From Actinomycetes bacterium (lineage in GTDB: Bacteria > Actinomycetota > Acidimicrobiia > Acidimicrobiales > Palsa-688), in assembly GCA_021809105.1 (NCBI GenBank), contig JAKBAM010000008.1:1-64000 (forward strand): DNA of 64,000 nt, given 5' to 3'. The position numbers were made by a program, and so were the translations under genes. Positions 1 through 64,000 of this stretch are shown here, piece by piece. Under the pieces are notes generated by a model, which was given only the letters and a program-made list of their open reading frames with translations, ran no database searches and had not been told where the DNA came from. The number at the start of each line of letters is the position of its first letter. The first letter of the stretch is position 1.

Positions 1-846
1 TTGGTCCTCGGGCTCGACAAGCATCCCACCGGCGCGTTCACCTCGGATCCGGTCGGGTACGGCTGTCCTGCCTGGTACGGGGAGATGGGGTTCTTCCTGA
101 CCCCGAAGTTCTTCGGGATGAAGATCAACCGCTACATGCATGATCACCGGATCTCCGCGGAGACGCTCGGCCGGGTGGCTGCCAAGAGCTACGCCAACGG
201 GGCACTCAACCCGAACGCGTTCCGGCGCGAGCCGCTCACGGTCGAGCAGATCGTCGGGGCCCGCATGGTCAACTACCCGCTCACCCAGTACATGTTCTGC
301 AGCCCGGACGAGGGCGCGGCAGCCGCGGTCCTCTGCCGGGCGGAAGACGCCAAGAGCTACTCTTCCGAGCCGGTCTGGATCCGGTCCGTCGAGGTGCGCA
401 CACGACGATTCGGGGCCTTTGAGGTCCACAGCCCGTCCGTGCCGGTCGAGCGGGTGCCTGCGCCTACGACCGATGCGGCGCGTGCAGCGTTCGAGGCCGC
501 CGCTGTCAGCCCGGGCGACATTGACATCGCCCAGCTGCAGGACACCGACGCCGGGGCAGAGGTGATCCACATGGCGGAGGTAGGGCTCTGCGAGGACGGT
601 GAGCAGGAGCGCATGCTGGCCGAGGGGGAGACGACCATCGGAGGGAGGCTGCCGATCAATACCGACGGCGGGCTCATCGCCAACGGCGAGCCGATCGGTG
701 CCTCCGGTCTGCGTCAGATCCACGAGCTCACGCTCCAGCTGCGGGGCCGGGCGGGGGCCCGGCAGGTGCCGGGTGCACCGAAGGTCGGCTTGGCCCACCT
801 ATATGGCGCACCGGGAACCTCAGCGGTCACGATCGTGTCCACGTGA
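1..846 (+). CDS. Thiolase-fold lipid-transfer protein (SCP-x/Ltp2-like), 5' truncated by window
   Basis: The visible 281 residues are the C-terminal two thirds of a thiolase-superfamily protein; family members are about 390 residues, so the part that normally carries the nucleophilic cysteine lies outside the window. The usual catalytic GHPIGATG motif reads GEPIGASG (near residue 230), so the histidine is replaced by Glu. The C-terminal cysteine region reads LYGAPGTSAV, with no cysteine. Loss of both is known in Ltp2-type enzymes, which are retro-aldolases for steroid side chains rather than thiolases. The next gene, 38 bp downstream, encodes a DUF35 protein, the known partner of such enzymes. 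I infer a DUF35-dependent acyl-CoA aldolase. The fold is clear; the reaction is less certain. Confidence 0.8.
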   Translation: MVLGLDKHPTGAFTSDPVGYGCPAWYGEMGFFLTPKFFGMKINRYMHDHRISAETLGRVAAKSYANGALNPNAFRREPLTVEQIVGARMVNYPLTQYMFCSPDEGAAAAVLCRAEDAKSYSSEPVWIRSVEVRTRRFGAFEVHSPSVPVERVPAPTTDAARAAFEAAAVSPGDIDIAQLQDTDAGAEVIHMAEVGLCEDGEQERMLAEGETTIGGRLPINTDGGLIANGEPIGASGLRQIHELTLQLRGRAGARQVPGAPKVGLAHLYGAPGTSAVTIVST

Positions 847-883
847 GGTTCCTGGACGCCAAAAGAGCCCGAGAGGATAGAAC

Positions 884-1327
884 GTGTCCAAGCGTCCCAT
901 AAGCGAAGGGCTGTTCACCTGGCCTCTCCCGGCGCCCCCGGCGCAGCCGAGGCTCCTCGGCTCGCGCTGCGAGGCGTGCGGGGCCGTCACCTTCCCCCGA
1001 TCCTCCGGGTGCCCCCGGTGCGGCGAGGAGCGCATGGAAAGCTGCGAACTCCCATCCAGGGGGACCCTCTACACCTGGACCACGCAGGGCTTCCTCCCGA
1101 AGCTGCCCTATCTCGGCCCCGAGACGCAGAAGACGTTCGAGCCGTGGGCGGTCGGGTACGTGGAGCTGGGAGACGTGATCCGCGTCGAGGGAAGGCTGCA
1201 CGACGTGGTTCTGGAGGATCTGGCTTTCGGGATGGAGCTGGATGTGGTCGTGCGTCCTTTCCGCACCGAGGAGGACGGCACTGAGGTCTACACCTTCGGC
1301 TTCGCTCCCGCCGCCCAGAGCATGTAG
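884..1327 (+). CDS. Zn-ribbon/OB-fold DUF35 protein, partner of thiolase-fold enzyme
   Basis: This 147-residue protein has an N-terminal zinc ribbon with cysteines at 29, 32, 43 and 46 (CxxC-x10-CxxC), followed by an OB-fold running from about residue 55 to 135. This is the standard DUF35 layout. Such proteins bind thiolase-fold enzymes and, in ChsH2/Ltp2, complete the aldolase active site and channel the CoA ester. The GTG start at 884 is preceded by GAGAGGA at normal spacing. It follows the truncated thiolase-fold gene directly and precedes a TetR gene, so the three are probably co-transcribed. Confidence 0.88.
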   Translation: MSKRPISEGLFTWPLPAPPAQPRLLGSRCEACGAVTFPRSSGCPRCGEERMESCELPSRGTLYTWTTQGFLPKLPYLGPETQKTFEPWAVGYVELGDVIRVEGRLHDVVLEDLAFGMELDVVVRPFRTEEDGTEVYTFGFAPAAQSM

Positions 1328-1339
1328 CTGCCTGGTCCC

Positions 1340-1975
1340 GTGACGCTTTCAGACCGCATCAACGATCCCCGTTCCGACAAGGGGCGACGGACGAGAGCTC
1401 GCTTCATCACGGCCGGGGAGGTGGTGTTTGCCCGTGACGGGTTCTTGAAGGCGCGAATCGCGGATATTGCCTCCGAGGCGGGAGCATCGTATGGCGCCTT
1501 CTATCACTATTTCGATTCCAAGGAGGCCATCTTCCGCGAGATAGCGGAGGAGATGGAGGTGGCGCTCCTCTCCATGGACGATGTCCCCCACTCCGGCCCT
1601 CGCCATCCCACAGCCTACGAGCGCATCCGGGCTGCCAACCGCTCCTACCTGACCGCTTATCGCGAGAACGCCGGGATCATGCGGGTGATCGAGGAGGTGA
1701 GCCGCTATGACGATCAGGTCCGAGCGGTGAGGGATCGGCGCCATGACGAGTTCGCGCAGCGGCTGAATGCTTCTATACAACGGCTGCAAGAAGGAGGCGT
1801 CGCCGATCCGGACGTCCGCGGGGACTACGCGGCTACGGCCCTCGGGGGTATGGTCGCCACCTTTGCTGCAGCGCTGTGCGCCCCCGGCTCGCCCTACGAG
1901 CTCGAGGTGGCCGTCGAGCAGCTGACGATCCTGTGGGCCAACGCTCTCGGGATCGGTAAGTCCAAGGATCGGTAG
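1340..1975 (+). CDS. TetR/AcrR family transcriptional regulator
   Basis: This 211-residue protein has an N-terminal TetR helix-turn-helix at about residues 18-65, with the typical YGAFYHYFDSKEAIF recognition segment. An all-helical ligand-binding domain follows. It starts with GTG 12 bp after the DUF35 gene, so it is probably the last gene of that transcript and reports on its metabolism. It is clearly paralogous to the TetR at 6183-6881: both share the pattern IMRVIExVSRYDDxV in the ligand domain. The ligand is probably an acyl-CoA, as for many actinobacterial TetR regulators of fatty acid or steroid genes; that is inference. Confidence 0.9.
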   Translation: MTLSDRINDPRSDKGRRTRARFITAGEVVFARDGFLKARIADIASEAGASYGAFYHYFDSKEAIFREIAEEMEVALLSMDDVPHSGPRHPTAYERIRAANRSYLTAYRENAGIMRVIEEVSRYDDQVRAVRDRRHDEFAQRLNASIQRLQEGGVADPDVRGDYAATALGGMVATFAAALCAPGSPYELEVAVEQLTILWANALGIGKSKDR

Positions 1976-2061
1976 GCCCCGAGCTCGCCGCCAGGGGGAA
2001 GGTCTAGATTCGAGTCGTGGAATCCATGCAAAGCAAGGGCGAACGAGCGGAGGGCGGCTCA

Positions 2062-3366
2062 GTGCCGGACGATCTGGGGGTGCGGGGGGAGCCCTGCGCC
2101 TATCCGGCGCGTGCCTGGTGGGGAGATCGGCTGGTAGGCGAGACGTCCGCCGCGGTCGTGGTCGAGGAGGCGGGGGACGTTGCCCTTTACTTCCCGCTCT
2201 CCGATGTCCGCCTCGAGTGTTTCCGCGACGAGGGGAGAGAGCTGAGCTCCCCGGCCAAGGGCCCGGCTCGCCTCTGGAGTGTCGCCGCTTCCGCCGATGA
2301 TCATCCTGCCTCCACCGGCCGGGACTGGCAGGACCCCGCGCCCGGCCCGCTCGACGGTCGGGACGTTCTCCGAGCCTTCACCGATCCCCCTGAGGCGCTG
2401 GCCTGGCTCGAGGGACTTGCAACCTTCGACCACGACCGAGTCAGAGTCGAGCTGGTGGACGGCGTGCCGTCCGGCGGGGAGCGGGACGTCACGGTGAAGC
2501 GTTTCCCGGCGTGGGGGGACACCGGGCACTTGATCGACATCCTCGACGTCCGCCAGCTCGACGGCGGGGCATTCGTGAGCGTGGCTCGCACCAGTCCCCG
2601 ACGCCCGGTGGTGGAGGGTAGCCAGATGCTGGGGCAGGCCATCGTGGCCGCCGGCCGGCGGGCGCCCGGGCGCCGGGTCGTGTCCGGCCACATGGTGTTC
2701 CTGCGGGCGGCTGATGCCAGCCAGCCGCTGCGCTTCGAGGTCGAGGACCTCGGCGCAGGACGGACCTTTACGACCGTGGCGGTCCAGGTCAGCCAGGCCG
2801 GCCGTCGTTGCGCCAGCGGCATCTTGATGCTCGATGTCACGGCGCCGGATGTCATCCGACACTCTTCCCCGCCGGCGGGGGTGGCGGGTCCCTACGAGAG
2901 CGAGCCGCTCGACATGTCGGTGATGGGACGCGACGTGCGGGTGGTCGGAGGCGCTTACACCGATGATCCGCTGGCTCCGGTAGGTCCACCCGAGATCGAT
3001 GCGTGGGTCCGTTTCCGCGACGTCCCTGACGACCCGCCCCTCCACGACGGGCTGCTTGCGCAGTTCACCGGGCACATGTCGATAGCCGCCGCGCTGCGTG
3101 CTCACGAAGGCGTAGGCCAGCGAGAGGCCCACCGGACACTCTCCACCGCCATCAATGCGATCGGGATCTCACTGCACGCACCGGTGCGTGCCGATCAATG
3201 GATGCTCTACCACCACGAATCGACCTTTGCCGGCGACGGCATGACCCACTCGCAGTGCCAGGTGCGCGACGAAGACGGGAGCCTTCTGGCGTCGTTCACC
3301 GTCGACGCGATGGTCCGGAAGTTCGCCGGCGGCTCAGAAGCAGTCGACGACCGCCGAGCGCTGTGA
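2062..3366 (+). CDS. DUF427 domain fused to acyl-CoA thioesterase II (double hotdog)
   Basis: The protein is about 434 residues. The first ~65 residues are a degenerate DUF427 domain (pattern ALYFPLSDVRLE, ending in a PAKGPARLW block that matches the usual CPFKG-SYW). From about residue 150 to the end it is a TesB-like double-hotdog thioesterase that would hydrolyse acyl-CoA to acid and CoA. The C-terminal half is parallel to the thioesterase at 5358, sharing the pattern HxGVGQxxAHRTxST. I prefer GTG 2062 because GGAGGG lies 7 bp upstream; GTG 2017 or ATG 2026 in the same frame would add up to 15 residues. The TGA stop overlaps the GTG of the next gene. DUF427 has no settled function. Confidence 0.82.
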   Translation: MPDDLGVRGEPCAYPARAWWGDRLVGETSAAVVVEEAGDVALYFPLSDVRLECFRDEGRELSSPAKGPARLWSVAASADDHPASTGRDWQDPAPGPLDGRDVLRAFTDPPEALAWLEGLATFDHDRVRVELVDGVPSGGERDVTVKRFPAWGDTGHLIDILDVRQLDGGAFVSVARTSPRRPVVEGSQMLGQAIVAAGRRAPGRRVVSGHMVFLRAADASQPLRFEVEDLGAGRTFTTVAVQVSQAGRRCASGILMLDVTAPDVIRHSSPPAGVAGPYESEPLDMSVMGRDVRVVGGAYTDDPLAPVGPPEIDAWVRFRDVPDDPPLHDGLLAQFTGHMSIAAALRAHEGVGQREAHRTLSTAINAIGISLHAPVRADQWMLYHHESTFAGDGMTHSQCQVRDEDGSLLASFTVDAMVRKFAGGSEAVDDRRAL

Positions 3367-4046
3367 GCCTGACCACCGGTCGCGGGCCACTGAGTGCCAA
3401 GCCCGCCGGACGGTTCAACTCCCCCGTGCCCACCGGTCTGGTCTACACCGAGCCATGGCGTCGCCGGGTGCGGGGCATCGTGGGTGGACGCGTCGTCGTA
3501 GACAGCGAGCAGGTGCTCCTCGTGCACCGGCAAGGGGAGCCCCCGAGCTACGCCTTCCCGCAGGCGGATGCGGTGGGCGTGCCCGCCGAGGCGGACCCGG
3601 CCGCTGCGGGGTACGTACGCATCCGGTGGGACGACGTCGACGCGTGGTACGAGGAGGAGGAGCAGGTCTTCATGCACCCGCGCAACCCCTTCCACCGGGT
3701 CGACTGCGTCAGGACCACCCGCCGTGTCACCGTGCGGGTCGCCGGCGTGGTGCTGGTCGACAGTGATGACACAGTCGGGGTGTACGAGACGTCGCTCGAG
3801 CCGCGCCTGTACGTCGGCCGGGATCAAGTGCGCCTCGATCTGCTCCAGGCGAGCCGGACCACGACCTACTGTCCCTACAAGGGCACGGCCTCCTACTGGG
3901 ATGCGGTCATCGGCCAGGACAGGGTCGCCGACGTTGCCTGGTCGTACGAGGACCCCCTGCCCGAGAGCATGCAGCTGCGCGGGCTCCTCGCCTTCGACCC
4001 CTCCAAGGCTGCGGTCGATCAAGAGCTGGCGCCGCCGGCCTGGTAG
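3363..4046 (+). CDS. DUF427 protein with two DUF427-like repeats
   Basis: This 227-residue protein starts with a GTG overlapping the stop of the preceding gene (GTGA). The C-terminal half, from about residue 125, is a canonical DUF427 domain with VLVDSDDTVGVYETS, the DQVRLDLL segment and the TTTYCPYKGTASYW signature. The N-terminal half (about residues 25-110) resembles a degenerate copy, so the gene appears to be an internal duplication. Overlap with the DUF427-thioesterase fusion suggests that the two proteins work together. No enzymatic activity can be assigned from sequence. Confidence 0.8.
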   Translation: MSLTTGRGPLSAKPAGRFNSPVPTGLVYTEPWRRRVRGIVGGRVVVDSEQVLLVHRQGEPPSYAFPQADAVGVPAEADPAAAGYVRIRWDDVDAWYEEEEQVFMHPRNPFHRVDCVRTTRRVTVRVAGVVLVDSDDTVGVYETSLEPRLYVGRDQVRLDLLQASRTTTYCPYKGTASYWDAVIGQDRVADVAWSYEDPLPESMQLRGLLAFDPSKAAVDQELAPPAW

Positions 4047-4092
4047 CGGTCGACTCCCCGGCGGGTGACGCTAGTCCCGGAGAAATCTCAAC

Positions 4093-4110
4093 TTTGACGT
4101 CGCAGTCAAA
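4093..4110. promoter_or_regulatory. 18-bp palindromic operator overlapping a -35 element
   Basis: The sequence TTTGAC-GTCGCA-GTCAAA is a perfect 6-bp inverted repeat around a 6-bp spacer. It matches the element at 14401-14418 at 17 of 18 bases. The TTGACG at 4094 can act as a -35, with CATGCT 17 bp downstream as a weak -10 and ATG 4130 close to the predicted transcript start. The arrangement is what a TetR repressor blocking RNA polymerase would use. The two paralogous TetR genes in this block are the obvious candidates. Confidence 0.7.
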
Positions 4111-4129
4111 ATATGTCATGCTGGACAGC

Positions 4130-5320
4130 ATGGCACGCCGTTGCGATTTTCCCGTCTTCGATGCCGACAACCATCTGTACGAGACGAAGGACGCGTTCAC
4201 CCGTCACCTGCCGAGCAAGTACAAGGGTGCGATCGAATACGTCGAGATCAAGGGGCGGACCAAGATCATGATCCGCAACACGGTCAGCGACTACATCCCG
4301 AACCCGACGTTCGATGTCGTGGCTCGCCCGGGGGCTCAGGAGGAGTATTTCCGAGTCGGCAACCCGGAGGGCAAGTCCTACCGCGAGATCGTCGGCGATC
4401 CGATGAGGTCGATCCCGGCGTTCCGTAGGCCGGAGCCGAGGGTCGAGCTGATGGACGAGCTCGGGGTGGATCGAGCCCTGATGTTCCCCACCTTGGCCAG
4501 CCTGCTCGAGGAGCGCCTACGCGACGACCCTGAGCTCACTCACGCAGTGATCCACTCGCTCAACGAGTGGATGCACGAGGAGTGGACCTTCAACTACGAG
4601 AACCGGATCTTCGCGACACCTGTCATCACCCTTCCCATCGTGGAAAAGGCGTTGGCGGAGTTGGAGTGGGCGATCGAGCGCGGTGCCAAGACCATCCTCA
4701 TCCGTCCTGCGCCGGTGCCCGGTTACCGCGGGTCGCGCTCGTTCGGGCTGCCGGAGTTCGACCCGTTCTGGAAGGCCGCCGTGGATGCGGACATCCTCGT
4801 TTCGATGCATGCTTCCGACAGCGGCTACACCCGCTACCAGGGCGACTGGACCGGTCCGGAGGAGATGCTGCCCTTCCGCCTCGATCCGTTCCGGGCGCTG
4901 ACAGTGGGCAAGCGACCGGTAGAGGACACCTTCGCGGCCTTCGTCTGCCACGGCGTGTTCACCCGGTTCCCCGACCTGCGGGTCGCCTCGATCGAGAGCG
5001 GTGGCGACTGGGTCGTGCCGTTCCTCGAGCACATCGAGGACGTCTACCGCAAGATGCCCCAAGCCTTCGACGAGGATCCCGTGGAAGCGTTCAAGCGCAA
5101 CGTCTGGGTCAGCCCCTTCCACGAGGACAGGATCGACCGCCTCGCCGAGGCGATCGGTGCGGATCACATCCTGTTCGGCTCCGACTACCCCCACCCGGAG
5201 GGTCTGGCCGAGCCTTGCAGCTACCTGGATCATCTCCCCTCGACCTTCTCGTCGGAGGATGTCGCCAAGATCATGGGCGGGAACCTCGCCGACATCATGC
5301 GGGTAGGCGCTACGGTCTGA
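4130..5320 (+). CDS. Amidohydrolase family protein (ACMSD-like TIM barrel)
   Basis: This 396-residue metal-dependent hydrolase belongs to the amidohydrolase-2 (ACMSD) group. Visible metal-site motifs are FDADNH near the N-terminus, SMHASDSG in the middle and LFGSDYPHPEG near the C-terminus. Relatives carry out decarboxylation or hydrolysis of ring-cleavage products. TTG 4094 and ATG 4118 are in-frame alternatives, but TTG 4094 lies inside the palindromic operator, so ATG 4130 is preferred. No clear ribosome binding site precedes it, which fits a leaderless transcript. The gene is followed 37 bp later by a thioesterase. Confidence 0.85.
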   Translation: MARRCDFPVFDADNHLYETKDAFTRHLPSKYKGAIEYVEIKGRTKIMIRNTVSDYIPNPTFDVVARPGAQEEYFRVGNPEGKSYREIVGDPMRSIPAFRRPEPRVELMDELGVDRALMFPTLASLLEERLRDDPELTHAVIHSLNEWMHEEWTFNYENRIFATPVITLPIVEKALAELEWAIERGAKTILIRPAPVPGYRGSRSFGLPEFDPFWKAAVDADILVSMHASDSGYTRYQGDWTGPEEMLPFRLDPFRALTVGKRPVEDTFAAFVCHGVFTRFPDLRVASIESGGDWVVPFLEHIEDVYRKMPQAFDEDPVEAFKRNVWVSPFHEDRIDRLAEAIGADHILFGSDYPHPEGLAEPCSYLDHLPSTFSSEDVAKIMGGNLADIMRVGATV

Positions 5321-5357
5321 CGGCCGTCTCCCCCTCCCGCGAAACGAGGCCCGACCC

Positions 5358-6188
5358 ATGATCAGTGTCGACGAGCTCGTAGGGCTGCTCGCCCTCGAGC
5401 GCGTAGGTCCCGACCAGTACCGCGCCGACAGCCTCCTGATGGGCCACGACGTGGTCTTCGGGGGTCAGGTGCTGGCCCAGTCCATCGTGGCCGCGCTCGA
5501 CGGTCAAGAGGACAAGCTGGTCAAGACCGTGCACACGGTGTTCGCCCGTAGCGCATCCACCAAGGAGGCGCTCGACATCGCCGTGGACGTGATGCACAAC
5601 GGTCGCTCGCTGGCCAGCGCAGCGGTCACTATCAGCCAGCAAGGGCGCCTCTGCACGAGATCTCTCGTGCTCCTTTCCGGAGACGAGCCGGACCTCATAC
5701 GGCATGCCGATCCTTCCCCCGCCGTCCCTCTGCCTGCAGAGGAGGCGTCTGGGTCGCCGGCGAGGGAGTGGGCCGTGCAGGTAGTCGGCGATGTCGACAT
5801 CAACGACCCCGACGCGGTAGGGCCGCCGGAGCTCGACGTCTGGACGCGCTTCCCCGGGGCTCCGGAAGGTCCCGGGATCAACCAGGCTCTGCTCAGCTTC
5901 GCCACCGACGGCTTCTTGATCGGCACTGCGATGCGGCCCCACAAGGGCGTCGGCCAAGCCCAGGCGCACCGGACCATCTCGACGGGCGTGCTGACCCACA
6001 CGCTGACCTTTCACGAACCTTTCTCGGCGGGGGAATGGCTCCTACTCTCGCACCGAAGCCCCTACGCGGGGCACGGGCGGAGCTACGGGAGCGCCGGGAT
6101 ATACCGCTCCGACGGACAGTTGGTGGCGTCGTTCGTGCAGGACAACATGATCAGGACGAAGGCGGCACAGAGCCGCAGCGCCCTATAG
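5358..6188 (+). CDS. Acyl-CoA thioesterase II (TesB-like)
   Basis: This 276-residue protein has the length and layout of TesB: two hotdog folds, the first around residues 10-115 (with VVFGGQVLAQSIVAA) and the second from about 150, containing MRPHKGVGQAQAHRTIST and a C-terminal LVASFVQDNMIR. It hydrolyses acyl-CoA thioesters in the cytoplasm. It probably shares the transcript of the amidohydrolase and therefore the 4093 operator. Its stop codon and the stop of the opposing TetR gene share the hexamer CTATAG at 6183-6188. Confidence 0.9.
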   Translation: MISVDELVGLLALERVGPDQYRADSLLMGHDVVFGGQVLAQSIVAALDGQEDKLVKTVHTVFARSASTKEALDIAVDVMHNGRSLASAAVTISQQGRLCTRSLVLLSGDEPDLIRHADPSPAVPLPAEEASGSPAREWAVQVVGDVDINDPDAVGPPELDVWTRFPGAPEGPGINQALLSFATDGFLIGTAMRPHKGVGQAQAHRTISTGVLTHTLTFHEPFSAGEWLLLSHRSPYAGHGRSYGSAGIYRSDGQLVASFVQDNMIRTKAAQSRSAL

Positions 6189-6881
6189 CTGAAGGCGGGA
6201 CCGGGCGCGGGCCTTGGCGTTGGCGCCAGGGCCCGGCGCGTCGTCGGAGAGCCCTAGCGCGTTGACGAACACCCGGGTGAGTTGCTCGACTCCTCGCTCG
6301 AAGCTGCAGTCGAGCGCGCCCTCGACGAACCACATCTCGGGGAACCTGCTCGTCATGGAGCCGAGCACCGCGGCAGCTATCACAGGATCGAGGTCGGAGT
6401 CCGCCAATCCGTGACGCTGCAGCTGCCGGATGGCCTCCTCGACGCCTTCGCTGTAGAGGCGGTGCCACTCGAGCCTGGCCGCCTTGACGTGGTCGTCGTA
6501 GCGGGACACCTGCTCGATTACCCGCATGATCCGTGCCTCGCGCTGGTAGGTCGCCATGTGGAGGCGCATGGCCTGCTCGATCCGCTGATGCGGGGTGGCC
6601 GCCGAAGAGTGGTCGAGGATCACGTTGTCGAGAGGCGCGCTGAGCTGGTCTTCGATGCCCTTCGCCACCTCTCGGAAGATCTCCTCTTTCGATTCGAAGT
6701 AGTGGTAAAAGGACCCATGGGAGAGGCCGGCCCGCTTGGCGATGTCCGATATGCGAGCGTCCAGGAAGCCGCTCTCCTCGAAAGTCTCCTTGGCGGCATG
6801 GAGGAGTCTGGCGCGGGTCTCGACGCCTTTGCGGGAGCGGGGGCCGTTGGGTTTGTCGCTGTCGAGCGCAGCGGTTGACAC
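6183..6881 (-). CDS. TetR/AcrR family transcriptional regulator (paralogue of 1340-1975)
   Basis: The protein is 232 residues if started at GTG 6881, which has AGAAGGAG 8 bp upstream; a longer frame to 7058 exists, but its N-terminus is low-complexity and has no comparable start. The helix-turn-helix contains LSHGSFYHYFESKEEIF. The ligand domain shares IMRVIEQVSRYDDHV with the TetR at 1340. It is the last gene of the minus-strand run that begins at the operator at 14401. It converges with the operator-controlled amidohydrolase-thioesterase pair, so it is a good candidate for the repressor of both. Confidence 0.9.
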   Translation of the reverse strand: MSTAALDSDKPNGPRSRKGVETRARLLHAAKETFEESGFLDARISDIAKRAGLSHGSFYHYFESKEEIFREVAKGIEDQLSAPLDNVILDHSSAATPHQRIEQAMRLHMATYQREARIMRVIEQVSRYDDHVKAARLEWHRLYSEGVEEAIRQLQRHGLADSDLDPVIAAAVLGSMTSRFPEMWFVEGALDCSFERGVEQLTRVFVNALGLSDDAPGPGANAKARARSRLQL

Positions 6882-6988
6882 AGTAGAAGCTCCTTCTGGC
6901 GTCCGGCCGAGTTTGGCACGGCCGCCTGGCGTGCGGGAGGCATGGTTCGCCCCCGTCGCCTGGCGCGGCGTAGATGGCGGTGAGGTAT

Positions 6989-7843
6989 CTACTGTGGACT
7001 CCGGAGCAGGCCCATCGGGGCATGGTTGGCCCATCCCGATCCTGGCCAGTTGAACCATCCCGACGATGCTGACGTCCCGCCGTCGGGATGCAGCGTCGTG
7101 CCGGTCAGGTACGACGAAAGCCCTGACGCCAGGAAGACGACACAGTTGGAGACGTCGCGTACCTCCCCGACGCGGCCCAGAGGGATGGCGATCCGGATGC
7201 CTTCGGCGGTGGAGAGGGAGGAATCATTGCCGGAGATCCTCGCCAAGTTGGGCGTCGGGACGAAGTCAGGAGCGACGTTGTTCACCCGGATACCGTCTGG
7301 CGCCACTTCGAGCGCCAGCGTCCGGGCGAACTGCTCGACCGCTGCCTTCGCTGCCGAGTACACGGCGAACCCCGGGGCGGCGCGATGCGCCTCGATCGTG
7401 GTCAGGTTGACGATGCTGCCGCCGCGGCCTCCGGCACGCATCCGCGGTACGGCGAGCGAGCAGGCGTGGAGCACGTGGAGCAGGTTGGTGCGCAACAACG
7501 CGTCCCAGCCTTTGGGGGTGGTGTCGACGAACGGGGCCCGAAAGGTCCCACCGACCACATTGACCAGGGTGTCCAGCCGACCCCATCGTTCGTCGACCGC
7601 GCTGAAAAGGTCGGCGAGCACTTCTGGGTCGCGGACGTCACCCCGCTTGACGATCGAATCCACCCCTTGCCGCTCCAACTCCCCACCCAGCGTCGTGACC
7701 GCCGCGTCGTCGATGTCGAGTGCTGCGACTCCGACGCCGTTGGCTGCCAGGTCGCGGACGATGGCTGCACCCAGGCCGCCCGCCCCTCCGGTGACGACGG
7801 CGACGGTGCCCCCCAGCCCCGATCGATCTTCGAACCATCCCAT
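6989..7843 (-). CDS. Short-chain dehydrogenase/reductase (SDR)
   Basis: This is a 284-residue classical SDR. It has the cofactor motif TGGAGGLG near residue 18, the NVVGG structural segment, and a catalytic YSAAK (Tyr-x3-Lys). It would oxidise or reduce a hydroxyl or keto group on a CoA ester or ring intermediate with NAD(P). The start is ATG 7843 (MGWFEDRS); the frame upstream to 7942 overlaps the preceding gene and is not family-like. It lies 14 bp after the luciferase-like gene and is co-directional with it. Confidence 0.88.
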   Translation of the reverse strand: MGWFEDRSGLGGTVAVVTGGAGGLGAAIVRDLAANGVGVAALDIDDAAVTTLGGELERQGVDSIVKRGDVRDPEVLADLFSAVDERWGRLDTLVNVVGGTFRAPFVDTTPKGWDALLRTNLLHVLHACSLAVPRMRAGGRGGSIVNLTTIEAHRAAPGFAVYSAAKAAVEQFARTLALEVAPDGIRVNNVAPDFVPTPNLARISGNDSSLSTAEGIRIAIPLGRVGEVRDVSNCVVFLASGLSSYLTGTTLHPDGGTSASSGWFNWPGSGWANHAPMGLLRSPQ

Positions 7844-7857
7844 GCCGGATCCGCCGC

Positions 7858-8760
7858 TCAACCGAGAAAGGTGGAGCCGAAAGATTCGAGGAACTCGTAG
7901 GTGGCCTCGGGACGATGCGTCTCGCTGGAGATCACGACCCAAGTCACGCCCGCGTCGGCCATCTCGGCGAAGGCCTCCCGATGGCGGCCCGGGTCCGCTG
8001 CGGGCGAGGCGAGGGAAGGACCGGTGTATGAGCAGAGGATGTCGATCTCATCGGTGCGCCCGGCCGCCACCGCCGACTGGCGCAGCTCGGCTACGAGGCC
8101 TTGGAGTTGCGCCACGGACCCGATCGTCAACGTTCTGGCGGTGGCGCTCAGCTGGGCGGACCCGAGCATCGGCATCCATCCTTGCGCGCGCGCCGCGACG
8201 CGCCGGCGGCTGAGCTTGGAGTTGCCACCGATCCATATCGGGATCGGGACCTGGACCGGTCGGGGCCTGGCGATGACATCTCGTGCGTCGAAATGGCGGC
8301 CCTGATAGGAGAAAGGATCGCCAGCCCAATGCAATGGTAGGACATCCAACGCCTCGTCGAAGAGTGCATTGCGCTCCTCCATATCCACGCCCAGCGCATA
8401 GAACTCTGTCTTGTGGTAGCCGGCTCCGAGGCCGAGGATGAACCGCCCCCCGGACAACTTGTCGACCGTCGCGGCAGATTTGGCGAGGAGAAAAGGGTTG
8501 CGGTACGGCGCGACCGCCAGGTGGGTCAGCAGCTTGATCCGGCTGGTGACCGCCGCGGCGTGGCCGAGAGCCACGAACGGGTCGAGGCTTTGATGTCCGC
8601 CCGAGACCAGCCATCGAGCGCTCGGCACGGGGTGCTCGGTGAGGGCGAACCCATCGAACCCGGAAGCCTCGACCCTGGCGGCCACCTCGTGGATCGGGCC
8701 GGCCTCGAGCATGTCGGCCTCCGTGCCGCTCGTCTCGGGGTAGTGGTACATGAATCGCAT
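7858..8760 (-). CDS. Luciferase-like monooxygenase family oxidoreductase (probably F420-dependent)
   Basis: This 300-residue TIM-barrel protein of the bacterial luciferase superfamily starts at ATG 8760 (MRFMYHYPE). Family features are FALTEHPVPSARW near the N-terminus, the LTHLAVAPYRNPFLLAKSA segment, and GRFILGLGAGYHKTEFYALG. In actinobacteria this subgroup mostly uses coenzyme F420, but the cofactor cannot be proven from sequence. Its place inside an operon for CoA-ester breakdown suggests that it reduces or oxidises a pathway intermediate. Confidence 0.83.
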   Translation of the reverse strand: MRFMYHYPETSGTEADMLEAGPIHEVAARVEASGFDGFALTEHPVPSARWLVSGGHQSLDPFVALGHAAAVTSRIKLLTHLAVAPYRNPFLLAKSAATVDKLSGGRFILGLGAGYHKTEFYALGVDMEERNALFDEALDVLPLHWAGDPFSYQGRHFDARDVIARPRPVQVPIPIWIGGNSKLSRRRVAARAQGWMPMLGSAQLSATARTLTIGSVAQLQGLVAELRQSAVAAGRTDEIDILCSYTGPSLASPAADPGRHREAFAEMADAGVTWVVISSETHRPEATYEFLESFGSTFLG

Positions 8761-8803
8761 CGTCAGACAACCTGCCGTCTCGCTAGAGCGGGCTCCCCGG
8801 AGG

Positions 8804-9043
8804 TCACTCGCGGTGTATGACACCGATCTCGGTGCCGATGTCGTAGGTAGCGCCGGTCGTCCCGCTCCAGTGGACCCTGCCTGATGCACCCGCCCCGATC
8901 TCGGACTCGACCTTCTCGGTCTCGATGACGAACAGCGGGTCACCCTCGGCGACCTGGGACCCTTCGTCCACGAGCAGCGCTACCAGCGTGGCTTCGGCGA
9001 CGGCGACTGAGACACGGGGGATGCGCACCGGGAATGCTGTCAC
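8804..9043 (-). CDS. Stand-alone lipoyl-domain protein (E2-like carrier without catalytic domain)
   Basis: This 79-residue protein is one complete lipoyl/biotinyl domain: a beta sandwich with Lys44 in the ETEKVES hairpin, the site of lipoylation. It ends right after the domain, with no linker, subunit-binding domain or acyltransferase domain, whereas a normal E2 is 400 residues or more. The GTG start overlaps the stop of the E1 beta gene (GTGA), so translation is coupled. It is likely to be the swinging-arm carrier for the E1 encoded upstream. The acyltransferase and E3 must be encoded elsewhere or be replaced by another acceptor. Confidence 0.83.
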   Translation of the reverse strand: MTAFPVRIPRVSVAVAEATLVALLVDEGSQVAEGDPLFVIETEKVESEIGAGASGRVHWSGTTGATYDIGTEIGVIHRE

Positions 9044-10041
9044 TCGCGCCTCGCCGATGCCGGCTCCAGCGTGCGGCGCGCCGCCGCCACGATACGCCCG
9101 GCGTCGGGGTACACCTGCGCATCCAGCGAGGGCGAGGCCGGGTTGGGGACGAAGCGGGCTCCCACCCGCCGGACCGGGGCGACGAGGTCGCCGAAGAGCT
9201 CCTCTTGGAGGATGGCGGCGATCTCGGCACCGGGTCCCGCGAAACGCACCGCGTCGTGCACCACCACCGCCCGCCTGGTCCGCCGCACCGAGTCGAGCAT
9301 CGTCTCGACGTCGAGGGGCACCAGGGTGCGCAGGTCCAGGACCTCGGCGTCGATGCCCTCGTCCTCGAGCCTCGACGCCGCTTCGGTCGCTTCCACCAGC
9401 CCCCTCCCGTAGGCGATGAGCGTGACGTCGGAGCCGGGCCGTTTGATGTCTGCCTGGCCGAGGGGGATGGCGAAGGAGGGTTCCGCCGGCACCAGTCCCC
9501 GCTGCCCTTGGAGGCGAATGGTCTCGACGAAGATGCACGGGTCGGGATCGAAGATGGCCGAGGTGAGCAAACCTTTGGCGTCTCGGGGGGTGGCGGGCAC
9601 GATCACCTTGAGCCCGGGGATGTGCATGAACCAGGCTTCCAGCGACTGGGAGTGTGTGGCCCCCGTGCCGAGCCCGCCGTACACCTGGGTGCGTATCGTG
9701 ATCGGAGCCGTCGTGCGGCCGCCCGACATGAAGCGAAGCTTGGCTGCGTGGTTGACGATCTGATCTACGGCGATGCCGATGAAGTCCATGATCATGATCT
9801 CGGCGACGGGCAGGAACCCGTCGAGCGCGGCCCCGATCGCCGCACCGACTATCGCGGCCTCGGAGATGGGTGTGTCGAGGACCCGGTCCGTGCCGTACTT
9901 CGTGGAAAGGCCTTTGGTCGGGCCGGACGCCCCGGGATCCGCGATGTCCTCACCGAGGAGGAAGACCCGATCGTCGCTGGCGAGCGCATGGTCCAACGCG
10001 GCATTGAGGGCCTCGCGCATGGTCATCTCCCGCTCTTCCAC
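9040..10041 (-). CDS. 2-oxoacid dehydrogenase E1 component, beta subunit
   Basis: This 333-residue protein is the beta subunit of a thiamine-diphosphate E1 (pyruvate, branched-chain or acetoin dehydrogenase type). It has the N-terminal pyrimidine-binding part with VFLLGEDIADPGA and DTPISEAAIVGAAIGAA, and the C-terminal transketolase domain with DLRTLVPLD. The GTG at 10041 has AGGAG 8 bp upstream, overlapping the stop of the alpha subunit gene; ATG 10026 is an alternative. Together with the alpha subunit it would decarboxylate a 2-oxoacid and acylate a lipoyl carrier. Confidence 0.9.
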   Translation of the reverse strand: MEEREMTMREALNAALDHALASDDRVFLLGEDIADPGASGPTKGLSTKYGTDRVLDTPISEAAIVGAAIGAALDGFLPVAEIMIMDFIGIAVDQIVNHAAKLRFMSGGRTTAPITIRTQVYGGLGTGATHSQSLEAWFMHIPGLKVIVPATPRDAKGLLTSAIFDPDPCIFVETIRLQGQRGLVPAEPSFAIPLGQADIKRPGSDVTLIAYGRGLVEATEAASRLEDEGIDAEVLDLRTLVPLDVETMLDSVRRTRRAVVVHDAVRFAGPGAEIAAILQEELFGDLVAPVRRVGARFVPNPASPSLDAQVYPDAGRIVAAARRTLEPASARRE

Positions 10042-10052
10042 GATGATCGCTC

Positions 10053-11033
10053 CTAGGCCGGGCAGTGGGTGGGGTCGCCGTAAACATCGGAATCGAGCTC
10101 GTCGATCGAAGGGGGCGCCGCCGCCAGCGCGGCCGCTAGCGCATCTTCCACTCGCGCGCTGGCCGCCGCCTCGATGTCGTCGAGCTCCCCTTCGGTGCAG
10201 ACGCCCGTGCCTGTCAGGTGGGAGCGGAAGCGGGGGAGGGGGTCGGCCGCCTGTGCCGCTGCCAGCTGCTCCTTGGGGATGTACGCCATGGGATCGCCGA
10301 AATAGTGGCCCCGGAACCGGAAGGTCAGGCACTCGAGCAGCGTGGGCCCCCCGCCGCTCCTGGCCCGCTCCAACGCCTGGCGGAGCGAGGCGACGACGGC
10401 AAGGGGGTCGTTGCCGTCGACGCGCACGCCGGGCATGCCGTACGCGAGGGCGCGGTCTGCGACTCGCTCGACCTTCATGGTGTGCTCGGTGGGGGTCATC
10501 TCGGCATATTGATTGTTCTGGCAGACCAAGACCACCGGCAGATCCCAGAGCGCCGCCATATTGGCGGCTTCGTGGAACGAGCCGGTGTTGGTCGCGCCGT
10601 CACCAAAGCTGACAGCTGTGACACGGTCGAGGCCCCGGCGCTTGGCGGCCAGAGCCAGGCCCACGGCTACCGGAGGCCCGGCTCCTACGATCCCAGTGGA
10701 GAGCATGACTCCTGATTCGGGGCGGGCGATGTGCATGGTCCCTCCCTTGCCCCGGCTGGCGCCCACCTGGCGGCCGAGCATCTCGCCGAAGATCTCCAAG
10801 AGGGGCACGCCCTTGCCGATCAGGTCGTGCAGGCCCCGATAGGTCGTGAGGAGCTGGTCGTCGGGCCGTAGGCACAGTCCCAGGGCGGCCGCAATCGCTT
10901 CTTGCCCGCGCGAGGGCCAGTAGACGCAGAGCAACTCACCCGTGGCGATTCCCTTGCTGAGGCGATCGTCGGCCGCCTTCATGAGCACCATCAACTCGTA
11001 CAGGCGCCGTTGGCTGCCGGAGTCAGTTGCCAT
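10053..11033 (-). CDS. 2-oxoacid dehydrogenase E1 component, alpha subunit
   Basis: This 326-residue thiamine-diphosphate enzyme subunit has the ThDP/Mg motif FGDGATNTGSFHEAANMAA followed by CQNNQYAEMTP, and a RGKGGTMH loop. ATG 11033 has GGGGGAG just upstream and is preferred over the in-frame GTG at 11057, which lies 1 bp from the preceding stop. The substrate is unknown. Neighbouring acyl-CoA dehydrogenases and reductases point to a branched or odd-chain 2-oxoacid, but acetoin-type substrates cannot be excluded. Confidence 0.92.
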   Translation of the reverse strand: MATDSGSQRRLYELMVLMKAADDRLSKGIATGELLCVYWPSRGQEAIAAALGLCLRPDDQLLTTYRGLHDLIGKGVPLLEIFGEMLGRQVGASRGKGGTMHIARPESGVMLSTGIVGAGPPVAVGLALAAKRRGLDRVTAVSFGDGATNTGSFHEAANMAALWDLPVVLVCQNNQYAEMTPTEHTMKVERVADRALAYGMPGVRVDGNDPLAVVASLRQALERARSGGGPTLLECLTFRFRGHYFGDPMAYIPKEQLAAAQAADPLPRFRSHLTGTGVCTEGELDDIEAAASARVEDALAAALAAAPPSIDELDSDVYGDPTHCPA

Positions 11034-11058
11034 AACGGCTCCCCCCTCAGCGGTCACG

Positions 11059-11889
11059 CTACTCGGACCGCCCGAGCATGAACCGGGCTACGGGCGTAGC
11101 CTTTGGAAATGATCCGCTGATCCCCGAAGCGATGTACCCGACGTCGGATACCAGGGTGGCCCCGGTGATCGCCGCTGCCGCGTCACTGCACAAGAAGACC
11201 AGCGCCTGCGCCTGCTCCAGCGGGGTGGAGACCGCGATGCCGGCGTCGGCTCGGTAGTCAGATCCGAAGCCCAGCCACGTCTCCTCGTGGGCCCGCGCCA
11301 GGGGCGTATCGGTGGGTCCCGGGCAGATGGCGTTGATCCGAATTCCGCGCTGGAGGAAGGGAAAAGCCTCCCGGGCCACATAGGCGCAGATCGCCTGCTT
11401 GCTCCACATGTAGTCGGCCTTGCCGTGGTCGCGCGCCCATTGAGCAGCCACGTCGAAGTCGGTCAGGTCGAGAAACTCCGATAGCAGTTCGAGCTGCGCC
11501 TCCCATCCGAGGCCGGCGGCTGAGGATATGAAACCGATCGCTGAGCCCCTGGGAAGCGCCTCTGCCGCGAGGAGCCCGCCGACCAGGTGGCGGTGCCCGA
11601 TGAAGTTGGTCCTCTCGATCCCCGGCGTGCCATCAGCCACGCCCGCGCACAGGAACAGGGCGTGCACGGGTCCGCCACAAGCCTCGACCGCGGCGTCGAT
11701 GGACGCCTTGTCGGCCAGGTCGACGGTGATCTCCTCGGCGCCGGGCAGCGAACACTCGGCGATGTCCATCACCACGACTTCCGCCCCGGCGTCTCGCGCC
11801 AGCGCGGCGACCGCCGCACCCATGCCGGTCGCGGCGCCCACGACGAGGGCCCGCTTGCCTCCGTAGCTGAATGCATCGAAGAGCGTCAT
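11059..11889 (-). CDS. SDR family oxidoreductase (3-alpha-HSD/carbonyl reductase-like)
   Basis: This 276-residue SDR has the nucleotide-binding motif GAATGMG near residue 18, a FISSAAG catalytic serine segment and YMWSKQ (Tyr-x3-Lys). The shortened central region and the insertion before the catalytic Tyr resemble the 3-alpha-hydroxysteroid dehydrogenase/carbonyl reductase group. The stop TAG lies 25 bp before the preferred start of the E1 alpha gene. It would act on a hydroxyl or ketone of the substrate carried by the dehydrogenase pair upstream in the same operon. Confidence 0.87.
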   Translation of the reverse strand: MTLFDAFSYGGKRALVVGAATGMGAAVAALARDAGAEVVVMDIAECSLPGAEEITVDLADKASIDAAVEACGGPVHALFLCAGVADGTPGIERTNFIGHRHLVGGLLAAEALPRGSAIGFISSAAGLGWEAQLELLSEFLDLTDFDVAAQWARDHGKADYMWSKQAICAYVAREAFPFLQRGIRINAICPGPTDTPLARAHEETWLGFGSDYRADAGIAVSTPLEQAQALVFLCSDAAAAITGATLVSDVGYIASGISGSFPKATPVARFMLGRSE

Positions 11890-11946
11890 GTCGTCTCCTC
11901 CAGGTCGGCGTTGCTCGAAATGGGGGCTTACCGGTCTCGGGTGGGT

Positions 11947-13221
11947 CTACCTGCTCCGGGCGCCGGCGGAAGGACCGCGCGGGACCTCGCGGAAGGGCAC
12001 GTCGCGATCGGAGCTTCGCTCCCGGGGCATGCCGAGCACCCGCTCGCTGATGACGTTGCGGGCCATCTCCGTCGTGCCGCCGCCGATGCAGGCGGCTTGG
12101 CGCATCAGGAAGTCGACGCCGAGACCGGCGGCCGCCCCGTCGTCGTCGGTCCATGCACCGCCCATGGCGCCGGCGATCTCGAACTCGATGGTGCGTGTCC
12201 GCGCCCCGGCCACCCCTCCGAAGAGGCGGGCAATGGCGGCGCCCTGATCGGAGATCCGGCCCGACCTGACTCCTTGGGCGATCCGCTGCTGGAGCTCGCG
12301 GCCGGCGATGTCGAGGACGCGGGCCTCGCCGATCAGATCCCGCACGTGGGAATCGGCCAGAACCCCGGCATCGCGCGCGACATCGGCCGGGGACCCAGAC
12401 CCCGGGGTGAACCGCGCTCCTGGCGGCAAGGTGACCAGAGGAGAGTTGTAGAGCATCCTCTCGTGGAACATCCACCGGACGCCGACGGTCCATCCTTCGT
12501 CCACTTCTCCGACCCGATCAGTGTCGGGCACTCGGAGGTCGGTGAGGAACTCCTGGCAGAACTCCTTGGAGCCGTTCAACATCTCTATCCTGTGGACGTC
12601 GACCCCTTCCCGGTGGAGGGGAAAGATGAAGACCGTCAGGCCGCGATGCTTCGGGACATCCCAGTTGGTCCGAGCCAGGCAGAGGCCCCAGTCGGACCAC
12701 CACGCCCCTGTGGTCCAGATCTTGGATCCGTTGAGCACCCACTCGTCGCCGTCGCGCACCGCCGTTGTCTGCGCGGCCGCAACGTCGGAGCCCCCGCCGG
12801 GCTCGGACAGGAGCTGCATCCAAAGCTCCTCTCCCTTGAGGATGGCGGGAATGTGGCGCCGCTTCTGCTCTTCGGTCCCGAAGTCGAGGATCACGGCTGC
12901 GCACGGCGAGAAGTTGGGCGCTTGCAGGCGGTGGGGGAACTCGTAGCCGGCCAGCTCCTCGTTGAATGCGCGCTGGTGGGCAGGCGTGAGCCCCTGGCCC
13001 CCGTACTCCCGCGGCATGCATATGCCGGCGAAGCCGGCATCGAAGAACATCCGCTGGATCTCCCGCTCCCGGCGGATGCCGGCCAGCTCGGTCTCCTCGC
13101 TGGCGCCTCCGCCAAGGGCGGCGGCCAAGACACTGCGGTCCATGAGCTCGAGGTTCGATCGGATCCAGGAGCGTGCCCGCTGCCTGAAGGCTTCGGGATC
13201 TTCGATGTTATCGGCGGCCAT
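11947..13221 (-). CDS. Acyl-CoA dehydrogenase, alpha-type subunit of a pair
   Basis: This 424-residue FAD-dependent acyl-CoA dehydrogenase has MQLLSEPGGGSDVAA (FAD/substrate loop), WVLNGSKIWTTGA, and a C-terminal GGGTTEMARNVI. The last motif lacks the Glu of medium-chain enzymes. A Glu in MFHERML occupies the alternative position used by isovaleryl-type and steroid FadE enzymes. The start ATG 13221 overlaps the stop of the companion dehydrogenase (ATGA). Such adjacent pairs form alpha2-beta2 enzymes in actinobacterial steroid catabolism. Confidence 0.9.
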   Translation of the reverse strand: MAADNIEDPEAFRQRARSWIRSNLELMDRSVLAAALGGGASEETELAGIRREREIQRMFFDAGFAGICMPREYGGQGLTPAHQRAFNEELAGYEFPHRLQAPNFSPCAAVILDFGTEEQKRRHIPAILKGEELWMQLLSEPGGGSDVAAAQTTAVRDGDEWVLNGSKIWTTGAWWSDWGLCLARTNWDVPKHRGLTVFIFPLHREGVDVHRIEMLNGSKEFCQEFLTDLRVPDTDRVGEVDEGWTVGVRWMFHERMLYNSPLVTLPPGARFTPGSGSPADVARDAGVLADSHVRDLIGEARVLDIAGRELQQRIAQGVRSGRISDQGAAIARLFGGVAGARTRTIEFEIAGAMGGAWTDDDGAAAGLGVDFLMRQAACIGGGTTEMARNVISERVLGMPRERSSDRDVPFREVPRGPSAGARSR

Positions 13222-14351
13222 CAGCGGTCCTCCTGAGGTGCAAGATCGGCGGCGATGCGCTGGCGGTGCTCGGCTGGAGTCCCCATCAGGGCTCGGTCCA
13301 GTGTCGCCCGGCGGAGGAAGAGGTGCAGGTCGTGATCGAAGGTGACCCCGATGCCTCCGTGGATCTGGACGCAATCCTGGATGAGCTCGCCTCCGTACTG
13401 GCCGACGAATGCCTTGGCGACGCTCACGAGTTCATTGGCTTCGGGGGCTCGGGACTCGACGGCCAGGGCGGCGGCGTCGGCCACAGCGTGACCAGCCTCG
13501 AGCCATGACTTCATGTCCGCGAAGCGATGTTTTAGCTCCTGGTAGGAGGCCAGGGGGCGGCCGAAGGAATAGCGGTCGAACGCCCACTCAACGGTCATGT
13601 CGAAAGCGCGCTGCATGGTGCCCACCGTCTCGGCGCACAAGATCACCAAGGCGGTCTGCACCTGGTGCTCCACCTGCTCGGCTGCCTGTCCCGGCGTACC
13701 CACCACGGCGTCTAGCGGCACCCTGACGGCGTCGAGCCTGACGATCGAGAAGCGCCGGGCGAGGTCGACGGTGTGCATCGGTCGGATGGTGAGACCGGGC
13801 GTTCCTGCGGGCACCAGCACTTGGGTCGCTCCGTCGCCGGAGCGTCCTGTGACCAAGAGATGGGCGGCTTGGGCCGCGTGCTCGACGGGTCGCTTCTCCC
13901 CGCTGAGCACCAGTTCGTCGCCTTCGACACGGATTTCGAGGGCGCCGGCGGTCAGTCCTGCGAGGCGCTCCTGGAAGCACCATGACGCCGTGGACGTCCC
14001 GGCTAACACCGCATCGAGGACGGTGCCGTGTTCTTCGCCGCCCGCCCGGCTCAGCGCAGACGCGACGACGTTGGTCGACAACAGGGGGCCGGGGGCGGCG
14101 TGGCGCCCGAACTCGTAGGCGACCAACGTCAGATCTATGAGTCCCTGACCGCTGAGTGATCCGCCCCCGTGGGCCTCGTCGACGAGCAACGACGTCCATC
14201 CGAGCTCGGCGCCCCTCCGCCAGTAGTCGGCGTCGAAACCGTCCGGATCGTCGCGCAGGCGGCGGATCTCTCCCGGCGGGACCTGGTCGGAGAGGAACTT
14301 CGCGGTGTTCTCCCGGAAGAACTCCTGGTCGGATGTGGGTTCGAGCAGCAT
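13221..14351 (-). CDS. Acyl-CoA dehydrogenase, beta-type subunit of a pair
   Basis: This 376-residue protein is a divergent acyl-CoA dehydrogenase. The central region lacks the normal substrate-loop motif, while the C-terminal FAD-binding half is intact: RYSFGRPLASYQELKHRFADM region and QIHGGIGVTFDHDLHLF. This matches the FAD-contributing, non-catalytic partner of heterotetrameric FadE enzymes. The start is ATG 14351 (MLLEPTSDQEFF); the longer frame runs through the operator and is rejected. It is the first gene of the minus-strand run, 50 bp from the 14401 palindrome. Confidence 0.88.
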   Translation of the reverse strand: MLLEPTSDQEFFRENTAKFLSDQVPPGEIRRLRDDPDGFDADYWRRGAELGWTSLLVDEAHGGGSLSGQGLIDLTLVAYEFGRHAAPGPLLSTNVVASALSRAGGEEHGTVLDAVLAGTSTASWCFQERLAGLTAGALEIRVEGDELVLSGEKRPVEHAAQAAHLLVTGRSGDGATQVLVPAGTPGLTIRPMHTVDLARRFSIVRLDAVRVPLDAVVGTPGQAAEQVEHQVQTALVILCAETVGTMQRAFDMTVEWAFDRYSFGRPLASYQELKHRFADMKSWLEAGHAVADAAALAVESRAPEANELVSVAKAFVGQYGGELIQDCVQIHGGIGVTFDHDLHLFLRRATLDRALMGTPAEHRQRIAADLAPQEDR

Positions 14352-14400
14352 CGTCGGCGTTCTCGCTTTCCTCGCCGGCCCGGCGGGCAACGTACTGGAT

Positions 14401-14418
14401 TTTGACGTCACAGTCAAA
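14401..14418. promoter_or_regulatory. 18-bp palindromic operator with promoter elements on both strands
   Basis: TTTGAC-GTCACA-GTCAAA is a perfect 6-bp inverted repeat with a 6-bp spacer, differing at one base from the element at 4093. On the minus strand TTGACT at 14417 is followed after 17 bp by TACGTT, a TAnnnT-type actinobacterial -10, pointing at the dehydrogenase pair. On the plus strand TTGACG at 14402 is followed after 18 bp by TACGGT, pointing at the Liv-type transporter. The palindrome therefore covers the -35 of both. It probably binds a TetR repressor. Confidence 0.75.
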
Positions 14419-14619
14419 GCCCGGATACGGTCGGTTCGATGACCCCGTCGGGCGCCCGCTGGAGAGCGCAGGCCGGCTGGTGAGGGCTCTCGGGGCGAGA
14501 TCTGCACCGGCGAGGCGTGCTGCGAACCCGACACGGGGATTGCTAGTGTTCCTCGAGATCGGGGGACCCGTCCAGGACGAGGCGGCTGGTGTGACCGACG
14601 TGTTGCAAGGGGTGAGTGG

Positions 14620-16659
14620 ATGCTTCAGTACGTACTAGCCGGGCTGGCGCTGGGCTCGATCTATGCGATCGCGTCCGCGAGCCTGGTCGTCACCTTCGTC
14701 TCCGCCGGGGTGCTCAACTTCGCCTTCGGCTCGATGGCCTATTTCGTGGCCCGCTTTTACTATTTCCTCAACTCGCAGCACGGATGGCCTACCGACGCAG
14801 CCGGCGCAGTGTCGCTCCTGGTAGTGGCGCCACTGCTGGGAATAGTGCTGTACGGACTGCTCTTCCGCTTCATCCGCGGCAAGCCCACACTGGTGAAGTT
14901 GGTGAGCATGATCGGGTTGTCGGTCGCGCTCCCGCCGGTCGCCGACCTCACCTTCGGTACGCAGTCCATCACCTCCGCCCCTGGCCTGGCGTCGCTGTCG
15001 GATCAGCCTTTCCACTTCCTCGGCGCGCCGGTGACCACCAACCAGGTGATCACCTACGGCTTCCTGGTGGTCGTGGTGGTCCTCGGGACTGCGGTGTTGC
15101 GCCTGACCGACGTGGGCCTGCGTGTGAGGGCCATGGTGGACTCCGAGGCGATGGCGTCACTTTCAGGGACCAATCCCGGTCGGGTGGCACTCGGCGTCTG
15201 GGCCGCCAGCAGCACGCTGGCCGGGCTGGCCGGCATCCTTGTGGCTCCCACCAACGGCCTGACGACCACCGGCATGACGACCTTGATGGCCGCGGCCTTC
15301 GCCGCGGTCGTGGCTGCCCGCCTTCGGTCCCTTCCCGGAGCGGTCGGCGTCTCACTGCTCATGGGCGTGGTGACCGACGTGATCCAGAAGTACCTACCGC
15401 CGAATAGCTCCTTCACCGCTGCCATCATCCCGAGCATCCCGTTCGGCTTCATCTTGATCGCCCTGATCGTCTACCTGATCAGATCCGGCTCGCTCGACGA
15501 GGATGCCGGCGTCGCCGGCCCGCTGGACCAGGCGATCAAACCGGCCAACCAGGAATCCGGGGCGGTCTCCACCGACGCCGGTCGCCGCAAGGGTCCTGCG
15601 AAAGCCCTGCCCGCGATTCCCGTCATCGTGATCGCGCTGTTCCCGCTGATCTTCCACGGCTCCCCCTACTGGCTGGGCTTGGTCGCGCTCGGCTTCTGCT
15701 ACGCGATCACCTTCCTGACCTTCACCGTCGTCACGGGTGAAGGTGGGATGTTGTGGCTGTCACAGATCATCTTCGCCGGCGTCGGAGCGTTGGCCACCGC
15801 CCAGTTCGTCACGCTGTGGCACGTGCCGGTCCTAGCGGCGATCTTCCTCGGAGGGGTGGTCGCCGCCCTGGCCGGCGCGATCATCGGCCTGCTCACCATC
15901 CGGCTGGGTGATCTCTACGTCGCCTTGGTGACCCTGACCTTCGGTCTCCTGATCGAGACGTTGGTCTTCCCTCTCAACCGCTTCTTGAAGGGTGGCCTCG
16001 GCACGCCACTGCAGCGCCCGAGCTTCGCCACCAGCGACTTCGCCTTCTCGTTCCTGGCGTTGGGCGTGTTCGTCGTGTTCGCCCTCCTCACCTTGAACCT
16101 ACGCCGCTCGACGACAGGGCTGGCGCTGCGGGCCGTACGCGACAGCGAGGCGGCGTCACGCACGCTCGGTCTGAGCGTCCTGCAGGTGAAGGTGATCGTG
16201 GGCTCGCTCGCCGCCTTCGTGGCCGCCGTCGGTGGCGGGTTCCTTGCTCTGGATGCACTCGTCGCCCAGCCGCAGTCCTACGCCACCTTCGGGGGCCTGG
16301 TGTGGCTGGCCGTGGTCGTGACCATGGGAGTTCGCTCCATCACCGCGGCTGTCCTGGCGGGCATGGCATTCGCCCTCATGCCGGGCGTCTTCCAGACCTA
16401 CGTCCCGACCCGCTTCGGCGAGGTGCCGGCGATCCTCTTCGGGTTGGGCGCGGTCGGAGTCGCACGCAATCCCGAGGGAGTCGTGGCCCAAAACGCCCAA
16501 CAGCTCCGGGCGCTGGTCGCCAGGCTGCGCTCGGGGAAGGGTCCCGCGCCAGCCGCGATCGACGGCACCCAGGCCGTGCACCGGGAAGATCCGACTGACC
16601 GGGGAGAACAGCGAGCGGGTGTCGGATCCACCGAGACCGGCGTGGAGGCAGCGCCATGA
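14620..16659 (+). CDS. Fused branched-chain amino acid-type ABC transporter permease (LivH-LivM)
   Basis: This 679-residue membrane protein joins two permeases. The LivH-like half (about residues 1-290) begins MLQYVLAGLALGSIYAIAS and carries the inner-membrane helices of one half. A hydrophilic linker at about 290-330 follows, then a LivM-like half to about 640, with GEGGMLWLSQIIFAGVGA and RRSTTGLALRAVRDSEAA. The soluble tail is about 40 residues. ATG 14620 has AAGGGG upstream. These importers move branched amino acids or other small carboxylates. No substrate-binding protein gene lies nearby. The stop overlaps the ATPase gene (ATGA). Confidence 0.92.
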   Translation: MLQYVLAGLALGSIYAIASASLVVTFVSAGVLNFAFGSMAYFVARFYYFLNSQHGWPTDAAGAVSLLVVAPLLGIVLYGLLFRFIRGKPTLVKLVSMIGLSVALPPVADLTFGTQSITSAPGLASLSDQPFHFLGAPVTTNQVITYGFLVVVVVLGTAVLRLTDVGLRVRAMVDSEAMASLSGTNPGRVALGVWAASSTLAGLAGILVAPTNGLTTTGMTTLMAAAFAAVVAARLRSLPGAVGVSLLMGVVTDVIQKYLPPNSSFTAAIIPSIPFGFILIALIVYLIRSGSLDEDAGVAGPLDQAIKPANQESGAVSTDAGRRKGPAKALPAIPVIVIALFPLIFHGSPYWLGLVALGFCYAITFLTFTVVTGEGGMLWLSQIIFAGVGALATAQFVTLWHVPVLAAIFLGGVVAALAGAIIGLLTIRLGDLYVALVTLTFGLLIETLVFPLNRFLKGGLGTPLQRPSFATSDFAFSFLALGVFVVFALLTLNLRRSTTGLALRAVRDSEAASRTLGLSVLQVKVIVGSLAAFVAAVGGGFLALDALVAQPQSYATFGGLVWLAVVVTMGVRSITAAVLAGMAFALMPGVFQTYVPTRFGEVPAILFGLGAVGVARNPEGVVAQNAQQLRALVARLRSGKGPAPAAIDGTQAVHREDPTDRGEQRAGVGSTETGVEAAP

Positions 16660-18347
16660 CAGACCTATCCTCCAATGTGGCATCCGGCGGCGCCGCAGAC
16701 AGGGCTGGGGCGGCGGCAGGGTCGAACACGAGCCGCCTGGAGTGCTCGGGTGTGACCGTGCGTTTCGGCGGCCTCGTGGCGTTGGCCGACGTCGACCTGG
16801 TGGTGCCGCCGTCGGCGATAGTCGGCTTGGTGGGCCCCAACGGGGCCGGCAAGAGCACCCTCTTCGGCGTGCTGTCGGGCTTGCTCCGCCCTACCCGAGG
16901 CAAGGTTCTCCTGGAAGGCCAGGACATCACGGGGGAGCGACCGCAGCTGCGGGCGGCGTCGGGCTTGGCGCGGACGTTCCAGCATCCCGAGTTGTTCGCC
17001 GGCCTCACGGTGCGCGAGCACCTACGACTCGGCCACCGGGTGAGGAATGCCAAGAGCCGCATCTGGTCGGACCTTTTCACGATGGGGAGTGTGCGGGCGC
17101 CCGAGGCAACCGAGGACGAGCGCGTCGACGGGCTGGTCGCCCTGCTGGGGCTCGAATCCATAGCCGATCGCGCCGCGCTCGGCTTGCCGCTGGGTTCCGC
17201 TCGCCTTGTCGAGTTGGGGCGTGCGCTGTCCACGTCGCCGACGGTGCTGCTCCTCGACGAGCCCTCGTCGGGTTTGGACTCCGCGGAGACCGAGCAGTTC
17301 GAGGGCACTCTTCGCCGGGTCGCCGCCGAGCGTGGCATCTCCGTGCTGCTCGTCGAGCACGACGTCGAACTGGTGATGCGTCTCTGCAGCACCATCAACG
17401 TCCTGGACTTCGGGGCCTTGATCGCCTCCGGTTCCCCCGACGCGGTTCGCAGCGACCCGGCTGTGCGTGCCGCCTACCTCGGGGAAGAGGTGGCGGGCGC
17501 GGCCGAGCCGCGCGAGGACGGCGAGATCGTCATGGCCGCTTCCCCAGAAGCTGGGTCGGCGCCGGCAGCGGTCCCCGGCGGCGCGACACCGGCACAGGCC
17601 ATGCTCCCCGACGGTGAGGCGCCCGCAGCAGCTCTGGCCGTTCGGAGCCTGTCGGTCCGCTACGGGGACGCGGTGGCGCTCTCCGACGTGTCCTTCACCG
17701 TGGGCGCAGGCCGGGTCCTGGCGATCCTGGGAGCCAACGGCGCCGGCAAGAGCAGCCTGGCCCGGGCGGTCTCCGGGCTGGTGTGCCCTCACTCGGGCAG
17801 CGTCCTCTTCGACGGGCGGGAGATCTGTGCATGGCCGGCCCACCGGATCCGTCAAGCTGGGATGGTCCACCTCCCGGAGGGCCGGGGCGTGTTCCGGCAG
17901 CTGACGGTGGTGGACAACCTCCGGATGGCCGTCGCCAGCGTGGAGACCCGTCAGGGTCGGCGCGACGCGGTGGAGATGGCGCTCTCGACCTTCCCCGCCC
18001 TAGCAGACCGTCGGCGGCAGCTCGCTGGATCCCTGTCGGGTGGGGAGCAGCAAATGCTCTCGCTGGCCCGAGCCTTGGCGACCTCCCCCAAGCTGGTGAT
18101 CGCCGACGAGATGTCTCTCGGCCTGGCCCCCCGGATGGTCGACCTGGTCTTCGAAGGGCTGGGGCGGGCGCGGGAGATCGGCGTGTCGGTCGTCATGATC
18201 GAGCAGTACGTCCATCGTGCCTTGGCCTTCGCCGACGATTGCCTGGTGCTGCACCGGGGGCGGCTGGCATGGACCGGATCTGCGCACGACGTGGGCAGCG
18301 AGGTTTTGAGCCACTACTTGGGTGACGCGATGAGCCAGGCGTCCTGA
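16656..18347 (+). CDS. Fused ABC transporter ATPase (LivG-LivF)
   Basis: This 563-residue protein has two complete ABC ATPase domains in LivG-LivF order. The first has GPNGAGKST (Walker A, about residue 63) and VLLLDEPSSGLD; its signature is degenerate (LPLGSARLVE). The second begins near residue 325, with GANGAGKSS, LSGGEQQMLSLARAL and LVIADEMSLGLAP. It powers the fused permease encoded immediately upstream, so the whole importer needs only these two polypeptides plus a binding protein. The substrate is probably an organic acid used by the adjacent operon; that is inference. Confidence 0.93.
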   Translation: MTDLSSNVASGGAADRAGAAAGSNTSRLECSGVTVRFGGLVALADVDLVVPPSAIVGLVGPNGAGKSTLFGVLSGLLRPTRGKVLLEGQDITGERPQLRAASGLARTFQHPELFAGLTVREHLRLGHRVRNAKSRIWSDLFTMGSVRAPEATEDERVDGLVALLGLESIADRAALGLPLGSARLVELGRALSTSPTVLLLDEPSSGLDSAETEQFEGTLRRVAAERGISVLLVEHDVELVMRLCSTINVLDFGALIASGSPDAVRSDPAVRAAYLGEEVAGAAEPREDGEIVMAASPEAGSAPAAVPGGATPAQAMLPDGEAPAAALAVRSLSVRYGDAVALSDVSFTVGAGRVLAILGANGAGKSSLARAVSGLVCPHSGSVLFDGREICAWPAHRIRQAGMVHLPEGRGVFRQLTVVDNLRMAVASVETRQGRRDAVEMALSTFPALADRRRQLAGSLSGGEQQMLSLARALATSPKLVIADEMSLGLAPRMVDLVFEGLGRAREIGVSVVMIEQYVHRALAFADDCLVLHRGRLAWTGSAHDVGSEVLSHYLGDAMSQAS

Positions 18348-18350
18348 GCT

Positions 18351-19880
18351 TTAGTACCGCTCCCGCAGGAGGCGCTTGTAGAGCTTTCCGTTGGGGTCAC
18401 GCGGCAGCTCTTCTACGAAGTCGATGCTGCGGGGGCACTTGAAAGTGGCGATCTCCGACCGGCAGTAGGCGAGCAGCTCGCTTTCCAGATCGGCGCCGGC
18501 GCGGGCGGGGTCGACGGGCTGGACGACGGCCTTGACGGCTTCGCCCATCTCGTCGTCAGGTATCCCGAAGACCGCCACATCCGCGACTGCAGGGTGGCCG
18601 GCGAGGACGTTCTCCGTCTCCTGGGGGTAGATGTTGACACCCCCGGAGATGATCATGTTGGCTTGCCGGTCGGTGAGGTAGAGGTAGCCGTCCTCGTCCA
18701 GGTAGCCGATGTCGCCCAGCGTGCGCCACCCCTGCTCTTGGGTGACCGAGGCGGTCTTCGCCGGGTCGTTGTGGTATTCGAACGGCCGGCCGCCGGCGAA
18801 GTAGATCCGGCCGGGCTCTCCGGCACCGAGCTCCCCACCGTCCTCGCCGAGGATGTGGCACTCCTCGCGTGGCCGACCCACCGAGCCGGGATGGGCGAGC
18901 CACTCCTCGGCGGTGATGTGGGCGCTGCCGATGTCTTCGGTGCCGGAGTAGTACTCGTTGATGATCGGGCCCCACCATTCGATCATCTGGCGCTTGATCG
19001 GGACCGGGCAGGGCGCGGCGGCGTGGACCACGAACTGGAGGCTCGACAGGTCGAACTGCCGGCGTTGGTCCTCGGGGAGGCGCAGCATCCGGACGAACAT
19101 GGTGGGCACGAACTGGGCGTGGGTCACCCCGTAGCGCTCGATCGACTCCAGGCATTGACGGGCGTCGAAGCGTTCCATCACCACGACGGTCACGCCGTGG
19201 CGCTGCATCGCCATGGAGTAGACGAGGGGAGCGGCGTGGTACAAGGGGGCGGGCGAGAGGTACACCGATGTCGTGTTGGCGCCGAGCTCGCCGATTCCGA
19301 GCGCCACGCGAACCGGATTGGCCGTCGGATCCCCGAACGGTAGCCCTGACAGCGGCTTGCGGACGCCTTTCGGCCGCCCTGTCGTGCCGGAGGAGTACAA
19401 CATCTCCTGGCCCTCCTGCTCCTCCTCCTCAGGCAGAGGACCGTGGCGGGCGAGGAGGTCGTCGTAGCCGTCGAACCCGGCTAGGTGCCCAACGGCGGAT
19501 ATTCGATTGCGGACCCGGGACAGGTCGAGGTCGGTGACCACTGCGGCCATCTCCTCGGACGAGATCAACGTGCAGGCGCCGCAGTCGTCGAGTATGTACT
19601 GCACCTCGGCCCGTCGCAGGTGGCTGTTGATGGCGGTGTAGCACAACCCGGACCGTTGGGCCGCCCAGGTCACCTCCAGGTACCGGGAGTTGTTCTCCAT
19701 CAGGATGGCGATGTGATCGCCGGGAGCGGCGCCGCCCGAGCGCAGGGCTGCGGCCAGCCGGCGGGACCGGTCTTCGAGCTGGCCGTAAGTGACGGTCTCC
19801 CCGCTTCCCGCCATGATGACGGCAGGCGCGTCCGGTGTCCGCGACGCGTGCCAGCTGGGGGTCAGCTTCCCCGCTGTCAT
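18351..19880 (-). CDS. AMP-forming acyl-CoA synthetase (FadD family)
   Basis: This 509-residue member of the ANL superfamily activates a carboxylic acid as acyl-AMP and then acyl-CoA. Motifs are MLYSSGTTGRPKG (P-loop), EYYSGTED (A5-type), GWRTLGDIGYLDEDGYLYL and the C-terminal PRDPNGKLYKR with the adenylation lysine. ATG 19880 overlaps the stop of the preceding VOC gene (ATGA). It is the last gene of the TetR-alcohol dehydrogenase-VOC-ligase operon and converges with the transporter genes, leaving 3 bp between stops. Confidence 0.92.
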   Translation of the reverse strand: MTAGKLTPSWHASRTPDAPAVIMAGSGETVTYGQLEDRSRRLAAALRSGGAAPGDHIAILMENNSRYLEVTWAAQRSGLCYTAINSHLRRAEVQYILDDCGACTLISSEEMAAVVTDLDLSRVRNRISAVGHLAGFDGYDDLLARHGPLPEEEEQEGQEMLYSSGTTGRPKGVRKPLSGLPFGDPTANPVRVALGIGELGANTTSVYLSPAPLYHAAPLVYSMAMQRHGVTVVVMERFDARQCLESIERYGVTHAQFVPTMFVRMLRLPEDQRRQFDLSSLQFVVHAAAPCPVPIKRQMIEWWGPIINEYYSGTEDIGSAHITAEEWLAHPGSVGRPREECHILGEDGGELGAGEPGRIYFAGGRPFEYHNDPAKTASVTQEQGWRTLGDIGYLDEDGYLYLTDRQANMIISGGVNIYPQETENVLAGHPAVADVAVFGIPDDEMGEAVKAVVQPVDPARAGADLESELLAYCRSEIATFKCPRSIDFVEELPRDPNGKLYKRLLRERY

Positions 19881-20332
19881 GTCACGACCCCCGTCTCCCA
19901 GTACCGCTCCAGCATCGGCTGGAGATCCCTCGTCACGATCTCTATCCGCGGGGCGCCCGGGTGGCGGTGGTAGGCCCAGTACGGAGTCCCGTCGGGACGG
20001 GTCCCGGTAGCCTCCGCCGGATAGCCACGAGCTTCGAGGCGCGCCGCGTCGGCCGCGACGTCGTCGGACCAGTAGCCGAGATGGTGGATCGGCGAGCCGC
20101 TCGACGGAACCCACAGCGTGCCCGGCACGCTGCGGATGATCTCCAACCGCGGCGCCGTCATCGAGTAGGCGAAGCGCAGGTCGATCGAGCGCTCGCCGGT
20201 CGGGAGCCTGACGGGGGTCGGACCCCCGATCTCCTGGCACCAGCGGTAGCCGAAGAGGTCGGACAGCTCTGCCAGCGTCGATTCGAGGTCGTCGACGACG
20301 ATCCCGACGTGGAACTGGTCGTCAGCTCTCAT
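19877..20332 (-). CDS. VOC (glyoxalase/dioxygenase fold) family protein
   Basis: This 151-residue protein contains the paired beta-alpha-beta3 modules of the vicinal oxygen chelate superfamily. It starts QFHVGIVVDDLESTLAEL and has SPIHHLGYWSDDVAADAARL and a C-terminal APRIEIVTRDLQP strand. Possible metal ligands are the histidine in QFHVG, a histidine in PIHHLG and the Glu in RIEIV. Members include glyoxalases, epimerases and ring-cleavage dioxygenases, so the reaction is open. It overlaps both neighbours by ATGA. Confidence 0.82.
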   Translation of the reverse strand: MRADDQFHVGIVVDDLESTLAELSDLFGYRWCQEIGGPTPVRLPTGERSIDLRFAYSMTAPRLEIIRSVPGTLWVPSSGSPIHHLGYWSDDVAADAARLEARGYPAEATGTRPDGTPYWAYHRHPGAPRIEIVTRDLQPMLERYWETGVVT

Positions 20333-21267
20333 GCCGGCTCGATGACCACTCGGATGGCGCCGCTGGACTTGTCCCCCGCGATTCGGAAGGCTTCGACGGC
20401 GTCTTCGAGGGGGAACCGGTGGGTTATCACCGTGGCGGCGATCTCGGGATCTCCGGCGAGCATGGCTGCGGCTTCCTCCATCTCCCTCTTTCCGTCATGG
20501 GCGCAGTAGCCGAGCGAGGGGATGACCCGTGCCTCGCGATGGAACAGTGGCATCCAGTCCAGTTGCACCGGGCCGAAGTGCACCCCCAGCACGACAATCG
20601 TGCCCCCGGGAGCGACGAGCTCCGCGCAGCGGGCCAGGCTGGCCTCGGTCCCGGCCGCCTCCACCACCACGTCGTAAAGACCCTCCGGATCGTTGCTGGC
20701 GCCGAGCCGGTCGGCGGCGTCGCGCTGGTGACGGTGGCGGGCCACGATGGCTACCTCCTCACTGCCTTGAGCGAGAGCGCCCGGCACGGCCAGCAACCCG
20801 AGGGCGCCCGCGCCCACTACCGCCACCCGTTTGCCGGCTCCGGTGCCTGCGAGGCGCAGCGCATGCCACGACACGGAGGCAGGTTCGACGATCGAGGCGT
20901 CGGCGGGGGCAAGGCCCTCGGGCACCGGGACCATGCGTGCTGAAGGGGCCCGGAACTGCTCGGCCATCCCCCCGTCGGCGGTCATCCCCAGGGCACGCTC
21001 GCCGTGGGTGGCGCATAGGTTGTAGGTCCCCCGCCGGCATTGCTCGCATTCCATGCAACCGTAGAGCGCCTCCACGATCACTGGTGTGCCATCCTCGCGA
21101 ACCCCTGCGAGCTCGTGGCCGAGGACGGACCGGCTGCCGAAGCCGATGTAACTGAGGTCGGAGCCGCAAATGCTCATGGCCCGCATGCGCAGCACGTCGC
21201 CGGTGCCCGGCGGCTCGTCGACATCGACCACCGCTACTCCACCCTCCACGCTGCGCACGGCCTTCAC
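20329..21267 (-). CDS. Zinc-dependent medium-chain alcohol dehydrogenase
   Basis: This 312-residue MDR-family dehydrogenase carries catalytic zinc ligands at Cys34 (ICGSD) and His51-Glu52 (LGHE). Its structural zinc cysteines are at 71, 74, 77 and 85, and the nucleotide motif is VVGAGALGLLA. It would oxidise a secondary alcohol or reduce a ketone with NAD(P). It is somewhat shorter than the usual 340 residues because the N-terminal and inter-domain loops are short. GTG 21267 overlaps the stop of the TetR gene (GTGA). Confidence 0.9.
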   Translation of the reverse strand: MKAVRSVEGGVAVVDVDEPPGTGDVLRMRAMSICGSDLSYIGFGSRSVLGHELAGVREDGTPVIVEALYGCMECEQCRRGTYNLCATHGERALGMTADGGMAEQFRAPSARMVPVPEGLAPADASIVEPASVSWHALRLAGTGAGKRVAVVGAGALGLLAVPGALAQGSEEVAIVARHRHQRDAADRLGASNDPEGLYDVVVEAAGTEASLARCAELVAPGGTIVVLGVHFGPVQLDWMPLFHREARVIPSLGYCAHDGKREMEEAAAMLAGDPEIAATVITHRFPLEDAVEAFRIAGDKSSGAIRVVIEPA

Positions 21268-21965
21268 TTTGCGCCACCTCCCTCGGAACGCGCCGGGCCA
21301 TGTCTAGCCGGGGAACGTGCCGCCAGGATGGCACGGATGTAGAAGTCTGCAATGTGGTCGACCTCAGCCCGGCTCGGGCTGGTGCGCTGCCACAGGTGGT
21401 CCGAGAGCTTGCCCAGGGTGGAATGGGAGATCAACGAGGCGTCGAGCGGAGGCTCGGCGCTGCCGAGCGCCGCGAGTGGCGCGTGGAGGAGGGCGGCCAG
21501 GGGCTCATTGGCGAAGTGGCGACCCGATGCCTGCCCGTTGCCGACGGCGCCCCCGTTCCACAGCACCGCCAGGGTGGTGGCCGCAGTCTCGCCCTCCGCC
21601 TGTGAGAGCACTCCGGCCACCCAGCGTGCCACCTGCTCAGCCGGCCTGCTCTCCTTGGCCATCTGGTGGGCCAGGTAGCTACTGAGGCGCTCGGCGCCGT
21701 CTTGGATGATGGCGACCACCAGAGCGTCCTTCGACCGGAAGTGCCGGTAGAAGGTGTCGTTGGACAAGCCGGCCGCGGACACGATGTCGGTGACACGCGG
21801 GCTGGACCGGGTGCCGCACTGGCGCATAAGTCCGATAGCCGCGTCGATGAGGCGGCGAACCTCGCTGGCGTACTCGCTGCCCCGCTTGGCCAAGGTCTGC
21901 ATGGCAATGCGGTCCGCAACGTCGATCGGATCATGAGGAATTGCGTTCTGAGTAGGCAGAACCAT
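21264..21965 (-). CDS. TetR/AcrR family transcriptional regulator
   Basis: This protein is up to 233 residues, with a helix-turn-helix at about residues 55-85 (DIVSAAGLSNDTFYRHFRSKDAL). It is not closely similar to the TetR pair at 1340 and 6183. It heads a minus-strand operon with an alcohol dehydrogenase, a VOC protein and a ligase, and is divergent from the acyl-CoA dehydrogenase at 21994. ATG 21965 is the longest start. ATG 21902 would leave the palindrome at 21945-21962 in the 5' region and is quite possible. It probably regulates both divergent operons. Confidence 0.88.
   Translation of the reverse strand: MVLPTQNAIPHDPIDVADRIAMQTLAKRGSEYASEVRRLIDAAIGLMRQCGTRSSPRVTDIVSAAGLSNDTFYRHFRSKDALVVAIIQDGAERLSSYLAHQMAKESRPAEQVARWVAGVLSQAEGETAATTLAVLWNGGAVGNGQASGRHFANEPLAALLHAPLAALGSAEPPLDASLISHSTLGKLSDHLWQRTSPSRAEVDHIADFYIRAILAARSPARHGPARSEGGGAK
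21945..21962. promoter_or_regulatory. Palindrome GTTCTG-N6-CAGAAC, candidate TetR operator
   Basis: A perfect 6-bp inverted repeat with a 6-bp spacer lies between the divergent TetR (minus) and acyl-CoA dehydrogenase (plus) genes. It has the same geometry as the palindromes at 4093 and 14401 but different bases, as expected for a different TetR protein. It falls in the first codons of the TetR gene if translation starts at 21965, or upstream of it if ATG 21902 is used. Confidence 0.45.
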
Positions 21966-21993
21966 AGTGTGGCACCCACCGGAGGGAGCCGCA

Positions 21994-23295
21994 ATGTCAT
22001 GGGATTTCGAGACCGAGCCCGAGTACCAGAAGAAGCTGGACTGGGCCAGGGACTTCGTGCGCGAGGAGGTCGAGCCGCTCGACTACCTGTACCCGCACGG
22101 CCAGTTCGTGCCGATGGACGAGACCAAGCACAAGATCATCGACCCGCTCAAGGACCAGGTCCGGGCCCAGGGGCTCTGGGCCACGCACCTCGGCCCCGAG
22201 CTCGGCGGTGAGGGCTTCGGCCAGCTGAAGTTGGCCCTGCTCAACGAGATCCTGGGTCGATCGCCCTGGGCTTCCACCGTGTTCGGCACACAGGCGCCAG
22301 ACACCGGCAACGCCGAGATCATCGCCCACTACGGGACCCCCGAGCAGAAGGAGCGCTACCTGCAGCCCCTGCTCCACGGCGAGATGTTCTCCTCGTATTC
22401 GATGACCGAGCCTCAGGGGGGCGCCGACCCCACCCAGTTCACCACCCGGGCGGTCAAGGACGGCGACGAGTGGGTGCTCAACGGGTGGAAGTACTTCTCG
22501 TCGAACGCCAAGACGGCGTCGTTCCTGATCGTGATGGCCGTGACCAACCCGGACATCAGCCCCTACAAGGGGATGTCGATGTTCCTGGTGCCGACGGACA
22601 CGCCCGGTGTCAACATCGTGCGAAACGTGGGCCTCTACGGCGAGCCGATCGACGAGGGGTGGCACGCGCTCATCCACTACGAAGATGTCCGGGTGCCCGC
22701 CGAGGGGCTCCTCGGCGGTGAGGGACAGGCTTTCGTGATCGCCCAGACGCGCCTCGGTGGTGGACGGATCCACCACGCGATGCGCACCATAGGGATGGCC
22801 CAGAAGGCGATCGACATGATGTGCGAGCGGGCGCTCAGCCGGCACACCGCCGGCAGCCTCCTGGCCGACAAGCAGTTCGTGCAGGGTTACATCGCCGACT
22901 CCTATGCCCAATTGGCCCAGTTCCGGCTGTTCGTCCTGTACACGGCCTGGGAGATCGACAAGTACAACGACTACAAGCGGGTCCGCAAGGACATCGCCAC
23001 CGCCAAGGTCGTGATGCCCACCTTGCTCCACGACATCGCCTGGCGGGCCATGCAGGTGCATGGCGCCCTCGGGACGACCAACGAGATGCCCTTCTTCCAG
23101 ATGATCCACGGCGCCGGCGTCATGGGTCTGGCCGACGGCCCGACGGAGGTCCACAAGGCTACGGTGGCCCGCCAGATACTCCGCGACTACCGGGGGACCG
23201 ACGAGATGTGGCCCACCGAGTGGATCCCGGGGAAGATCGACGATGCCAAGGCCAAGTACGCCCAGTACCTGGAGCTCGAGGTGGGGAACCTGTGA
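21994..23295 (+). CDS. Acyl-CoA dehydrogenase, ACAD10/11-like clade
   Basis: This 433-residue acyl-CoA dehydrogenase starts at ATG 21994 after GGAGGGAG. Motifs include SMTEPQGGADP, WVLNGWKYFSSNA, and in place of the usual EGTxEIQ loop, LADGPTEVHKATVARQIL. The DGPxEVH form is typical of the ACAD10/11 clade, whose human members are fused to an APH kinase domain and process 4-hydroxyacyl-CoA. The next gene, overlapping by GTGA, is an APH-type kinase, so the two look like a split version of that fusion. A close paralogue is at 40838. Confidence 0.88.
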   Translation: MSWDFETEPEYQKKLDWARDFVREEVEPLDYLYPHGQFVPMDETKHKIIDPLKDQVRAQGLWATHLGPELGGEGFGQLKLALLNEILGRSPWASTVFGTQAPDTGNAEIIAHYGTPEQKERYLQPLLHGEMFSSYSMTEPQGGADPTQFTTRAVKDGDEWVLNGWKYFSSNAKTASFLIVMAVTNPDISPYKGMSMFLVPTDTPGVNIVRNVGLYGEPIDEGWHALIHYEDVRVPAEGLLGGEGQAFVIAQTRLGGGRIHHAMRTIGMAQKAIDMMCERALSRHTAGSLLADKQFVQGYIADSYAQLAQFRLFVLYTAWEIDKYNDYKRVRKDIATAKVVMPTLLHDIAWRAMQVHGALGTTNEMPFFQMIHGAGVMGLADGPTEVHKATVARQILRDYRGTDEMWPTEWIPGKIDDAKAKYAQYLELEVGNL

Positions 23296-24326
23296 TCGAC
23301 ATCGACCGCCTGGGCGGGTGGATGGACCAGCAGGGCTTCGAGGGCAGCGGTGAGCCGATCGAGGTCCGTTACCTCTCCGGCGGCTCGCAGAACGAGATCT
23401 ACGAGATCCGTCGCGGTGATCTTCACGGCGCCGTCCGGATACCGCCGCCGACCGCACCCGAGAGCCGCGACGCGGGGATCCTCCGCGAATGGCGGATCAT
23501 CGAGGCGCTGGACGGCACGGAGGTGCCCCACACCACAGCCATCGGCATGTGCGAGGACAAGTCCGTGCTCGGGCGCTCCTTCTACATGATGGGTTTCGTC
23601 GACGGCTGGTCGGTGATGAACACCGACCGTCGCTGGCCCGCTCCCTTCGACGACGACCTCGAACTGCGCAAGGGGCTCGCCTACCAGCTCGTCGAGGGGA
23701 TCGCCCTATTGGGCGGCGTCGACTGGAGAGCCAAGGGCCTGCAGGATCTGGGCCGGCCGGAGGGTTTCCACGACCGTCAGGTCGATCGATGGACCGCTTT
23801 TTTGGACCGGATAAAGAAGCGGGAGCTACCCGGCTTCGACGTGGCCGCCGCCTGGCTGCGTACCCACCGACCGATCGACTTCATCCCCGGACTGATGCAC
23901 GGCGACTACCAGTTCGCCAACGTGATGTTCAAGGACGGGGCGCCTGCTCGCCTGGCGGCACTGATCGATTGGGAGATGGGAACTGTCGGCGATCCCAAGC
24001 TGGACCTCGGGTGGGTGCTGCAGTCATGGCCGTCCGACACCAACGACCCCTCCCTGTCGGGAAGCGGCTACGCCGATCTCTACGGCATGCCGTCGAAGGA
24101 GCAGCTCGCCGCCCATTACGCAGAGGTCTCCGGGCGCCAGGTCGAAGACCTCGACTACTACGTCATCCTCGCCAAATGGAAGCTCGGGGTAGTGCTAGAG
24201 CAGGGCTACCAGCGGGCGGGCGACGATCCCAAGCTCCAGTCGTTCGGTCCGGTCATCGACGATCTGATGCGCGGAGCCGCCGAGCTCGCCGAGACCACCG
24301 ACTACAAGGTGAGCGCCACCGCCTGA
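23292..24326 (+). CDS. APH-family phosphotransferase (kinase partner of acyl-CoA dehydrogenase)
   Basis: This 344-residue protein has the protein-kinase-like APH fold. It has an N-terminal nucleotide lobe (YLSGGSQNEIYEI), the catalytic loop HGDYQFANV at residues 203-211 and the metal-binding IDWEMGTVGDPKLDLGW with Asp226. GTG 23292 overlaps the stop of the acyl-CoA dehydrogenase gene. It is not an antibiotic resistance gene by context. In ACAD10/11 and in bacterial levulinate catabolism, such kinases phosphorylate a 4-hydroxyacyl-CoA so that the paired dehydrogenase-fold enzyme can eliminate phosphate. That role here is inference from the pairing. Confidence 0.85.
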   Translation: MIDIDRLGGWMDQQGFEGSGEPIEVRYLSGGSQNEIYEIRRGDLHGAVRIPPPTAPESRDAGILREWRIIEALDGTEVPHTTAIGMCEDKSVLGRSFYMMGFVDGWSVMNTDRRWPAPFDDDLELRKGLAYQLVEGIALLGGVDWRAKGLQDLGRPEGFHDRQVDRWTAFLDRIKKRELPGFDVAAAWLRTHRPIDFIPGLMHGDYQFANVMFKDGAPARLAALIDWEMGTVGDPKLDLGWVLQSWPSDTNDPSLSGSGYADLYGMPSKEQLAAHYAEVSGRQVEDLDYYVILAKWKLGVVLEQGYQRAGDDPKLQSFGPVIDDLMRGAAELAETTDYKVSATA

Positions 24327-24350
24327 CCGGGTCACGGGGCCGGACTGGCG

Positions 24351-25097
24351 CTAGGCGGGGGGTCGGGGCACTACCGCGATGGTGGGGATGCTGGCGCTGG
24401 AGCCGCAGCGCAGGACCGTGTGGACGGCGTCGATCAGCTCCTCGACCTCCAGCAGGGAGCCGGCGATGTAGTTCCTGGCGATCCAGATGGGTGCGAACTC
24501 CCCGGCCAGCGCCGGGTCCCAGCCGGCATTGAACTCGGTCGCCGAGGCGCCCTTACCCCCTGCGCAGTCCCCCACGATGACACGGGTGAAGCCCACGTCG
24601 GGATGCTCGACACGCCAAGCCTCGACCAGCTTCTCCAGCGCCGCCTTGCTCACCACGTAGGCACCGAGGCCGGGCCAGGCGGGGGTCATCGACGCACTGA
24701 TCGAGGACAGGTAGGCCGCCACGCCGGAGGATGCCCTCAGATGCGGCAGCGCGGCGGCGGTGACGAGGGCCGCCCCGGTCACGTTCGATGCGAACACGTT
24801 GCTCCACGTGGCGGCGTCGATGTCTTCCAAGCGGGCCAACGGGCCGATACCGACGGCGTACACCAAAGCGTCTATGCCGCCCATGTGGCCAGCGGCCGCG
24901 GCTATCGACTCTTCGCAGGAGTCGCCGTCAGTGACGTCGCAGCGGATGGCCACCGCGCCCGGTCCGGCCTCCTCGACCCCTTCGTCGAGGCGCTCGAGCC
25001 GGCGGCCCAGGAGGGCGACCTGCTCGCCTCTCTGCCCCATGGCCACGCCGATGCAGCGCCCCAGCCCACTCGAAGCCCCCACCACGACAACTCTCAT
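24351..25097 (-). CDS. SDR family oxidoreductase
   Basis: This 248-residue SDR has GASSGLG at the N-terminus for NAD(P), a YAVGIG segment in place of NNAG, a catalytic serine in SSISAS, and YVVSKAALEKL (Tyr-x3-Lys). It converges on the kinase gene and diverges from the ligase at 25278, with 180 bp between starts. It appears to be transcribed alone. The substrate is unknown. Confidence 0.87.
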   Translation of the reverse strand: MRVVVVGASSGLGRCIGVAMGQRGEQVALLGRRLERLDEGVEEAGPGAVAIRCDVTDGDSCEESIAAAAGHMGGIDALVYAVGIGPLARLEDIDAATWSNVFASNVTGAALVTAAALPHLRASSGVAAYLSSISASMTPAWPGLGAYVVSKAALEKLVEAWRVEHPDVGFTRVIVGDCAGGKGASATEFNAGWDPALAGEFAPIWIARNYIAGSLLEVEELIDAVHTVLRCGSSASIPTIAVVPRPPA

Positions 25098-25221
25098 CTC
25101 GGCCCCTCCATCGCCGCGATGGTAGACGGCCGGCCGCCGTCCCGAGGAGCACGCCGTGCGTCAGGTTGCAGCCCCGCCCGGCTCAACCAATAATGGGCCG
25201 GCCCACTTCGAGGAGACGCAC

Positions 25222-25278
25222 ATGGCGACGCAACAGCCCGATCCCCCGCTGTTCGACACCGCCGGCGTCCCGGCTTGA
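25222..25278 (+). CDS. Short upstream ORF (18 aa) coupled to acyl-CoA ligase
   Basis: ATG 25222 has GAGGAG 7 bp upstream and opens an 18-codon frame (MATQQPDPPLFDTAGVPA) whose TGA stop shares a base with the ATG of the ligase at 25278 (TTGATG context). The ligase itself has no good ribosome binding site of its own. The most likely role is translational coupling. The peptide resembles nothing I recognise. The alternative is a chance ORF, with the strong site acting for a longer, wrongly framed start. Confidence 0.5.
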   Translation: MATQQPDPPLFDTAGVPA

Positions 25279-26879
25279 TGGCGGAGATCGGCCCCCGCTG
25301 GTCGACGATCCCGGCCATGGCCGCCGCCACGGCCGAGCGCCACGGCGAGCGCCTGGCGGTCGCCGACGGTGCGACCAGGCTCTCCTACGCGGAGTTGTTC
25401 TCCGCCTCCCGCTCGTTCGGGGCCGCTCTGGTGGAGGCGGGTGTCCAGCCCGGCGAACGGGTGGCCATCTGGGCGTTCAACAGCGCCGAGTGGATCATCG
25501 CCCTCCTGGGAGTGGAGCAGGTCGGGGCCGTGCTGGTCCCGATCAACACCAGGTTCAAAGGACCGGAGGCGGCTGCGGTACTGGCCCGGAGCCGGGCCCG
25601 GGCGCTGGTGACCGTCACCGACTTCCTGGGCGTCGACTACGTAGCCATGTTGCGCTCGGCGGGGGTCGAGCTGCCGGACCTGCAGACGATCGTCGTGGCT
25701 GACGGGCCGGTCCCGGACGGGGCGGAGTCGTGGGCGGGCTTCATGAGCCGCGCCACCCCGGCCGGTTGGGCGGAGGTCGACCGGCGCCGGGCGTCGCTCA
25801 GCACCGACGACCCCTCGGATGTGCTGTTCACGTCCGGCACCACTGGGGTCTCCAAGGGTGTGGTCATGACCCACGGCCGGACGCTGTGTGTCGCCACCGA
25901 CTGGGTCGAGATGACCGGCCTCGGAGCCGGCGACCGCTACTTGATGGTCAACCCCTACTTTCACATGTTCGGCCTGAAGGGTGGGATCTTGGCCTGCGTG
26001 GCCAGCGGTGCTGCCATGCTGCCCGAGCCGGTGTTCGACGTAGGGCGGGTCCTCGCCCGGGTCGAGGAGGAGAAGGTGACGGTCCTGCCCGGGCCGCCCA
26101 CCATCTACCAGTCGATCCTCGACCATCCCGACCTCGACCGCTACGACCTGTCGAGCCTGCGGGTGGCGGTCACTGGCGCAGCCGACATCCCCGTGGAGCT
26201 GATCCGTCGGATCCACGACGAGCTCCCGTTCTCCAGGATCATCTCCGGCTACGGCTTGACCGAGGGCGGCACGGCTACGGGCACGTCGCCCGAGGACGAC
26301 TTCGAGGCCATAGCCACGACGGTCGGCCACCGCCGCCCGGGGTTCGAGATCCGCATCGTGGACGACAAGGGCCAGGACGTACCCGCCGGCGAGTCCGGCG
26401 AGGTGCTGCTCCGGGGCGGGAGCATCATGCTGCAGTACCTCGACGATCCGGTCGAGACGGCCAAGGCACTCTCGCCCGAAGGATGGCTGCGCACCGGTGA
26501 CCTCGGAGCGTTCGACGCCGGCGGGCGGCTGCGCATCGTCGGGCGGGTCAAGGACATGTTCATCGTGGGAGGCTTCAACGCCTATCCAGCCGAGATCGAA
26601 AACGCTCTGCTCGGGCACCCCGACATCCGCCAAGCCGCTGTCATCGGGATCCCCGACGAGCGCCTCGGCGAGGTGGGCATGGCGTTCGTTGTGCTGAGGC
26701 CGGGCGCCAGGACCAGCGGTGCGGACATCGCGGCGTGGTCCCGGGAGCAGATGGCCAACTACAAGGCGCCGAGGGTGGTGGAGATCGTCGACCACCTTCC
26801 CCTCAACGCCACCGGCAAGGTGCAAAAGGACGTCCTCCGCGCCGGGCTGTCTCCCCGACCGACGGTGTCGCCGGCATGA
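25278..26879 (+). CDS. AMP-forming acyl-CoA synthetase (FadD3-like)
   Basis: This 533-residue ANL-superfamily ligase has VLFTSGTTGVSKGVVMTH (P-loop), ISGYGLTEGG (A5), WLRTGDLGAFDAGG and PLNATGKVQKDVL with the C-terminal lysine. The N-terminal half, with RVAIWAFNSAEWIIALLG and VPINTRFKGPEA, resembles FadD3, the ligase for steroid-ring-derived propanoates, but family resemblance alone does not fix the substrate. ATG 25278 overlaps the stop of an 18-codon ORF. The stop overlaps the start of the CoA transferase (ATGA). Confidence 0.9.
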   Translation: MAEIGPRWSTIPAMAAATAERHGERLAVADGATRLSYAELFSASRSFGAALVEAGVQPGERVAIWAFNSAEWIIALLGVEQVGAVLVPINTRFKGPEAAAVLARSRARALVTVTDFLGVDYVAMLRSAGVELPDLQTIVVADGPVPDGAESWAGFMSRATPAGWAEVDRRRASLSTDDPSDVLFTSGTTGVSKGVVMTHGRTLCVATDWVEMTGLGAGDRYLMVNPYFHMFGLKGGILACVASGAAMLPEPVFDVGRVLARVEEEKVTVLPGPPTIYQSILDHPDLDRYDLSSLRVAVTGAADIPVELIRRIHDELPFSRIISGYGLTEGGTATGTSPEDDFEAIATTVGHRRPGFEIRIVDDKGQDVPAGESGEVLLRGGSIMLQYLDDPVETAKALSPEGWLRTGDLGAFDAGGRLRIVGRVKDMFIVGGFNAYPAEIENALLGHPDIRQAAVIGIPDERLGEVGMAFVVLRPGARTSGADIAAWSREQMANYKAPRVVEIVDHLPLNATGKVQKDVLRAGLSPRPTVSPA

Positions 26880-28060
26880 GCGGAGGCACCGAGCCCGCCG
26901 GCGGCCTCCAGTCGCTGTCAGGGTTGAGGGTCGTCGAGCTGGGAGTCTGGGTGGCGGCCCCGGCCGCGGCCGCGCTCCTGGCGGATTGGGGCGCCGACGT
27001 CATCAAGGTGGAGCCTCCGACCGGTGACCCCATGCGCTCGGTCTTCGGATCGCTCGGGATCGGTGAGGACCTCCCCAACCCGGCGTTCGCCCTCGACAAT
27101 CGCGGCAAGCGGAGCGTCGAGCTCGACTTGCGCCAAGCGGCGGATCGGCAAGCGATGGAGGACCTCCTCGCCAGCGCGGACGTCTTCATCACCAACCTGA
27201 GGCCCGACGCGCTGGACCGCCTCGACCTCGAGCCGGCGGCGACGGTGGGGCGCCATCCGCGGCTGGTGTACGCCAGCGTCAGCGGTTACGGGCTGAAGGG
27301 GGAGGAGCGCGACCGGCCGACCTACGACATCGGCGCTTTCTGGGCCCGGTCGGGCCTGGCCATGCAGATGGCGGACAGCAGCGGAGCGCCGTTGAATGCC
27401 CGCGGCGGGATCGGTGACCACATCACCGGCCTGGCCGCGCTGGCCGGGGTCCTCGCTGCGGTCATGGAGCAGCGCCACACCGGCAGGGGCCGGGTGGTGG
27501 AGGTCTCCCTCCTCCGGGCGGGCGCTTACGTCCTCGGTTGGGACCTAGGCATACAGATGGCGCTCGGGAAGGTGGCCCGGGCGGAGCGCAGGGACAAGAA
27601 CCAGGCCCCGCTGATGAACCCCTACTGCGCCGCCGACGGCCAGTGGTTCTTCTTCACCGGGCTGGAGACCAAACGCCACCTCCCCGCCGTCTGCCGGGCG
27701 CTCGAGCGCACCGATCTCCTCGACGACCCCCGTTTCGCCTCCGCATCGTCCATCCGGCGCAACCGTTCGGAGGTGATCGCCATCCTCGACGAGGTGATCG
27801 CCAAGCGTCCCCTCGCCGAGTGGGCCGAGCGCTTCGACGAGGAAGGGGTCTGGTGGGCTCCCGCGCAGTCGCCGGCCCAAGTGGTGGCGGACCCCCAGCT
27901 GATGGCCAACGACGGCTTCGTCGAGATCGCGTCCCCCGGCGAGACCAGCCAGCGTTCGGTCAACGGTCCGGTGAGCTTCTCCGACCTTCCGCTGCGCCCG
28001 GCGGGGCCGGTCCCGTCCCTCGGGCAGCACACCGCCGAGGTGATGGAGGAGCTTGGCTAG
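26876..28060 (+). CDS. CaiB/BaiF family CoA transferase
   Basis: This 394-residue class III CoA transferase starts MSGGTEPAGG and has LADWGADVIKVEPP near residue 40, the GGIGDHITGLAAL segment carrying the candidate catalytic Asp, and TGRGRVVEVSLL. The enzyme moves CoA between acids through an aspartyl-CoA intermediate. ATG 26876 overlaps the ligase stop, so activation by the ligase and CoA transfer are translationally coupled. Racemases of the same fold cannot be excluded, but the paired His/Asp of that group is not evident. Confidence 0.87.
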   Translation: MSGGTEPAGGLQSLSGLRVVELGVWVAAPAAAALLADWGADVIKVEPPTGDPMRSVFGSLGIGEDLPNPAFALDNRGKRSVELDLRQAADRQAMEDLLASADVFITNLRPDALDRLDLEPAATVGRHPRLVYASVSGYGLKGEERDRPTYDIGAFWARSGLAMQMADSSGAPLNARGGIGDHITGLAALAGVLAAVMEQRHTGRGRVVEVSLLRAGAYVLGWDLGIQMALGKVARAERRDKNQAPLMNPYCAADGQWFFFTGLETKRHLPAVCRALERTDLLDDPRFASASSIRRNRSEVIAILDEVIAKRPLAEWAERFDEEGVWWAPAQSPAQVVADPQLMANDGFVEIASPGETSQRSVNGPVSFSDLPLRPAGPVPSLGQHTAEVMEELG

Positions 28061-28082
28061 AAGCCGCCGCTGCCGATCGGGG

Positions 28083-28127
28083 GCTACGGATCAGGCGTTA
28101 CGGATCAGTGGCTACGGAATCAGTGGC
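28083..28127 (+). repeat. Short imperfect direct repeats at gene ends
   Basis: About three imperfect copies of a 14-15 bp unit related to GCTACGGATCAGTG lie between the CoA transferase stop and the end of the opposing acyl-CoA dehydrogenase gene. The last copy covers the dehydrogenase stop codon at 28120. They look like recent slippage products. I see no hairpin that would make them a terminator. Confidence 0.5.
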
Positions 28128-29286
28128 TGCGGGCGCGGGCCAGAAGGCCTCGGGCGATGACCAGCCGCTGGATCTCGTTGGTCCCTTCCCCGATCACCAT
28201 GAGGGGGGCGTCGCGGTAGTACCGCTCGACGGGCATCTCGGTCGTGTAGCCCACGCCGCCGTGGATGCGCATCGCCTCGGTCGCCAGCTCCAGTGCTGTC
28301 TCGCTGGCGAAGAGCTTCGCCATGCCGGCCTCCACGTCGCAGCGGAGCCCGGCAGCCTTCCTCTGCGCTGCGCTCTGGGTGAGGAGACGTGCCGCTTCGA
28401 GCTTGGTGGCCATGTCGGCCAGCTTGAGCTGTATCGCCTGGTGCTCGGCGATGGGCTTGCCGAACGTGGTCCGCTGCTGGGCATAGAGGAGGGCAGCGTC
28501 GAACGCGGCGCGTGCCACCCCGACGGCGCGGGAGGCGATGTTGATCCGTCCGACCTCCAAGATGCCGAGGATCTGCGGGAGCCCGCGTCCCAAATCGCCG
28601 ATCAGGTTGGCCGCCGGCAGGCGGTGGTCGGAGTAGGCCATCTCGACGGTCTCGACGCCCTTGTACCCGAGCTTGCTCACGTGCTTGCTCACGGTGATGC
28701 CCTCGAAGCTCGGCCCCGGCTCCTTCTCCACGATGAAAGCGCTGATCCCTTCGTCGGTGCGCGCCGCTAGGGCCACCACCGAAGCGCGCTCCCCGTTGGT
28801 CACCCAAGCCTTGGTCCCGTTGAGCACGAACTCCTCGCCGTCGCGCCGGGCTCGGCAGGAGATGTTGCGGGTGTCGCTGCCGGCGTCGGGCTCCGACAGC
28901 GAGAGGGCACCCCGGCGCTCTCCCGACGCCATGGACGGCAGCCAGCGCTGCTTCTGCTCCTCGCTGGCGTGCTGCATCAGCAGCGTCGCCACCATCGTGT
29001 GAGTGTTGATGATGCCGGTCAGGCTCATCCATCCGTAGGCCAGCTCTTCGATGACCGCGACATAGGTCAGCAGGTCCAGTCCCAGCCCCCCGTAGCTGGT
29101 CGGGATGGTGACGCCGAACAGCCCCATCTCCCGCATCTGGGCGACGATGTCGGTGGGGTACTCGTCGGCCCGTTCCAGCCCGGCCGCCACCGGGGAGACC
29201 TCCTTGGCGACGAACCGGCGGACTGTTTCGACGATCTCCTGGCGGACCTCTGGATCGGTCGCCGTCTCGACACTTTCGTTCCCCAT
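28120..29286 (-). CDS. Acyl-CoA dehydrogenase (canonical, single subunit)
   Basis: This 388-residue enzyme has all standard motifs: ALSLSEPDAGSDTRN, FVLNGTKAWVTNG, RTTFGKPIAEHQAIQ, RIHGGVGYTTEMPVERYYRD, and GEGTNEIQRLVIAR with the catalytic Glu of short- and medium-chain enzymes. It introduces the alpha-beta double bond in acyl-CoA and passes electrons to ETF. It is divergent from the ligase at 29344, with 57 bp between starts. Unlike the paired dehydrogenases in this window, it should work as a homotetramer. Confidence 0.92.
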   Translation of the reverse strand: MGNESVETATDPEVRQEIVETVRRFVAKEVSPVAAGLERADEYPTDIVAQMREMGLFGVTIPTSYGGLGLDLLTYVAVIEELAYGWMSLTGIINTHTMVATLLMQHASEEQKQRWLPSMASGERRGALSLSEPDAGSDTRNISCRARRDGEEFVLNGTKAWVTNGERASVVALAARTDEGISAFIVEKEPGPSFEGITVSKHVSKLGYKGVETVEMAYSDHRLPAANLIGDLGRGLPQILGILEVGRINIASRAVGVARAAFDAALLYAQQRTTFGKPIAEHQAIQLKLADMATKLEAARLLTQSAAQRKAAGLRCDVEAGMAKLFASETALELATEAMRIHGGVGYTTEMPVERYYRDAPLMVIGEGTNEIQRLVIARGLLARARSH

Positions 29287-29308
29287 GTGCGGGAGATTAC
29301 ACCCGGAG

Positions 29309-29337
29309 TTGACTGCGATATCGATCTAGAGAAGTAT
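29309..29337 (+). promoter_or_regulatory. Candidate promoter with TTGACTGCGA half-site
   Basis: TTGACT at 29309, followed by GCGA, matches the reverse complement of one half of the operators at 4093 and 14401; the other half is not conserved. A possible -10 (AAGTAT) begins 17 bp after it, and ATG 29344 lies 35 bp from the TTGACT, almost the same distance as at the amidohydrolase (36 bp). This suggests a leaderless transcript for the ligase. The evidence is modest. Confidence 0.35.
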
Positions 29338-29343
29338 TGGCTC

Positions 29344-30870
29344 ATGGGAGCGGGCCTCTTGCACCACGGGCTCGAACGGGCGGCCGACCGCTTCGGCGCC
29401 AGGGACGCCCTCCTCGCCGGCGAGGACCGATGGACCTTCGGTGAGCTGGAGCGGCGGACCAACGCCACGGCGCGCCACCTCGCCTCTCGTGGAGTGTCCC
29501 CCGGAGGCCGGGTGGTGGTCATGACGGCCAATCGACCCGAGTTCGTCGTGGCGGTCAACGCCGTCAGCAAGCTGGGGGCGGCCGCGGTGCTCGTCAACCC
29601 GGCCTGGAAGGCGCTCGAGGTGCGGCACGCGCTCGAGCTGACCGATCCGCTCCACGCCGTGGCCGACGGCCCGGCCACAGATGTGCTGCGCGAACAACTG
29701 GGCGATGCTGCTGTATCGGACGTCGACGACCCGTCCTTCGCCGCCAGTGTCTCGGCTCAGAGCACCCGGCGGCCGGCGGAGGCGGGCGCGGACCCCGACC
29801 GCGACGCGCTGTTCGTCTTCAGCTCGGGCACGACAGGGCTGCCCAAGGCCGTTCGCCACACCCACCGCTCGTTCGGCTTCGCCACGACGCACTGGGTGGC
29901 GGCGCTCGGGCTCGGTCCCGACGACCGGTTCCAGGTGGCGACGCCTCCATCGCACATCCTCGGGTTGCTCAACCTGGCGACGGCTATAGCCGCTGGGGCG
30001 TCGGTCCGCCTGCACCGGCGGTTCGATCTCGAGGAGGTGCTCCACCGCATCCAGGCCGAGCGCATGACCCTGGAGATGGCCGTGGCGCCTATCGCCCTGG
30101 CCATGGCCAACCACCCGCGACTGGAGAGCTACGACCTCTCGTCGCTGCGATACATCATGTGGGGGGCTACCCCTGTGACCGCCAGTGTGGCCGAGGTCGT
30201 GACTCAGCGCACGGGCGTGCGCTGGCTGCCGGCTTACGGCGCGAGCGAGCTGCCGGTCATCGCCGCCAACCCTGTCGGGGATCCCGCGGCCTGGAGGCTC
30301 GACTCCGCCGGGTTGCCGGCCCCGGGCGTCGAGCTGAGGGTATGTGACCTCGACACCGGCGAGGTGCTCGCGCCCGGCGAGGTGGGCGACATGCAGGCCC
30401 TCAGCCCCTCGGTCATGGCCGGGTACGTGCCGGAGGAGGCCAATGCGGCGGCGTTCGTCGACGGTTGGTACCGCACGGGGGATGTGGGCTGGCTGGAGCC
30501 CGAGGGGTGGGTCCATCTCACCGACCGATCCAAGGAGATGATCAAGGTGAACGGATTCCAAGTGGCGCCCGCCGAGTTGGAGGCTGTCTTGCACGGCCAC
30601 CCCGGAGTCGTCGACTGCGCCGTGTTCGGCGTAGCCGACCAGCGGGCGGGCGAGGTTCCCGTCGCCGCCGTGGAACTCGACGCCACCCACCCTGCCAGCG
30701 CCGGCGAGCTCATGGATCTCGTAGCGGGTGCCCTTGCTTCCTACAAGCGGCTGCACCGGGTCGTGGTGGTCGACACCATCCCGCGGCTGCCTTCGGGGAA
30801 GGTGCTGCGCCGCCAGCTCCGCGAGGAGTGGGAGCCACAGATCGTGGCCACTGCCGGGAGGGGCGCCTGA
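29344..30870 (+). CDS. AMP-forming acyl-CoA synthetase
   Basis: This 508-residue ANL-family ligase has FVFSSGTTGLPKAVRHTH (P-loop), LPAYGASELPV (A5 motif, with Ser-Glu in place of the usual Thr-Glu), WYRTGDVGWLEPEGWVHL, KEMIKVNGFQVAPAELE and PRLPSGKVLRRQL. ATG 29344 (MGAGLLHHG) is chosen because upstream codons run into the divergent gene. It starts a plus-strand operon with an acyl-CoA dehydrogenase pair and an enoyl-CoA hydratase-fold protein, all overlapping, so a single acid is probably activated and then dehydrogenated by the products of this operon. Confidence 0.92.
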   Translation: MGAGLLHHGLERAADRFGARDALLAGEDRWTFGELERRTNATARHLASRGVSPGGRVVVMTANRPEFVVAVNAVSKLGAAAVLVNPAWKALEVRHALELTDPLHAVADGPATDVLREQLGDAAVSDVDDPSFAASVSAQSTRRPAEAGADPDRDALFVFSSGTTGLPKAVRHTHRSFGFATTHWVAALGLGPDDRFQVATPPSHILGLLNLATAIAAGASVRLHRRFDLEEVLHRIQAERMTLEMAVAPIALAMANHPRLESYDLSSLRYIMWGATPVTASVAEVVTQRTGVRWLPAYGASELPVIAANPVGDPAAWRLDSAGLPAPGVELRVCDLDTGEVLAPGEVGDMQALSPSVMAGYVPEEANAAAFVDGWYRTGDVGWLEPEGWVHLTDRSKEMIKVNGFQVAPAELEAVLHGHPGVVDCAVFGVADQRAGEVPVAAVELDATHPASAGELMDLVAGALASYKRLHRVVVVDTIPRLPSGKVLRRQLREEWEPQIVATAGRGA

Positions 30871-31916
30871 TGGATGTCCGCTTCTCGCCCGAGCAGCAGG
30901 CACTGCGCGATTCGGCCGCGCAGGCCGTCGATCGTCTCGGACCCCACACGGTCCGGGATCTGGAGGACACCGAACGCGCCGCCAAGCTGGATGCCGCGGT
31001 CGAGGCGTCGGGATGGCGCGAGCTGCGCGCGGCCGGCGAGGGTCGAGCTCCGCTGGCTTCGGCGGTGGAAGCAGCGATCATCGCCGAGGAGATGGGCCGT
31101 GGATTGGCCGACGCGCCTTTCGTCGGCGCCACTCTGGCCGCCGAGCTGCGCAGGCTGGTCGGTGCTCCGCCGGCCACTGCCCGTGAGACGGTTGGTTTCG
31201 TCGCCGACCTGTCGGCTCCGGCGGTAGCTGACCGAGGGACGTTGCCGGCGGGGGCGGTGGCCATCGACGCCCGCCATTCGGCATCGGCGCTGGTGCTGGT
31301 GCCCGTCGAAGGCGGCCACGCTGTAGCCGAGGTGTCCTTGGATGCCTCCATCCCGGCGGAGGTGGACCTGACCAGGCCCGCGGCCACGATCGCGGCAGGG
31401 GCCGGGATGGAGCGGCTGGGCCCCGTCGAGCAGCCGCTGACCGCCGACGATCTGCGCAGATGGACTGCCCTTGGCCTGGGGCTCACCAGCGCCGACCTGG
31501 TCGGGGTGATGAGGGGCGTGCTCAGCGTTGCTTGCGAGTACGCGGGCGCCCGCCGGCAGTACGGCGTCGCCATCGGCTCGTTCCAGGCCGTCCAGCACAT
31601 GCTGGCGGATGCGTGCGTGGCGATGGAGGGCTCGCGAAGCGTGGCGCTCCACGCCGCTTGGGCCGTCGACGCTCTGGCGGCGGAGGAGGCCCTCGCCGCC
31701 ACGGCGATGGCGAAGGCCTACTGCTCGCGCGCCGCCCGGATGGTTTGTGAGACGGGGATCCAGGTGCACGGCGGGATCGGCAACACCTGGGACTGCATGG
31801 CGCACGTTTACCTCCGGCGGGCGCTCTTGGCTATCGACGTCCTCGGCGGTGCGGGAGCCAACTTGCAGCGCGTGCTGGATCACAACGGGATCGGAGGCGC
31901 AGATGGACTTCGGTGA
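30870..31916 (+). CDS. Acyl-CoA dehydrogenase, beta-type subunit of a pair
   Basis: This 348-residue protein has the FAD-binding C-terminal half of acyl-CoA dehydrogenases (RRQYGVAIGSFQAVQHMLAD, IQVHGGIGNTWDCMAHVYLRR), but its middle domain is divergent and lacks the SEPxxGSD loop. This is the usual form of the partner subunit in alpha2-beta2 FadE enzymes. ATG 30870 overlaps the ligase stop. Its 3' end overlaps the alpha-type subunit gene by 14 bp, so the two are translationally coupled. Confidence 0.88.
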   Translation: MDVRFSPEQQALRDSAAQAVDRLGPHTVRDLEDTERAAKLDAAVEASGWRELRAAGEGRAPLASAVEAAIIAEEMGRGLADAPFVGATLAAELRRLVGAPPATARETVGFVADLSAPAVADRGTLPAGAVAIDARHSASALVLVPVEGGHAVAEVSLDASIPAEVDLTRPAATIAAGAGMERLGPVEQPLTADDLRRWTALGLGLTSADLVGVMRGVLSVACEYAGARRQYGVAIGSFQAVQHMLADACVAMEGSRSVALHAAWAVDALAAEEALAATAMAKAYCSRAARMVCETGIQVHGGIGNTWDCMAHVYLRRALLAIDVLGGAGANLQRVLDHNGIGGADGLR

Positions 31917-33033
31917 TTCCCCGGAGGAAGCGGACTTCAGGCGGCGGCTGAGGGACTGGCTGCGGGACAACAATCCCGGCCTGCCGGCCTCCTCCACGTC
32001 CGATGCTTACTGGGCGGGGCAGGCGCCCTGGCACCAGGCGCTCTACGACGCCGGTTTCTTCGGCATGTCGTGGCCGAAGGACATCGGCGGCCAGGGGCTG
32101 CCCTCGGTCTACGAGGTCATAGTGGACGCCGAGCTGGCCCGCGCCGGCGCTCCGCCCCGGCCCAGCCTCGGCTACCTGGTGGTCGGTATCGGTCACCACG
32201 CCAGCGACGACGTCAAGCAGCGGTTCCTGCCCGGGCTCGTCAACGGTCGCGACCGGTGGTGCCAGGGCTTCAGCGAGCCCGACGCCGGCTCCGATCTGGC
32301 GTCGCTGCGGACCCGGGCCGAGCTGGACGGGGACGAGTACGTGATCACAGGCCACAAGGTGTGGACCAGCTACTCCGACGCCGCCGACTGGTGCCTGCTG
32401 CTCGCCCGGACCGACCCGGACGTCCCGAAGCATCGCGGCCTGTCGGCCTTCGCCGTCCCGATGCGCCAGCCCGGGATCGAGCAGCGGCCCCTCAAGATGA
32501 TCAACGGGGTCACCCGGGAGTTCGGCGAGGTGCTCTTCGACGGCGCCCGGGTCCCCGCGGCCAACATGATCGGCCAGCCGGGCGAGGGCTGGCGGCTGGC
32601 CATGACGGTGGTCAGCCACGAGCGCGAACCAGGCGAGCTGGGATACGTGGCCCGCTACAGCAAGGTGGTCAGCGAGCTCGGCCGCCAGGTCAAGGCGGAC
32701 CCGGGCAAGTTCGGCCCTGAGCAGGTCCGCGACCTCGGGTGGGCGATGATCGAGGCCGAGATGCTGCGGCTGCACGTGTCCCGCCGGCTGTCGGACCGCA
32801 TGGACGGGATATCCCACGGCCCGGAAGGTTCGGTGGACAAATTGCTGATGACCGCAGTGGAGCAGGCGGTCGGGCACGCCGCGCTGTCGGTCGGCGGCAC
32901 CCCTCACGGAGATGGAGATGACATGTGGTTGAAGGTTTACCTGTACAGCCGGGCGCAGAGCGTCATGGGTGGCACGTCACAGATCCAGCGCAACCTGGTG
33001 GCCAGCCGCATCCTGGGGCTGCCGGCATCATGA
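31903..33033 (+). CDS. Acyl-CoA dehydrogenase, alpha-type subunit of a pair
   Basis: This 376-residue enzyme has CQGFSEPDAGSDLAS (residues 120-134), YVITGHKVWTSYSDAADW, and C-terminal MGGTSQIQRNLVA. The latter lacks the medium-chain Glu; Glu240 in VVSHERE is at the alternative catalytic position used by isovaleryl-type and steroid FadE enzymes. With the preceding gene it should form a heterotetramer acting on a bulky or branched acyl-CoA. The stop overlaps the enoyl-CoA hydratase start (ATGA). Confidence 0.91.
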   Translation: MDFGDSPEEADFRRRLRDWLRDNNPGLPASSTSDAYWAGQAPWHQALYDAGFFGMSWPKDIGGQGLPSVYEVIVDAELARAGAPPRPSLGYLVVGIGHHASDDVKQRFLPGLVNGRDRWCQGFSEPDAGSDLASLRTRAELDGDEYVITGHKVWTSYSDAADWCLLLARTDPDVPKHRGLSAFAVPMRQPGIEQRPLKMINGVTREFGEVLFDGARVPAANMIGQPGEGWRLAMTVVSHEREPGELGYVARYSKVVSELGRQVKADPGKFGPEQVRDLGWAMIEAEMLRLHVSRRLSDRMDGISHGPEGSVDKLLMTAVEQAVGHAALSVGGTPHGDGDDMWLKVYLYSRAQSVMGGTSQIQRNLVASRILGLPAS

Positions 33034-33830
33034 GCGAATATGACCTCCCGCAAGAGATCCTGGTCGAGTCGGACGGGCCGATCCGCATCGTGCGGCTCAA
33101 CCGGCCCGAGCAGCTCAACGCCACCAACCACGTCCTGCACCGGGGGCTGGCCGAGCTGTGGCCCCAGCTCGACGCCGACCGGGGCGCCAGGGTGGCGGTG
33201 CTCACCGGTATCGGCCGGGCGTTCTCAGCCGGGGGCGACTTCGCCTACATAGAGGAGCTGTCCAACGACGCCGACCTGCGGCGGGAGAGCCTCACCCACG
33301 GCCGGATGATCGTCACGGGGATGGCGCAGTGCCGGCTCCCGATCGTGGCGGCGGTCAACGGCCCCGCAGTGGGTCTCGGGTGCAGCCTGGTCGCGCTCTC
33401 CGACATCTCATTCATCGCCCAGAGCGCGCATTTGGCCGATCCCCACGTCCTCGTCGGCCTCGTCGCCGCCGATGGCGGCCCGGTGACCTGGCCCCTGATG
33501 ATCAGCCTGCAGCTGGCCAAGGAGTATGCGCTGACAGGGGATCGCATATCCGCTGACCGGGCAGCACAGATCGGCTTGGTCAACCACGTGTGCCCCGACG
33601 GCGAGGTGCTGGACCAGGCGCTGGCCTGCGCCCGACGGATCGCCAAGCTGCCCCAGCAGGCGGCCGAGGATACGAAGCGCATCCTCAACCTGCACCTGGA
33701 GCGGGCCCTCACCGCCACCCTCGACTTTGCGCTTCTCGCCGAGGACCGATCCTTCACCTCCCCCGAGCTGCGGGCCAACATCGATCGGCTGCAGGGCCGC
33801 ACCGAGAAGGGCGACCCAAGCCCGGGGTGA
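33030..33830 (+). CDS. Enoyl-CoA hydratase/isomerase family protein lacking both catalytic Glu
   Basis: This 266-residue crotonase-fold protein has the oxyanion-hole segments GRAFSAGGDFAY and AAVNGPAVGLGCSL. The first catalytic Glu of hydratases is replaced by Ser (GLGCSLVALSD), and the second by His (DPHVLVGLVAADGG). It is therefore unlikely to be a simple hydratase and may be an isomerase, a C-C bond hydrolase or a decarboxylase of the same fold. It is the last gene of the ligase-dehydrogenase operon. Confidence 0.86.
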   Translation: MSEYDLPQEILVESDGPIRIVRLNRPEQLNATNHVLHRGLAELWPQLDADRGARVAVLTGIGRAFSAGGDFAYIEELSNDADLRRESLTHGRMIVTGMAQCRLPIVAAVNGPAVGLGCSLVALSDISFIAQSAHLADPHVLVGLVAADGGPVTWPLMISLQLAKEYALTGDRISADRAAQIGLVNHVCPDGEVLDQALACARRIAKLPQQAAEDTKRILNLHLERALTATLDFALLAEDRSFTSPELRANIDRLQGRTEKGDPSPG

Positions 33831-33851
33831 CCGGCCGGGAGTGGGGGAGCC

Positions 33852-34511
33852 TCAAGGGGCTGTCAGTTGCTCCCGCTCCCTGGCCTGCAGCCACTCGCCC
33901 AACGCCTCCCCGGCGTGGAGGACGTGCTCCTCGGCGATGAGGCGCGCCGCCCTGCCGTCACGACGCCCGATGGCGTCTAGGAGCGCGGCGTGCTCGGCGA
34001 GGCTTCGCTGCTCTTGTTCGGGGAACAGCTCGAAGTAGTTGCTCGGCACCGCTCGCACTGCGTGGCGGACGAAGGTGAGGAGGCGGGGGGAGCGCGACGC
34101 GCGATTGAGCGCCCGATGGAAACGCCAGTTGGCCGTCACCACGTCCGCCGAGCCGGTGATGGCGTCGGCCACCGAGCGCAGCTCCGCCAGCTCGTCGGGG
34201 GTGATCCGGGCAGCCGTCCACTCCGCCGCCTTGCCTGCCAGCGTCGCCAGCACCGCGAAGTTGTCGACCGCGTCCTCCCAGGTGATACCGATGACGGTGA
34301 TCCCGCTGCGGGGGGCGATGGACACCAGCCCCTCGTGTGACAGCTCGATCAGCGCTTCCCGGATCGGGGTGCGGCTGGTGCCGAACTCTTCGGTGATCAG
34401 GTCCAGGTCCAGGCGGGAGCCCGGTCGCAGCTGCCCGGTGATGATCCGGTCGCGTAGCTCGCTGGCCGCCCGTTGACGGACCGTACCGCCTATCGCCTTG
34501 AAATCTGGCAT
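33852..34511 (-). CDS. GntR family regulator, FCD (FadR-type) ligand domain
   Basis: This 219-residue regulator has a winged helix at about residues 10-75 (RPGSRLDLDLITEEFGTSRTP, then EALIELSHEGLVSI) and a C-terminal all-helical FCD domain. FCD regulators usually sense a carboxylic acid with a bound metal. ATG 34511 lies inside the palindrome at 34506-34524. The divergent gene is a flavin monooxygenase, so this protein probably represses both that gene and itself. Confidence 0.9.
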   Translation of the reverse strand: MPDFKAIGGTVRQRAASELRDRIITGQLRPGSRLDLDLITEEFGTSRTPIREALIELSHEGLVSIAPRSGITVIGITWEDAVDNFAVLATLAGKAAEWTAARITPDELAELRSVADAITGSADVVTANWRFHRALNRASRSPRLLTFVRHAVRAVPSNYFELFPEQEQRSLAEHAALLDAIGRRDGRAARLIAEEHVLHAGEALGEWLQAREREQLTAP

Positions 34512-34524
34512 ATCAGATATTACA
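34506..34524. promoter_or_regulatory. Candidate GntR operator TGNNATATCAGATATNNCA
   Basis: The 11-bp core ATATC-A-GATAT is a perfect inverted repeat, extended by matching outer TG and CA. It is AT-rich in an otherwise GC-rich region. It covers the GntR start codon on one strand and lies about 25 bp before the GTG of the monooxygenase on the other. Size and symmetry fit the short palindromes bound by FadR-type GntR dimers. Confidence 0.6.
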
Positions 34525-34548
34525 CTTCAGGCGATCGAAAGGGGCGAC

Positions 34549-35916
34549 GTGAGCCAAGACACAAGTCGGCAGATGTCACTGGTGGGATTCATGCAGGCGG
34601 GGAGCACGACGGTCTACGCCGGATCGTGGCGCCACCCGGCCACCGACCACGGCTTCCTCACCCAGGACTTCTACAAGAAGCTCGGTCGGACCCTCGAAGA
34701 GGGGTGCTTCGACCTCATGTTCTTCGACGACCGGCTTGCCATGCCGGGAATCTACGGCGGATCGGTGGCCGATGCCGTCCGGCTCGGAGCGCGCCCGGTC
34801 AAGCTGGACCTCTCGGTCGTCCTGGGCGTGGTGGCGGGCGCCACCCGGTCGATCGGGCTGGGAGCCACGTACTCGACGACGTACTACACGCCCTTCCACG
34901 TCGCGCGTACTTTCTCCACCCTCGACCACCTCTCCGGTGGCAGGGCCGCGTGGAACGTGGTCACGTCGGTCAACGACTCGGAAGCTCAGAACTACGGGCT
35001 CGAAGAGCACCTGGGCCACGACGACCGCTACGACCGGGCCGACGAGTTCCTCGAGGCGACCACCGGGCTGTGGGACACGTGGGAGGACGACGCACTGGTC
35101 CTCGACCGCTCCACCCCGATCTTCGCCGACCCGACCAAGGTCCACGAGCTGCGCCACGAAGGCAAGTGGTTCAAGGTGCGAGGGCCACTCACCCTGCCCC
35201 GATCGCCCCAGGGGCGCCCCGTGCTGCTGCAGGCGGGCTCGTCGGGCCGCGGCCGCGACTTCGCCGCCCGCTGGGCGGAGCTCATCTTCACCGGCGACCC
35301 CGACATCAACATCGCCCGGTCCCACTACAAAGACCAGAAGACCCGCATAGGCGAGCTGGGCCGCGACCCCGCAACGGTCAAGATGCTCCCGATGGCCTAC
35401 ACCGTCGTGGGGGAATCCCGGGCCCACGCCGAGGAGCGCGAGCGGTTGTTCCTCGATGAGCTCGTCGACCCGGCTGCGTCGCTCACCCTGCTGTCAGAGC
35501 TGATGAACTACGACTTCTCCGGCCTGCAGCTCGACTCGCCGATCACCGACGAGCTGATCGGCTCCGTGTCGGGTATCCGGGGCCTGGTGCAGAACCTGCG
35601 CCAGCACATCGGTGGGGACAACGTCACCCTCGCCGACCTGGCAGGCCACCGGGCCACCCTGCTCCAAGGCCCGCGCTTCGTCGGGACCGCCACCGAGATC
35701 GCCGATCAGATGGAGGAGTGGTTCCACGGGGATGCCTGTGACGGCTTCGTCATCGCCGCCACGCACGTCCCCGGCGCCTACGAGGACATGGTCCGGCTGG
35801 TGGTCCCCCAACTCCAGCGCCGCGGCCTCTTCCGCGACCGGTACACGGGGACGACTCTCCGCGACCACCTCGGCATCTCTCGGCCCGAGGCTGCCCCGCT
35901 CGGGTCGGCTGGCTAG
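34549..35916 (+). CDS. FMN-dependent monooxygenase (NtaA/SnaA/DszA family, luciferase-like)
   Basis: This 455-residue protein belongs to the two-component FMNH2-dependent monooxygenase group (NtaA, SnaA, DszA). Motifs are LMFFDDRLAMP, LGATYSTTYYTPFHVARTF, and SGGRAAWNVVTSVND. The length is typical. GTG 34549 has AAAGGGGCG upstream; ATG 34573 is an alternative. It needs a separate flavin reductase, which I do not see nearby. It probably oxygenates a substrate whose acid product is handled by the following CitE-like lyase and dehydrogenases. Confidence 0.88.
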   Translation: MSQDTSRQMSLVGFMQAGSTTVYAGSWRHPATDHGFLTQDFYKKLGRTLEEGCFDLMFFDDRLAMPGIYGGSVADAVRLGARPVKLDLSVVLGVVAGATRSIGLGATYSTTYYTPFHVARTFSTLDHLSGGRAAWNVVTSVNDSEAQNYGLEEHLGHDDRYDRADEFLEATTGLWDTWEDDALVLDRSTPIFADPTKVHELRHEGKWFKVRGPLTLPRSPQGRPVLLQAGSSGRGRDFAARWAELIFTGDPDINIARSHYKDQKTRIGELGRDPATVKMLPMAYTVVGESRAHAEERERLFLDELVDPAASLTLLSELMNYDFSGLQLDSPITDELIGSVSGIRGLVQNLRQHIGGDNVTLADLAGHRATLLQGPRFVGTATEIADQMEEWFHGDACDGFVIAATHVPGAYEDMVRLVVPQLQRRGLFRDRYTGTTLRDHLGISRPEAAPLGSAG

Positions 35917-35947
35917 TCTCTGACGGCCTACTGCCCGGGAGGCAACC

Positions 35948-36922
35948 TTGCGACAAACTCGACGCCGGCGCTCTGAGCTGGCCACACCCGCCAGCAACGA
36001 AGGAATGTGCGAGAAGGCGGCGCGCTCGGGCGCCGACCTTGTGTTCTTGGACCTCGAAGATGCCTGCGCTCCTTCCGTCAAGGAAACCGCACGCTCCATC
36101 GCAGTGGGGGCCCTGACCGGCTTGGACTGGGGAAGCACGGTCCGGGCGGTGCGGGTCAACGGTCTGGACACCCCCTGGTGCCACGGGGACATCATCGAGA
36201 TCGTGACGGGGGCGCGCCAGTCGTTGGACGTCATCATCGTGCCGAAGGCCCGCTCCGCCCGCGACGTCTGGTGGGTCGACGTCCTGCTGACGCAGCTGGA
36301 GGCCAAGCTGGGCATAGAGGAGCCGATCGGGCTCGAGGTGCTCATCGAGGAAGCCGAAGGCCTGGCCAACGCCGTGGAGATCGCCCGCTCCAGCGCTCGC
36401 CTCGAGGCGATCATCTTCGGTGCCGGTGACCTGTCCGCCTCGCAGCAGGCGCGGGTGGACGGCAATTTCGATCCGGTCAGCGAGTACCCCGGCGACTTCT
36501 GGCACTTCGCCCGGGTCCAGGTGGTGACCGCCGCTCGGGTGGGCCGCATCGATGCCATCGACGCCCCGTACCCCGCATACCGGGACCCGGACGGCTACCG
36601 GCGGGCCGCGGTCCATGCGAGCCTCCTCGGCTTCGACGGCAAGTGGGCCATCCACCCGGACCAGATCGCCATCGCCAATGACGTCTTCGCGCCCACGCCC
36701 GAAGAGGTCGAGGAGGCTCGCATGGCCATCGACGCCTACCGGAGCGCGGAGAGCGGGGGGGTGGGAGCCATCGGGCGTGACGGCAAGCTGGTCGACGCCG
36801 CCCACATGCGGCATGCCGCGACGACTCTGCGCAAGGCGGGCCTGCCCGCGGGCGGGGGCGGGGAGGGTGGCAGCAGCGGCTCCGAGGGTGACGCTCAGAG
36901 GGTGAGCAGCGCCGGCAGTTGA
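35948..36922 (+). CDS. HpcH/HpaI aldolase/citrate lyase (CitE-like) family protein
   Basis: This 324-residue TIM-barrel protein of the CitE/malyl-CoA lyase group has RRSELATPASNEGMCEKAA, ADLVFLDLEDAC (metal-binding Asp/Glu), VRVNGLDTPW, IIVPKARSARDV and FGAGDLSA. It should cleave or form a C-C bond in a beta-hydroxyacyl-CoA such as a malyl-CoA homologue. The TTG start has GGGAGG 5 bp upstream. The low-complexity Gly/Ser-rich C-terminus overlaps the end of the opposing dehydrogenase gene by 28 bp. Confidence 0.87.
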   Translation: MRQTRRRRSELATPASNEGMCEKAARSGADLVFLDLEDACAPSVKETARSIAVGALTGLDWGSTVRAVRVNGLDTPWCHGDIIEIVTGARQSLDVIIVPKARSARDVWWVDVLLTQLEAKLGIEEPIGLEVLIEEAEGLANAVEIARSSARLEAIIFGAGDLSASQQARVDGNFDPVSEYPGDFWHFARVQVVTAARVGRIDAIDAPYPAYRDPDGYRRAAVHASLLGFDGKWAIHPDQIAIANDVFAPTPEEVEEARMAIDAYRSAESGGVGAIGRDGKLVDAAHMRHAATTLRKAGLPAGGGGEGGSSGSEGDAQRVSSAGS

Positions 36923-37869
36923 CGGCTGGCTAGCAGCCGGGTGCCGAGGTCGTCGGTCAGCGACCGCGCCGAACCGAACAGCTGGTCGAGGACGAGGATC
37001 CGCCGGAAGTACCGGTGGAACGGGTGCTCGGCGGTGAAGCCAATGCCGGCGAGCACCTGCTGGCAGTGGCGGGCGGTCGTGCGAGCCCCCCGCCCAGCCA
37101 GCGCCTTGGCGGCGGCGGCCAGCTCTGGGGATGGGATGTCCCACGCCGCGTCGAGCACCCCGTCTGCCGCCTCGATGGCCACCAGCGCTTCGGCCAGGCG
37201 GTGGCGGACGGCTTGGAACTTGCCGATCGGCTGGCCGAACTGGATCCGATTGTTGGCGTGGTCGCGCGCCAGCTCGAGCATCGTCCTGGCGGCGCCGATC
37301 AGCTCATGAGCGACCGCCATCTGTGCCAGAGCGACGGCTTCGGGCCACCCGCGGGTGGCCTCCCCGGCGATCGGGCGGAATGGGATTCCATTGCCGGACA
37401 CCTCGGCGATGGCCAGGGCCGGATCCAACCCGCCCACCGGGCCCACGGCGAGGGCGGACCGCTCGACGGTCACCGCCAGGGTGGTCCCCGAGGCGCCTGG
37501 GTCCTTCGCCACGACCAGCACGGTCTCTCTGCGGTCCAGGTCGGCGGCGCCGAGGCCCCCGACGGTGAGCTGATCGCCGGCGAGCTCGGCCGGGGGTGCC
37601 CAGGAGCCGAGTCCCGGGAGGATCACGCCGTGCTCCGCGGGAGACTCGAGGCCCAGGCCGGCCGCCACCACAGTCGCCAGTGCCGAGGAGGTGACGTTGG
37701 CGGATCCCTGCAGGGCAAAGAGGACCGATACGGCGGCACGGCGGTCGACGGCCAACGCGTCTTGCCAGCCGAGCTCGATCAGGGCGGCGTCGAGGGCCGC
37801 GCCGGTGTGGCGCTCGGTGGCTTGGCGGATGCTTCGCTCGAACAGCTCCAGATCGTGTCCCTCGATCAT
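36895..37869 (-). CDS. Acyl-CoA dehydrogenase, short beta-type subunit of a pair
   Basis: This 324-residue protein is a reduced acyl-CoA dehydrogenase. The C-terminal half keeps NRIQFGQPIGKFQAVRHRLAE and GIGFTAEHPFHRYFRR, while the middle domain is short and lacks the substrate loop. ATG 37869 overlaps the stop of the upstream alpha-type gene (ATGA). It is shorter than the two other beta-type proteins (348 and 376 residues). It is expected to contribute to FAD binding in a heterotetramer rather than to act alone. Confidence 0.85.
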   Translation of the reverse strand: MIEGHDLELFERSIRQATERHTGAALDAALIELGWQDALAVDRRAAVSVLFALQGSANVTSSALATVVAAGLGLESPAEHGVILPGLGSWAPPAELAGDQLTVGGLGAADLDRRETVLVVAKDPGASGTTLAVTVERSALAVGPVGGLDPALAIAEVSGNGIPFRPIAGEATRGWPEAVALAQMAVAHELIGAARTMLELARDHANNRIQFGQPIGKFQAVRHRLAEALVAIEAADGVLDAAWDIPSPELAAAAKALAGRGARTTARHCQQVLAGIGFTAEHPFHRYFRRILVLDQLFGSARSLTDDLGTRLLASRQLPALLTL

Positions 37870-38996
37870 CGGTCGTCGCCGAGATCCAGGATCCGGCGGG
37901 CAATGATGTTCCGCTGGATCTCGGCGCTGCCGCCGTAGATGGTGGCCGCCCGGGAGTAGAGGAACTCCGACCGCCAGCGCCTGCTCGCGCCGTCGTCGCC
38001 GAGGACCACCTCGCCTGCCAGTCCCGCCGCCGCCAGGTCGAACACCGCCTGCTCGGCCGTCGCCACCAGGACCTTGTCCACGGAGGTCTCCGGGCCGAGG
38101 GGGTCGCCCGCGGCCATGCGGTACTGCGTCGCTCGGGATCGCGCCCGGAAGGCGTAGAGGATCTGGACCACTTCGCCGACCTCGGCGGGGCTCAGGGCGC
38201 CGGCGGGGACAGCGGCCAGCAGGTGCTCGAGCTTGCGGTGCAGGTACGCGCCCTTGTGCCAGAGTGACGTGCTGCGCTCGTAAGGCAGCAGGTCCATGGC
38301 CACCGACCATCCCTTGTCCACCTCACCCAGCGTCCGCTCGAAGGGGACCGCCACGTCGTCGTAGAAGACCTCGGAGAACTCGTCCACGCCGTGCATGGTT
38401 TGCAGGGGCCGGACCGTGATCCCCGGGCTGTCCATGTCGATGAACAGCGCCGTGATGCCCCGGTGCGCCGACTCCTGAGAGCCGGTCCTGGTGAGGAGCA
38501 CGCAGCGTGCGGCGTACTGCGCGTAGCTGGTCCAGACCTTCTGGCCGCTCACCCGCCACCCGTCGTCGGTGCGCGTGGCGCGGCAGGTCAACGACGCCAG
38601 GTTGCTCCCGGTCCCGGGCTCGGAGAAGCCCTGGCACCAGGTCTCGTCCCCCCGGAGCAGTCTCGGCACCAACGAGGCTGCCAGCTCGGGTCGGGCGAAG
38701 CCGATCATGGTGGGGGCCAGCACTTCGGTCATCGAGTAGACACCCGGCTCGACCACGTCACGCGCAGTGAGGGCCTCGCCCAGGTAGGCCCGCAGGATCG
38801 GTGAACCGCCGAGGCCGCCTACCCGCTCGGGCCATCCCCAGCGCACCCAGCCGGCCTCGTACCCGAGCCTCTTGACCTTGGCGAGCTGGGCCATCTGCTG
38901 GTCGAGTGTGCCGAGGCCCGGATGGTCGGGCGCCAAGGCGTCCTCTTGCTCGTCCAGCCAGTGGTCGACGCCCTTGCGAAAAGAGTCGAGCTCCAT
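37866..38996 (-). CDS. Acyl-CoA dehydrogenase, alpha-type subunit of a pair
   Basis: This 376-residue protein has CQGFSEPGTGSNLASL, WRVSGQKVWTSYAQYA, LPYERSTSLWH with the candidate catalytic Glu, and GGSAEIQRNIIARRILDLG at the C-terminus. The length and motif pattern match the alpha-type protein at 31903. ATG 38996 (MELDSFRKG) is taken as the start; GTG 39020 would add 8 residues and overlap the SDR stop. It is coupled to the beta-type gene by ATGA. Confidence 0.9.
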   Translation of the reverse strand: MELDSFRKGVDHWLDEQEDALAPDHPGLGTLDQQMAQLAKVKRLGYEAGWVRWGWPERVGGLGGSPILRAYLGEALTARDVVEPGVYSMTEVLAPTMIGFARPELAASLVPRLLRGDETWCQGFSEPGTGSNLASLTCRATRTDDGWRVSGQKVWTSYAQYAARCVLLTRTGSQESAHRGITALFIDMDSPGITVRPLQTMHGVDEFSEVFYDDVAVPFERTLGEVDKGWSVAMDLLPYERSTSLWHKGAYLHRKLEHLLAAVPAGALSPAEVGEVVQILYAFRARSRATQYRMAAGDPLGPETSVDKVLVATAEQAVFDLAAAGLAGEVVLGDDGASRRWRSEFLYSRAATIYGGSAEIQRNIIARRILDLGDDR

Positions 38997-39003
38997 CACA
39001 TCG

Positions 39004-39789
39004 TCACGGGAGCTGGCCACGGCTCTCGAGGAACGGTTGGGTGTAGGCGATCTGGCCGGTCAAGGTCGCCGGGTCTCCGCTGCAGAGGATGAGGACCGTC
39101 TCGGTGATCAGACCGACGTCCTCGGTGTCGGTCTTCGCCAGGTCGAGCGCCCCTGCGCCGGGCGTGGGTACCGGCTTCCAAGGGGCCGCGGCGTTGACCG
39201 CGATGCCGCTCGAGTACAGCTCGGCGGCCAGGCTCACGGTGAGGCGGTCCAGCGCGGCCTTGACGGTGCCGTACATGCCGAACCCGGCGGAGGCATCGAA
39301 GTCGGAGAACGGAGGACCAGGGGGACGGTCGCCGGCGATCGAGGTCAGGTTGAGGATCCAGCCCCGCCCCCGCTCGCGCATGCGGGGCAGCACCAGCTGT
39401 GTGAGGTGGAGCGGCGCCAGCACGTGCATCTCCATCATGAGCCGTGCCCGTCGCTCCGGGAACTCGTCCAGCGGGCGGAGGAAGGTCACCGCCGCGTTGT
39501 TCACCAGGATGTCGGGCGCCCCGACCTGGCGCTCGACCTCGGCTACCACCCGCTCACGGTCTTCGGCCTTGGAGATGTCGGCCTGCACCGCTACCGAACG
39601 GCCGCCGGCGGCGTTGATCTCGTCGCAGGTCTCGCGCAGTGAGCCCTGCTGTCCCGGATCGGGATCCATCGTGCGGGCCGTGATGGCCACCGTGGCGCCC
39701 TCGGATGCCAGCTTCTCGGCGATGGCCTTGCCGAGACCCCGGCTGGCGCCCGTGACGAGCGCTACCTTTCCCTCACAGCGGTTGCCCAA
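39004..39789 (-). CDS. SDR family oxidoreductase
   Basis: This 261-residue classical SDR has VTGASRGLG, VNNAAVTF, a catalytic serine in NLTSIAG and YGTVKAALDRL (Tyr-x3-Lys). The start is a TTG at 39789 after GAGGGGAAGA. It precedes the acyl-CoA dehydrogenase pair in the same direction, with 7 bp between its stop and the preferred start. It probably acts on the hydroxyacyl or ketoacyl stage of the same pathway. Confidence 0.88.
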   Translation of the reverse strand: MGNRCEGKVALVTGASRGLGKAIAEKLASEGATVAITARTMDPDPGQQGSLRETCDEINAAGGRSVAVQADISKAEDRERVVAEVERQVGAPDILVNNAAVTFLRPLDEFPERRARLMMEMHVLAPLHLTQLVLPRMRERGRGWILNLTSIAGDRPPGPPFSDFDASAGFGMYGTVKAALDRLTVSLAAELYSSGIAVNAAAPWKPVPTPGAGALDLAKTDTEDVGLITETVLILCSGDPATLTGQIAYTQPFLESRGQLP

Positions 39790-39865
39790 GGCTCTTCCCC
39801 TCGTAGTGCGGCGCCGCCAGACTAGCCGGCCCTCCCTCAGCGCTCAGACGGGGATTGATGACACC

Positions 39866-40837
39866 ATGACCGCCATCCAGCTCGACGTCCACCAGCTCCA
39901 GGAGCGGCTGGCGTCCATCGATGTCCGCGACGTGCGACCGCTGTCGGGCGGTGCCTCGAGCCTCACGTATGTCGGTTCGATGGGCGATGAACGAGTGGTC
40001 GTCAAAGTGGCGCCCCCTGGCGTAGCCCCCCTGCGGAACCGGGACGTGCTGCGCCAGGCTCGACTGATGCGGGCTCTCCAGCAGACTCCGGTGCCCGTTC
40101 CCCGCGTCGTCTGGGAGGACGCCGGCGATCCGCCCGACACGCCGCCCCTGTTCGTGATGACCTTCGCCGAGGGATCCTCGTCGGAGCCGCTGTTCGACCG
40201 GGACTGCGACGACGACGCCACCAAAGTGGCCGAGGCGGCCCGCAACGCCGCCCGGACCCTCGCCCAGGTGCACGCCATCGAACCCGCCGACTTGGGCTTG
40301 TCCGCCGAGCCGGTAGTCGGCCCCGTGGCCGAGGTCGACCGGTGGAGCCGGCTGCTCCAGACCGTCGACGCCGCCTTGGTGCCCGGATGGGAGGATGTCG
40401 CTGCGCAGCTGCGCAGCCGCGAGCCGGCGGGCGTCCGAATCGGCCTGGTGCACGGCGACTTCCGCCTCGGCAACCTGCTCAGGAGCGGCAGCCGCATCAC
40501 CGCGGTCGTCGACTGGGAGATCTGGTCCCTCGGGGATCCACGGGTCGATCTGGGCTGGTTCCTAGCCAACTGCGATCCGGCCACCTACCGGCGCGACACC
40601 CCCCAGGCGTCGTGGTTGCCGTCGCTCGACGAGCTCACCGAGACCTACAGCCGTACCCTCGGGAGAGAGGTGCCGGACCTGCGATGGTTCCGGGCGCTCG
40701 CGTGCTTCAAATCGAGCGCCACCTGGTCGCTGATCGTGAAGCACGATCGGCGCCGCGCCGAGCCCGACCCCGCCGTCGAGGAGGTGGGGAGGCAGCTGCC
40801 GGGCCTGCTCGATCAGGCCCGGCAGCTCCTCGGCTGA
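39866..40837 (+). CDS. APH-family phosphotransferase (second kinase partner of acyl-CoA dehydrogenase)
   Basis: This 323-residue APH-fold kinase has RPLSGGASSLTYVG in the nucleotide lobe, VVVKV with the ATP lysine, HGDFRLGNLL at residues 196-205 and VVDWEIWSLGDPRVDLGW with Asp216. It is divergent from the SDR at 39004 and converges on the acyl-CoA dehydrogenase at 40838. The two stop codons share the palindrome TGATCA. That dehydrogenase is a paralogue of the one paired with the kinase at 23292, so the kinase/dehydrogenase association occurs twice. Confidence 0.85.
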   Translation: MTAIQLDVHQLQERLASIDVRDVRPLSGGASSLTYVGSMGDERVVVKVAPPGVAPLRNRDVLRQARLMRALQQTPVPVPRVVWEDAGDPPDTPPLFVMTFAEGSSSEPLFDRDCDDDATKVAEAARNAARTLAQVHAIEPADLGLSAEPVVGPVAEVDRWSRLLQTVDAALVPGWEDVAAQLRSREPAGVRIGLVHGDFRLGNLLRSGSRITAVVDWEIWSLGDPRVDLGWFLANCDPATYRRDTPQASWLPSLDELTETYSRTLGREVPDLRWFRALACFKSSATWSLIVKHDRRRAEPDPAVEEVGRQLPGLLDQARQLLG

Positions 40838-42136
40838 TCAGCGGACCGGCACGATCCCCTCGAGCCGCTCGGCGTACTTGGCCTGCGCCGCCTCCCGCCG
40901 CCGGACTAGGTGCTCGGAAGGGAAGAGGTCGGGTGCGGGGGTGTAACCCTTGAGGATCTGGCGTGCGAGGGTGACCTTGTGGACCTCCGTCGGCCCGTCC
41001 GCCAACCCGAGGACGAACGACTCCACCAGGTAGCGCACGAGCGGCATCTCGTTGGTCGTCCCGAGCGACCCGTGCAGCTGGAGCGCCCGCGCCGACACGT
41101 CGTGGAGGACCTTCTGCATCATGGCCTTGACCGCCGAGATGTCGGCCCGCACGGCCCGGTAGTCCCCAAGCTGGTCGATCTTCCACGCCGTCTGCATCGT
41201 GAGCAGCCGGAAGGACTCGATCTCCATCCAGGAGTCGGCGATCATCTCCTGCACCATCTGCTTGTTGCCGAGCATCTCGCCCTGGGTGTGGCGCGACACG
41301 GCGCGCTCGCAGATCATGTCGAAGATGCGCCGCACCAGGCCGACGGTGCGCATGGCGTGGTGGATCCTCCCGCCCCCGAGCCGGGTCTGGGCGACGGCGA
41401 AAGCACCCCCGCGAGGGCCGAGCATGTGATCTGCCGGAACCCTGACACCTTCGTAGCGGACATAGGCCTCGTAGCCGTCACCGACCGGCTCGTAGCCCAT
41501 GCCGACGTCCCGCAGCACATTGATGCCGGGGGTCTCCACCGGGACGACGAACATGGAGTGCCGCTGGTAGGGAGCGGCGTCGGGATCGGTGACGGCCATC
41601 ACGATCAAGAAGGCGGCGAGGGACGCGAACGACGTGAACCACTTCTCGCCGTGGATGACCCATTCGTCCCCGTCGAGCGTGGCGCTGGTGGTGAACACCT
41701 TGGGGTCGGCCCCCCCTTGTGGCTCGGTCATCGAGAACGCCGACACGATGCGGTTGTCCAGCAGCGGTTCGAGGTAGCGAGCCTTCAGCTCGGACGTGCC
41801 GTAATGGGCCAGGATCTCGCTGTTGCCCGAGTCGGGCGCCTGGGAGCCGAAGACGATCGGCGCGCACACCGAGCGGCCGAGGATCTCGTTGAGGAGGGCC
41901 AGCTTGACCTGCCCGTACCCCGGCCCTCCGAGATGCGATCCCAGATGGGTGGCCCAAAGGCCGCGCTCTTTGACCAGCTTCTGCAACGGCGGTATCAGCG
42001 CTTGGCGGACCGGGTCCTTCAGGTCATGCGATTCCACCACCACGTAGTCGAGCGGCTCGCACTCCTCCCGCACGAACTCGTCGGCCCATTTGAGAGCTGC
42101 TGCGTACTCAGGGTCAGTCGAGAAATCCCAGGCCAT
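40838..42136 (-). CDS. Acyl-CoA dehydrogenase, ACAD10/11-like clade (paralogue of 21994)
   Basis: This 432-residue protein aligns throughout with the product of 21994: MAWDFSTDPEY at the start, FSMTEPQGGADP, LGGGRIHHAMRT, LQLHGSLGTTNEMP and LADGPTEVHKVTLARQIL. The last is the DGPxEVH form of the ACAD10/11 clade. ATG 42136 has AGGAG 5 bp upstream; GTG 42142 is an alternative. The kinase gene at 39866 converges on it. I infer a role in processing hydroxyacyl-CoA through a phosphorylated intermediate. Confidence 0.88.
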   Translation of the reverse strand: MAWDFSTDPEYAAALKWADEFVREECEPLDYVVVESHDLKDPVRQALIPPLQKLVKERGLWATHLGSHLGGPGYGQVKLALLNEILGRSVCAPIVFGSQAPDSGNSEILAHYGTSELKARYLEPLLDNRIVSAFSMTEPQGGADPKVFTTSATLDGDEWVIHGEKWFTSFASLAAFLIVMAVTDPDAAPYQRHSMFVVPVETPGINVLRDVGMGYEPVGDGYEAYVRYEGVRVPADHMLGPRGGAFAVAQTRLGGGRIHHAMRTVGLVRRIFDMICERAVSRHTQGEMLGNKQMVQEMIADSWMEIESFRLLTMQTAWKIDQLGDYRAVRADISAVKAMMQKVLHDVSARALQLHGSLGTTNEMPLVRYLVESFVLGLADGPTEVHKVTLARQILKGYTPAPDLFPSEHLVRRREAAQAKYAERLEGIVPVR

Positions 42137-42213
42137 CACCACTCCTGTCCCGCGATCGGCGGGTTCTGTCGCTCGCCCGGCGACCGCTCCCGCTGTATGT
42201 AGTGTCTACGATG

Positions 42214-42229
42214 ACGCCAATACTGGCGT
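42214..42229. promoter_or_regulatory. Palindrome ACGCCA-N4-TGGCGT in divergent promoter region
   Basis: A perfect 6-bp inverted repeat with a 4-bp spacer sits midway between the divergent acyl-CoA dehydrogenase (start 42136) and thiolase (start 42266). It could be a regulator binding site serving both directions. There is no regulator gene adjacent, so the binding protein is unknown. Confidence 0.4.
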
Positions 42230-42265
42230 AGGAGCGGGCCGGATTGCGAACCAAGGCAGGTTGAC

Positions 42266-43495
<1,230 letters not shown>

Positions 43496-44272
43496 GTGGG
43501 ATCGCTCACAGCCGAGCGCCCGTCCGCGGGGGTGGTCTTGCTGCGGTTCAACCGTCCTGAGCGGCTGAACGCCATCGACGAGAGCCTCGCCCAGGAGCTA
43601 CGGACAAACCTGGCCGGAGTCGGCGGCGACCGGGAGATCCGAGTCGTGGTCCTGACCGGGAACGGGCGAGGGTTCTGCTCGGGGCTGGACATGCGCGACT
43701 TCGGTCCGAGCATGCCCGTCGATTCGGCGGCCGCCATCGACCGGCTCCACTTCCAGGAGGCGATGGCCTCGTTGCCCGATCTCCTCCGGCAACTTCCCCA
43801 ACCGGTGATCGCGGCGGTCAACGGTCCCGCGGTGGGGGGCGGGATGGCCCTGTGCCTGGCCGCCGACGTCCGGGTGTGTGGCGCCTCGGCGTCGTTCGCC
43901 AACGCCGCGATCCGCATCGGCCTAACCGGCGCGGAGATGGGCATGAGCTACTACCTGCCCCGCGTCGTAGGTACCAGCGTGGCGGCAGATTGGATGCTCA
44001 CGGGTCGAACCGTGCCGGCTGGGGAGGCGCTTCGTTGCGGACTGGTCAGCGCGATGGTCGACGACGACCGGTTGGTCGACCACGCCCTGGAGATGGCCGC
44101 GGAGATGGCGACCCACTCGGCACTCGCCTTGCAGTTGACCAAGCGGGCGCTCCAGGCGAACGTCGACGCCCCCGGCCTGGCGGCCGCCCTCGAGCTGGAA
44201 AACCGCAACCAGCTGATAGCCCACTCCACCGACGAGGCAGCCGCCGCCCGCACCGCCTGGGCCCGGCGGTGA
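43496..44272 (+). CDS. Enoyl-CoA hydratase/isomerase family protein
   Basis: This 258-residue crotonase-fold protein has RGFCSGLDMRDF and AAVNGPAVGGGMALCLAADV (oxyanion hole). The first hydratase Glu is replaced by Ala, and the second region reads IRIGLTGAEMGMSYYLPR, with one Glu shifted. This form is common in actinobacterial EchA paralogues and may indicate isomerase or other chemistry. It lies directly after the thiolase gene and before the racemase. Confidence 0.87.
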   Translation: MGSLTAERPSAGVVLLRFNRPERLNAIDESLAQELRTNLAGVGGDREIRVVVLTGNGRGFCSGLDMRDFGPSMPVDSAAAIDRLHFQEAMASLPDLLRQLPQPVIAAVNGPAVGGGMALCLAADVRVCGASASFANAAIRIGLTGAEMGMSYYLPRVVGTSVAADWMLTGRTVPAGEALRCGLVSAMVDDDRLVDHALEMAAEMATHSALALQLTKRALQANVDAPGLAAALELENRNQLIAHSTDEAAAARTAWARR

Positions 44273-44306
44273 CCAGGCAGTCCGTGGTCCGGCCGGTCCG
44301 TCCCAC

Positions 44307-45503
44307 ATGAGCGGTCCGCTGGCGGGGGTGTCCATAGTCTCGATGGGAGGCCTGGGCCCCGGACCCTTCTGCGGCATGCTCCTCGGCGATCTCGGGGCCG
44401 ACGTCGTGCGCGTCGACCGGGTGAGCGACGTGGACCTCCCCCTCCCGGTGGACGCAGTGATGCGAAGGAGCCAGCGCTCGATCGCGGTAGATGTCAAGGA
44501 CCCCCGCGGGCGCCAGTTGGTGCTGGCCCTGGCCGGCCAGGCGGATGCTTTCGTCGACGTGTACCGCCCTCAGGTCGCCGAGCGGCTGGGCCTCGGGCCC
44601 GACGACCTCATGGCTGTCAACCCCCGCCTGGTGTACGCCCGCATGACCGGTTACGGCCAGGACGGCCCGTACGCGCAGATGGCCGGGCACGACATCGACT
44701 ACATCGCCCTGAGCGGGGCCCTCCACGCCATCGGGAGCCCTGACGCCCCGGTGCCTCCCCTCAACATCCTGGGTGACTTCGGAGGTGGTGGGATGCTCCT
44801 GGCACTCGGGTTGCTGAGCGGCATCCTGGAGAGCCGGCAGTCGGGGATCGGCCAGGTGGTGGATGTCTCGATGCTCGACGGCGCGGCCACGCTGATGGCG
44901 GTGTTCTACGGAATGCTCTCCCAGGGCACTTGGCAGGATCGCCGGCAGGCCAACGTCGTCGACGGCGCCGCCCACTTCTATCGCACCTACGAGACCGCAG
45001 ACGGCAAGCACATCGCCGTCGGCGCCTTGGAGCCCCAGTTCTACGAGGAGCTCTGCACCCGGCTGGGGGTCAGGCCGCCCCAGGACTACGACGATCCCCG
45101 TGACTGGGCCGCCCACGCAGAAGTGATGGCGGATCGCTTCCGCCAGAAGACCCGCGACGAATGGGAGCGCGAGGTGGTCACGCCGCAGTCCTGCGCGGCG
45201 CCGGTGCTGAGCATGACCGAAGCGCCCCAGCACCCGCAGAACCGGCACCGTCGGACATTCGTGGACGTCGACGGCGTCGTCCAGCCTGCGCCGGCACCGC
45301 GCTTCTCCCGTACCGCGCCGCGCCCTCCCGGCGGGCCGGCGCTACCGGGCAGCCACACCCGGGTGGTGCTGGAGGAGCTCGGGATGAGCGAGGACGACGT
45401 CAGCTCCCTCCTGGACGCCGGCGTGGTGCGAGAACGCGCCGCCGGCGACGTCGAGGCACCTACCGCCCCGCGCTCCACGACCACTGCACTGGAGGACCAT
45501 TGA
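44307..45503 (+). CDS. Alpha-methylacyl-CoA racemase-like protein (CaiB fold)
   Basis: This 398-residue CaiB/BaiF-fold protein has the racemase pattern AGHDIDYIALSGALHAIG with His128 and LNILGDFGGGG with Asp157, matching the known catalytic His and Asp of mycobacterial MCR. It interconverts the 2R and 2S forms of 2-methylacyl-CoA so that branched chains, including steroid and isoprenoid side chains, can be dehydrogenated. It sits in an operon with a thiolase and an enoyl-CoA hydratase-fold protein. The C-terminal 30 residues are an unusual tail beyond the normal 360-residue length. Confidence 0.9.
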   Translation: MSGPLAGVSIVSMGGLGPGPFCGMLLGDLGADVVRVDRVSDVDLPLPVDAVMRRSQRSIAVDVKDPRGRQLVLALAGQADAFVDVYRPQVAERLGLGPDDLMAVNPRLVYARMTGYGQDGPYAQMAGHDIDYIALSGALHAIGSPDAPVPPLNILGDFGGGGMLLALGLLSGILESRQSGIGQVVDVSMLDGAATLMAVFYGMLSQGTWQDRRQANVVDGAAHFYRTYETADGKHIAVGALEPQFYEELCTRLGVRPPQDYDDPRDWAAHAEVMADRFRQKTRDEWEREVVTPQSCAAPVLSMTEAPQHPQNRHRRTFVDVDGVVQPAPAPRFSRTAPRPPGGPALPGSHTRVVLEELGMSEDDVSSLLDAGVVRERAAGDVEAPTAPRSTTTALEDH

Positions 45504-45883
45504 CCGAGCCCGAAGATCTGCGAGCTGCCCGCGCCATGCGCCGCGCCATGCTCGGCGACGCGTACGTCGACAGCATGACCGCCGACCCCGATCCCGTGGC
45601 CCAGGAGTTCCAGGACTACCTGACGTCCATGGCGTGGGGGGTCTGGGCGCGCCAGGGCGCCCTGACTCCGCGCGACCGGAGCCTGTTGGTGATGGCGATG
45701 ACCGCCGCCCTCGGCCGGATGGAGGAGTTCCGCCTCCACGCGGGGAGCTCACCGCAGACCGGTGTCACCGACGAGGAGATGGACGAGCTGCTGTTCCAGA
45801 TTGCCGCTTACTGCGGGGCGCCCGCCGCGTTGGCCGCCAGGCGCGGGATCCGGGAAGTCCGAGCTGCCCGCGACGGGCAATGA
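45500..45883 (+). CDS. Carboxymuconolactone decarboxylase family protein
   Basis: This 127-residue protein has the all-helical CMD fold, with LTPRDRSLLVMAMTAALGRMEEFRLHA and DELLFQIAAYCGAPAAL, close to the PcaC type rather than the redox CxxC AhpD type, as no CxxC pair is present. The TTG start overlaps the stop of the racemase gene (TTGA) and has GGAGG 6 bp upstream. Its role in this CoA-ester operon is unclear. Decarboxylation or lactone opening of a ring-derived intermediate is possible. Confidence 0.85.
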   Translation: MTEPEDLRAARAMRRAMLGDAYVDSMTADPDPVAQEFQDYLTSMAWGVWARQGALTPRDRSLLVMAMTAALGRMEEFRLHAGSSPQTGVTDEEMDELLFQIAAYCGAPAALAARRGIREVRAARDGQ

Positions 45884-45920
45884 GCGCTGAGGGCATCGAG
45901 AGGCCCTGAGCTGCTCGGGT

Positions 45921-46376
45921 TCAGGGACGCGGTAGGGGTGCCTGCCTGGCCAGCCGGGAAAGCAGATCGATCAAGACCTTGCGATCATCGGCGCCGAGCA
46001 CGGCCAGGTACTTGTCCTCCGCTTCCACGCTGCTGGTCCAGCAGAGGGCGGCGATCCGCTTGCCTTCGTCGGTGAGGCGGGCGCGGACGATCCGGCCGTG
46101 GTTGGCGTCGGGGCGCCGCTCGACCAGTCCCCGGCGCTCCAGCGCCGTGAGGGCGAGGTGAGCGGCCTGGGGCGTGACCAGCAGCCGTCGCGCCAGCTGG
46201 GCGCCGGAGAGACCCGGCTCTTGCGCGAGCCGGTTGAGCGCGCCCACCTGTGTCGGAGTCACGCCCTGGTCGCGGATGGCCTCGCTCACCATGCGATGGC
46301 CATGGTGGAACACCCGCTTCAACAGCCAGAGGGCGTGCTCGGAATTCTGGATCGCGTCGATTCCGCTCGAGGTCAT
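45921..46376 (-). CDS. MarR family transcriptional regulator
   Basis: This 151-residue regulator has a winged helix at about residues 35-105 (TPTQVGALNRLA, GLSGAQLARRLLVTPQAAHLAL, ALERRGLVERRPDANHGRIVRARLT). ATG 46376 is preferred; the longer frame to 46499 starts close to the divergent gene and its extra residues are not family-like. The divergent neighbour is a luciferase-like oxidoreductase, 147 bp away, and is the likely target. No convincing operator palindrome was found in between. Confidence 0.88.
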   Translation of the reverse strand: MTSSGIDAIQNSEHALWLLKRVFHHGHRMVSEAIRDQGVTPTQVGALNRLAQEPGLSGAQLARRLLVTPQAAHLALTALERRGLVERRPDANHGRIVRARLTDEGKRIAALCWTSSVEAEDKYLAVLGADDRKVLIDLLSRLARQAPLPRP

Positions 46377-46523
46377 TTCCGGGCTACTGGCAATTGCGAG
46401 GCCGGGCTGAGCGCAAGTCGCGAAGGATATCACCAGGCATCGACGCGAGGGTCGGGCCGGGAGGCGCTCGGTGGCGGGCGCTAGGGTGATGCCAAGCACT
46501 TACCAACTTTGGAGGGACCGGGG

Positions 46524-47480
46524 ATGCGGATCGGCCTGATGATCGGCTCCGACACGGAGAGGGAGCGAGCGGAACGCCTGGCTGGGCTGATGGAGGACGT
46601 CCGGGCTGCCGAGCAGGCCGGGTTCAGCTCTTTGTGGGTTCCCCAGATCCCCGGCTATCTCGACGCAATGACCGCTATTGCGGTGGTGGGGCAGAGCACC
46701 GAGCGCATAGAGCTGGGGACGGCGGTGGTGCCGGTGCAAACCCGCTTGCCGATCGTCATGGCCCAGCAGGCACTCACGACTCAGATCGCCTGCCGTGGCC
46801 GCTTCACGCTGGGTCTCGGACCGTCGCACCATTGGATCGTCGAGGACCAATTCGGTCTGGTCTACGAACGCCCGGCTCATCTGGTGCGCAACTATCTGGA
46901 GGTCATCAACGCCGCGCTGGCCGGCCCCGGGCCGGTAGATGTGGAGAACGAGCTGTTCCGCGTCCACAGCCCGTTCGACGTGGCGGATGCGATGCCGATG
47001 CCTCTGCTGATCGCGGCGCTCGCACCCGTGATGTTGCGCATTGCAGGGGAGCACGCATCAGGAACGATCTTGTGGATGGCGGACGAGCGGGCCGTGGACG
47101 GGCACGTGGCGCCCCGGATCACCAAGGCTGCCACCGCTGCGGGCCGCCCGGCCCCCCGCATAGTCGGATGCGTGCCCGTGGCCCTCTGCCGCAACAGCGA
47201 GGTCGACGCGGTCCGCCAGTACGCCAGCAAGATGCTGGGTCATGCCGAGATGTCCCCCAACTACCTCCGCCTGCTGGAGCACGGAGACGCCGCCGACGTC
47301 GGGGACGTCCTGGCCGGCGGGGACGAGGCGGCGATCGTCGAACGGCTGCGCCGTTTCCGCGACGCCGGGGTGACGGACCTGGCGGCGAGGATCGTGCCGT
47401 TCGGACCGGACCGTGAGTCCCGCATCGAGTCACGACGGCGGACCCAGGAATACCTCGGCTCCCTCTGCCCGGAGCTATGA
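46524..47480 (+). CDS. Luciferase-like (LLM class) F420-type oxidoreductase
   Basis: This 318-residue TIM-barrel member of the luciferase superfamily starts MRIGLMIG at ATG 46524, preceded by GGAGGGA. Features are AGFSSLWVPQIPGYLDA, RIELGTAVVPVQTRLP, and RGRFTLGLGPSHHWI. The closest general group is F420-dependent. It is followed after 3 bp by a gene of unknown function, suggesting a shared transcript controlled by the divergent MarR. Confidence 0.87.
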   Translation: MRIGLMIGSDTERERAERLAGLMEDVRAAEQAGFSSLWVPQIPGYLDAMTAIAVVGQSTERIELGTAVVPVQTRLPIVMAQQALTTQIACRGRFTLGLGPSHHWIVEDQFGLVYERPAHLVRNYLEVINAALAGPGPVDVENELFRVHSPFDVADAMPMPLLIAALAPVMLRIAGEHASGTILWMADERAVDGHVAPRITKAATAAGRPAPRIVGCVPVALCRNSEVDAVRQYASKMLGHAEMSPNYLRLLEHGDAADVGDVLAGGDEAAIVERLRRFRDAGVTDLAARIVPFGPDRESRIESRRRTQEYLGSLCPEL

Positions 47481-47483
47481 GGC

Positions 47484-48233
47484 ATGCCTGACTTGGTGGG
47501 AACCCCCTCCGACGAGGTCCCCGGCATACTAGAGACGGGACGTTCCGACGTCACCACCGTGTTCGTGTCGATGTCGGGCCGCCACCCGGAGGGTAGAGAC
47601 GCTCATTACATCGAGTGGCACTCGCTCGACCACCGGCCCGAGCAACACCGGCTCTCGGCGCTGCGAGCCTCGCTGCGCCTGGTCTCGACACCCGGGTGCC
47701 GGGCCGCCCGGATGGCCAGCTCCGAGCGCTACGAGGCTGTTGACCACGTGATGAGCTATTTCTTCGCTGACGTCGCGGCCCTGGACGGATTCGTGGATCT
47801 GAGTGTCGGTCTGCGCAATGCAGGACGGACGCCCGAGCTACTGCCGCTGGTCGAGCGGGGCGTGTACACGCCGAGCGCCATGGAAGCGGCTCCTCGCATC
47901 AAGGCCGGCGCGGACGTGCTTCCCTGGTGGCCGGCACGAGGCGTGATCTTGCTGGTGGAGGCCGGCGAATCGCCGTTGGGAGCGCTCACCGATGTGGCTG
48001 GTGTCGGCGGGGCGTGGTCGGTCACCGGTTTGAATGTGGGCCCACCGAACACCACCACTGACAACAGCGGTATCCAGATCACCTACCTCTTCGTCGACGA
48101 CGAGCCGGAGGAGACGGCCGGGCGGCTCCGTCCCGCTTTGGAGAAGCGCTGGGCGGATGATGCCGTTGCGCCGCTCCTGGCCGCGCCGTTCCACACGATC
48201 GTCCCCTACGAGTGGGATCGCTACCTACCCTGA
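47484..48233 (+). CDS. Conserved protein of unknown function, copy 1 of a paralogous pair
   Basis: This 249-residue soluble protein is one I do not recognise at family level. It shares most of its sequence with the product of 49097-49879: MPDLVGTPSDEVP at the start, a conserved YIEWHSLDHRPEQHRL block near residue 43, GADVLPWWPARGV in the middle and AAPFHTIVPYEWDRYLP at the end. The EWH-x-LDH block and the two alternating strand/helix halves suggest two ferredoxin-like alpha/beta-barrel domains of the EthD/Dabb type. It lies 3 bp after the luciferase-like gene. The function is unknown. Confidence 0.78.
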   Translation: MPDLVGTPSDEVPGILETGRSDVTTVFVSMSGRHPEGRDAHYIEWHSLDHRPEQHRLSALRASLRLVSTPGCRAARMASSERYEAVDHVMSYFFADVAALDGFVDLSVGLRNAGRTPELLPLVERGVYTPSAMEAAPRIKAGADVLPWWPARGVILLVEAGESPLGALTDVAGVGGAWSVTGLNVGPPNTTTDNSGIQITYLFVDDEPEETAGRLRPALEKRWADDAVAPLLAAPFHTIVPYEWDRYLP

Positions 48234-48266
48234 GGTGATGTAGGCGGCGCCGACGAGACTGCTAGC

Positions 48267-49043
48267 TCATTCCCGCACTCCGATATCGGCGAGGATGTCC
48301 CCGATCCGCTCGAGGCTGCGGCGCAGGGCCGGCGGGTATGTCTCGGCCTCTATTCGAGGGCCGAGGATCTCCAGGTCGAAGGGGCCCTGGTAGCCGGCCT
48401 CGATCACCGTGGAGAGGAGGCGGCGCAACGGGATGTCGCCATCGCCGGGGACCGCCCGGTTGGGCGTGTCGAAGGTCCCCATGACGTAATCGCAGATCTG
48501 GACGAGCGCCACCGCATCCACGTGGCTCTCGATCAGTTTGTCGAAGTCCCGCTCGTACCAGCACGAGTAGAAGTCGACGACGACGCTGATACCGGCATCG
48601 CGTGCCAGGTCGATTGCATCCCGCAGCGAGTGCACGAAGCTGACATCGGTCCGCAGCGGGTTCGTCGGCTCTACGGCGAGCCGCACGCCGAGCTCGTCGG
48701 CCAGCGCCGCCAGAGGGGCGATGTCCTTGCAGAAAGAGGTGGCCGACTCCTCCCATGTGCGGTCAGTGGCCGGTCCGCTGCACACATATACGGTGCCGGC
48801 TCCCACCGCAGCGGCAAAGCGCAAGGACTCGGCTATGACGGTGTTCTCCGTCGAGATGTTGGAGACCCGAAGTCCGCTCTCGCTCACCAGCGCGACAGCC
48901 GCCTCCCAGCCCGCAGCGGCCAGCTTGGGTGAGATGAGCCCGACCTGTCGGACGCCGAGCTGGTGCCACATGGTGATGTCTTCGGACAACGACTGGTGTA
49001 GCGAGCTGAGGCTGTTCACCGAGATCCGGGGGTGCACCGACAC
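48267..49043 (-). CDS. Sugar phosphate isomerase/epimerase-like TIM-barrel protein
   Basis: This 258-residue TIM barrel of the xylose isomerase-like/AP endonuclease 2 group has RLAVEPTNPLRTD (metal Glu), ISVVVDFYSCWYER, ALVQICDYVMG, VPGDGDIPLRRLL and PFDLEILGPRI, giving the usual divalent-metal ligand set. Members isomerise or epimerise sugars, inosose or hydroxy acids. It sits between the two paralogous genes of unknown function and is transcribed in the same direction as the second copy. The start is a GTG at 49043 without a clear ribosome binding site. Confidence 0.83.
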   Translation of the reverse strand: MSVHPRISVNSLSSLHQSLSEDITMWHQLGVRQVGLISPKLAAAGWEAAVALVSESGLRVSNISTENTVIAESLRFAAAVGAGTVYVCSGPATDRTWEESATSFCKDIAPLAALADELGVRLAVEPTNPLRTDVSFVHSLRDAIDLARDAGISVVVDFYSCWYERDFDKLIESHVDAVALVQICDYVMGTFDTPNRAVPGDGDIPLRRLLSTVIEAGYQGPFDLEILGPRIEAETYPPALRRSLERIGDILADIGVRE

Positions 49044-49096
49044 GTTCGCGGACGATAACAGAGCCCAGCTTGTGCGGCGTCGGGATCACGAGCCGA

Positions 49097-49879
49097 TCAG
49101 GGTAGGTAGCGGCCCCAGTCGTAGCGAACAATGGTGTGGAACGGGGCGGCCAGCAGGGGGACGACGGAACCGTCCGCCCAGCGCTGCTCCAGTACAGGAC
49201 GAAGTTGTCGGCCTGTCTCGGCCGGATCGCCGTCCAAGAAGCAGTAGGTGATCTGCAGGCCCGTGTTGTCGGCGCTGGCGTAGGGAGGTTCGAGAGGAAT
49301 GCCTTTGCCCCACCAGGCCCCGGCCACTCCAGGGGTCTCGATCAGAGCAGATGCGGGCTCCTGCCCGCGCTCGACCAGTAGGTACACGCCGCGCGCCGGC
49401 CACCAGGGCAGCACATCGGCACCTACCTTGACGCGTGGGGCTGCGGCACTGCCGTCGAGCCCGTACGCGCCGCGCTCGAGCAACGGCATGCCGGGAATCT
49501 GCACGTCGACAGGCGCGCCACGGTTGTAAGGGTTGCGACCCACCTCTGCCATTGCCAGGTTGAGAGCGTCGAAGGCGTCCAGCCGATCGATGTCGTTGAA
49601 GAGGTACGTCATCACGTGGTCCACGGCTTCGTACCGCTTGTCCTCGGCCGCTCGGGCGCCACGGCACGCCGGGGTGGACACGAGGCGCAGCGAGGCCCGC
49701 AGGCAGGAGAGGCGATGTTGATCAGGCTGGTGGTCGAGCCCGTGCCACTCGATGTACTCGGCGTCGCGGCCTTGCGGGTGACGGGCGGAGAACGACACGA
49801 AGATGGTGGTGATATCCGTCCGACCGGTCGCCAGGATCTCGGGAACGTCGTCGGACGGTGTGCCTACGAGAGCTGGCAT
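49097..49879 (-). CDS. Conserved protein of unknown function, copy 2 of a paralogous pair
   Basis: This 260-residue protein is paralogous over its full length to that of 47484-48233, in opposite orientation. It shares ALVGTPSDDVPEIL, AEYIEWHGLDHQPDQHRL, GADVLPWWPARGV and AAPFHTIVRYDWGRYLP. Compared with copy 1 it has a short insertion around residues 115-130. It probably has two ferredoxin-like halves. ATG 49879 is chosen from the conserved N-terminus. It is divergent from the reductase at 49964. No function can be assigned. Confidence 0.78.
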   Translation of the reverse strand: MPALVGTPSDDVPEILATGRTDITTIFVSFSARHPQGRDAEYIEWHGLDHQPDQHRLSCLRASLRLVSTPACRGARAAEDKRYEAVDHVMTYLFNDIDRLDAFDALNLAMAEVGRNPYNRGAPVDVQIPGMPLLERGAYGLDGSAAAPRVKVGADVLPWWPARGVYLLVERGQEPASALIETPGVAGAWWGKGIPLEPPYASADNTGLQITYCFLDGDPAETGRQLRPVLEQRWADGSVVPLLAAPFHTIVRYDWGRYLP

Positions 49880-49963
49880 GGAGGTATCCTGGCATTTTGC
49901 GCCATCTGTCGACAACCGGCGGGGAAATGACGCCTGTGCCAGGCGAACAGGGGGAGAGTCGTG

Positions 49964-51004
49964 ATGGACAGCCGTCGTTATCGGGTCGTGCAATGGGCCA
50001 CCGGGAACATCGGTATGCATTCGTTGCGAGCAGTGATCCAGCATCCGACACTGGATCTGGTCGGCCTCTACGTGTATTCGGAGAGCAAGGCAGGCCAGGA
50101 TGCCGGGGAGTTGTGCGGCGTCGGGCCGGTGGGCGTCATTGCTACCAGTGACATCGAGGAGATCCTCGCCCAGAAAGCCGACTGCGTTCTCTACATGGCA
50201 GACCGAGTCGACCTCGACGTCTTGTGCCGGATCCTGGAGTCGGGGGCCAACGTGGTCGCCACCCGCAGCGAGCTGCACCGCGCCGCCAGCATGGAAGAAG
50301 GAATGCGGACGCGGATCGAAGCGGCCTGCCAGGCGGGTGGCACGTCGTTGCACAGCACCGGGTCGAGCCCAGGCTTTATCACCGAGGCGCTCCCGCTGGT
50401 ACTGGCGTCGCTGCAGCGCCGGCTCGACCGTTTGACCATCGAGGAGTTCGCGGACATGTCGTCGCGCAATTCCCCGGAGATGATCTTCGACCTGATGGGC
50501 TTCGGTCGCGATCCTTCCACCTTCGACGCGGGCGGCGTATCGCGCCACGGGGGCATGACCTTCGCTGCATCGCTCGGTGTCCTGGCCGACGCCATCTCCA
50601 TGCCGTTGGACGATGTGGTGACCGCCGGCGAGGTGGCGGTGGCCCGGGAGGGAGTCGACGTCGCCGCCGGCAGGGTGGAGGCTGGCACCGTAGCCGCACA
50701 GCGCATGGAGGTCACCGGAATGCACAACGGCCGGCCGTTGGTGACGTTCCGGGCCAACTGGTACCTCACGACCCGAGTGGAGCCGGCGTGGGACCTCCGG
50801 GGGACTGGCTGGCACGTCCTGCTCGAGGGCGACACGCCGCTCGACATCGACATCCACTTCCCGGTGCCTGAGGATCTGTGGGCGCAGACGTCGCCGGGTC
50901 TGACCGCTCACCGTCCCGTCAACGCCATCCCCTATGTCTGTGCCGCCGGACCCGGCATCCGTACGACTGCCGACCTGCCCTTGATCATCCCGACGCTCGG
51001 CTGA
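49964..51004 (+). CDS. DapB-N-like NAD(P)-dependent dehydrogenase (diaminopentanoate dehydrogenase-like)
   Basis: This 346-residue protein has an N-terminal Rossmann fold of the dihydrodipicolinate reductase type (YRVVQWATGNIGMHSLRA) followed by an alpha/beta domain with LHSTGSSPGFITEALPL. The group includes 2,4-diaminopentanoate dehydrogenase, and many actinobacterial members near CoA-ester pathways have no known substrate. ATG 49964 has GGGGAGAG 5 bp upstream; GTG 49961 is too close to that site. Confidence 0.82.
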   Translation: MDSRRYRVVQWATGNIGMHSLRAVIQHPTLDLVGLYVYSESKAGQDAGELCGVGPVGVIATSDIEEILAQKADCVLYMADRVDLDVLCRILESGANVVATRSELHRAASMEEGMRTRIEAACQAGGTSLHSTGSSPGFITEALPLVLASLQRRLDRLTIEEFADMSSRNSPEMIFDLMGFGRDPSTFDAGGVSRHGGMTFAASLGVLADAISMPLDDVVTAGEVAVAREGVDVAAGRVEAGTVAAQRMEVTGMHNGRPLVTFRANWYLTTRVEPAWDLRGTGWHVLLEGDTPLDIDIHFPVPEDLWAQTSPGLTAHRPVNAIPYVCAAGPGIRTTADLPLIIPTLG

Positions 51005-51064
51005 GGCCGGGCGGGCGACAGGCGGCCGACCTCCTAGGATCATCGGCCAAGTCCTCGGCTCACG

Positions 51065-51110
51065 GTGCAGGGGAGTCAGCGTGCAGAGGAGTTGGCGTGC
51101 AGGGAGCGAC
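51065..51110 (+). repeat. Tandem 16-bp repeat carrying ribosome binding sites and GTG codons
   Basis: Two and nearly three copies of a unit related to GTGCAGGGGAGTCAGC occur head to tail: 51065-51080, 51081-51096 and a 14-bp third copy 51097-51110. Each contains a GGAG-type site and each following unit begins with GTG. GTG 51081 and GTG 51111 are in the frame of the downstream dehydrogenase; the others are not. The element looks like a duplicated translation start region. Confidence 0.7.
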
Positions 51111-52001
51111 GTGGTAGCGACGGTAGGTGTCATAGGTCTGGGCAACATGGGGAGCGCTCTGGCCTCCAACTTGCTCGGAGCAGGTTTCGGCCTGGTTGCC
51201 TACGACGCGGCGGGCCCCGGCCGCGAGCCCGACGGCGCCGTGGCGGCCGGCGATGTGGCCGAGGTCGCCCGACTTGCGGATGTGGTCGTCTTCAGCCTCC
51301 CCGACGGTCGCGCCTCGGAGCAGGTGGCGAGGCAGATCGTCGATGCACCCGACCGGCGGGCCACCCACGTCGTGGACACGTCGACGATCGGTGTCGACGC
51401 AGCTGCGTCGGTGTCGGGGGTCCTCGGCGCGATCGGGGTGTCGTACCTCGACGCTCCGGTATCTGGGGGTGTGGCGGGCGCCCGCGCCCGGACCCTGGTC
51501 GTCATGTTCGCCGGCGACGACCAGGCCTGCGCCCATGTCGAGCCCGTCCTGGCCGGACTGAGCGACCGGCGCCACCGGGTCGGTGGCCGGCCCGGGATGG
51601 CACAAGCCCTCAAGCTGGCCAACAACTTCCTCTCTGCCACGGCCCTGGCCGCGACCAGCGAGGCGGTCAGCTTCGGTCTCTCGGTCGGCCTCGACATGGC
51701 CACGATGCTCCAGGTGCTAGACGCCGGGAGCGGCCAGAGCTCGGCGACGAGCGACAAGTTCCCCAAGCACGTCTTGACCGGACGCTATGCAGCAGGCTTC
51801 GCCAACTCCCTCATGGACAAGGATCTACGTCTATACCTCGGCGAGGTCGAGGGGCGTGGAGGACCCGCGGTGGTCGGCCGGACCACCGTCGCCCTGTGGG
51901 ACCAGTTCTCCGCGGCCGAACCCGGCGCCGACTTCACCGGCATCTTCCGCTTCATCGACCGGGGACGGGGCCGCCCGACCGCCGAGGATGCCGGGTCCTA
52001 G
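51111..52001 (+). CDS. NAD(P)-dependent 3-hydroxyisobutyrate dehydrogenase family protein
   Basis: This 296-residue beta-hydroxyacid dehydrogenase has VGVIGLGNMGSALASNLL at the N-terminus, LDAPVSGGVAGA (substrate-binding DxPVSGG) and ALKLANNFLSA with the catalytic lysine. It oxidises a 3-hydroxy acid such as 3-hydroxyisobutyrate, a valine-type branched acid. GTG 51111 has AGGGAG 4 bp upstream; GTG 51081 in the same frame also has a site, because both lie in a tandem repeat. It is probably in one transcript with the 49964 gene. Confidence 0.9.
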   Translation: MVATVGVIGLGNMGSALASNLLGAGFGLVAYDAAGPGREPDGAVAAGDVAEVARLADVVVFSLPDGRASEQVARQIVDAPDRRATHVVDTSTIGVDAAASVSGVLGAIGVSYLDAPVSGGVAGARARTLVVMFAGDDQACAHVEPVLAGLSDRRHRVGGRPGMAQALKLANNFLSATALAATSEAVSFGLSVGLDMATMLQVLDAGSGQSSATSDKFPKHVLTGRYAAGFANSLMDKDLRLYLGEVEGRGGPAVVGRTTVALWDQFSAAEPGADFTGIFRFIDRGRGRPTAEDAGS

Positions 52002-52043
52002 GCGGCCGCAGGCTTCAGGGCCAGGGGGTCGCCTATCCCGGGC

Positions 52044-52958
52044 CTAGCTCTGGGGGCTGGCCGCCCGCGCCTTGTCCTTGAGGGCGGGGACCACCGGCGC
52101 GGCGTCGCGCCAATTGGGCACGCCGTCTTCTGGGAGAGCTGCGGGCATCCTGTTGTCGTGGACCTGCGCCCAGTGCGAGTGGTTGAGCTCGTGAAGCGTG
52201 AAGCAGGCCTGCAGGGCGTTGTAGAAGCCCATGTTGTCGACGCTCTGGTTGACCGACTCCTTGATCAGCAGTGACGTCATGGAGGGCAGCTTGGCGATCC
52301 GCTTGGCGAACTCCAAAGTCTGCTCGTCGAGATCGTCGAGCGGGAAGACCTTCGTGACCATGCCGAGGGCGTGCGCCTCGTCGACCTCGAGAGCGTCGCC
52401 GGTCAGGAGCAGCTCCTTGGCCTTGCGGGGTCCGAGCTCCCAGGGGTGGGCGAAGTACTCGAGGCCGCACATCCCGAGCCGGGCGCCCACCACGTCGGCG
52501 AACCGAGTGCCCTCGGCGGCGATGATCAGATCACAGGCCCACATCAGCATCAGAGCTGCTGCGTAGACCTCGCCGTGCACCTGCGCGATGGTGACCTTGC
52601 GAAGGTTCCGCCAGCGAAGCGTGTTCTGGTAGAAGTAGTGCCATTCCTGGAGCATCAGCCGCTCCGCCCCCACCTTGGTCCCGCCCTGCATGGTGTAGGA
52701 GGGGTGCTGGCCCGGTCCCGGGGTGTACTCGGCCACCGAGTCCTTGGTGCCCATGTCGTGGCCGGAAGAGAACATCGATCCCTTCCCGCGCAGCACCACC
52801 ACCCTGACCTCGTCGTCGGCCTCCGCCTCGAGGAACGCCTCACCCAGCTCGACGAGCAACCCCCGGTTTTGAGCATTCCTGGCGTCGGGCCGGTTGAGGG
52901 TGATCCGGGCGATCCGCCCATCCTCCAGGGTCTCGTAGTCGAGGTACTTGCGGGTCAT
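52044..52958 (-). CDS. Enoyl-CoA hydratase/isomerase family protein, lacking hydratase Glu pair
   Basis: This 304-residue crotonase-fold protein is longer than usual, with an insertion after SGHDMGTKD. The oxyanion-hole region GSMFSSGHDM and AQVHGEVYAAALMLMWACDLI are present, but the first catalytic Glu position is occupied by Ala and the second region reads ADVVGARLGMCG without Glu. The long C-terminal part ends in an Ala/Lys-rich tail. Chemistry other than simple hydration is likely. It is convergent with the hydroxyacid dehydrogenase gene. Confidence 0.86.
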   Translation of the reverse strand: MTRKYLDYETLEDGRIARITLNRPDARNAQNRGLLVELGEAFLEAEADDEVRVVVLRGKGSMFSSGHDMGTKDSVAEYTPGPGQHPSYTMQGGTKVGAERLMLQEWHYFYQNTLRWRNLRKVTIAQVHGEVYAAALMLMWACDLIIAAEGTRFADVVGARLGMCGLEYFAHPWELGPRKAKELLLTGDALEVDEAHALGMVTKVFPLDDLDEQTLEFAKRIAKLPSMTSLLIKESVNQSVDNMGFYNALQACFTLHELNHSHWAQVHDNRMPAALPEDGVPNWRDAAPVVPALKDKARAASPQS

Positions 52959-53064
52959 GCGCGACTCCTTCGGCTGGTGCGGTGTGGTGACGCCCGACGG
53001 CTATGACCCCCTGGCTACGCCGAGAATCCTAGGGGTGGCTGCGCCCCCGGCGCTAACTGCCTGC

Positions 53065-53889
53065 TCACGCGATCGCCTCGTCACCGAGGATCGTCGTGCG
53101 GTGCATCTCGCGCGGGGACGTGGGATCGTAGGGGCAGACCCGGTGCAGCACGCCGCGGTTGTCCCAGATGACCGTGTCGCCGAGCGACCACTCGTGGCGG
53201 TAGACACGATCGCCGGCGGTGGCCCGGGCGAGCAGGTCCTCGAGCAGCTTCTGGCCTGGCGCGATGTCCCAACCCACCACGTGTGATGCCGTCGCTCCGA
53301 GGACGAGTGAGCACCGGCCGGAACGGTGGCGCCACACGAGCGGGTGCTCCCGCTTCGGCCGTGTCGCCCAGTCTGCCTCCACCTCCGGCGAAGGGTTGGG
53401 GTTGAGGCGGCGCTGGTGGGCTTCGAAGCTGTGCAGCACCCGGAGCGATCCGTATCGCTGCTGCTCGTCGGGGCTCAGCAGGTCATACGCCGCGTAGGTG
53501 CTGGCGAACTCCGTCTGGCCCCCGTCCTCGGCGAGCGCATGGGCGCTCAGCACCGTCGCCATGTTGGGCACCTCGTCGGTGGTGCCGTCGATGTGCCAGT
53601 CGAACGTGCCCTTCAAGTACTCGGCGACGGCGCTCTTGGAGGGATCGAGGCTGACGATGCTGATCTCAGGGATGGGATGGGTCGGGAACCGGTGGATGTC
53701 TCCCAACCGGTTGCAGAACGCCACCTGGGTCTGGTCGTCGAGGTGTACGCCGCGGAAGACGAGCACGCCGTTGTCCTCCAGCGCCTGCAGGCACGCTGAA
53801 GGCAGGTCCTCGTCATGCACGAAGCGGTCGCGGTCAACGCCCAGGACCTCTGCCCCCACCGTCGCGCCGAGCTTCTGTAGTGAGATCAT
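53065..53889 (-). CDS. TauD/TfdA family Fe(II)/2-oxoglutarate dioxygenase
   Basis: This 274-residue dioxygenase has the iron ligands His99 and Asp101 in DWHIDGTTD and a distal His249 in NRGVLHRVCPYD, followed by the 2-oxoglutarate-binding arginine in REMHRTTILG. It hydroxylates an unactivated carbon using oxygen and 2-oxoglutarate. ATG 53889 is taken from the conserved start ISLQKLGATVGAEVLGVD. It lies 56 bp downstream of a hydratase gene in the same direction. The substrate could be an acid or alkyl compound of the pathway. Confidence 0.9.
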   Translation of the reverse strand: MISLQKLGATVGAEVLGVDRDRFVHDEDLPSACLQALEDNGVLVFRGVHLDDQTQVAFCNRLGDIHRFPTHPIPEISIVSLDPSKSAVAEYLKGTFDWHIDGTTDEVPNMATVLSAHALAEDGGQTEFASTYAAYDLLSPDEQQRYGSLRVLHSFEAHQRRLNPNPSPEVEADWATRPKREHPLVWRHRSGRCSLVLGATASHVVGWDIAPGQKLLEDLLARATAGDRVYRHEWSLGDTVIWDNRGVLHRVCPYDPTSPREMHRTTILGDEAIA

Positions 53890-53945
53890 GCTTACGATCT
53901 TCGCGCTCGGTGGTCCTGTCGGGCCCCCGCCGCTGTGGCGGCCCC

Positions 53946-54719
53946 TCAGCGGCCCTGCCACACCGGGGGCCGCTTCTCGACGAAGGCCAGCGCTCCTTCC
54001 CGAGCGTCGCTGCTCGTGAACACCGACTTCTGCAACTCGGCCCGGCGCTCCTGGGCCCGCTTGTGGTCGGTGACTCCCAGTCGCACCAGCTCCTTGGTCG
54101 CGGCCACGCCGAGTGGACCGTTGGCCACGATCCTCTCGGCGTACTCGAGGGCCCTGGAGAGGACGTCTTCGGGTGCCACCACCGAGTTGACCAATCCGAG
54201 CGCGTGCGCCCGCTGGGCGTCGATGCTGTCGCCGGTGAGGGTCATCTCGAGGGCGATCCCGAGCGGGACCCGCGTGCCGAGGAAGGTGCCTCCCCCTGCG
54301 GCGAACAGCCCACGCTTGACCTCGGGCAGGCCGAACTTCGCTTGGGACGACGCGACGATGATGTCGCAGGCGAGCAGCAGCTCGAAGCCGCCGGCGACGG
54401 CGGTGGCGTTGGCTGCGCCGATGACCGGCACCGAGACCTCGCCGTTGACCAGGCGCTGGAACCCGGTGGCGACTCCGGTCCCGGCCTTGGGCTCCTGTCC
54501 CGCGGCGGCGAAATCCCGCAGGTCCATGCCCGCGCAAAAGGCGCGGTCGCCTGTAGCGGTGAGTACCACGGCGCGGATCCCGGGATCGGTCTCGGCCTGG
54601 TCGATGACCTCCCCGAGGGCCCCCAGCAGGGCGGAGTTGAGGGCATTGCGAGCTTCGGGTCGGTTGAGGCTGGCGATCAGGATGCTGCCCCTTCGCTCCT
54701 GCAGGAGCTCTTCGCTCAC
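53946..54719 (-). CDS. Enoyl-CoA hydratase (both catalytic Glu present)
   Basis: This 257-residue crotonase-fold enzyme has DRAFCAGMDLRDF and AVAGGFELLLACDI with the first Glu, and FGLPEVKRGLFAAGGG with the second Glu. It is the only family member in this window with the full hydratase pair. It adds water across 2-enoyl-CoA. GTG 54719 (GGAAGG about 10 bp upstream) overlaps the stop of a 15-codon ORF; the in-frame GTG 54737 lacks a site. The gene lies downstream of the CoA transferase pair in the same direction. Confidence 0.92.
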   Translation of the reverse strand: MSEELLQERRGSILIASLNRPEARNALNSALLGALGEVIDQAETDPGIRAVVLTATGDRAFCAGMDLRDFAAAGQEPKAGTGVATGFQRLVNGEVSVPVIGAANATAVAGGFELLLACDIIVASSQAKFGLPEVKRGLFAAGGGTFLGTRVPLGIALEMTLTGDSIDAQRAHALGLVNSVVAPEDVLSRALEYAERIVANGPLGVAATKELVRLGVTDHKRAQERRAELQKSVFTSSDAREGALAFVEKRPPVWQGR

Positions 54720-54763
54720 TGTTGCTGGCCCTTCCACGCATTGAGCAGGTCGATGTTCGCCAT
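54716..54763 (-). CDS. Short upstream ORF (15 aa) coupled to enoyl-CoA hydratase
   Basis: ATG 54763 follows the CoA transferase stop by 3 bp and has AAGGA 9 bp upstream. It encodes MANIDLLNAWKGQQQ and ends at a TGA that overlaps the GTG of the hydratase (GTGA). The arrangement matches the coupled 18-codon ORF at 25222. It may be a coupling peptide or a small real protein. A chance frame remains possible. Confidence 0.5.
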   Translation of the reverse strand: MANIDLLNAWKGQQQ

Positions 54764-54766
54764 GGC

Positions 54767-56041
54767 TTACCGTCCTTGGGTCGGGGGTGGCTGCTCGTCA
54801 CTCCGTGCAGCGGCTTCGAAGCCTAGGGCGAGCGCCTCGCCGGTGTGCTCTCCGACCAGTGGCGGCCGGCGGCGGATCGCCCACGGCGACGCGCTCATCT
54901 TGAAGGGAGCTCCCGGATATCTCACGTCGCGACCGAGCTCGTCGTGGCGGATAGTCGATTGGAACCCTCGCGCCGAGAAGTGTGAGTTCTCATAGGCCTC
55001 GTCGGGGGAGAAGATGATGCCGCACTGGAGGTCGCGGTGCTGGGCTCCCTCGAAGAAGGTGAGGGCGGCGACGTTCTCTGCGATGTGGACGAGGGCGGCG
55101 CGAGCGGCACCGAAGATCGCTATCACCTCTGGATCGTCCCGCTCCTTGACGACGTCGATGCCGCCGCGCTCGACGCCGATCTGGAGGAACACCACCTCCG
55201 GGCAGGTCGCCCTCAAGTCGAGCTCGTCGAGCCAGTCGAGTAGCGCCTGGAAGTCCTTGGCGTCTTGAGGGAGGAACCCGGTAGTGACGTACCGCCCGTC
55301 TGCGGCCCGGACCTGCACGTCCATGGTGGGGTTGACCGAGGCGTGCCGGCCCGTCTGGCGCTGCACCGTCTCACCGGCGACCAGCCAGGCGAACGTGCCG
55401 CTCTCGGTGGTCACATTGCAAGCGGCGAACGCGCTCACGTCCACGTGTTGTCCCGAGCCTGTCGCATCCCGGTGCAGCAATGCGACCAGCGTGGCCAGGG
55501 CGGCATGGGTGCCGGTGATCTGGAGGGTCTGGTTGCCTCGGCCGCGCATGGGAGGCAGCGAATGGTCGTCGTAGCCATTGAGCCACGCCAGCCCTGACGC
55601 CGCAGCCATGGTGAGATCGGTCCACGGTCCAGAGGAGCGCGGGCTGGCGCGCCCGTGGGTGGTCACCGACGTCCACACCAGCTCGGGCTGCTCGGCCCGC
55701 AAGTCGGGGTGGTCGAGGTGCAACGCCGCGAGCCTCCCCGGTCGTTCGGCCTCAAGGACGACCCCGGCCCCGCCGACGAGCCGGCGGAAGTGGTCGGCGT
55801 CGAGAGGATCGTCGAGGTCGAGCACCACGCTGCGCTTGGAGGTGTTGTAATACCACCACCACAAGCTCCGGTCGGGATGGGGATCGTCACCGGCGAAGGG
55901 ACCGAAGGATCGGGTGGAGTGGCCACCGGGGGGTTCGACCACCAGTACGTCGGCGCCCAGGTCGGCCAGCAGCCTGCCGGCCCATGCCCCCCAGAAACTG
56001 GCCAGCTCGACGACCCGCACCCCTTGAAGTGGGCCGGTCAC
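54767..56041 (-). CDS. CaiB/BaiF family CoA transferase subunit lacking the catalytic Asp
   Basis: This 424-residue CaiB-fold protein has LADLGADVLVVEPPGG near residue 30 and TGSGQHVDVS. The segment that normally carries the catalytic Asp before GxxAAL reads NQTLQITGTHAAL, with Gln or Leu at the candidate positions. GTG 56041 overlaps the stop of a second CaiB gene (GTGA). Paired CaiB genes of this kind, as in benzylsuccinyl-CoA transferase BbsEF, form a heteromer, and this would be the non-catalytic subunit. Confidence 0.85.
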   Translation of the reverse strand: MTGPLQGVRVVELASFWGAWAGRLLADLGADVLVVEPPGGHSTRSFGPFAGDDPHPDRSLWWWYYNTSKRSVVLDLDDPLDADHFRRLVGGAGVVLEAERPGRLAALHLDHPDLRAEQPELVWTSVTTHGRASPRSSGPWTDLTMAAASGLAWLNGYDDHSLPPMRGRGNQTLQITGTHAALATLVALLHRDATGSGQHVDVSAFAACNVTTESGTFAWLVAGETVQRQTGRHASVNPTMDVQVRAADGRYVTTGFLPQDAKDFQALLDWLDELDLRATCPEVVFLQIGVERGGIDVVKERDDPEVIAIFGAARAALVHIAENVAALTFFEGAQHRDLQCGIIFSPDEAYENSHFSARGFQSTIRHDELGRDVRYPGAPFKMSASPWAIRRRPPLVGEHTGEALALGFEAAARSDEQPPPTQGR

Positions 56042-57279
56042 AAGACACCGTCCGCCTGGAGCGCGGACAACTCCTCGTCGCTCATGCCGAGCAGGCCGGC
56101 GAATACCTCCCGGTTGTGCTGCCCGAGGAGCGGAGCGCCCCTTTTGATGCTCCAGTCGGTCTCCGACAGGTGGGCAGGGATGCCATCGACGCGAACACCG
56201 CCGATCTCGGGATGCTCGACAGTGGGGAACAGGCCCCAATCATCGTTGTCCGGATCGTGCTCGATGCGATCCTCCGACATGGTCACGGCGGAGACCGGCA
56301 CCCCGGCCCTCTCCAGCCTCGACGCCACGACCTCGCGGCGGAGGGACGACGTCCAGCCCGATACCAGCCGGTCCAGCTGCGCCTCGTGGTCCGCCCTGCC
56401 GGCGGTCGCGGCGAAGCGGGCCTCGCGCGCCCAGTGCTGATCGCACGCCTCCGCGAAGGCGGCCCAATCTTGGTCGTCCCGGCAGGCGATGGCCACCCAC
56501 CTGTCGGGCTCCTCGGTCGGGTAGATGCCATGGGGCACCATCACCGGGTGGTCGCTGTGGTTGGAGTCGGGCATGCCGGGCCGGCGCAGGGGCCGACCGT
56601 TGACGGTGTAGTCGAGTAGGTCCGGCCCCGTGAGGCCGAGGCCGGCCTCGGTGCAGGACATGTCCACCCACTGGCCTTCACCGGTGCGGTTGCGGTGCAC
56701 GAGTGCAGACAGCACGGCCAGGGCCATGAGGTCGGCTCCCATGTGGTCCATGTAGGAGAAACCCCAACCCGCCGGAGGGGCGCCCGCCGCCCCCACGCCG
56801 AAGGTCAGGCCGCAGACCGCTTGGACGACGGGGCCGAAGGTCTTGAACCTTGAGTAAGGACCGGCGTGGCCGAACCCAGAGTTCGACACGTATATGACGT
56901 CGGACTTGATGGAGCGAAGCTCGCCGTAGGAGAAGCCCAGCTTCTCCATTACCCCGCTGGCGAAGTTCTCCGTCACCACATCGGATACCGCCACGAGGCG
57001 CCGGAGCAGGTCACGCCCCGCCTCCAGCCGCAGGTTGATCGTGACCCCCAGCTTCTCGACATTGTGGTTGTTGAAGGCCCCGCCGAGCTCGATGCCTCGT
57101 CGCTCGTCGACATGGGGCATCGATCCCCGAAGGATGTCCCATCGTCCCTGGCGGACCGGGTCCTCGACGCGTATCACCCGCGCGCCGAACGCCGCCAGGT
57201 AGCGAGTGGCGCCGGCGCCAGCTAGCTGCCCGCTCAAGTCGCAGATAGTGACGTGACCCAGCGCGGTTGCTTGGCTCAT
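56038..57279 (-). CDS. CaiB/BaiF family CoA transferase, catalytic subunit
   Basis: This 413-residue class III CoA transferase has YLAAFGARVIRVEDPVRQG, GWGFSYMDHMGADLMALAVL with the candidate catalytic Asp, and TGEGQWVDMSCTEAG. It would form an aspartyl-CoA intermediate and transfer CoA to an acid. It is coupled by GTGA to the Asp-less partner downstream. With the hydratase and dioxygenase it forms a minus-strand operon starting at 57279. Confidence 0.89.
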   Translation of the reverse strand: MSQATALGHVTICDLSGQLAGAGATRYLAAFGARVIRVEDPVRQGRWDILRGSMPHVDERRGIELGGAFNNHNVEKLGVTINLRLEAGRDLLRRLVAVSDVVTENFASGVMEKLGFSYGELRSIKSDVIYVSNSGFGHAGPYSRFKTFGPVVQAVCGLTFGVGAAGAPPAGWGFSYMDHMGADLMALAVLSALVHRNRTGEGQWVDMSCTEAGLGLTGPDLLDYTVNGRPLRRPGMPDSNHSDHPVMVPHGIYPTEEPDRWVAIACRDDQDWAAFAEACDQHWAREARFAATAGRADHEAQLDRLVSGWTSSLRREVVASRLERAGVPVSAVTMSEDRIEHDPDNDDWGLFPTVEHPEIGGVRVDGIPAHLSETDWSIKRGAPLLGQHNREVFAGLLGMSDEELSALQADGVL

Positions 57280-57308
57280 CGGGCTCGCACGCTGCGATCG
57301 GTACCGGT

Positions 57309-58646
57309 CTAGGCGCGAGGCTTGCGGGGCCGCGACGCGGTCGTCAGCTCATGGGGCACCGCCACAGGCGCCGCCGGCGCCCCCGATCGACTGCGCCTTA
57401 GTGGCATCGCGTCGCGGTGAGAGTTGCCGTTGGCGCTCGGGGGGATGGCTCCCAGCGCGCCTGCGTTCCGTCGGATGGCGTCGGCGGCCAGGCTCTCCAT
57501 GGTCCCCAGGGCCGTGCGGTCCCAGGTCAGGGCCAGGGCGCGCTGCGCCGCGCCGCTCTGTAGGCGCCTGCGCAGATCGGGACGATCGATCAGCGAGCGC
57601 AATGCGCCCTCGAGCTGCTCCCGGTCGTCGAAGAGGAGGCCGCTCGTGCCGTCGTGCACGGCGTCGGAGTGCCCGGCAATGCGCGAAGCCACCGCCGGGG
57701 TACCGCAGGCAGCGGCCTCGGTCAGGGTCATCCCCCACCCTTCGAAAGCCGACGCCGACAGTACGGCCCAAGCCCGGCGGTATGTGGCGAGGAGCGCTTC
57801 CCCGTCCAGGTGTCCCGTCATGCGCAGCCAGCCGCCAGCGCCATGGGCGTCGATGCGCGCCTGCAGCGCGGCCCGCTCCTGGCCCTCGCCCACGATCACT
57901 GCCTCCAACGACTCGTGGGTCGCCTGTGTGGCGACGAGTGCGTCGATGAGCAGGTCGAAACGCTTGTACGGCATGAGCCGGCCTACGGCCACGAAGAACG
58001 GGCGTTCGGAGCGTGGGCCGAGCGGCGAGTACCGCGGGTCGACGCCGGGTTCTACGACCCGGATCTGGGCCGGATCCAATCCCATCACCTGGATGATCCG
58101 CTGGCGGGACGATTCCGAAAGGGTCACGATCGGCGTGCTCCGGTAGAAGCGCGGCGCGATGCGCACTTCGATCAAGCGGCCCGCCGCGGCGAGCGGCGCC
58201 GGCAGGGTCAGGTCCCACATCCCCTCGTGGACGTGGTGCAAGAAGACCGTCCGCGCACACCCCGCCCACAGGGGCGAGAGGAATGGCAGGCCATTCCATA
58301 TCTCGACGAGGCCGTCGGGACGGTTCTTCGAACGCCTGGCGAAGCCCTCCCACGCCACTGTCGGGAAGACGCCGTACCGCCGCCCGGGTCTGGTGACGCG
58401 GAAGCCGCCGTAACTGTCGACGGGAGGACTGGCCGGCGCTCGCGATGCCTTCATGGTGACGTCGACGCCGGCCTGCGCCCAGCGCTCGGCGACGCGGGTG
58501 GCGTGGAGCTCCGAGCCTCCCGCTTCGGGGTGGCCGAGATCGCGCCACGCGACCATCTCCACCCGGCGCAGCTGCGCGGCGCCCGCGAGCTCACTCAGGG
58601 CCGTCCCGAGGTCGGGTCCGGGCAGGTCCTTGCCGATCGCGCTCAC
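57309..58646 (-). CDS. Glycosyltransferase family 4 protein
   Basis: This 445-residue GT-B glycosyltransferase has an N-terminal acceptor domain (WRDLGHPEAGGSELHATRVAE) and a C-terminal donor domain with VAVGRLMPYKRFDLLI and the retaining E-x7-E motif in FEGWGMTLTEAAACGTP. It transfers an activated sugar to an envelope glycan or lipid carrier in the cytoplasm. The basic C-terminal tail of about 60 residues is low complexity. GTG 58646 overlaps the acyltransferase stop, so both share a transcript. Confidence 0.9.
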   Translation of the reverse strand: MSAIGKDLPGPDLGTALSELAGAAQLRRVEMVAWRDLGHPEAGGSELHATRVAERWAQAGVDVTMKASRAPASPPVDSYGGFRVTRPGRRYGVFPTVAWEGFARRSKNRPDGLVEIWNGLPFLSPLWAGCARTVFLHHVHEGMWDLTLPAPLAAAGRLIEVRIAPRFYRSTPIVTLSESSRQRIIQVMGLDPAQIRVVEPGVDPRYSPLGPRSERPFFVAVGRLMPYKRFDLLIDALVATQATHESLEAVIVGEGQERAALQARIDAHGAGGWLRMTGHLDGEALLATYRRAWAVLSASAFEGWGMTLTEAAACGTPAVASRIAGHSDAVHDGTSGLLFDDREQLEGALRSLIDRPDLRRRLQSGAAQRALALTWDRTALGTMESLAADAIRRNAGALGAIPPSANGNSHRDAMPLRRSRSGAPAAPVAVPHELTTASRPRKPRA

Positions 58647-59908
58647 GAGTCGATGGTGGCCGAACTCGTGAGGAGTGGATTTACGCCTTGCGCTCTTGGC
58701 GCACGGTGACCGATGCCCGGGAGGTGACCGAGGCGCTGGGCGGGGCTCTCGACCAGCACGTAGCTGACGGCGGCCGACCCGACGGCCAGGACGAAGGTGA
58801 TCGGGGCGAGCTCCCAGAGCGGGAACGAGAACAGGCGGTCGCCCGTCCAGCGCACGAACATCAAGATCCACGCCTCGTGCCAGAGGTAGATGCCGTAGGA
58901 GATGGCTCCGAGCAGTGCGAGAGGGCGAGACCGGAGGAGCCATCGGACGAACCCTTGGTCCTGCGGGCCGAACACGGCAGGGACCACGAGGAAGAGGCCG
59001 AACAGGCCGTAGAGCGTCTGGCGGGCGATGCTGTTGCCCACGGTGGGCTGGTAGATCGGAAGCCGGTTGAGGCCCAAGTTGGACACCCACACGAAGCAGA
59101 GGGCCGCGAGCGACCACGAGATCACCGGCATCTTCGGGTGGGAGGCCCAACTCGGCCGCCGGCCGGTAGCGCGCATCCATGCCGACACCACGGCCAGGAA
59201 CATGCCGAGTGCGAACAGGTCCACGTAGGCGGGCAGCCAGTTGGTCATGGTTCGAGCCATCGAGGAGTTGACCTCGAGGTCAGCCAGCCGGAAGGACAGG
59301 CTGATGAGGCAGAGTACGGCCAGTCCGGCGAGCTCCACGCGCACCTGGCGGGCGGGATCGCGGTGGCGCCGCCCGAGGACCCAGGCATACAACGGTATGA
59401 AAAGGTAGAAGCTCATCTCCGTGCAGAGGGTCCACGCCTGGGTGACGCCGGTCAGGATGTGATCTGGGAAGTAGATCTGACCGAAGCCCAGATATATGAG
59501 CAGGGACCGCCAGCCAGGTACGACGGTGTCAGCGTGGAGCACGTAGGTGATCACGCCGAACGCCAGCCAGTAAGCCGGGACTATGCGGAGGAATCGCCGC
59601 AGCCAGAAGCGACTGACGCTCGGAGCGCCCCGGATGCCGAAGTGGGCGCTGGTGAACGGCCGGTAGAGCAGGAACCCGGAGATGACGAAGAACACCGCCA
59701 CCCCGATCTCGAGGCGGGCGGTGTAGGCGCCCCAGACTGCCTGGCGGGTCGTGAACCCCGACACGAAGCTGGTGTGCACCCCGAGCACGCTGATGGCGGC
59801 GATGGCCCGTAGACCATCGAAGCAGGGCAGTCGCCCGGCAGTTGACGGAGCCGCAGGCGGAGCCGCAGGCGGGGCGTCGGAGGCCACGCCTCTTACAGTG
59901 TCGGCCAT
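58643..59908 (-). CDS. Acyltransferase-3 family membrane protein (OafA-like)
   Basis: This 421-residue integral membrane protein has about ten helices. The signature FDGLRAIAAISVLGVHTSF lies near residue 30, followed by GVAVFFVISGFLLYRPF and RRFLRIVPAYW (family RRxxRI/P motif). It acylates a sugar hydroxyl of an exported polysaccharide or glycolipid, typically with acetate or succinate. ATG 59908 has AAAGGGGAGGG directly upstream. It lies between the AftD-like gene and the glycosyltransferase. Confidence 0.92.
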   Translation of the reverse strand: MADTVRGVASDAPPAAPPAAPSTAGRLPCFDGLRAIAAISVLGVHTSFVSGFTTRQAVWGAYTARLEIGVAVFFVISGFLLYRPFTSAHFGIRGAPSVSRFWLRRFLRIVPAYWLAFGVITYVLHADTVVPGWRSLLIYLGFGQIYFPDHILTGVTQAWTLCTEMSFYLFIPLYAWVLGRRHRDPARQVRVELAGLAVLCLISLSFRLADLEVNSSMARTMTNWLPAYVDLFALGMFLAVVSAWMRATGRRPSWASHPKMPVISWSLAALCFVWVSNLGLNRLPIYQPTVGNSIARQTLYGLFGLFLVVPAVFGPQDQGFVRWLLRSRPLALLGAISYGIYLWHEAWILMFVRWTGDRLFSFPLWELAPITFVLAVGSAAVSYVLVESPAQRLGHLPGIGHRAPRAQGVNPLLTSSATIDS

Positions 59909-59962
59909 CCCTCCCCTTTGGTCATGACGGCGAGCGACACTGTAGGGCATCGGCGGAGCTGG

Positions 59963-62900
59963 TCACAGTTTCGGGGCCTCCGGCTCGCTGGGATCGCGTC
60001 GACGGGATCGGAGCCGAAGGCCGGCACAAACGTCTGCGCCGGTGAGTGCCAAGGCCAACCAGGCGAGGTCGTTGGCCGAGCTGAGGTCCGCCGGCCAGTC
60101 GATGGAGGGCCAGTAGCGCCACCGGTACTGCTGCACGACCACGTAGACGCCCACGAGCAGGAAGGCGGCTACCGCGGCGGCGCGGAGGATGGTCCGCCAC
60201 CGACCCCATCGGCCCGCGACTAGAGCGGCGGCCAGCGCCACGACGCCGGTCGCCGGGCGGTCCGCGGCGCCCACGATGACTCCGAACCCGAGGGTGACAG
60301 CGGTGGCGAGACGGGCCGACGGACGGGGCGCGCCGTTGACCCGGAGCGCGCCAGCACCCATCCGGATACGCCTGCGCTTCTTGCCCCGCCTCGTGGTCAG
60401 CGCCGGGGAGGGGAGGACAGCAACGACGGTGAGGGTGGTCAGCGAAACCGCCGAGATCGCAATGGCCACCCAGACGATCTGCTGCGGCATCCACTGGATC
60501 TGGATGGTCGTGGGGGAGCTGATCAGCCCGGCCGGCACGTACCAGCCGTTGGCATAACCGTCGATCAGGGTGGGCGGCCCCAGGCTGCGCCCTCCAGGAA
60601 GGGTGGCTTTCCACCCTTTGCTGAGGCTTTGCCCGAGTATCAGCCAGAACGGCCGGCCGTTGCCGTTCACCTTGACCGTGGTGGAAGTCTGGTTCTGGTG
60701 GGTGACGGTGAGGGCCGGCGGTTGAGCGCCACCTCCCGCCGGCGTGGCAGCTGTCGTGGAGACCGCGGCCAGGCTCTGGGGCCCGCCGCCGGCGGCCGAG
60801 TTGAAGGTGAGGTTGTCGATCGACCAGCCCGAAGGGGCCGGCCCCGCAGTCTCGATGGTGTGGGGTCCGGCGGAGAGGTGCAGGCCCGCGGCGTCGGCGC
60901 CGCAGCCGACGAGAGACAGCTGGCCCCCGCCTAGTGCCGTCGAGCTGCTGCCCGAGATGGCCACTGGCACGGCGTGGCCGTCGACTCGGAGGAGGTCGCT
61001 GCGGCATACCGTCGGGATCTGGGTGGGGGTCGCCGGCGCGCGGGCTGGCAGGCCGAGCTCGGCTATGCCCACCGGTAGGAGGTCGGTGGCTCCGGTGTAG
61101 GTGGCGTAGTAGTCGAGGGCGCGTACCTGCCTGACCGCATCGATCGTTACCCGAACGCTGCTTCCTGTGACCGGAGCGAAGCTGACCTGCACTGCGCTCG
61201 TCGCGCCCTGGGGCCGCCCGGCGCCGTCTGGGACCGCCGGTACGTCGACGGTCCTCGTCGTGGAGCCGACCGTCAAGGTCAGGCGGGTCGGCACTGAGTG
61301 GCGCCCATCGTTGATCAGTTGCAGGTCGAGGTGATCCAAGGTCACCGGGCGGTTGAACTGGTACTGCACCCACCCCCCGACCTGCGGGCCGGTCTCGGGC
61401 ACCCAGGCCGTCGCTGGGTTGCCATCGACGGCGGCCATCGCGCCGGCCGAACGATCGCCGATGAGGCGGCCGGACGAGGAGGCGCTCACGATCTCGGCGC
61501 CCGCGCTGCTGGGGGGTTGGTAGCTCCCTGTCAGCTGGCTGATCACCGGGTCGGGTGCCGTCGTGGCGATCTCGGCGGAGCCGCCGACTGCGAACGTCCG
61601 CGCAGTCGGCAAGGTGAAGGTACGGGAGATCTGCGCCTCGGGGTCGGTACGGGGAGCTTTGGGTGCCCGGATGCGGCTGAGGAGGATGGTCAACGGGTGG
61701 GTGAGCGAAGCGGCGCCCGCCCGCGACAGCAGGTCGGTCGGGAGCCGGAGCGCCTCCTGTGCCGGTGCCACACCCGGGATGGTGATCTCGGCGAGTCCCA
61801 CCGACCCGAGGCCGTCGTAGCGCTTGTGGGCGCCCCCGGTCGCACCGTCGGCGATCACGTCCACGCGGTTGACCACTTGCGAGGGGAACGCAACGAGTTG
61901 GCCCTGACCGGTGAGTGACGCCGCGGTGAGGTTGACCCGCCGGACCGCTCGACCGTTCAGCTCCACGGTGACCGCGGTCAAATGACGGGTCCCCGCCGCC
62001 TGCAGGAGGCGGATGTGGTCTATGCGCACAGACGAGCTCAGGTCGATCCGGATCCGCTGGCCGCCGATGGCGGAGTGGGCGCCGAACGTCCACGCCGTGG
62101 AGGGGTTTCCGTCAATGGCGTTGAAGGGCTGGTCCTCGGGCGTATAGGTCACCGGGTTGCCGTACTCGGTGGCCCGGACCGCGGAGACGCCAGTGATGGT
62201 GGCGATGGTCTGGCTGGCGCTCCCCGTGCCTGGGAAGACGGGCATCATGTAGTCGGTGGGGTCGGGCACGAGTGGCTTGGCGAGGCCCTGGACCGCCCCG
62301 ATGTTGTCGTCGAGGGTCCCCCACCGTTGCCCGGCACGGAGATTGCTGTCGGTGATGACGAGCCTGGCACCGTTGCGCATGGCCTGAGCGAAGCCCCCGG
62401 CGTTGCCGGGGAGCGCTGCGCTGTAGAGCAGGGTGGGATTGCCGTTGAGGAGGCCGGTCGCGGCCGCCTCGACCACGCCGCGCCCGTCACCGTCGAGCAG
62501 GAGAGGAGCGGCGACAGCCTCGGTTCGCACGATCGGGCGGGTGCCCTTGACCCCGAAAACAGCCAGGGCCGGGGGCTGCGGGGCGCCCGGAGGGAGGGCG
62601 AGACGAGCCTCGTTGTCCATGGGATAGCGAATCTGAGGCGCGGGGTTGGGGGCGCCGAAGGGCACGGGGGCGGTGAGACCGAGCGGGGTCGGGGTGAAGT
62701 CCTGCCAGAGGGTTTGAGGCAGAGGCAGGTTGTAACGCTCGTACTGGAGGTCGGATTGGAGCAGGATCGACCCGACGCTCATCATCCGAGCGAGAGGGGC
62801 GAGGGTGGCGAAGTTGAGAGAGCCCTCCTGCAGGGGCTCGTCGAGGGACTGCAGCAGGTTCACCGCCGCGGGGGTACCGGCCGGGACCACCTGCCGGGCG

Positions 62901-64000
62901 ACGTAGGGCCTGGTGAGCAACCCCGGGGGAATGGGGTCCTCCGTCACCCCCCAGGAGTAGGCCCCGAAGTCCTCGCCCGGCAGGCCGAGGACCCGAGTCG
63001 AGGATCCCTGGGCGTTCAGGTACGACGCCGCTTGGTACCAGTAGCTCGGGATCTGCGTCGGCCGGGACAGGTTGGACGCCACCAGCTGCCCTGTCCACAG
63101 CGGGGGGATGTCGGCCGCGACCAGGCCCACGCACAACAGGGCGGTGGCCGTTCCCGCCGAGGGGCGGCGCACGCGCAGGGCCGCAACGCCGGCACCCATC
63201 AGCAGTGCCAGCCCGAGGACCACCAGGGGTACTATCCGGTCGACCGACCGCATCGCCAAGGCCAGGACCGAGCCGCTCGATGCAGACTCGATGATCTTGC
63301 CGACGAGCGACGGACGGTTATATGGGTAGGCGCCCACCGCGATCAGCGCGCCGGCGATGAGCATCGTGATGGCGAAGGACCGGTAGCGCCACCTGCCGAG
63401 CCATCCGAGTGCCACGCTGACAGCGGGGATGGCGAAGCCGACGCCGATCAGCCAGAGCGACTGCGTGTAGGGGATAGACGCCATCGTCCAGGGCTGGACC
63501 TTGTCCCAGCCGTAGAAGTACCAGTACCCGAGGCCGCGCAGCACCTCCGCGGCCGACGACGTGTGCGCAACGGTTGCAACCGTCTCCGTCACCCGCAGGA
63601 TGTTGAGCCCGTAACTGTCCTCGATCAAGAGGCCCACGATCCACCACACCGATACCGCAAGGCTGGCGGCGCCCAGGCGCAATGCGGTTCGCACCGCCGC
63701 CCCGGGGCGCACCTCGCCCGTCGCCACCACTGCGTAGACCAGCCACAGCACTGGCGCCAGCCCCACCAGGGCGATCGACGTGGCGTTGACTCCTCCTACG
63801 AAGCACACCACGAAGGCGAAGGCCGCGACCGGACGCCACCGCTGGCTTCGGGCCGCGATGATGGTGAAGGACAGCAGCCATCCCAAGGCCGCCCACGGCA
63901 TGACGATCGCCGATGTCCTCGCCAGGTAGTCGATCATGTAAGGGCTCAGCATGTAGGCGAAGCCGGCTACCGCGGCACCGGCGCGCGCAACACCGAGCTG
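59963..64000 (-). CDS. AftD-like alpha-(1->3)-arabinofuranosyltransferase (DUF3367), 5' end outside window
   Basis: The frame is open from the window end to the stop at 59963, 1345 residues, and an ATG at 63952 is probably internal, so the N-terminus is missing. The N-terminal part is a multi-helix GT-C membrane domain. A large extracytoplasmic region follows, with two discoidin-like repeats (AIDGNPSTAWTFG, 62.1 kb; AVDGNPATAWVP, 61.4 kb). Terminal transmembrane helices lie around 60.1-60.5 kb. This is the AftD/DUF3367 layout of arabinan-building enzymes that use decaprenyl-phosphate arabinose. Whether arabinogalactan is the real product in this lineage is unknown. Confidence 0.85.
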   Translation of the reverse strand, partial: QLGVARAGAAVAGFAYMLSPYMIDYLARTSAIVMPWAALGWLLSFTIIAARSQRWRPVAAFAFVVCFVGGVNATSIALVGLAPVLWLVYAVVATGEVRPGAAVRTALRLGAASLAVSVWWIVGLLIEDSYGLNILRVTETVATVAHTSSAAEVLRGLGYWYFYGWDKVQPWTMASIPYTQSLWLIGVGFAIPAVSVALGWLGRWRYRSFAITMLIAGALIAVGAYPYNRPSLVGKIIESASSGSVLALAMRSVDRIVPLVVLGLALLMGAGVAALRVRRPSAGTATALLCVGLVAADIPPLWTGQLVASNLSRPTQIPSYWYQAASYLNAQGSSTRVLGLPGEDFGAYSWGVTEDPIPPGLLTRPYVARQVVPAGTPAAVNLLQSLDEPLQEGSLNFATLAPLARMMSVGSILLQSDLQYERYNLPLPQTLWQDFTPTPLGLTAPVPFGAPNPAPQIRYPMDNEARLALPPGAPQPPALAVFGVKGTRPIVRTEAVAAPLLLDGDGRGVVEAAATGLLNGNPTLLYSAALPGNAGGFAQAMRNGARLVITDSNLRAGQRWGTLDDNIGAVQGLAKPLVPDPTDYMMPVFPGTGSASQTIATITGVSAVRATEYGNPVTYTPEDQPFNAIDGNPSTAWTFGAHSAIGGQRIRIDLSSSVRIDHIRLLQAAGTRHLTAVTVELNGRAVRRVNLTAASLTGQGQLVAFPSQVVNRVDVIADGATGGAHKRYDGLGSVGLAEITIPGVAPAQEALRLPTDLLSRAGAASLTHPLTILLSRIRAPKAPRTDPEAQISRTFTLPTARTFAVGGSAEIATTAPDPVISQLTGSYQPPSSAGAEIVSASSSGRLIGDRSAGAMAAVDGNPATAWVPETGPQVGGWVQYQFNRPVTLDHLDLQLINDGRHSVPTRLTLTVGSTTRTVDVPAVPDGAGRPQGATSAVQVSFAPVTGSSVRVTIDAVRQVRALDYYATYTGATDLLPVGIAELGLPARAPATPTQIPTVCRSDLLRVDGHAVPVAISGSSSTALGGGQLSLVGCGADAAGLHLSAGPHTIETAGPAPSGWSIDNLTFNSAAGGGPQSLAAVSTTAATPAGGGAQPPALTVTHQNQTSTTVKVNGNGRPFWLILGQSLSKGWKATLPGGRSLGPPTLIDGYANGWYVPAGLISSPTTIQIQWMPQQIVWVAIAISAVSLTTLTVVAVLPSPALTTRRGKKRRRIRMGAGALRVNGAPRPSARLATAVTLGFGVIVGAADRPATGVVALAAALVAGRWGRWRTILRAAAVAAFLLVGVYVVVQQYRWRYWPSIDWPADLSSANDLAWLALALTGADVCAGLRLRSRRRDPSEPEAPKL

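Follow-up and report, generated by a model that had tools for sequence, protein, structure and literature searches.

Gene content of the locus

The window, meaning the whole analysed stretch of 64,000 nucleotides, carries two palindromic sites, termed O1 and O2, and the genes listed below. Genes were called with a custom script trained on the codon usage of the window rather than with a standard caller.

4093–4110, + strand: operator O1, TTTGACGTCGCAGTCAAA, upstream of the amidohydrolase–thioesterase pair; matrix score 30.5 of 31.3
4130–5320, + strand: amidohydrolase-fold protein (PF04909), predicted to be a dinuclear metal enzyme
5358–6188, + strand: TesB-like acyl-CoA thioesterase
6183–6881, − strand: TetR1, the favoured regulator and final gene of the minus-strand run (PF00440, 9.9e-16, 57.7 bits, cut-off 24)
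6989–7843, − strand: SDR
7858–8760, − strand: F420-dependent LLM-class oxidoreductase (TIGR03619, above cut-off)
8804–9043, − strand: lipoyl/biotinyl carrier domain
9040–10041, − strand: 2-oxoacid dehydrogenase E1 beta
10053–11057, − strand: 2-oxoacid dehydrogenase E1 alpha
11059–11889, − strand: SDR2, with orthologues in the clusters of two relatives (G002, G015)
11947–13221, − strand: acyl-CoA dehydrogenase subunit ACAD-A
13221–14351, − strand: acyl-CoA dehydrogenase subunit ACAD-B, which leads the minus-strand run, 50 bp from O2
14401–14418, + strand: operator O2, TTTGACGTCACAGTCAAA, lying where the putative acyl-CoA dehydrogenase operon (−) diverges from the fused Liv genes (+)
14620–16659, + strand: fused Liv-type permease (LivH+LivM)
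16656–18347, + strand: fused Liv-type ATPase (LivG+LivF)

This layout agrees with the first-pass annotation, according to which one site faces the amidohydrolase and thioesterase genes and the other faces both the dehydrogenase-led run and the fused Liv importer; the Liv genes begin 202 bp from O2. The genes had also been described as converging on the TetR gene, and the two convergent genes share their last 6 bp, the thioesterase gene ending at 6188 and the TetR gene at 6183. The binding protein of the Liv importer is missing from the window. ACAD-A and ACAD-B, candidate subunits of a heterotetrameric (alpha2beta2) acyl-CoA dehydrogenase, are adjacent and are mostly retained together in relatives, and the best PDB matches of ACAD-A are Tcur3483 and 4x28. 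In the search for the substrate, most of the proteins received names from NCBIfam and PDB matches that were generic or fell below the cut-off. The amidohydrolase gene starts at 4130 or 4118, of which we infer 4130 to be the favoured start, and its mRNA is possibly leaderless.

Sequence and rarity of the operator

Both palindromes proposed earlier are present; they read TTTGACGTC(G/A)CAGTCAAA and differ by a single base. By itself, the pair is moderately impressive: with up to two mismatches allowed, two matches were reached in 5 of 100 shuffles of the window, with a mean of 0.41. Across the 3.65-Mb genome, the exact pattern TTTGACN6GTCAAA was found in two places, which are O1 and O2, against about 0.02 expected from base composition, and the reversed-pattern control gave none. 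The suggested genome scan for random intragenic copies, relaxed to three mismatches from TTTGACGTCRCAGTCAAA, returned eight places, of which five stand in promoter position upstream of related genes for catabolism or uptake, while three lie inside ORFs. These three were rejected as regulon members on account of their intragenic position: a one-mismatch copy on contig C10, where two genes are without a Pfam match, and three-mismatch copies on C16 and C96. When the spacer was left free and one mismatch was allowed, all further promoter copies were found to carry GTCRYA as spacer. The agreement between the operators is real in the spacer and not only in the arms.

The genome contains a set of at least five operators, since the relaxed search revealed three promoter copies besides O1 and O2. 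The copy at C39:70333 precedes a pair of genes for an aldehyde dehydrogenase and a CaiB-type CoA-transferase, the copy on C1 precedes an SDR gene and the very binding protein that the Liv importer of the window is without, and the copy on C11 precedes a second amidohydrolase gene. The C1 SDR shares 77–85% identity with orthologous SDRs at the equivalent loci in four relatives (G001, G002, G015, G020), and the binding protein is 57–59% identical to those of G001, G006, G020 and G027. The C39 CoA-transferase has counterparts of 75–76% identity in G002 and G020, where they lie within the ACAD runs.

Operator arms as −35 boxes

The following promoter elements were read from the sequence and from a spacing profile.

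4094–4099, + strand: −35 box TTGACG in O1, with a poorly matched −10 box, CATGCT (4117–4122), 17 bp on
14389–14394, − strand: −10 box TACGTT, 17 bp from the TTGACT −35 box of O2
14402–14407, + strand: −35 box TTGACG in O2
14412–14417, − strand: −35 box TTGACT in O2
14426–14431, + strand: −10 box TACGGT, 18 bp from the TTGACG −35 box of O2

The overlap with a −35-like TTGAC that had been noted at both sites is borne out at both. A −10 box lies on each side of the operator at 14401; the −10 box at 4093 is poor. A TANNNT element exactly 17 bp beyond the operator arms was found in 26 of 65 promoter directions; these come from 33 loci picked because earlier scans had shown or suggested sites there, and they are not 65 independent cases, as the 15 sites used for training are among them, together with near-identical relatives such as L176/L178 and L065/L066. 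The palindrome arms appear to serve as −35 boxes, so that the operator would double as a pair of back-to-back −35 elements. With its −35 overlap and the −10 spacing of 17 bp in 26 of the 65 directions, it is positioned to block RNA polymerase.

Conservation and association with TetR1

The operator was found at the same promoters in all six of the nearest relatives with a TetR1 orthologue. In four loci (L064, L065, L066, L067), the equivalent of O2 is flanked by ACAD-B and, opposite it, by the Liv side, and in L064 and L067 an SDR gene stands before LivHM at this place. Conservation extends to families f1, f28 and f45 of the order and to Frankiales records; the relatives in the scan are mostly uncultured Acidimicrobiia bins.

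At a matrix score of at least 24, we found 22 sites in 17 of 37 TetR1-clade loci outside the training set of the matrix, loci that are independent of the matrix but not mutually, as several genomes supply two or three of them and L176 and L178 are close. This count excludes training genomes, duplicate contigs, L240–L246, L248–L250, L105 and L107. L211 and L215, which have TetR1 as their best match and no score-24 site, were counted with other clades; moving them gives 17 of 39. The same loci yielded no site with 20 dyad-preserving permuted matrices or with the reversed matrix, and the permuted matrices gave no match in 586 kb. The operator was absent from all 13 ACAD-A loci without TetR1 at the locus, although three of these genomes (G167, G230, G259) carry a TetR at 49–51% elsewhere.

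Of the 16 genomes that encode a TetR1-like protein, 8 contain the strict pattern, as do 9 of the 381 that encode none (Fisher p 1.9e-8). When only the 47 genomes with ACAD-A are counted, the figures are 8 of 12 and 1 of 35. The nine genomes without TetR1 have the pattern in 11 places, seven of them inside ORFs, and the reversed control pattern was found in 4 of 397 genomes. The strict pattern is missing from the other eight genomes that encode a TetR1-like protein. Two of these (G142, G280) have matrix matches after tetR1 and before SDR and CaiB genes, two (G244, G281), whose TetR1 is 54–56% identical, showed no operator match in the stretch examined, and four (G167, G230, G259, G204) have more distant TetRs. 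A one-mismatch site is also present in G056 (L071:7695), where the best TetR1 match reaches only 3.3e-9 and no genes were called in L071. The exact palindrome was found in 4 of 61 genomes of relatives, including the own genome, and the other three have different spacers; such a search misses sites of the relatives because the outer bases vary there.

The operator also lies close to the regulator gene in relatives. In G001 it is located 163 bp upstream of tetR1 and is common to a divergent SDR gene, and in three Frankiaceae loci (L203, L204, L210) a site scoring 23.7 lies about 80–150 bp before the TetR match. In the present genome, feedback would come from the placement of tetR1 within the regulated minus-strand run.

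Cognate regulator and alternative readings

TetR1 is the favoured cognate regulator. It is favoured rather than proven because the operator type is common to sister TetR clades: among 34 loci, mostly from sister clades, 10 carry a total of 12 sites. In a tree of 46 TetR rows, the operator label did not keep to the TetR1 clade; it required 14 changes, against a shuffled mean of 15.6, with 125 of 500 shuffles as low. The recognition helix SHGSFYHYF is present in 10 of 15 TetR1-clade rows and in sister rows L102 and L104, and it does not separate the clades. The main reader of the operators could instead be TetR2, the second TetR of the window (1340–1975), or a paralogue on C22, which belong to the same subfamily and both have the similar helix SYGAFYHYF; related sites such as ACTGACGTCGATGTCAAT or GTTGACGTCGACGTCAAT in sister-clade loci, like the tree, would fit such a reader. 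We regard this as improbable, since no operator-like site lies near TetR2 (best score 7.9 in positions 1–4000 of the window) and only weak ones (13.2–13.5) near the C22 paralogue, whereas TetR1 is encoded inside the regulated run and occurs together with the operator.

The palindrome might otherwise be just two back-to-back −35 boxes, a promoter element without a dedicated repressor, as the TANNNT spacing in 26 of the 65 directions would allow. Against this, the inner GTC (positions 7–9) is kept despite lying outside the −35 box, with column frequencies that are inflated by matrix selection; only two exact copies exist in a genome of very many promoters; the operator is absent from the 13 ACAD loci without TetR1 at the locus; and it is also found at the one-directional promoters on C1 and C11. 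We consider this reading very unlikely. Least probable of all is that the sites arose by chance or as a duplicated promoter fragment. The shuffles that gave two near matches and the intragenic one-mismatch copy on C10 would be compatible with chance, but the permuted matrices found nothing in 586 kb and the operator is conserved in three families of the order and in Frankiales. The flanks of the five own sites differ, which leaves no long duplicated segment, and duplication was rejected.

Proposed mechanism and significance

The recurrence of the operator with a TetR at the same genes, together with the use of its arms as −35 boxes, argues for a TetR regulon for uptake and catabolism. From the sites, their rarity, promoter position, −35/−10 geometry, conservation with TetR1 and gene content, all read from the DNA itself, we consider it probable that the palindrome is the operator of TetR1 and controls such a regulon. 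The earlier proposal of one regulon for uptake and breakdown is supported, with strong backing from the relatives, and the regulon is wider than the window. Very probably, one repressor switches on uptake and breakdown of a compound together through these operators.

We infer binding by TetR1 and repression rather than activation. A TetR1 dimer would sit over the −35 box and block RNA polymerase; where genes diverge, it would cover two −35 boxes, one in each arm of the palindrome. On binding an intermediate of the pathway, for which an acyl-CoA thioester is the likeliest candidate, TetR1 would be released from the DNA, and at least five operators would then fire together. O2 would drive the Liv permease and ATPase genes in one direction and, in the other, the presumed acyl-CoA dehydrogenase operon ending in tetR1, while O1 would drive the amidohydrolase–thioesterase pair. 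The copy on C1 would drive the SDR and the binding protein of the importer, that at C39:70333 the aldehyde dehydrogenase and CoA-transferase, and that on C11 the second amidohydrolase. All of these genes would presumably serve a single substrate.

By doubling as −35 boxes, the operator arms would couple uptake with breakdown in a simple, testable design. A precise operator lets scattered pathway genes be collected, among them the gene for the binding protein that the importer of the window is without, and the inducer of TetR1 would be a direct handle on the substrate.

The amidohydrolase as a possible oxygenase

The amidohydrolase of the window has a PF04909 TIM barrel (4.2e-27), in agreement with fold comparison, which gave Z scores of 33.0 for PtmU3, 29.7 for SfbO and 29.2 for AibH1H2, with the decarboxylase ACMSD at the same level (29.3). 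It shares its fold and set of metal ligands with PtmU3, AibH2 and SfbO (PMC7782822, PMC10811679). The ligands D13, H15, H227, E289, D352 and H355 are present in 21 of 21 rows (20 distinct, as the protein of the window appears twice). As these six positions are also kept in mononuclear AibH1 (PMC7782822), only the seventh, acidic residue discriminates dinuclear sites. This residue, E357, aligned with E313 of PtmU3, is E in 15, D in 4 and T in 2 of the 21 rows. Outside this group stands the nearest relative of solved structure, 4dzi (38% identity), an amidohydrolase for which no function is stated. A neighbouring Rieske redox partner is the feature used to find oxygenase candidates (PMC10811679), and none of the 15 Rieske matches in the genome lies on the contigs with regulon sites (C39, C1, C11). 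A Fer2/FAD/NAD reductase is encoded at C39:70887–71987 and is not evidently under the operator.

The operator also draws attention to PF04909 proteins that might be oxygenases and not hydrolases. In a broader and doubtful scenario, TetR1 would be the master switch of an undescribed actinobacterial pathway, in which the amidohydrolase-fold protein acts as a dinuclear (Fe2 or Mn/Fe) oxygenase and not as a hydrolase, hydroxylating a CoA-bound or free substrate. The DNA site would then be operator and −35 pair in one, shared by divergent uptake and degradation promoters, and in Acidimicrobiia, Frankiales and other actinomycetes an entire TetR subfamily would read this arrangement (core TTGACGTC...GTCAA).

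Comparison with known systems

In the titles and abstract openings retrieved, no description of a regulon of this kind was found for the relatives of this genome. Sequence-string searches brought up Thermus FadR, MbdR and a KstR paper, besides many papers with primers or unrelated sequence, and the papers listed by topic searches included no description of the operator. One paper shows its mycobacterial TetR motifs only in the form of sequence logos (PMC4482099).

MbdR of Azoarcus sp. CIB, which acts on 3-methylbenzoate genes, is likewise a TetR with a palindrome at several promoters of a catabolic cluster, including that of its own gene (PMC4424350). Its operator spans the −10 box and at one promoter the −35 box, and its inducer is an aromatic CoA thioester. 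Organism and pathway differ, its operator is ATACN10GTAT as opposed to TTTGACGTCRYAGTCAAA here, and MbdR was proven in vitro and in vivo, whereas TetR1 is a predicted regulator. KstR2 of mycobacteria and rhodococci is also an actinobacterial TetR with few intergenic operators, which governs a cholesterol-catabolic regulon with motif-to-start distances of 22–82 bp for most genes (PMC3068626). Its 14-bp operator, AnCAAGnnCTTGnT, does not match TTTGACGTCRYAGTCAAA, and TetR1 matches KstR2 (4w97, E 1.9e-10) as one among many remote TetRs.

BkaR (Rv2506) resembles the present case as an autoregulatory TetR that binds a palindrome as a dimer and has additional copies of it elsewhere in the genome, but it controls branched-chain keto-acid genes and the operators here do not fit its core, GTTA(N)T(N4)A(N)TAAC (PMC3920632). 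Thermus FadR is similarly a TetR, acting on fatty-acid genes through a pseudopalindrome of the form TT..AC....GT..AA; its 15-bp site, TTRNACYNRGTNYAA, differs from the operators here in half-site and spacing (PMC5597230).

Operator copies within the genome

The two 18-bp palindromes of the first-pass annotation are real: they lie at 4093-4110 (O1) and 14401-14418 (O2) in the window sequence as claimed, with 17 of 18 bases equal. Window shuffles gave a moderate excess only, two matches arising in 5 of 100 when two mismatches were allowed, and it is the genome-wide count that settles the matter. TTTGACN6GTCAAA occurs at exactly two places, O1 and O2, in 3,652,865 bases, compared with about 0.02 expected from base composition and none for the reversed control. 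Eight places matched TTTGACGTCRCAGTCAAA with up to three mismatches (control 0), five of them at promoters and sharing the spacer GTCRYA.

Operator copies at promoters
Window 4093 (O1): before the amidohydrolase-thioesterase pair
Window 14401 (O2): between the ACAD-B run (minus) and the fused Liv importer genes (plus)
C39:70333: aldehyde dehydrogenase (ALDH), then CaiB-type CoA-transferase
C1:25338: SDR, then Peripla_BP_6 binding protein downstream
C11:10438: second PF04909 protein, 50% identical to that of the window

The remaining three (contigs C10, C16 and C96) lie within ORFs. With a free spacer and one arm mismatch, the genome scan recovered the same five promoter copies together with C10, C77 and C96 (control 0), the C77 match being likewise intra-ORF. 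The genome scan proposed by the annotation thus returned only two exact copies, but near copies inside genes do exist, including one with a single mismatch (C10). The annotation recognised the right kind of system, a single regulon, but underestimated its size, given the further copies on C1, C11 and C39.

The dispersed genes have orthologues at the corresponding loci of relatives, which suggests that the operator unites here genes that are clustered there. The C1 SDR is 77-85% identical to SDRs of G001, G002, G015 and G020, the C1 binding protein 57-59% identical to those of G001, G006, G020 and G027, and the C39 CoA-transferase 75-76% identical to genes found within the G002 and G020 ACAD runs. 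As no binding-protein gene stands beside the window's fused Liv importer, the C1 gene would supply it. The nearest model to the C39 aldehyde dehydrogenase, TIGR04284, scores 704 bits, under its cut-off of 775. Across the C39:70333 operator from these genes, at a distance of 537 bp, lies a Fer2/FAD/NAD reductase (L057:6887-7987) that may serve the PF04909 proteins as redox partner.

Conservation in relatives

Close orthologues (58-71% identity) of TetR1, the TetR-family gene at 6183-6881 (minus), were found in six genomes, one of the same genus (G001), and in all six the operator stands at promoters of the same genes. The pattern is repeated in further families of the order (G304, G396, G107 and G280).

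Operator positions in relatives
G001: before binding protein, ACAD-B, SDR
G002: before ACAD-B; before amidohydrolase
G015, G020: between ACAD-B and the SDR-LivHM side
G006, G027: between ACAD-B and LivHM
G304: before ALDH-ACAD-B-ACAD-A-CaiB; before amidohydrolase
G396: before ALDH-ACAD-B-ACAD-A
G107: before ALDH; between amidohydrolase and ACAD-B; before thioesterase
G280: before CaiB

On the opposite strand (L208), one operator of G304 also faces SDR-LivHM-LivGF-binding protein-thiolase-TetR (53%). A scan of named genomes gave the same picture for Acidimicrobiaceae, Acidimicrobiales and Frankiales records. TetR1 also occurs in L173 and L188, records titled Acidobacteriota and Myxococcales, through either mislabelled bins or transfer; L173 has the whole cluster, with a binding protein that shares 95% identity with its counterpart in an Actinomycetes bin. 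G056, a genome without close TetR1, has a one-mismatch operator-like site (L071:7695) in a low-GC-like stretch.

Assignment of the regulator

A matrix built from 15 sites found 22 sites scoring at least 24 in 17 of 37 TetR1-clade loci outside its training (585,652 bp), where 20 column-permuted, dyad-keeping matrices and the reversed matrix found none. Around ACAD-A orthologues lacking TetR1 at the locus (13 loci, 231,598 bp), there were no sites at 24 or 22; in one of these, G339, thioesterase, SDR, ACAD-B, ACAD-A, SDR2, CaiB and ALDH are clustered, but only a weak 17.8 match occurs. The strict pattern occurred in 17 of 397 genomes of the order (reversed control, 4 of 397): 8 of 16 with a TetR1-like protein versus 9 of the 381 others (p 1.9e-8 by Fisher's test, kinship uncorrected). 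Among the 47 ACAD-A genomes the figures were 8 of 12 versus 1 of 35, also uncorrected for kinship. By our own gene calls, 7 of 11 strict-pattern places in genomes without TetR1 fall within ORFs.

The minus-strand run spans 14351 to 6183 with no gap above 107 bp, and TetR1, as its final gene, would therefore be co-expressed with its targets. In G001, tetR1 and a divergent SDR share an operator, which lies 163 bp ahead of tetR1. Frankiaceae L203, L204 and L210 have one (score 23.7) at about 80-150 bp before their TetR match, and in G142 and G280 it comes after tetR1, ahead of SDR and CaiB. An exclusive assignment to TetR1 is nevertheless weighed down by mostly sister-clade loci (Actinomadura, Nocardioides, Streptomyces and others), 10 of 34 of which hold 12 sites scoring at least 24, by a 46-row TetR tree in which the operator is not limited to one clade, and by the recognition helix SHGSFYHYF, present in 10 of 15 TetR1-clade rows and in sister rows L102 and L104. 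Half-sites of the TTGACGTC type appear to be recognised by the entire TetR subfamily.

TetR2 (1340-1975) has no operator-type site nearby in the window. It adjoins an SCPx-type thiolase and a DUF35/ChsH2-like OB protein (1-1327), and homologues of SCPx (about 60-73% identity) also accompany relatives of TetR2 in Actinomadura, Nocardia, Blastococcus and others. This is a second conserved association, and some of the loci concerned carry TTGACGTC-like sites. Near the TetR-C22 paralogue clade (L105:6148, L107:16579, L104:15785, L069:1234), sites tend toward a fuller palindrome, as in L107 (GTTGACGTCGACGTCAAT, ahead of an amidohydrolase).

Promoter geometry

With the arm TTGAC taken as -35, TANNNT distances of 8 to 59 bp were profiled over 65 promoter directions. 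A spacing of exactly 17 bp occurred in 26 and of 18 bp in six, each other spacing in 0 to 4, so that the palindrome would combine an operator with two back-to-back -35 boxes. L064, L065 and L067 show 17-bp spacing on both strands. Two polymerases could hardly use the palindrome simultaneously.

Promoters at O2
Minus, toward ACAD-B: TTGACT-17-TACGTT
Plus, toward the Liv genes: TTGACG-18-TACGGT

The proposed overlap with a -35 holds at O2 in both directions. At O1 the best -10 is the poorly matching CATGCT. This -10 would place the transcript start near the ATG at 4130, just after which the conserved part of the amidohydrolase starts, and the amidohydrolase mRNA would perhaps be leaderless.

The predicted pathway

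In the PF04909 protein, D13, H15, H227, E289, D352 and H355 are invariant across all 21 aligned rows, of which 20 are distinct. E357 aligns with PtmU3 E313 (15 E, 4 D and 2 T in the column), a position that, according to PMC7782822, is acidic solely in binuclear enzymes. The predicted model (mean pLDDT 78.9) matches 4dzi (Z 45.9), PtmU3 (33.0), DitZ (32.8), SfbO (29.7) and AibH1H2 (29.2). ACMSD, a decarboxylase, is matched equally well, however (29.3), and the contigs bearing regulon sites carry no Rieske gene. Taken together, these features make a dinuclear enzyme likely and an oxygenase only possible.

The window's E1 and LLM genes, with no counterpart of at least 40% identity in the compared relatives' loci, look like local additions to the run. 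No E2/E3 accompanies the E1 alpha and beta genes and the lipoyl domain (8804-11057) within that run. At 2017-3366, DUF427 is fused to a TesB-like thioesterase, and a second DUF427 protein follows (3363-4046), and such pairs also occur in G015 and Frankia loci L190 and L193.

The operators cover Liv-type import, two ACAD subunits, SDRs, ALDH, CoA-transferase, thioesterase and PF04909 proteins. Literature searches made for this TetR-controlled CoA catabolic regulon found no description of it. ACAD-A and ACAD-B probably form a two-subunit acyl-CoA dehydrogenase, whose nearest solved structures are Tcur3483 and 4x28, the latter presumably ChsE4-ChsE5 of steroid side-chain degradation. As predicted from sequence, the locus set is well supported as a TetR-controlled CoA catabolic regulon of a familiar class.

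What the first reader, a model, noticed from the sequence alone, without database searches (positions are those of the whole stretch)
21994..24326. Split ACAD10/11-like module: acyl-CoA dehydrogenase coupled to an APH kinase
The dehydrogenase has the DGPTEVH loop of the ACAD10/11 clade and its stop overlaps the start of an APH-fold kinase gene. In animals the two are fused and convert 4-hydroxyacyl-CoA by phosphorylation and elimination. This would be a bacterial two-gene version, probably for hydroxylated acids released by ring or chain breakdown.
Basis: partly seen in the sequence, partly recalled or inferred. Interest (0 to 1): 0.72.

Follow-up and report, generated by a model that had tools for sequence, protein, structure and literature searches.

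The report
Bacterial two-gene ACAD10/11-type dehydroxylation pair
Two overlapping genes in an actinobacterium encode a kinase and a modified acyl-CoA dehydrogenase that very probably remove a hydroxyl group from a CoA-bound acid by phosphorylating it and expelling the phosphate, a bacterial relative of the human ACAD10/ACAD11 enzymes of a kind already known from levulinate degradation but with an untested substrate.

Summary
An acyl-CoA dehydrogenase (ACAD, 21994-23295, +, 433 aa) and an APH-fold kinase (23292-24326, +, GTG start, 344 aa) overlap by 4 bp (GTGA). The pairing is not chance: 78 of 80 actinobacterial orthologues (77-88% identical) have the kinase directly downstream. All active-site residues that mutagenesis and modelling assign to phosphate elimination in ACAD11 (R626, H634, R637, D753) are present (R253, H261, R264, D381) and invariant in 80/80 orthologues. 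None of 19 ordinary ACADs of the same genome has the set. The kinase residues are conserved in 77/77. The reading is partly supported. The tree places the ACAD in a well-supported sister subfamily, not inside the ACAD10/11/LvaC clade. DGPTEVH marks that sister subfamily; ACAD10/11 themselves have DGPDEVH. A bacterial two-gene version is not new: LvaA/LvaC of Pseudomonas putida and Burkholderia orthologues have been assayed. The substrate cannot be read from sequence; 4-hydroxyacyl-CoA is the best guess. Conserved neighbours (TetR, VOC protein, FadD4-like ligase, Zn-alcohol dehydrogenase) suggest an accessory catabolic module. A second ACAD/kinase pair with a different kinase type lies at 39089-42142.

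The parts
21994..23295 (+). ACAD10/11-superclade acyl-CoA dehydrogenase, 433 aa
   Evidence: Pfam ACAD N/M/C; best solved matches 4hr3 (255 bits) and ACAD11 8v3u/2wbi/8v3v (242-244 bits) against 158 bits for the best ordinary ACAD. Model closest to 4hr3, 2wbi, 8v3u (Z 39.9, 39.6, 38.6; next 35.9).
22750..22785 (+). Phosphate-site helix RLGGGRIHHAMR: R253, R258, H261, R264 (mouse ACAD11 R626, R631, H634, R637)
   Evidence: roles and mutants from PMC12440821. Invariant in 80/80 orthologues.
23134..23154 (+). DGPTEVH loop with catalytic base D381 (mouse ACAD11 D753)
   Evidence: Ordinary ACADs of the genome have Glu or other residues here.
23292..23295 (+). 4-bp overlap GTGA: start of the kinase, stop of the ACAD
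   Evidence: 72 of 78 orthologous pairs have a possible start codon at the same overlap.
23292..24326 (+). APH-fold kinase, 344 aa
   Evidence: APH 92 bits; 9o56, 3dxp and the ACAD11 kinase domain are the best solved matches by sequence. Model pLDDT 81; 3dxp Z 24.7, 25-hydroxysteroid kinase 9ft5 Z 20.1.
23898..23921 (+). Kinase catalytic loop HGDYQFAN: D205 and N210 (mouse ACAD11 D220, N225); further R162 = R176
   Evidence: conserved in 77/77 kinases next to orthologues.
21264..21965 (-). Divergent TetR-type regulator
   Evidence: Pfam TetR_N; a homologue lies at 28 of 80 orthologous loci.
20329..21267 (-). Zn-dependent alcohol dehydrogenase
   Evidence: 4 of 80 loci.
19877..20332 (-). VOC/Glyoxalase_4 family protein
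   Evidence: 19 of 80 loci.
18351..19880 (-). FadD4-like acyl-CoA ligase, candidate for substrate activation
   Evidence: FadD4 model 671 bits, below its cut-off of 850; 7 of 80 loci at 57-73% identity.
24351..25097 (-). SDR oxidoreductase, convergent and just downstream
   Evidence: orthologues at L007 (65%) and L010 (61%, same arrangement). SDR genes also accompany kinase/ACAD pairs on plasmids of Streptomyces and Massilia.
39089..40837 (+). Second APH-type kinase (domain about 39880-40830; true start probably near 39809)
   Evidence: different kinase type, K/Q/A where the first has R/E/R.
40838..42142 (-). Second ACAD of the same sister subfamily (57% identical to the first), convergent with the second kinase
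   Evidence: keeps R, R, H, R, D and DGPTEVH.

Best explanation
The pair is a two-enzyme dehydroxylation module. The kinase uses ATP to phosphorylate a hydroxyl group, most likely at C4, of a CoA-bound acid. The flavoprotein takes the alpha proton with D381, moves a hydride from C3 to FAD, expels phosphate with help from R253, H261 and R264, and gives the hydride back, leaving a 2-enoyl-CoA for ordinary beta-oxidation without net electron transfer. Shown here: both genes, their overlap, their conserved linkage and the conservation of every residue named. Inferred from ACAD11 and LvaA/LvaC: both reaction steps. Guessed: the C4 position, the identity of the acid, and that the FadD4-like ligase makes the CoA ester.
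For: Homology of both halves to ACAD11. R626/H634/R637/D753 equivalents invariant in 80/80 orthologues, absent as a set from 19 ordinary ACADs of the genome; [quoted passage not shown] Kinase D220/N225/R176 and Arg-Glu equivalents in 77/77. Kinase directly downstream in 78/80. ACAD and kinase distances correlate over 28 pairs (r 0.70, permutation p 0.0002), and the kinase tree separates the ACAD11-type from the window type as the ACAD tree does. Bacterial LvaA/LvaC-type proteins were assayed and can replace the ACAD10 domains (PMC11342911).
Against: The ACAD lies outside the assayed clade (about 37-43% identity to its members). The ACAD11-type Pro463 is Ser94 here (though Pro in 72 of 80 orthologues, and Ala or Gly in some ACAD11-clade proteins). 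Pro629 is Gly and the loop has T for D. No member of the sister subfamily is known to me to have been assayed. Half of the wider family has no adjacent kinase. No lvaB-like gene lies between the two. The mirror-tree correlation is partly shared species descent.
Confidence: 0.7

Rival explanations
1. Same phosphorylate-and-eliminate logic, but on a hydroxyl at another position or on a cyclic or branched acyl-CoA (for example a steroid or terpenoid fragment) rather than a linear 4-hydroxy acid.
For: Sister subfamily with its own fixed differences (G for P at 629, T for D at 756). The neighbourhood is a large CoA-thioester catabolic island with a ligase above the FadD3-family cut-off at 25275-26879. 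The kinase model also matches 25-hydroxysteroid kinase (Z 20.1), which phosphorylates a steroid alcohol ahead of elimination (PMC8449060).
Against: The residues contacting the 4-phospho group in ACAD11 models are unchanged. By sequence and structure the kinase is nearer to 3dxp, 9o56 and ACAD11 than to 25-HSK. That the window is steroid-related is not shown; the FadD3 model is broad.
Confidence: 0.2
2. The ACAD is an ordinary alpha,beta-dehydrogenase that works with ETF, and the kinase acts on an unrelated small molecule; they are merely co-transcribed.
For: Half of the wider family lacks an adjacent kinase, and two different kinase types occur next to these ACADs. The window is rich in ACADs.
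Against: Catalytic Asp and the Arg/His/Arg phosphate site instead of the usual apolar pocket, invariant in 80/80. Close and conserved linkage. Both halves are closest to ACAD11-type proteins.
Confidence: 0.08
3. The kinase is an aminoglycoside- or macrolide-modifying resistance enzyme.
For: APH fold; antibiotic kinases appear lower in the fold list.
Against: Only a 27-bit match to one antibiotic kinase model with a cut-off of 390; ACAD11-type residues; fixed linkage to an ACAD in 78/80 loci.
Confidence: 0.02

Closest known systems
ACAD10/ACAD11 (animals), kinase-ACAD fusions for 4-hydroxy acids (PMC12440821, PMC11342911)
   Same: Both domains homologous; same kinase catalytic and CoA-contact residues; same R/H/R phosphate site and catalytic Asp.
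   Different: Two separate genes; ACAD gene first; sister subfamily with about 38% identity; DGPTEVH for DGPDEVH, GGGR for GPGR, Ser94 for Pro463; substrate untested.
LvaA/LvaC of the Pseudomonas putida lva operon (levulinate catabolism)
   Same: Separate kinase and ACAD genes in a catabolic cluster, with a ligase and an SDR nearby.
   Different: LvaC is 56-62% identical to ACAD11/10 (PMC11342911) and so belongs to the clade that excludes this protein (inference from identity); no LvaB-like gene in the pair; TetR rather than a sigma54-type regulator; LvaA/LvaC sequences themselves could not be fetched for direct comparison.
25-Hydroxysteroid kinase of Sterolibacterium denitrificans (PMC8449060; 9fsg, 9ft5)
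   Same: APH-fold kinase that activates an alcohol for later elimination; kinase model matches at Z 20.1.
   Different: Only 17-18% identity in the structural alignment; acts on free steroids; its lyase is unknown and not an adjacent gene.
4hr3, ACAD of Mycobacterium abscessus, and 3dxp, APH of Ralstonia eutropha (structural genomics)
   Same: Best solved relatives of the ACAD and the kinase.
   Different: Both fall with the ACAD11-type clades in the trees.

Membership tests
ACAD10/11-type kinase plus ACAD system (broad sense) | ACAD with catalytic Asp and the Arg/His/Arg phosphate site | tested here: met
   R253, H261, R264, D381; 80/80 orthologues; no ordinary ACAD of the genome has the set.
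ACAD10/11-type kinase plus ACAD system (broad sense) | APH-type kinase partner with the ACAD11 catalytic and CoA-contact residues | tested here: met
   R65-E66, R162, H203-G-D205, N210, D226. The paper calls the Arg beside the helix-C Glu R86; my count on the PDB sequence gives 84.
ACAD10/11-type kinase plus ACAD system (broad sense) | ATP-dependent phosphorylation of a 4-hydroxyacyl-CoA followed by phosphate elimination without electron acceptor | not testable with these tools
   Needs enzyme assays.
ACAD10/11/LvaC clade (narrow sense) | Phylogenetic position within the clade of ACAD11, 4hr3 and proteobacterial/Deinococcus relatives | tested here: not met
   clade of 8 rows (100/99) without the window protein, which is in the sister clade of 23 rows (100/100). 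The join of the two is 94/89; the whole superclade is 100/100.
ACAD10/11/LvaC clade (narrow sense) | Conserved Pro463 that breaks a helix and widens the site (PMC11342911) | tested here: not met
   Ser94 here; Pro in 72 of 80 orthologues; also Ala or Gly in four ACAD11-clade plasmid proteins, so a weak criterion.
lva operon (levulinate catabolism) | lvaABCDE gene set: kinase, LvaB, ACAD, SDR, acyl-CoA ligase | tested here: inconclusive
   Kinase, ACAD, SDR and ligases are near, but on different strands, and no small gene lies between kinase and ACAD. LvaB was not searched for by sequence; a Pseudomonas citronellolis lva cluster also lacks it (PMC6692424).
Antibiotic-resistance APH | Match to a resistance-kinase model above its cut-off | tested here: not met
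   capreomycin kinase model 27 bits, cut-off 390.

The most novel reading that the evidence does not exclude
The sister subfamily, widespread in Mycobacterium, Nocardia, Frankia and Acidimicrobiia and paired with at least two different kinase types, is a separate branch of kinase-coupled dehydroxylases for substrates other than linear 4-hydroxy fatty acids, such as hydroxylated branched, terpenoid or steroid-derived acyl-CoAs.
Probability: 0.3. Interest if true: 0.55.

Novelty: new member of a known kind. Interest (0 to 1): 0.36.

Why it matters
If true, a pair that databases label only 'acyl-CoA dehydrogenase' and 'phosphotransferase' in many actinobacteria, mycobacteria among them, would have a defined job: making hydroxylated acids fit for beta-oxidation. 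It would extend the ACAD10/11 chemistry to a sister branch, offer separate soluble partners for studying the unusual redox-neutral FAD step, and correct annotations that read as ordinary fatty-acid oxidation or antibiotic resistance.

Tried and rejected
Direct comparison with LvaA/LvaC: the Pseudomonas sequences could not be fetched, and the Rand 2017 paper is not held; ACAD11-clade plasmid proteins were used instead. Pro463 as a diagnostic was dropped, because ACAD11-clade members lack it too. Antibiotic resistance was rejected. The ACAD model is poor beyond residue 357 (pLDDT about 40), so the D381 geometry was not read from it. The kinase tree includes one misframed row (L117) that should be ignored. 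8v3u/8v3v did not appear in the kinase fold list; this says nothing about the fold. Literature searches for an assayed actinobacterial member of this subfamily found none.

Full report
WHAT IS THERE. The ACAD gene runs from 21994 to 23295 (+, ATG, 433 aa) and the kinase gene from 23292 to 24326 (+, GTG, 344 aa); they share the four bases GTGA. Both are complete and score far above Pfam cut-offs (ACAD N/M/C and APH). The window is part of contig C39 of a 3.65 Mb draft genome. The nearest named orthologues come from Acidimicrobiia metagenome assemblies, and Acidimicrobiia is my inference for the organism.

THE ACAD. The closest solved proteins are 4hr3 (M. abscessus) and human/mouse ACAD11 (242-255 bits); the next ACAD scores 158 bits. 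The predicted fold ranks the same three first (Z 39.9, 39.6, 38.6; next 35.9). The published ACAD11 work assigns the phosphate of 4-phosphoacyl-CoA to R626, H634 and R637 and catalysis to D753, and reports that Ala or Leu replacements of the three were most disruptive to the ACAD step (PMC12440821). The window protein has all of them: R253, H261, R264, D381. They are identical in 80 of 80 orthologues; none of 19 ordinary ACADs of the same genome carries the set.

WHERE IT SITS. A maximum-likelihood tree gives an ACAD10/11 superclade (32 rows, 100/100) with two main branches: ACAD11, 4hr3 and proteobacterial/Deinococcus relatives (8 rows, 100/99), and the window's branch (23 rows, 100/100). Their union has 94/89. 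So the protein is a sister of the assayed clade, not a member. The same genome holds an ACAD11-clade ACAD (C16:268057, 56% identical to mouse ACAD11) with no kinase within 5 kb, and two more sister-branch ACADs (window 40859-42136 and C2:19424).

THE KINASE. Best solved relatives by sequence are 9o56, 3dxp and the ACAD11 kinase domain. The kinase residues that ACAD11 modelling links to the 4-OH group and to CoA (D220, N225, R176, the Arg beside the helix-C Glu) are D205, N210, R162 and R65; these are the same in 77 of 77 kinases beside orthologues. The paper numbers the last one R86, whereas I count 84 on the PDB sequence, so that assignment is mine. The fold model (pLDDT 81) matches 3dxp (Z 24.7), then 25-hydroxysteroid kinase (Z 20.1) and Rv3168 (Z 18.8).

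LINKAGE. Of 80 orthologous loci in Acidimicrobiia, Mycobacteriaceae, Nocardiaceae, Frankiaceae, Pseudonocardiaceae and Thermomonosporaceae, 78 have the kinase directly downstream on the same strand; in 72 a start codon allows the same 4-bp overlap. One of the other two (L041) has a kinase of another subgroup just upstream, and one (L064) has none. More distant members pair less strictly: 11 of 22 loci in the phylum sample have a kinase within about 1.2 kb, and plasmid copies in Streptomyces, Rhodococcus, Massilia, Caulobacter and Novosphingobium show kinase and ACAD adjacent or separated by an SDR, in varying order and strand; a Rhodococcus copy (L006) has no kinase. In the window's genome 3 of 5 superclade ACADs have an APH gene within 3 kb against 2 of 21 others (Fisher p 0.034). 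Distances of ACADs and kinases correlate over 28 pairs (r 0.70, p 0.0002), partly from shared descent. The orthologue is patchy: 6 of 100 genomes sampled in the class. This suggests an accessory catabolic module.

NEIGHBOURS. A TetR regulator diverges from the ACAD; behind it lie a Zn-alcohol dehydrogenase, a VOC protein and a FadD4-like ligase. Homologues recur at other orthologous loci (TetR 28, VOC 19, ligase 7, alcohol dehydrogenase 4 of 80), so they probably belong to the same pathway. An SDR lies convergently just downstream. The next genes (ligase at 25275, CoA-transferase, ordinary ACAD at 28120) showed no homologue above threshold at the orthologous loci.

HOW IT MOST LIKELY WORKS. 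By analogy with ACAD10/11 and LvaA/LvaC: acid to acyl-CoA, phosphorylation of the (probably C4) hydroxyl, then FAD-dependent, net redox-neutral loss of phosphate to a 2-enoyl-CoA. The sequence evidence supports both halves of this chemistry; the position of the hydroxyl and the identity of the acid are not determined.

NOVELTY. The two-gene bacterial form is already known: lvaA/lvaC were identified in P. putida, and Burkholderia orthologues were shown to replace the ACAD10 domains (PMC11342911). I found no paper on an assayed member of this sister subfamily in the held library. I file it as a new member of a known kind, with the open question whether the sister branch has other substrates.

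Noticed in passing
window 39089-42142: A second kinase/ACAD pair, convergent; the ACAD is 57% identical to the first and keeps the phosphate-site residues, but the kinase is of another type with K, Q and A where ACAD11-type kinases have R, E and R. The same kinase type sits beside related ACADs at four other loci (L130, L131, L139, L140).
   Followed up: partly
G000 C16:268057-269166 (L090, L150): The genome also holds an ACAD11-clade ACAD (56% to mouse ACAD11) with no kinase within 5 kb; which kinase serves it is unknown.
   Followed up: partly
G000 C16:65441-66457 (L149): A kinase 60% identical to the window kinase with all ACAD11-type residues but no ACAD within about 4.5 kb.
   Followed up: partly
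L041 (Mycobacterium nebraskense) and L064 (Mycobacterium sp. IS-1590): Orthologous ACADs whose downstream kinase is missing; L041 has a different-subgroup kinase just upstream, a possible partner swap.
   Followed up: partly
window 14620-18347: Branched-chain-amino-acid-type ABC transporter genes appear fused: one ORF with two permease stretches (14620-16659) and one with two ATPase domains (16656-18347), overlapping by 4 bp.
   Followed up: no
window 25275-26879: Acyl-CoA ligase above the curated cut-off of the FadD3 family model (687 against 657 bits), a family named after the steroid-ring ligase; the substrate here is untested.
   Followed up: no
L021: A 3 kb contig filed as a Bifidobacterium breve metagenome assembly carries this actinobacterial pair at 82% identity; probably mis-binned.
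   Followed up: no
L125 (Deinococcus deserti plasmid) and 9o56: Kinases of one subgroup in which the HGD motif reads HND or HYD; in L125 a histidine phosphatase gene follows, as in the Pseudomonas citronellolis levulinate cluster (PMC6692424).
   Followed up: no
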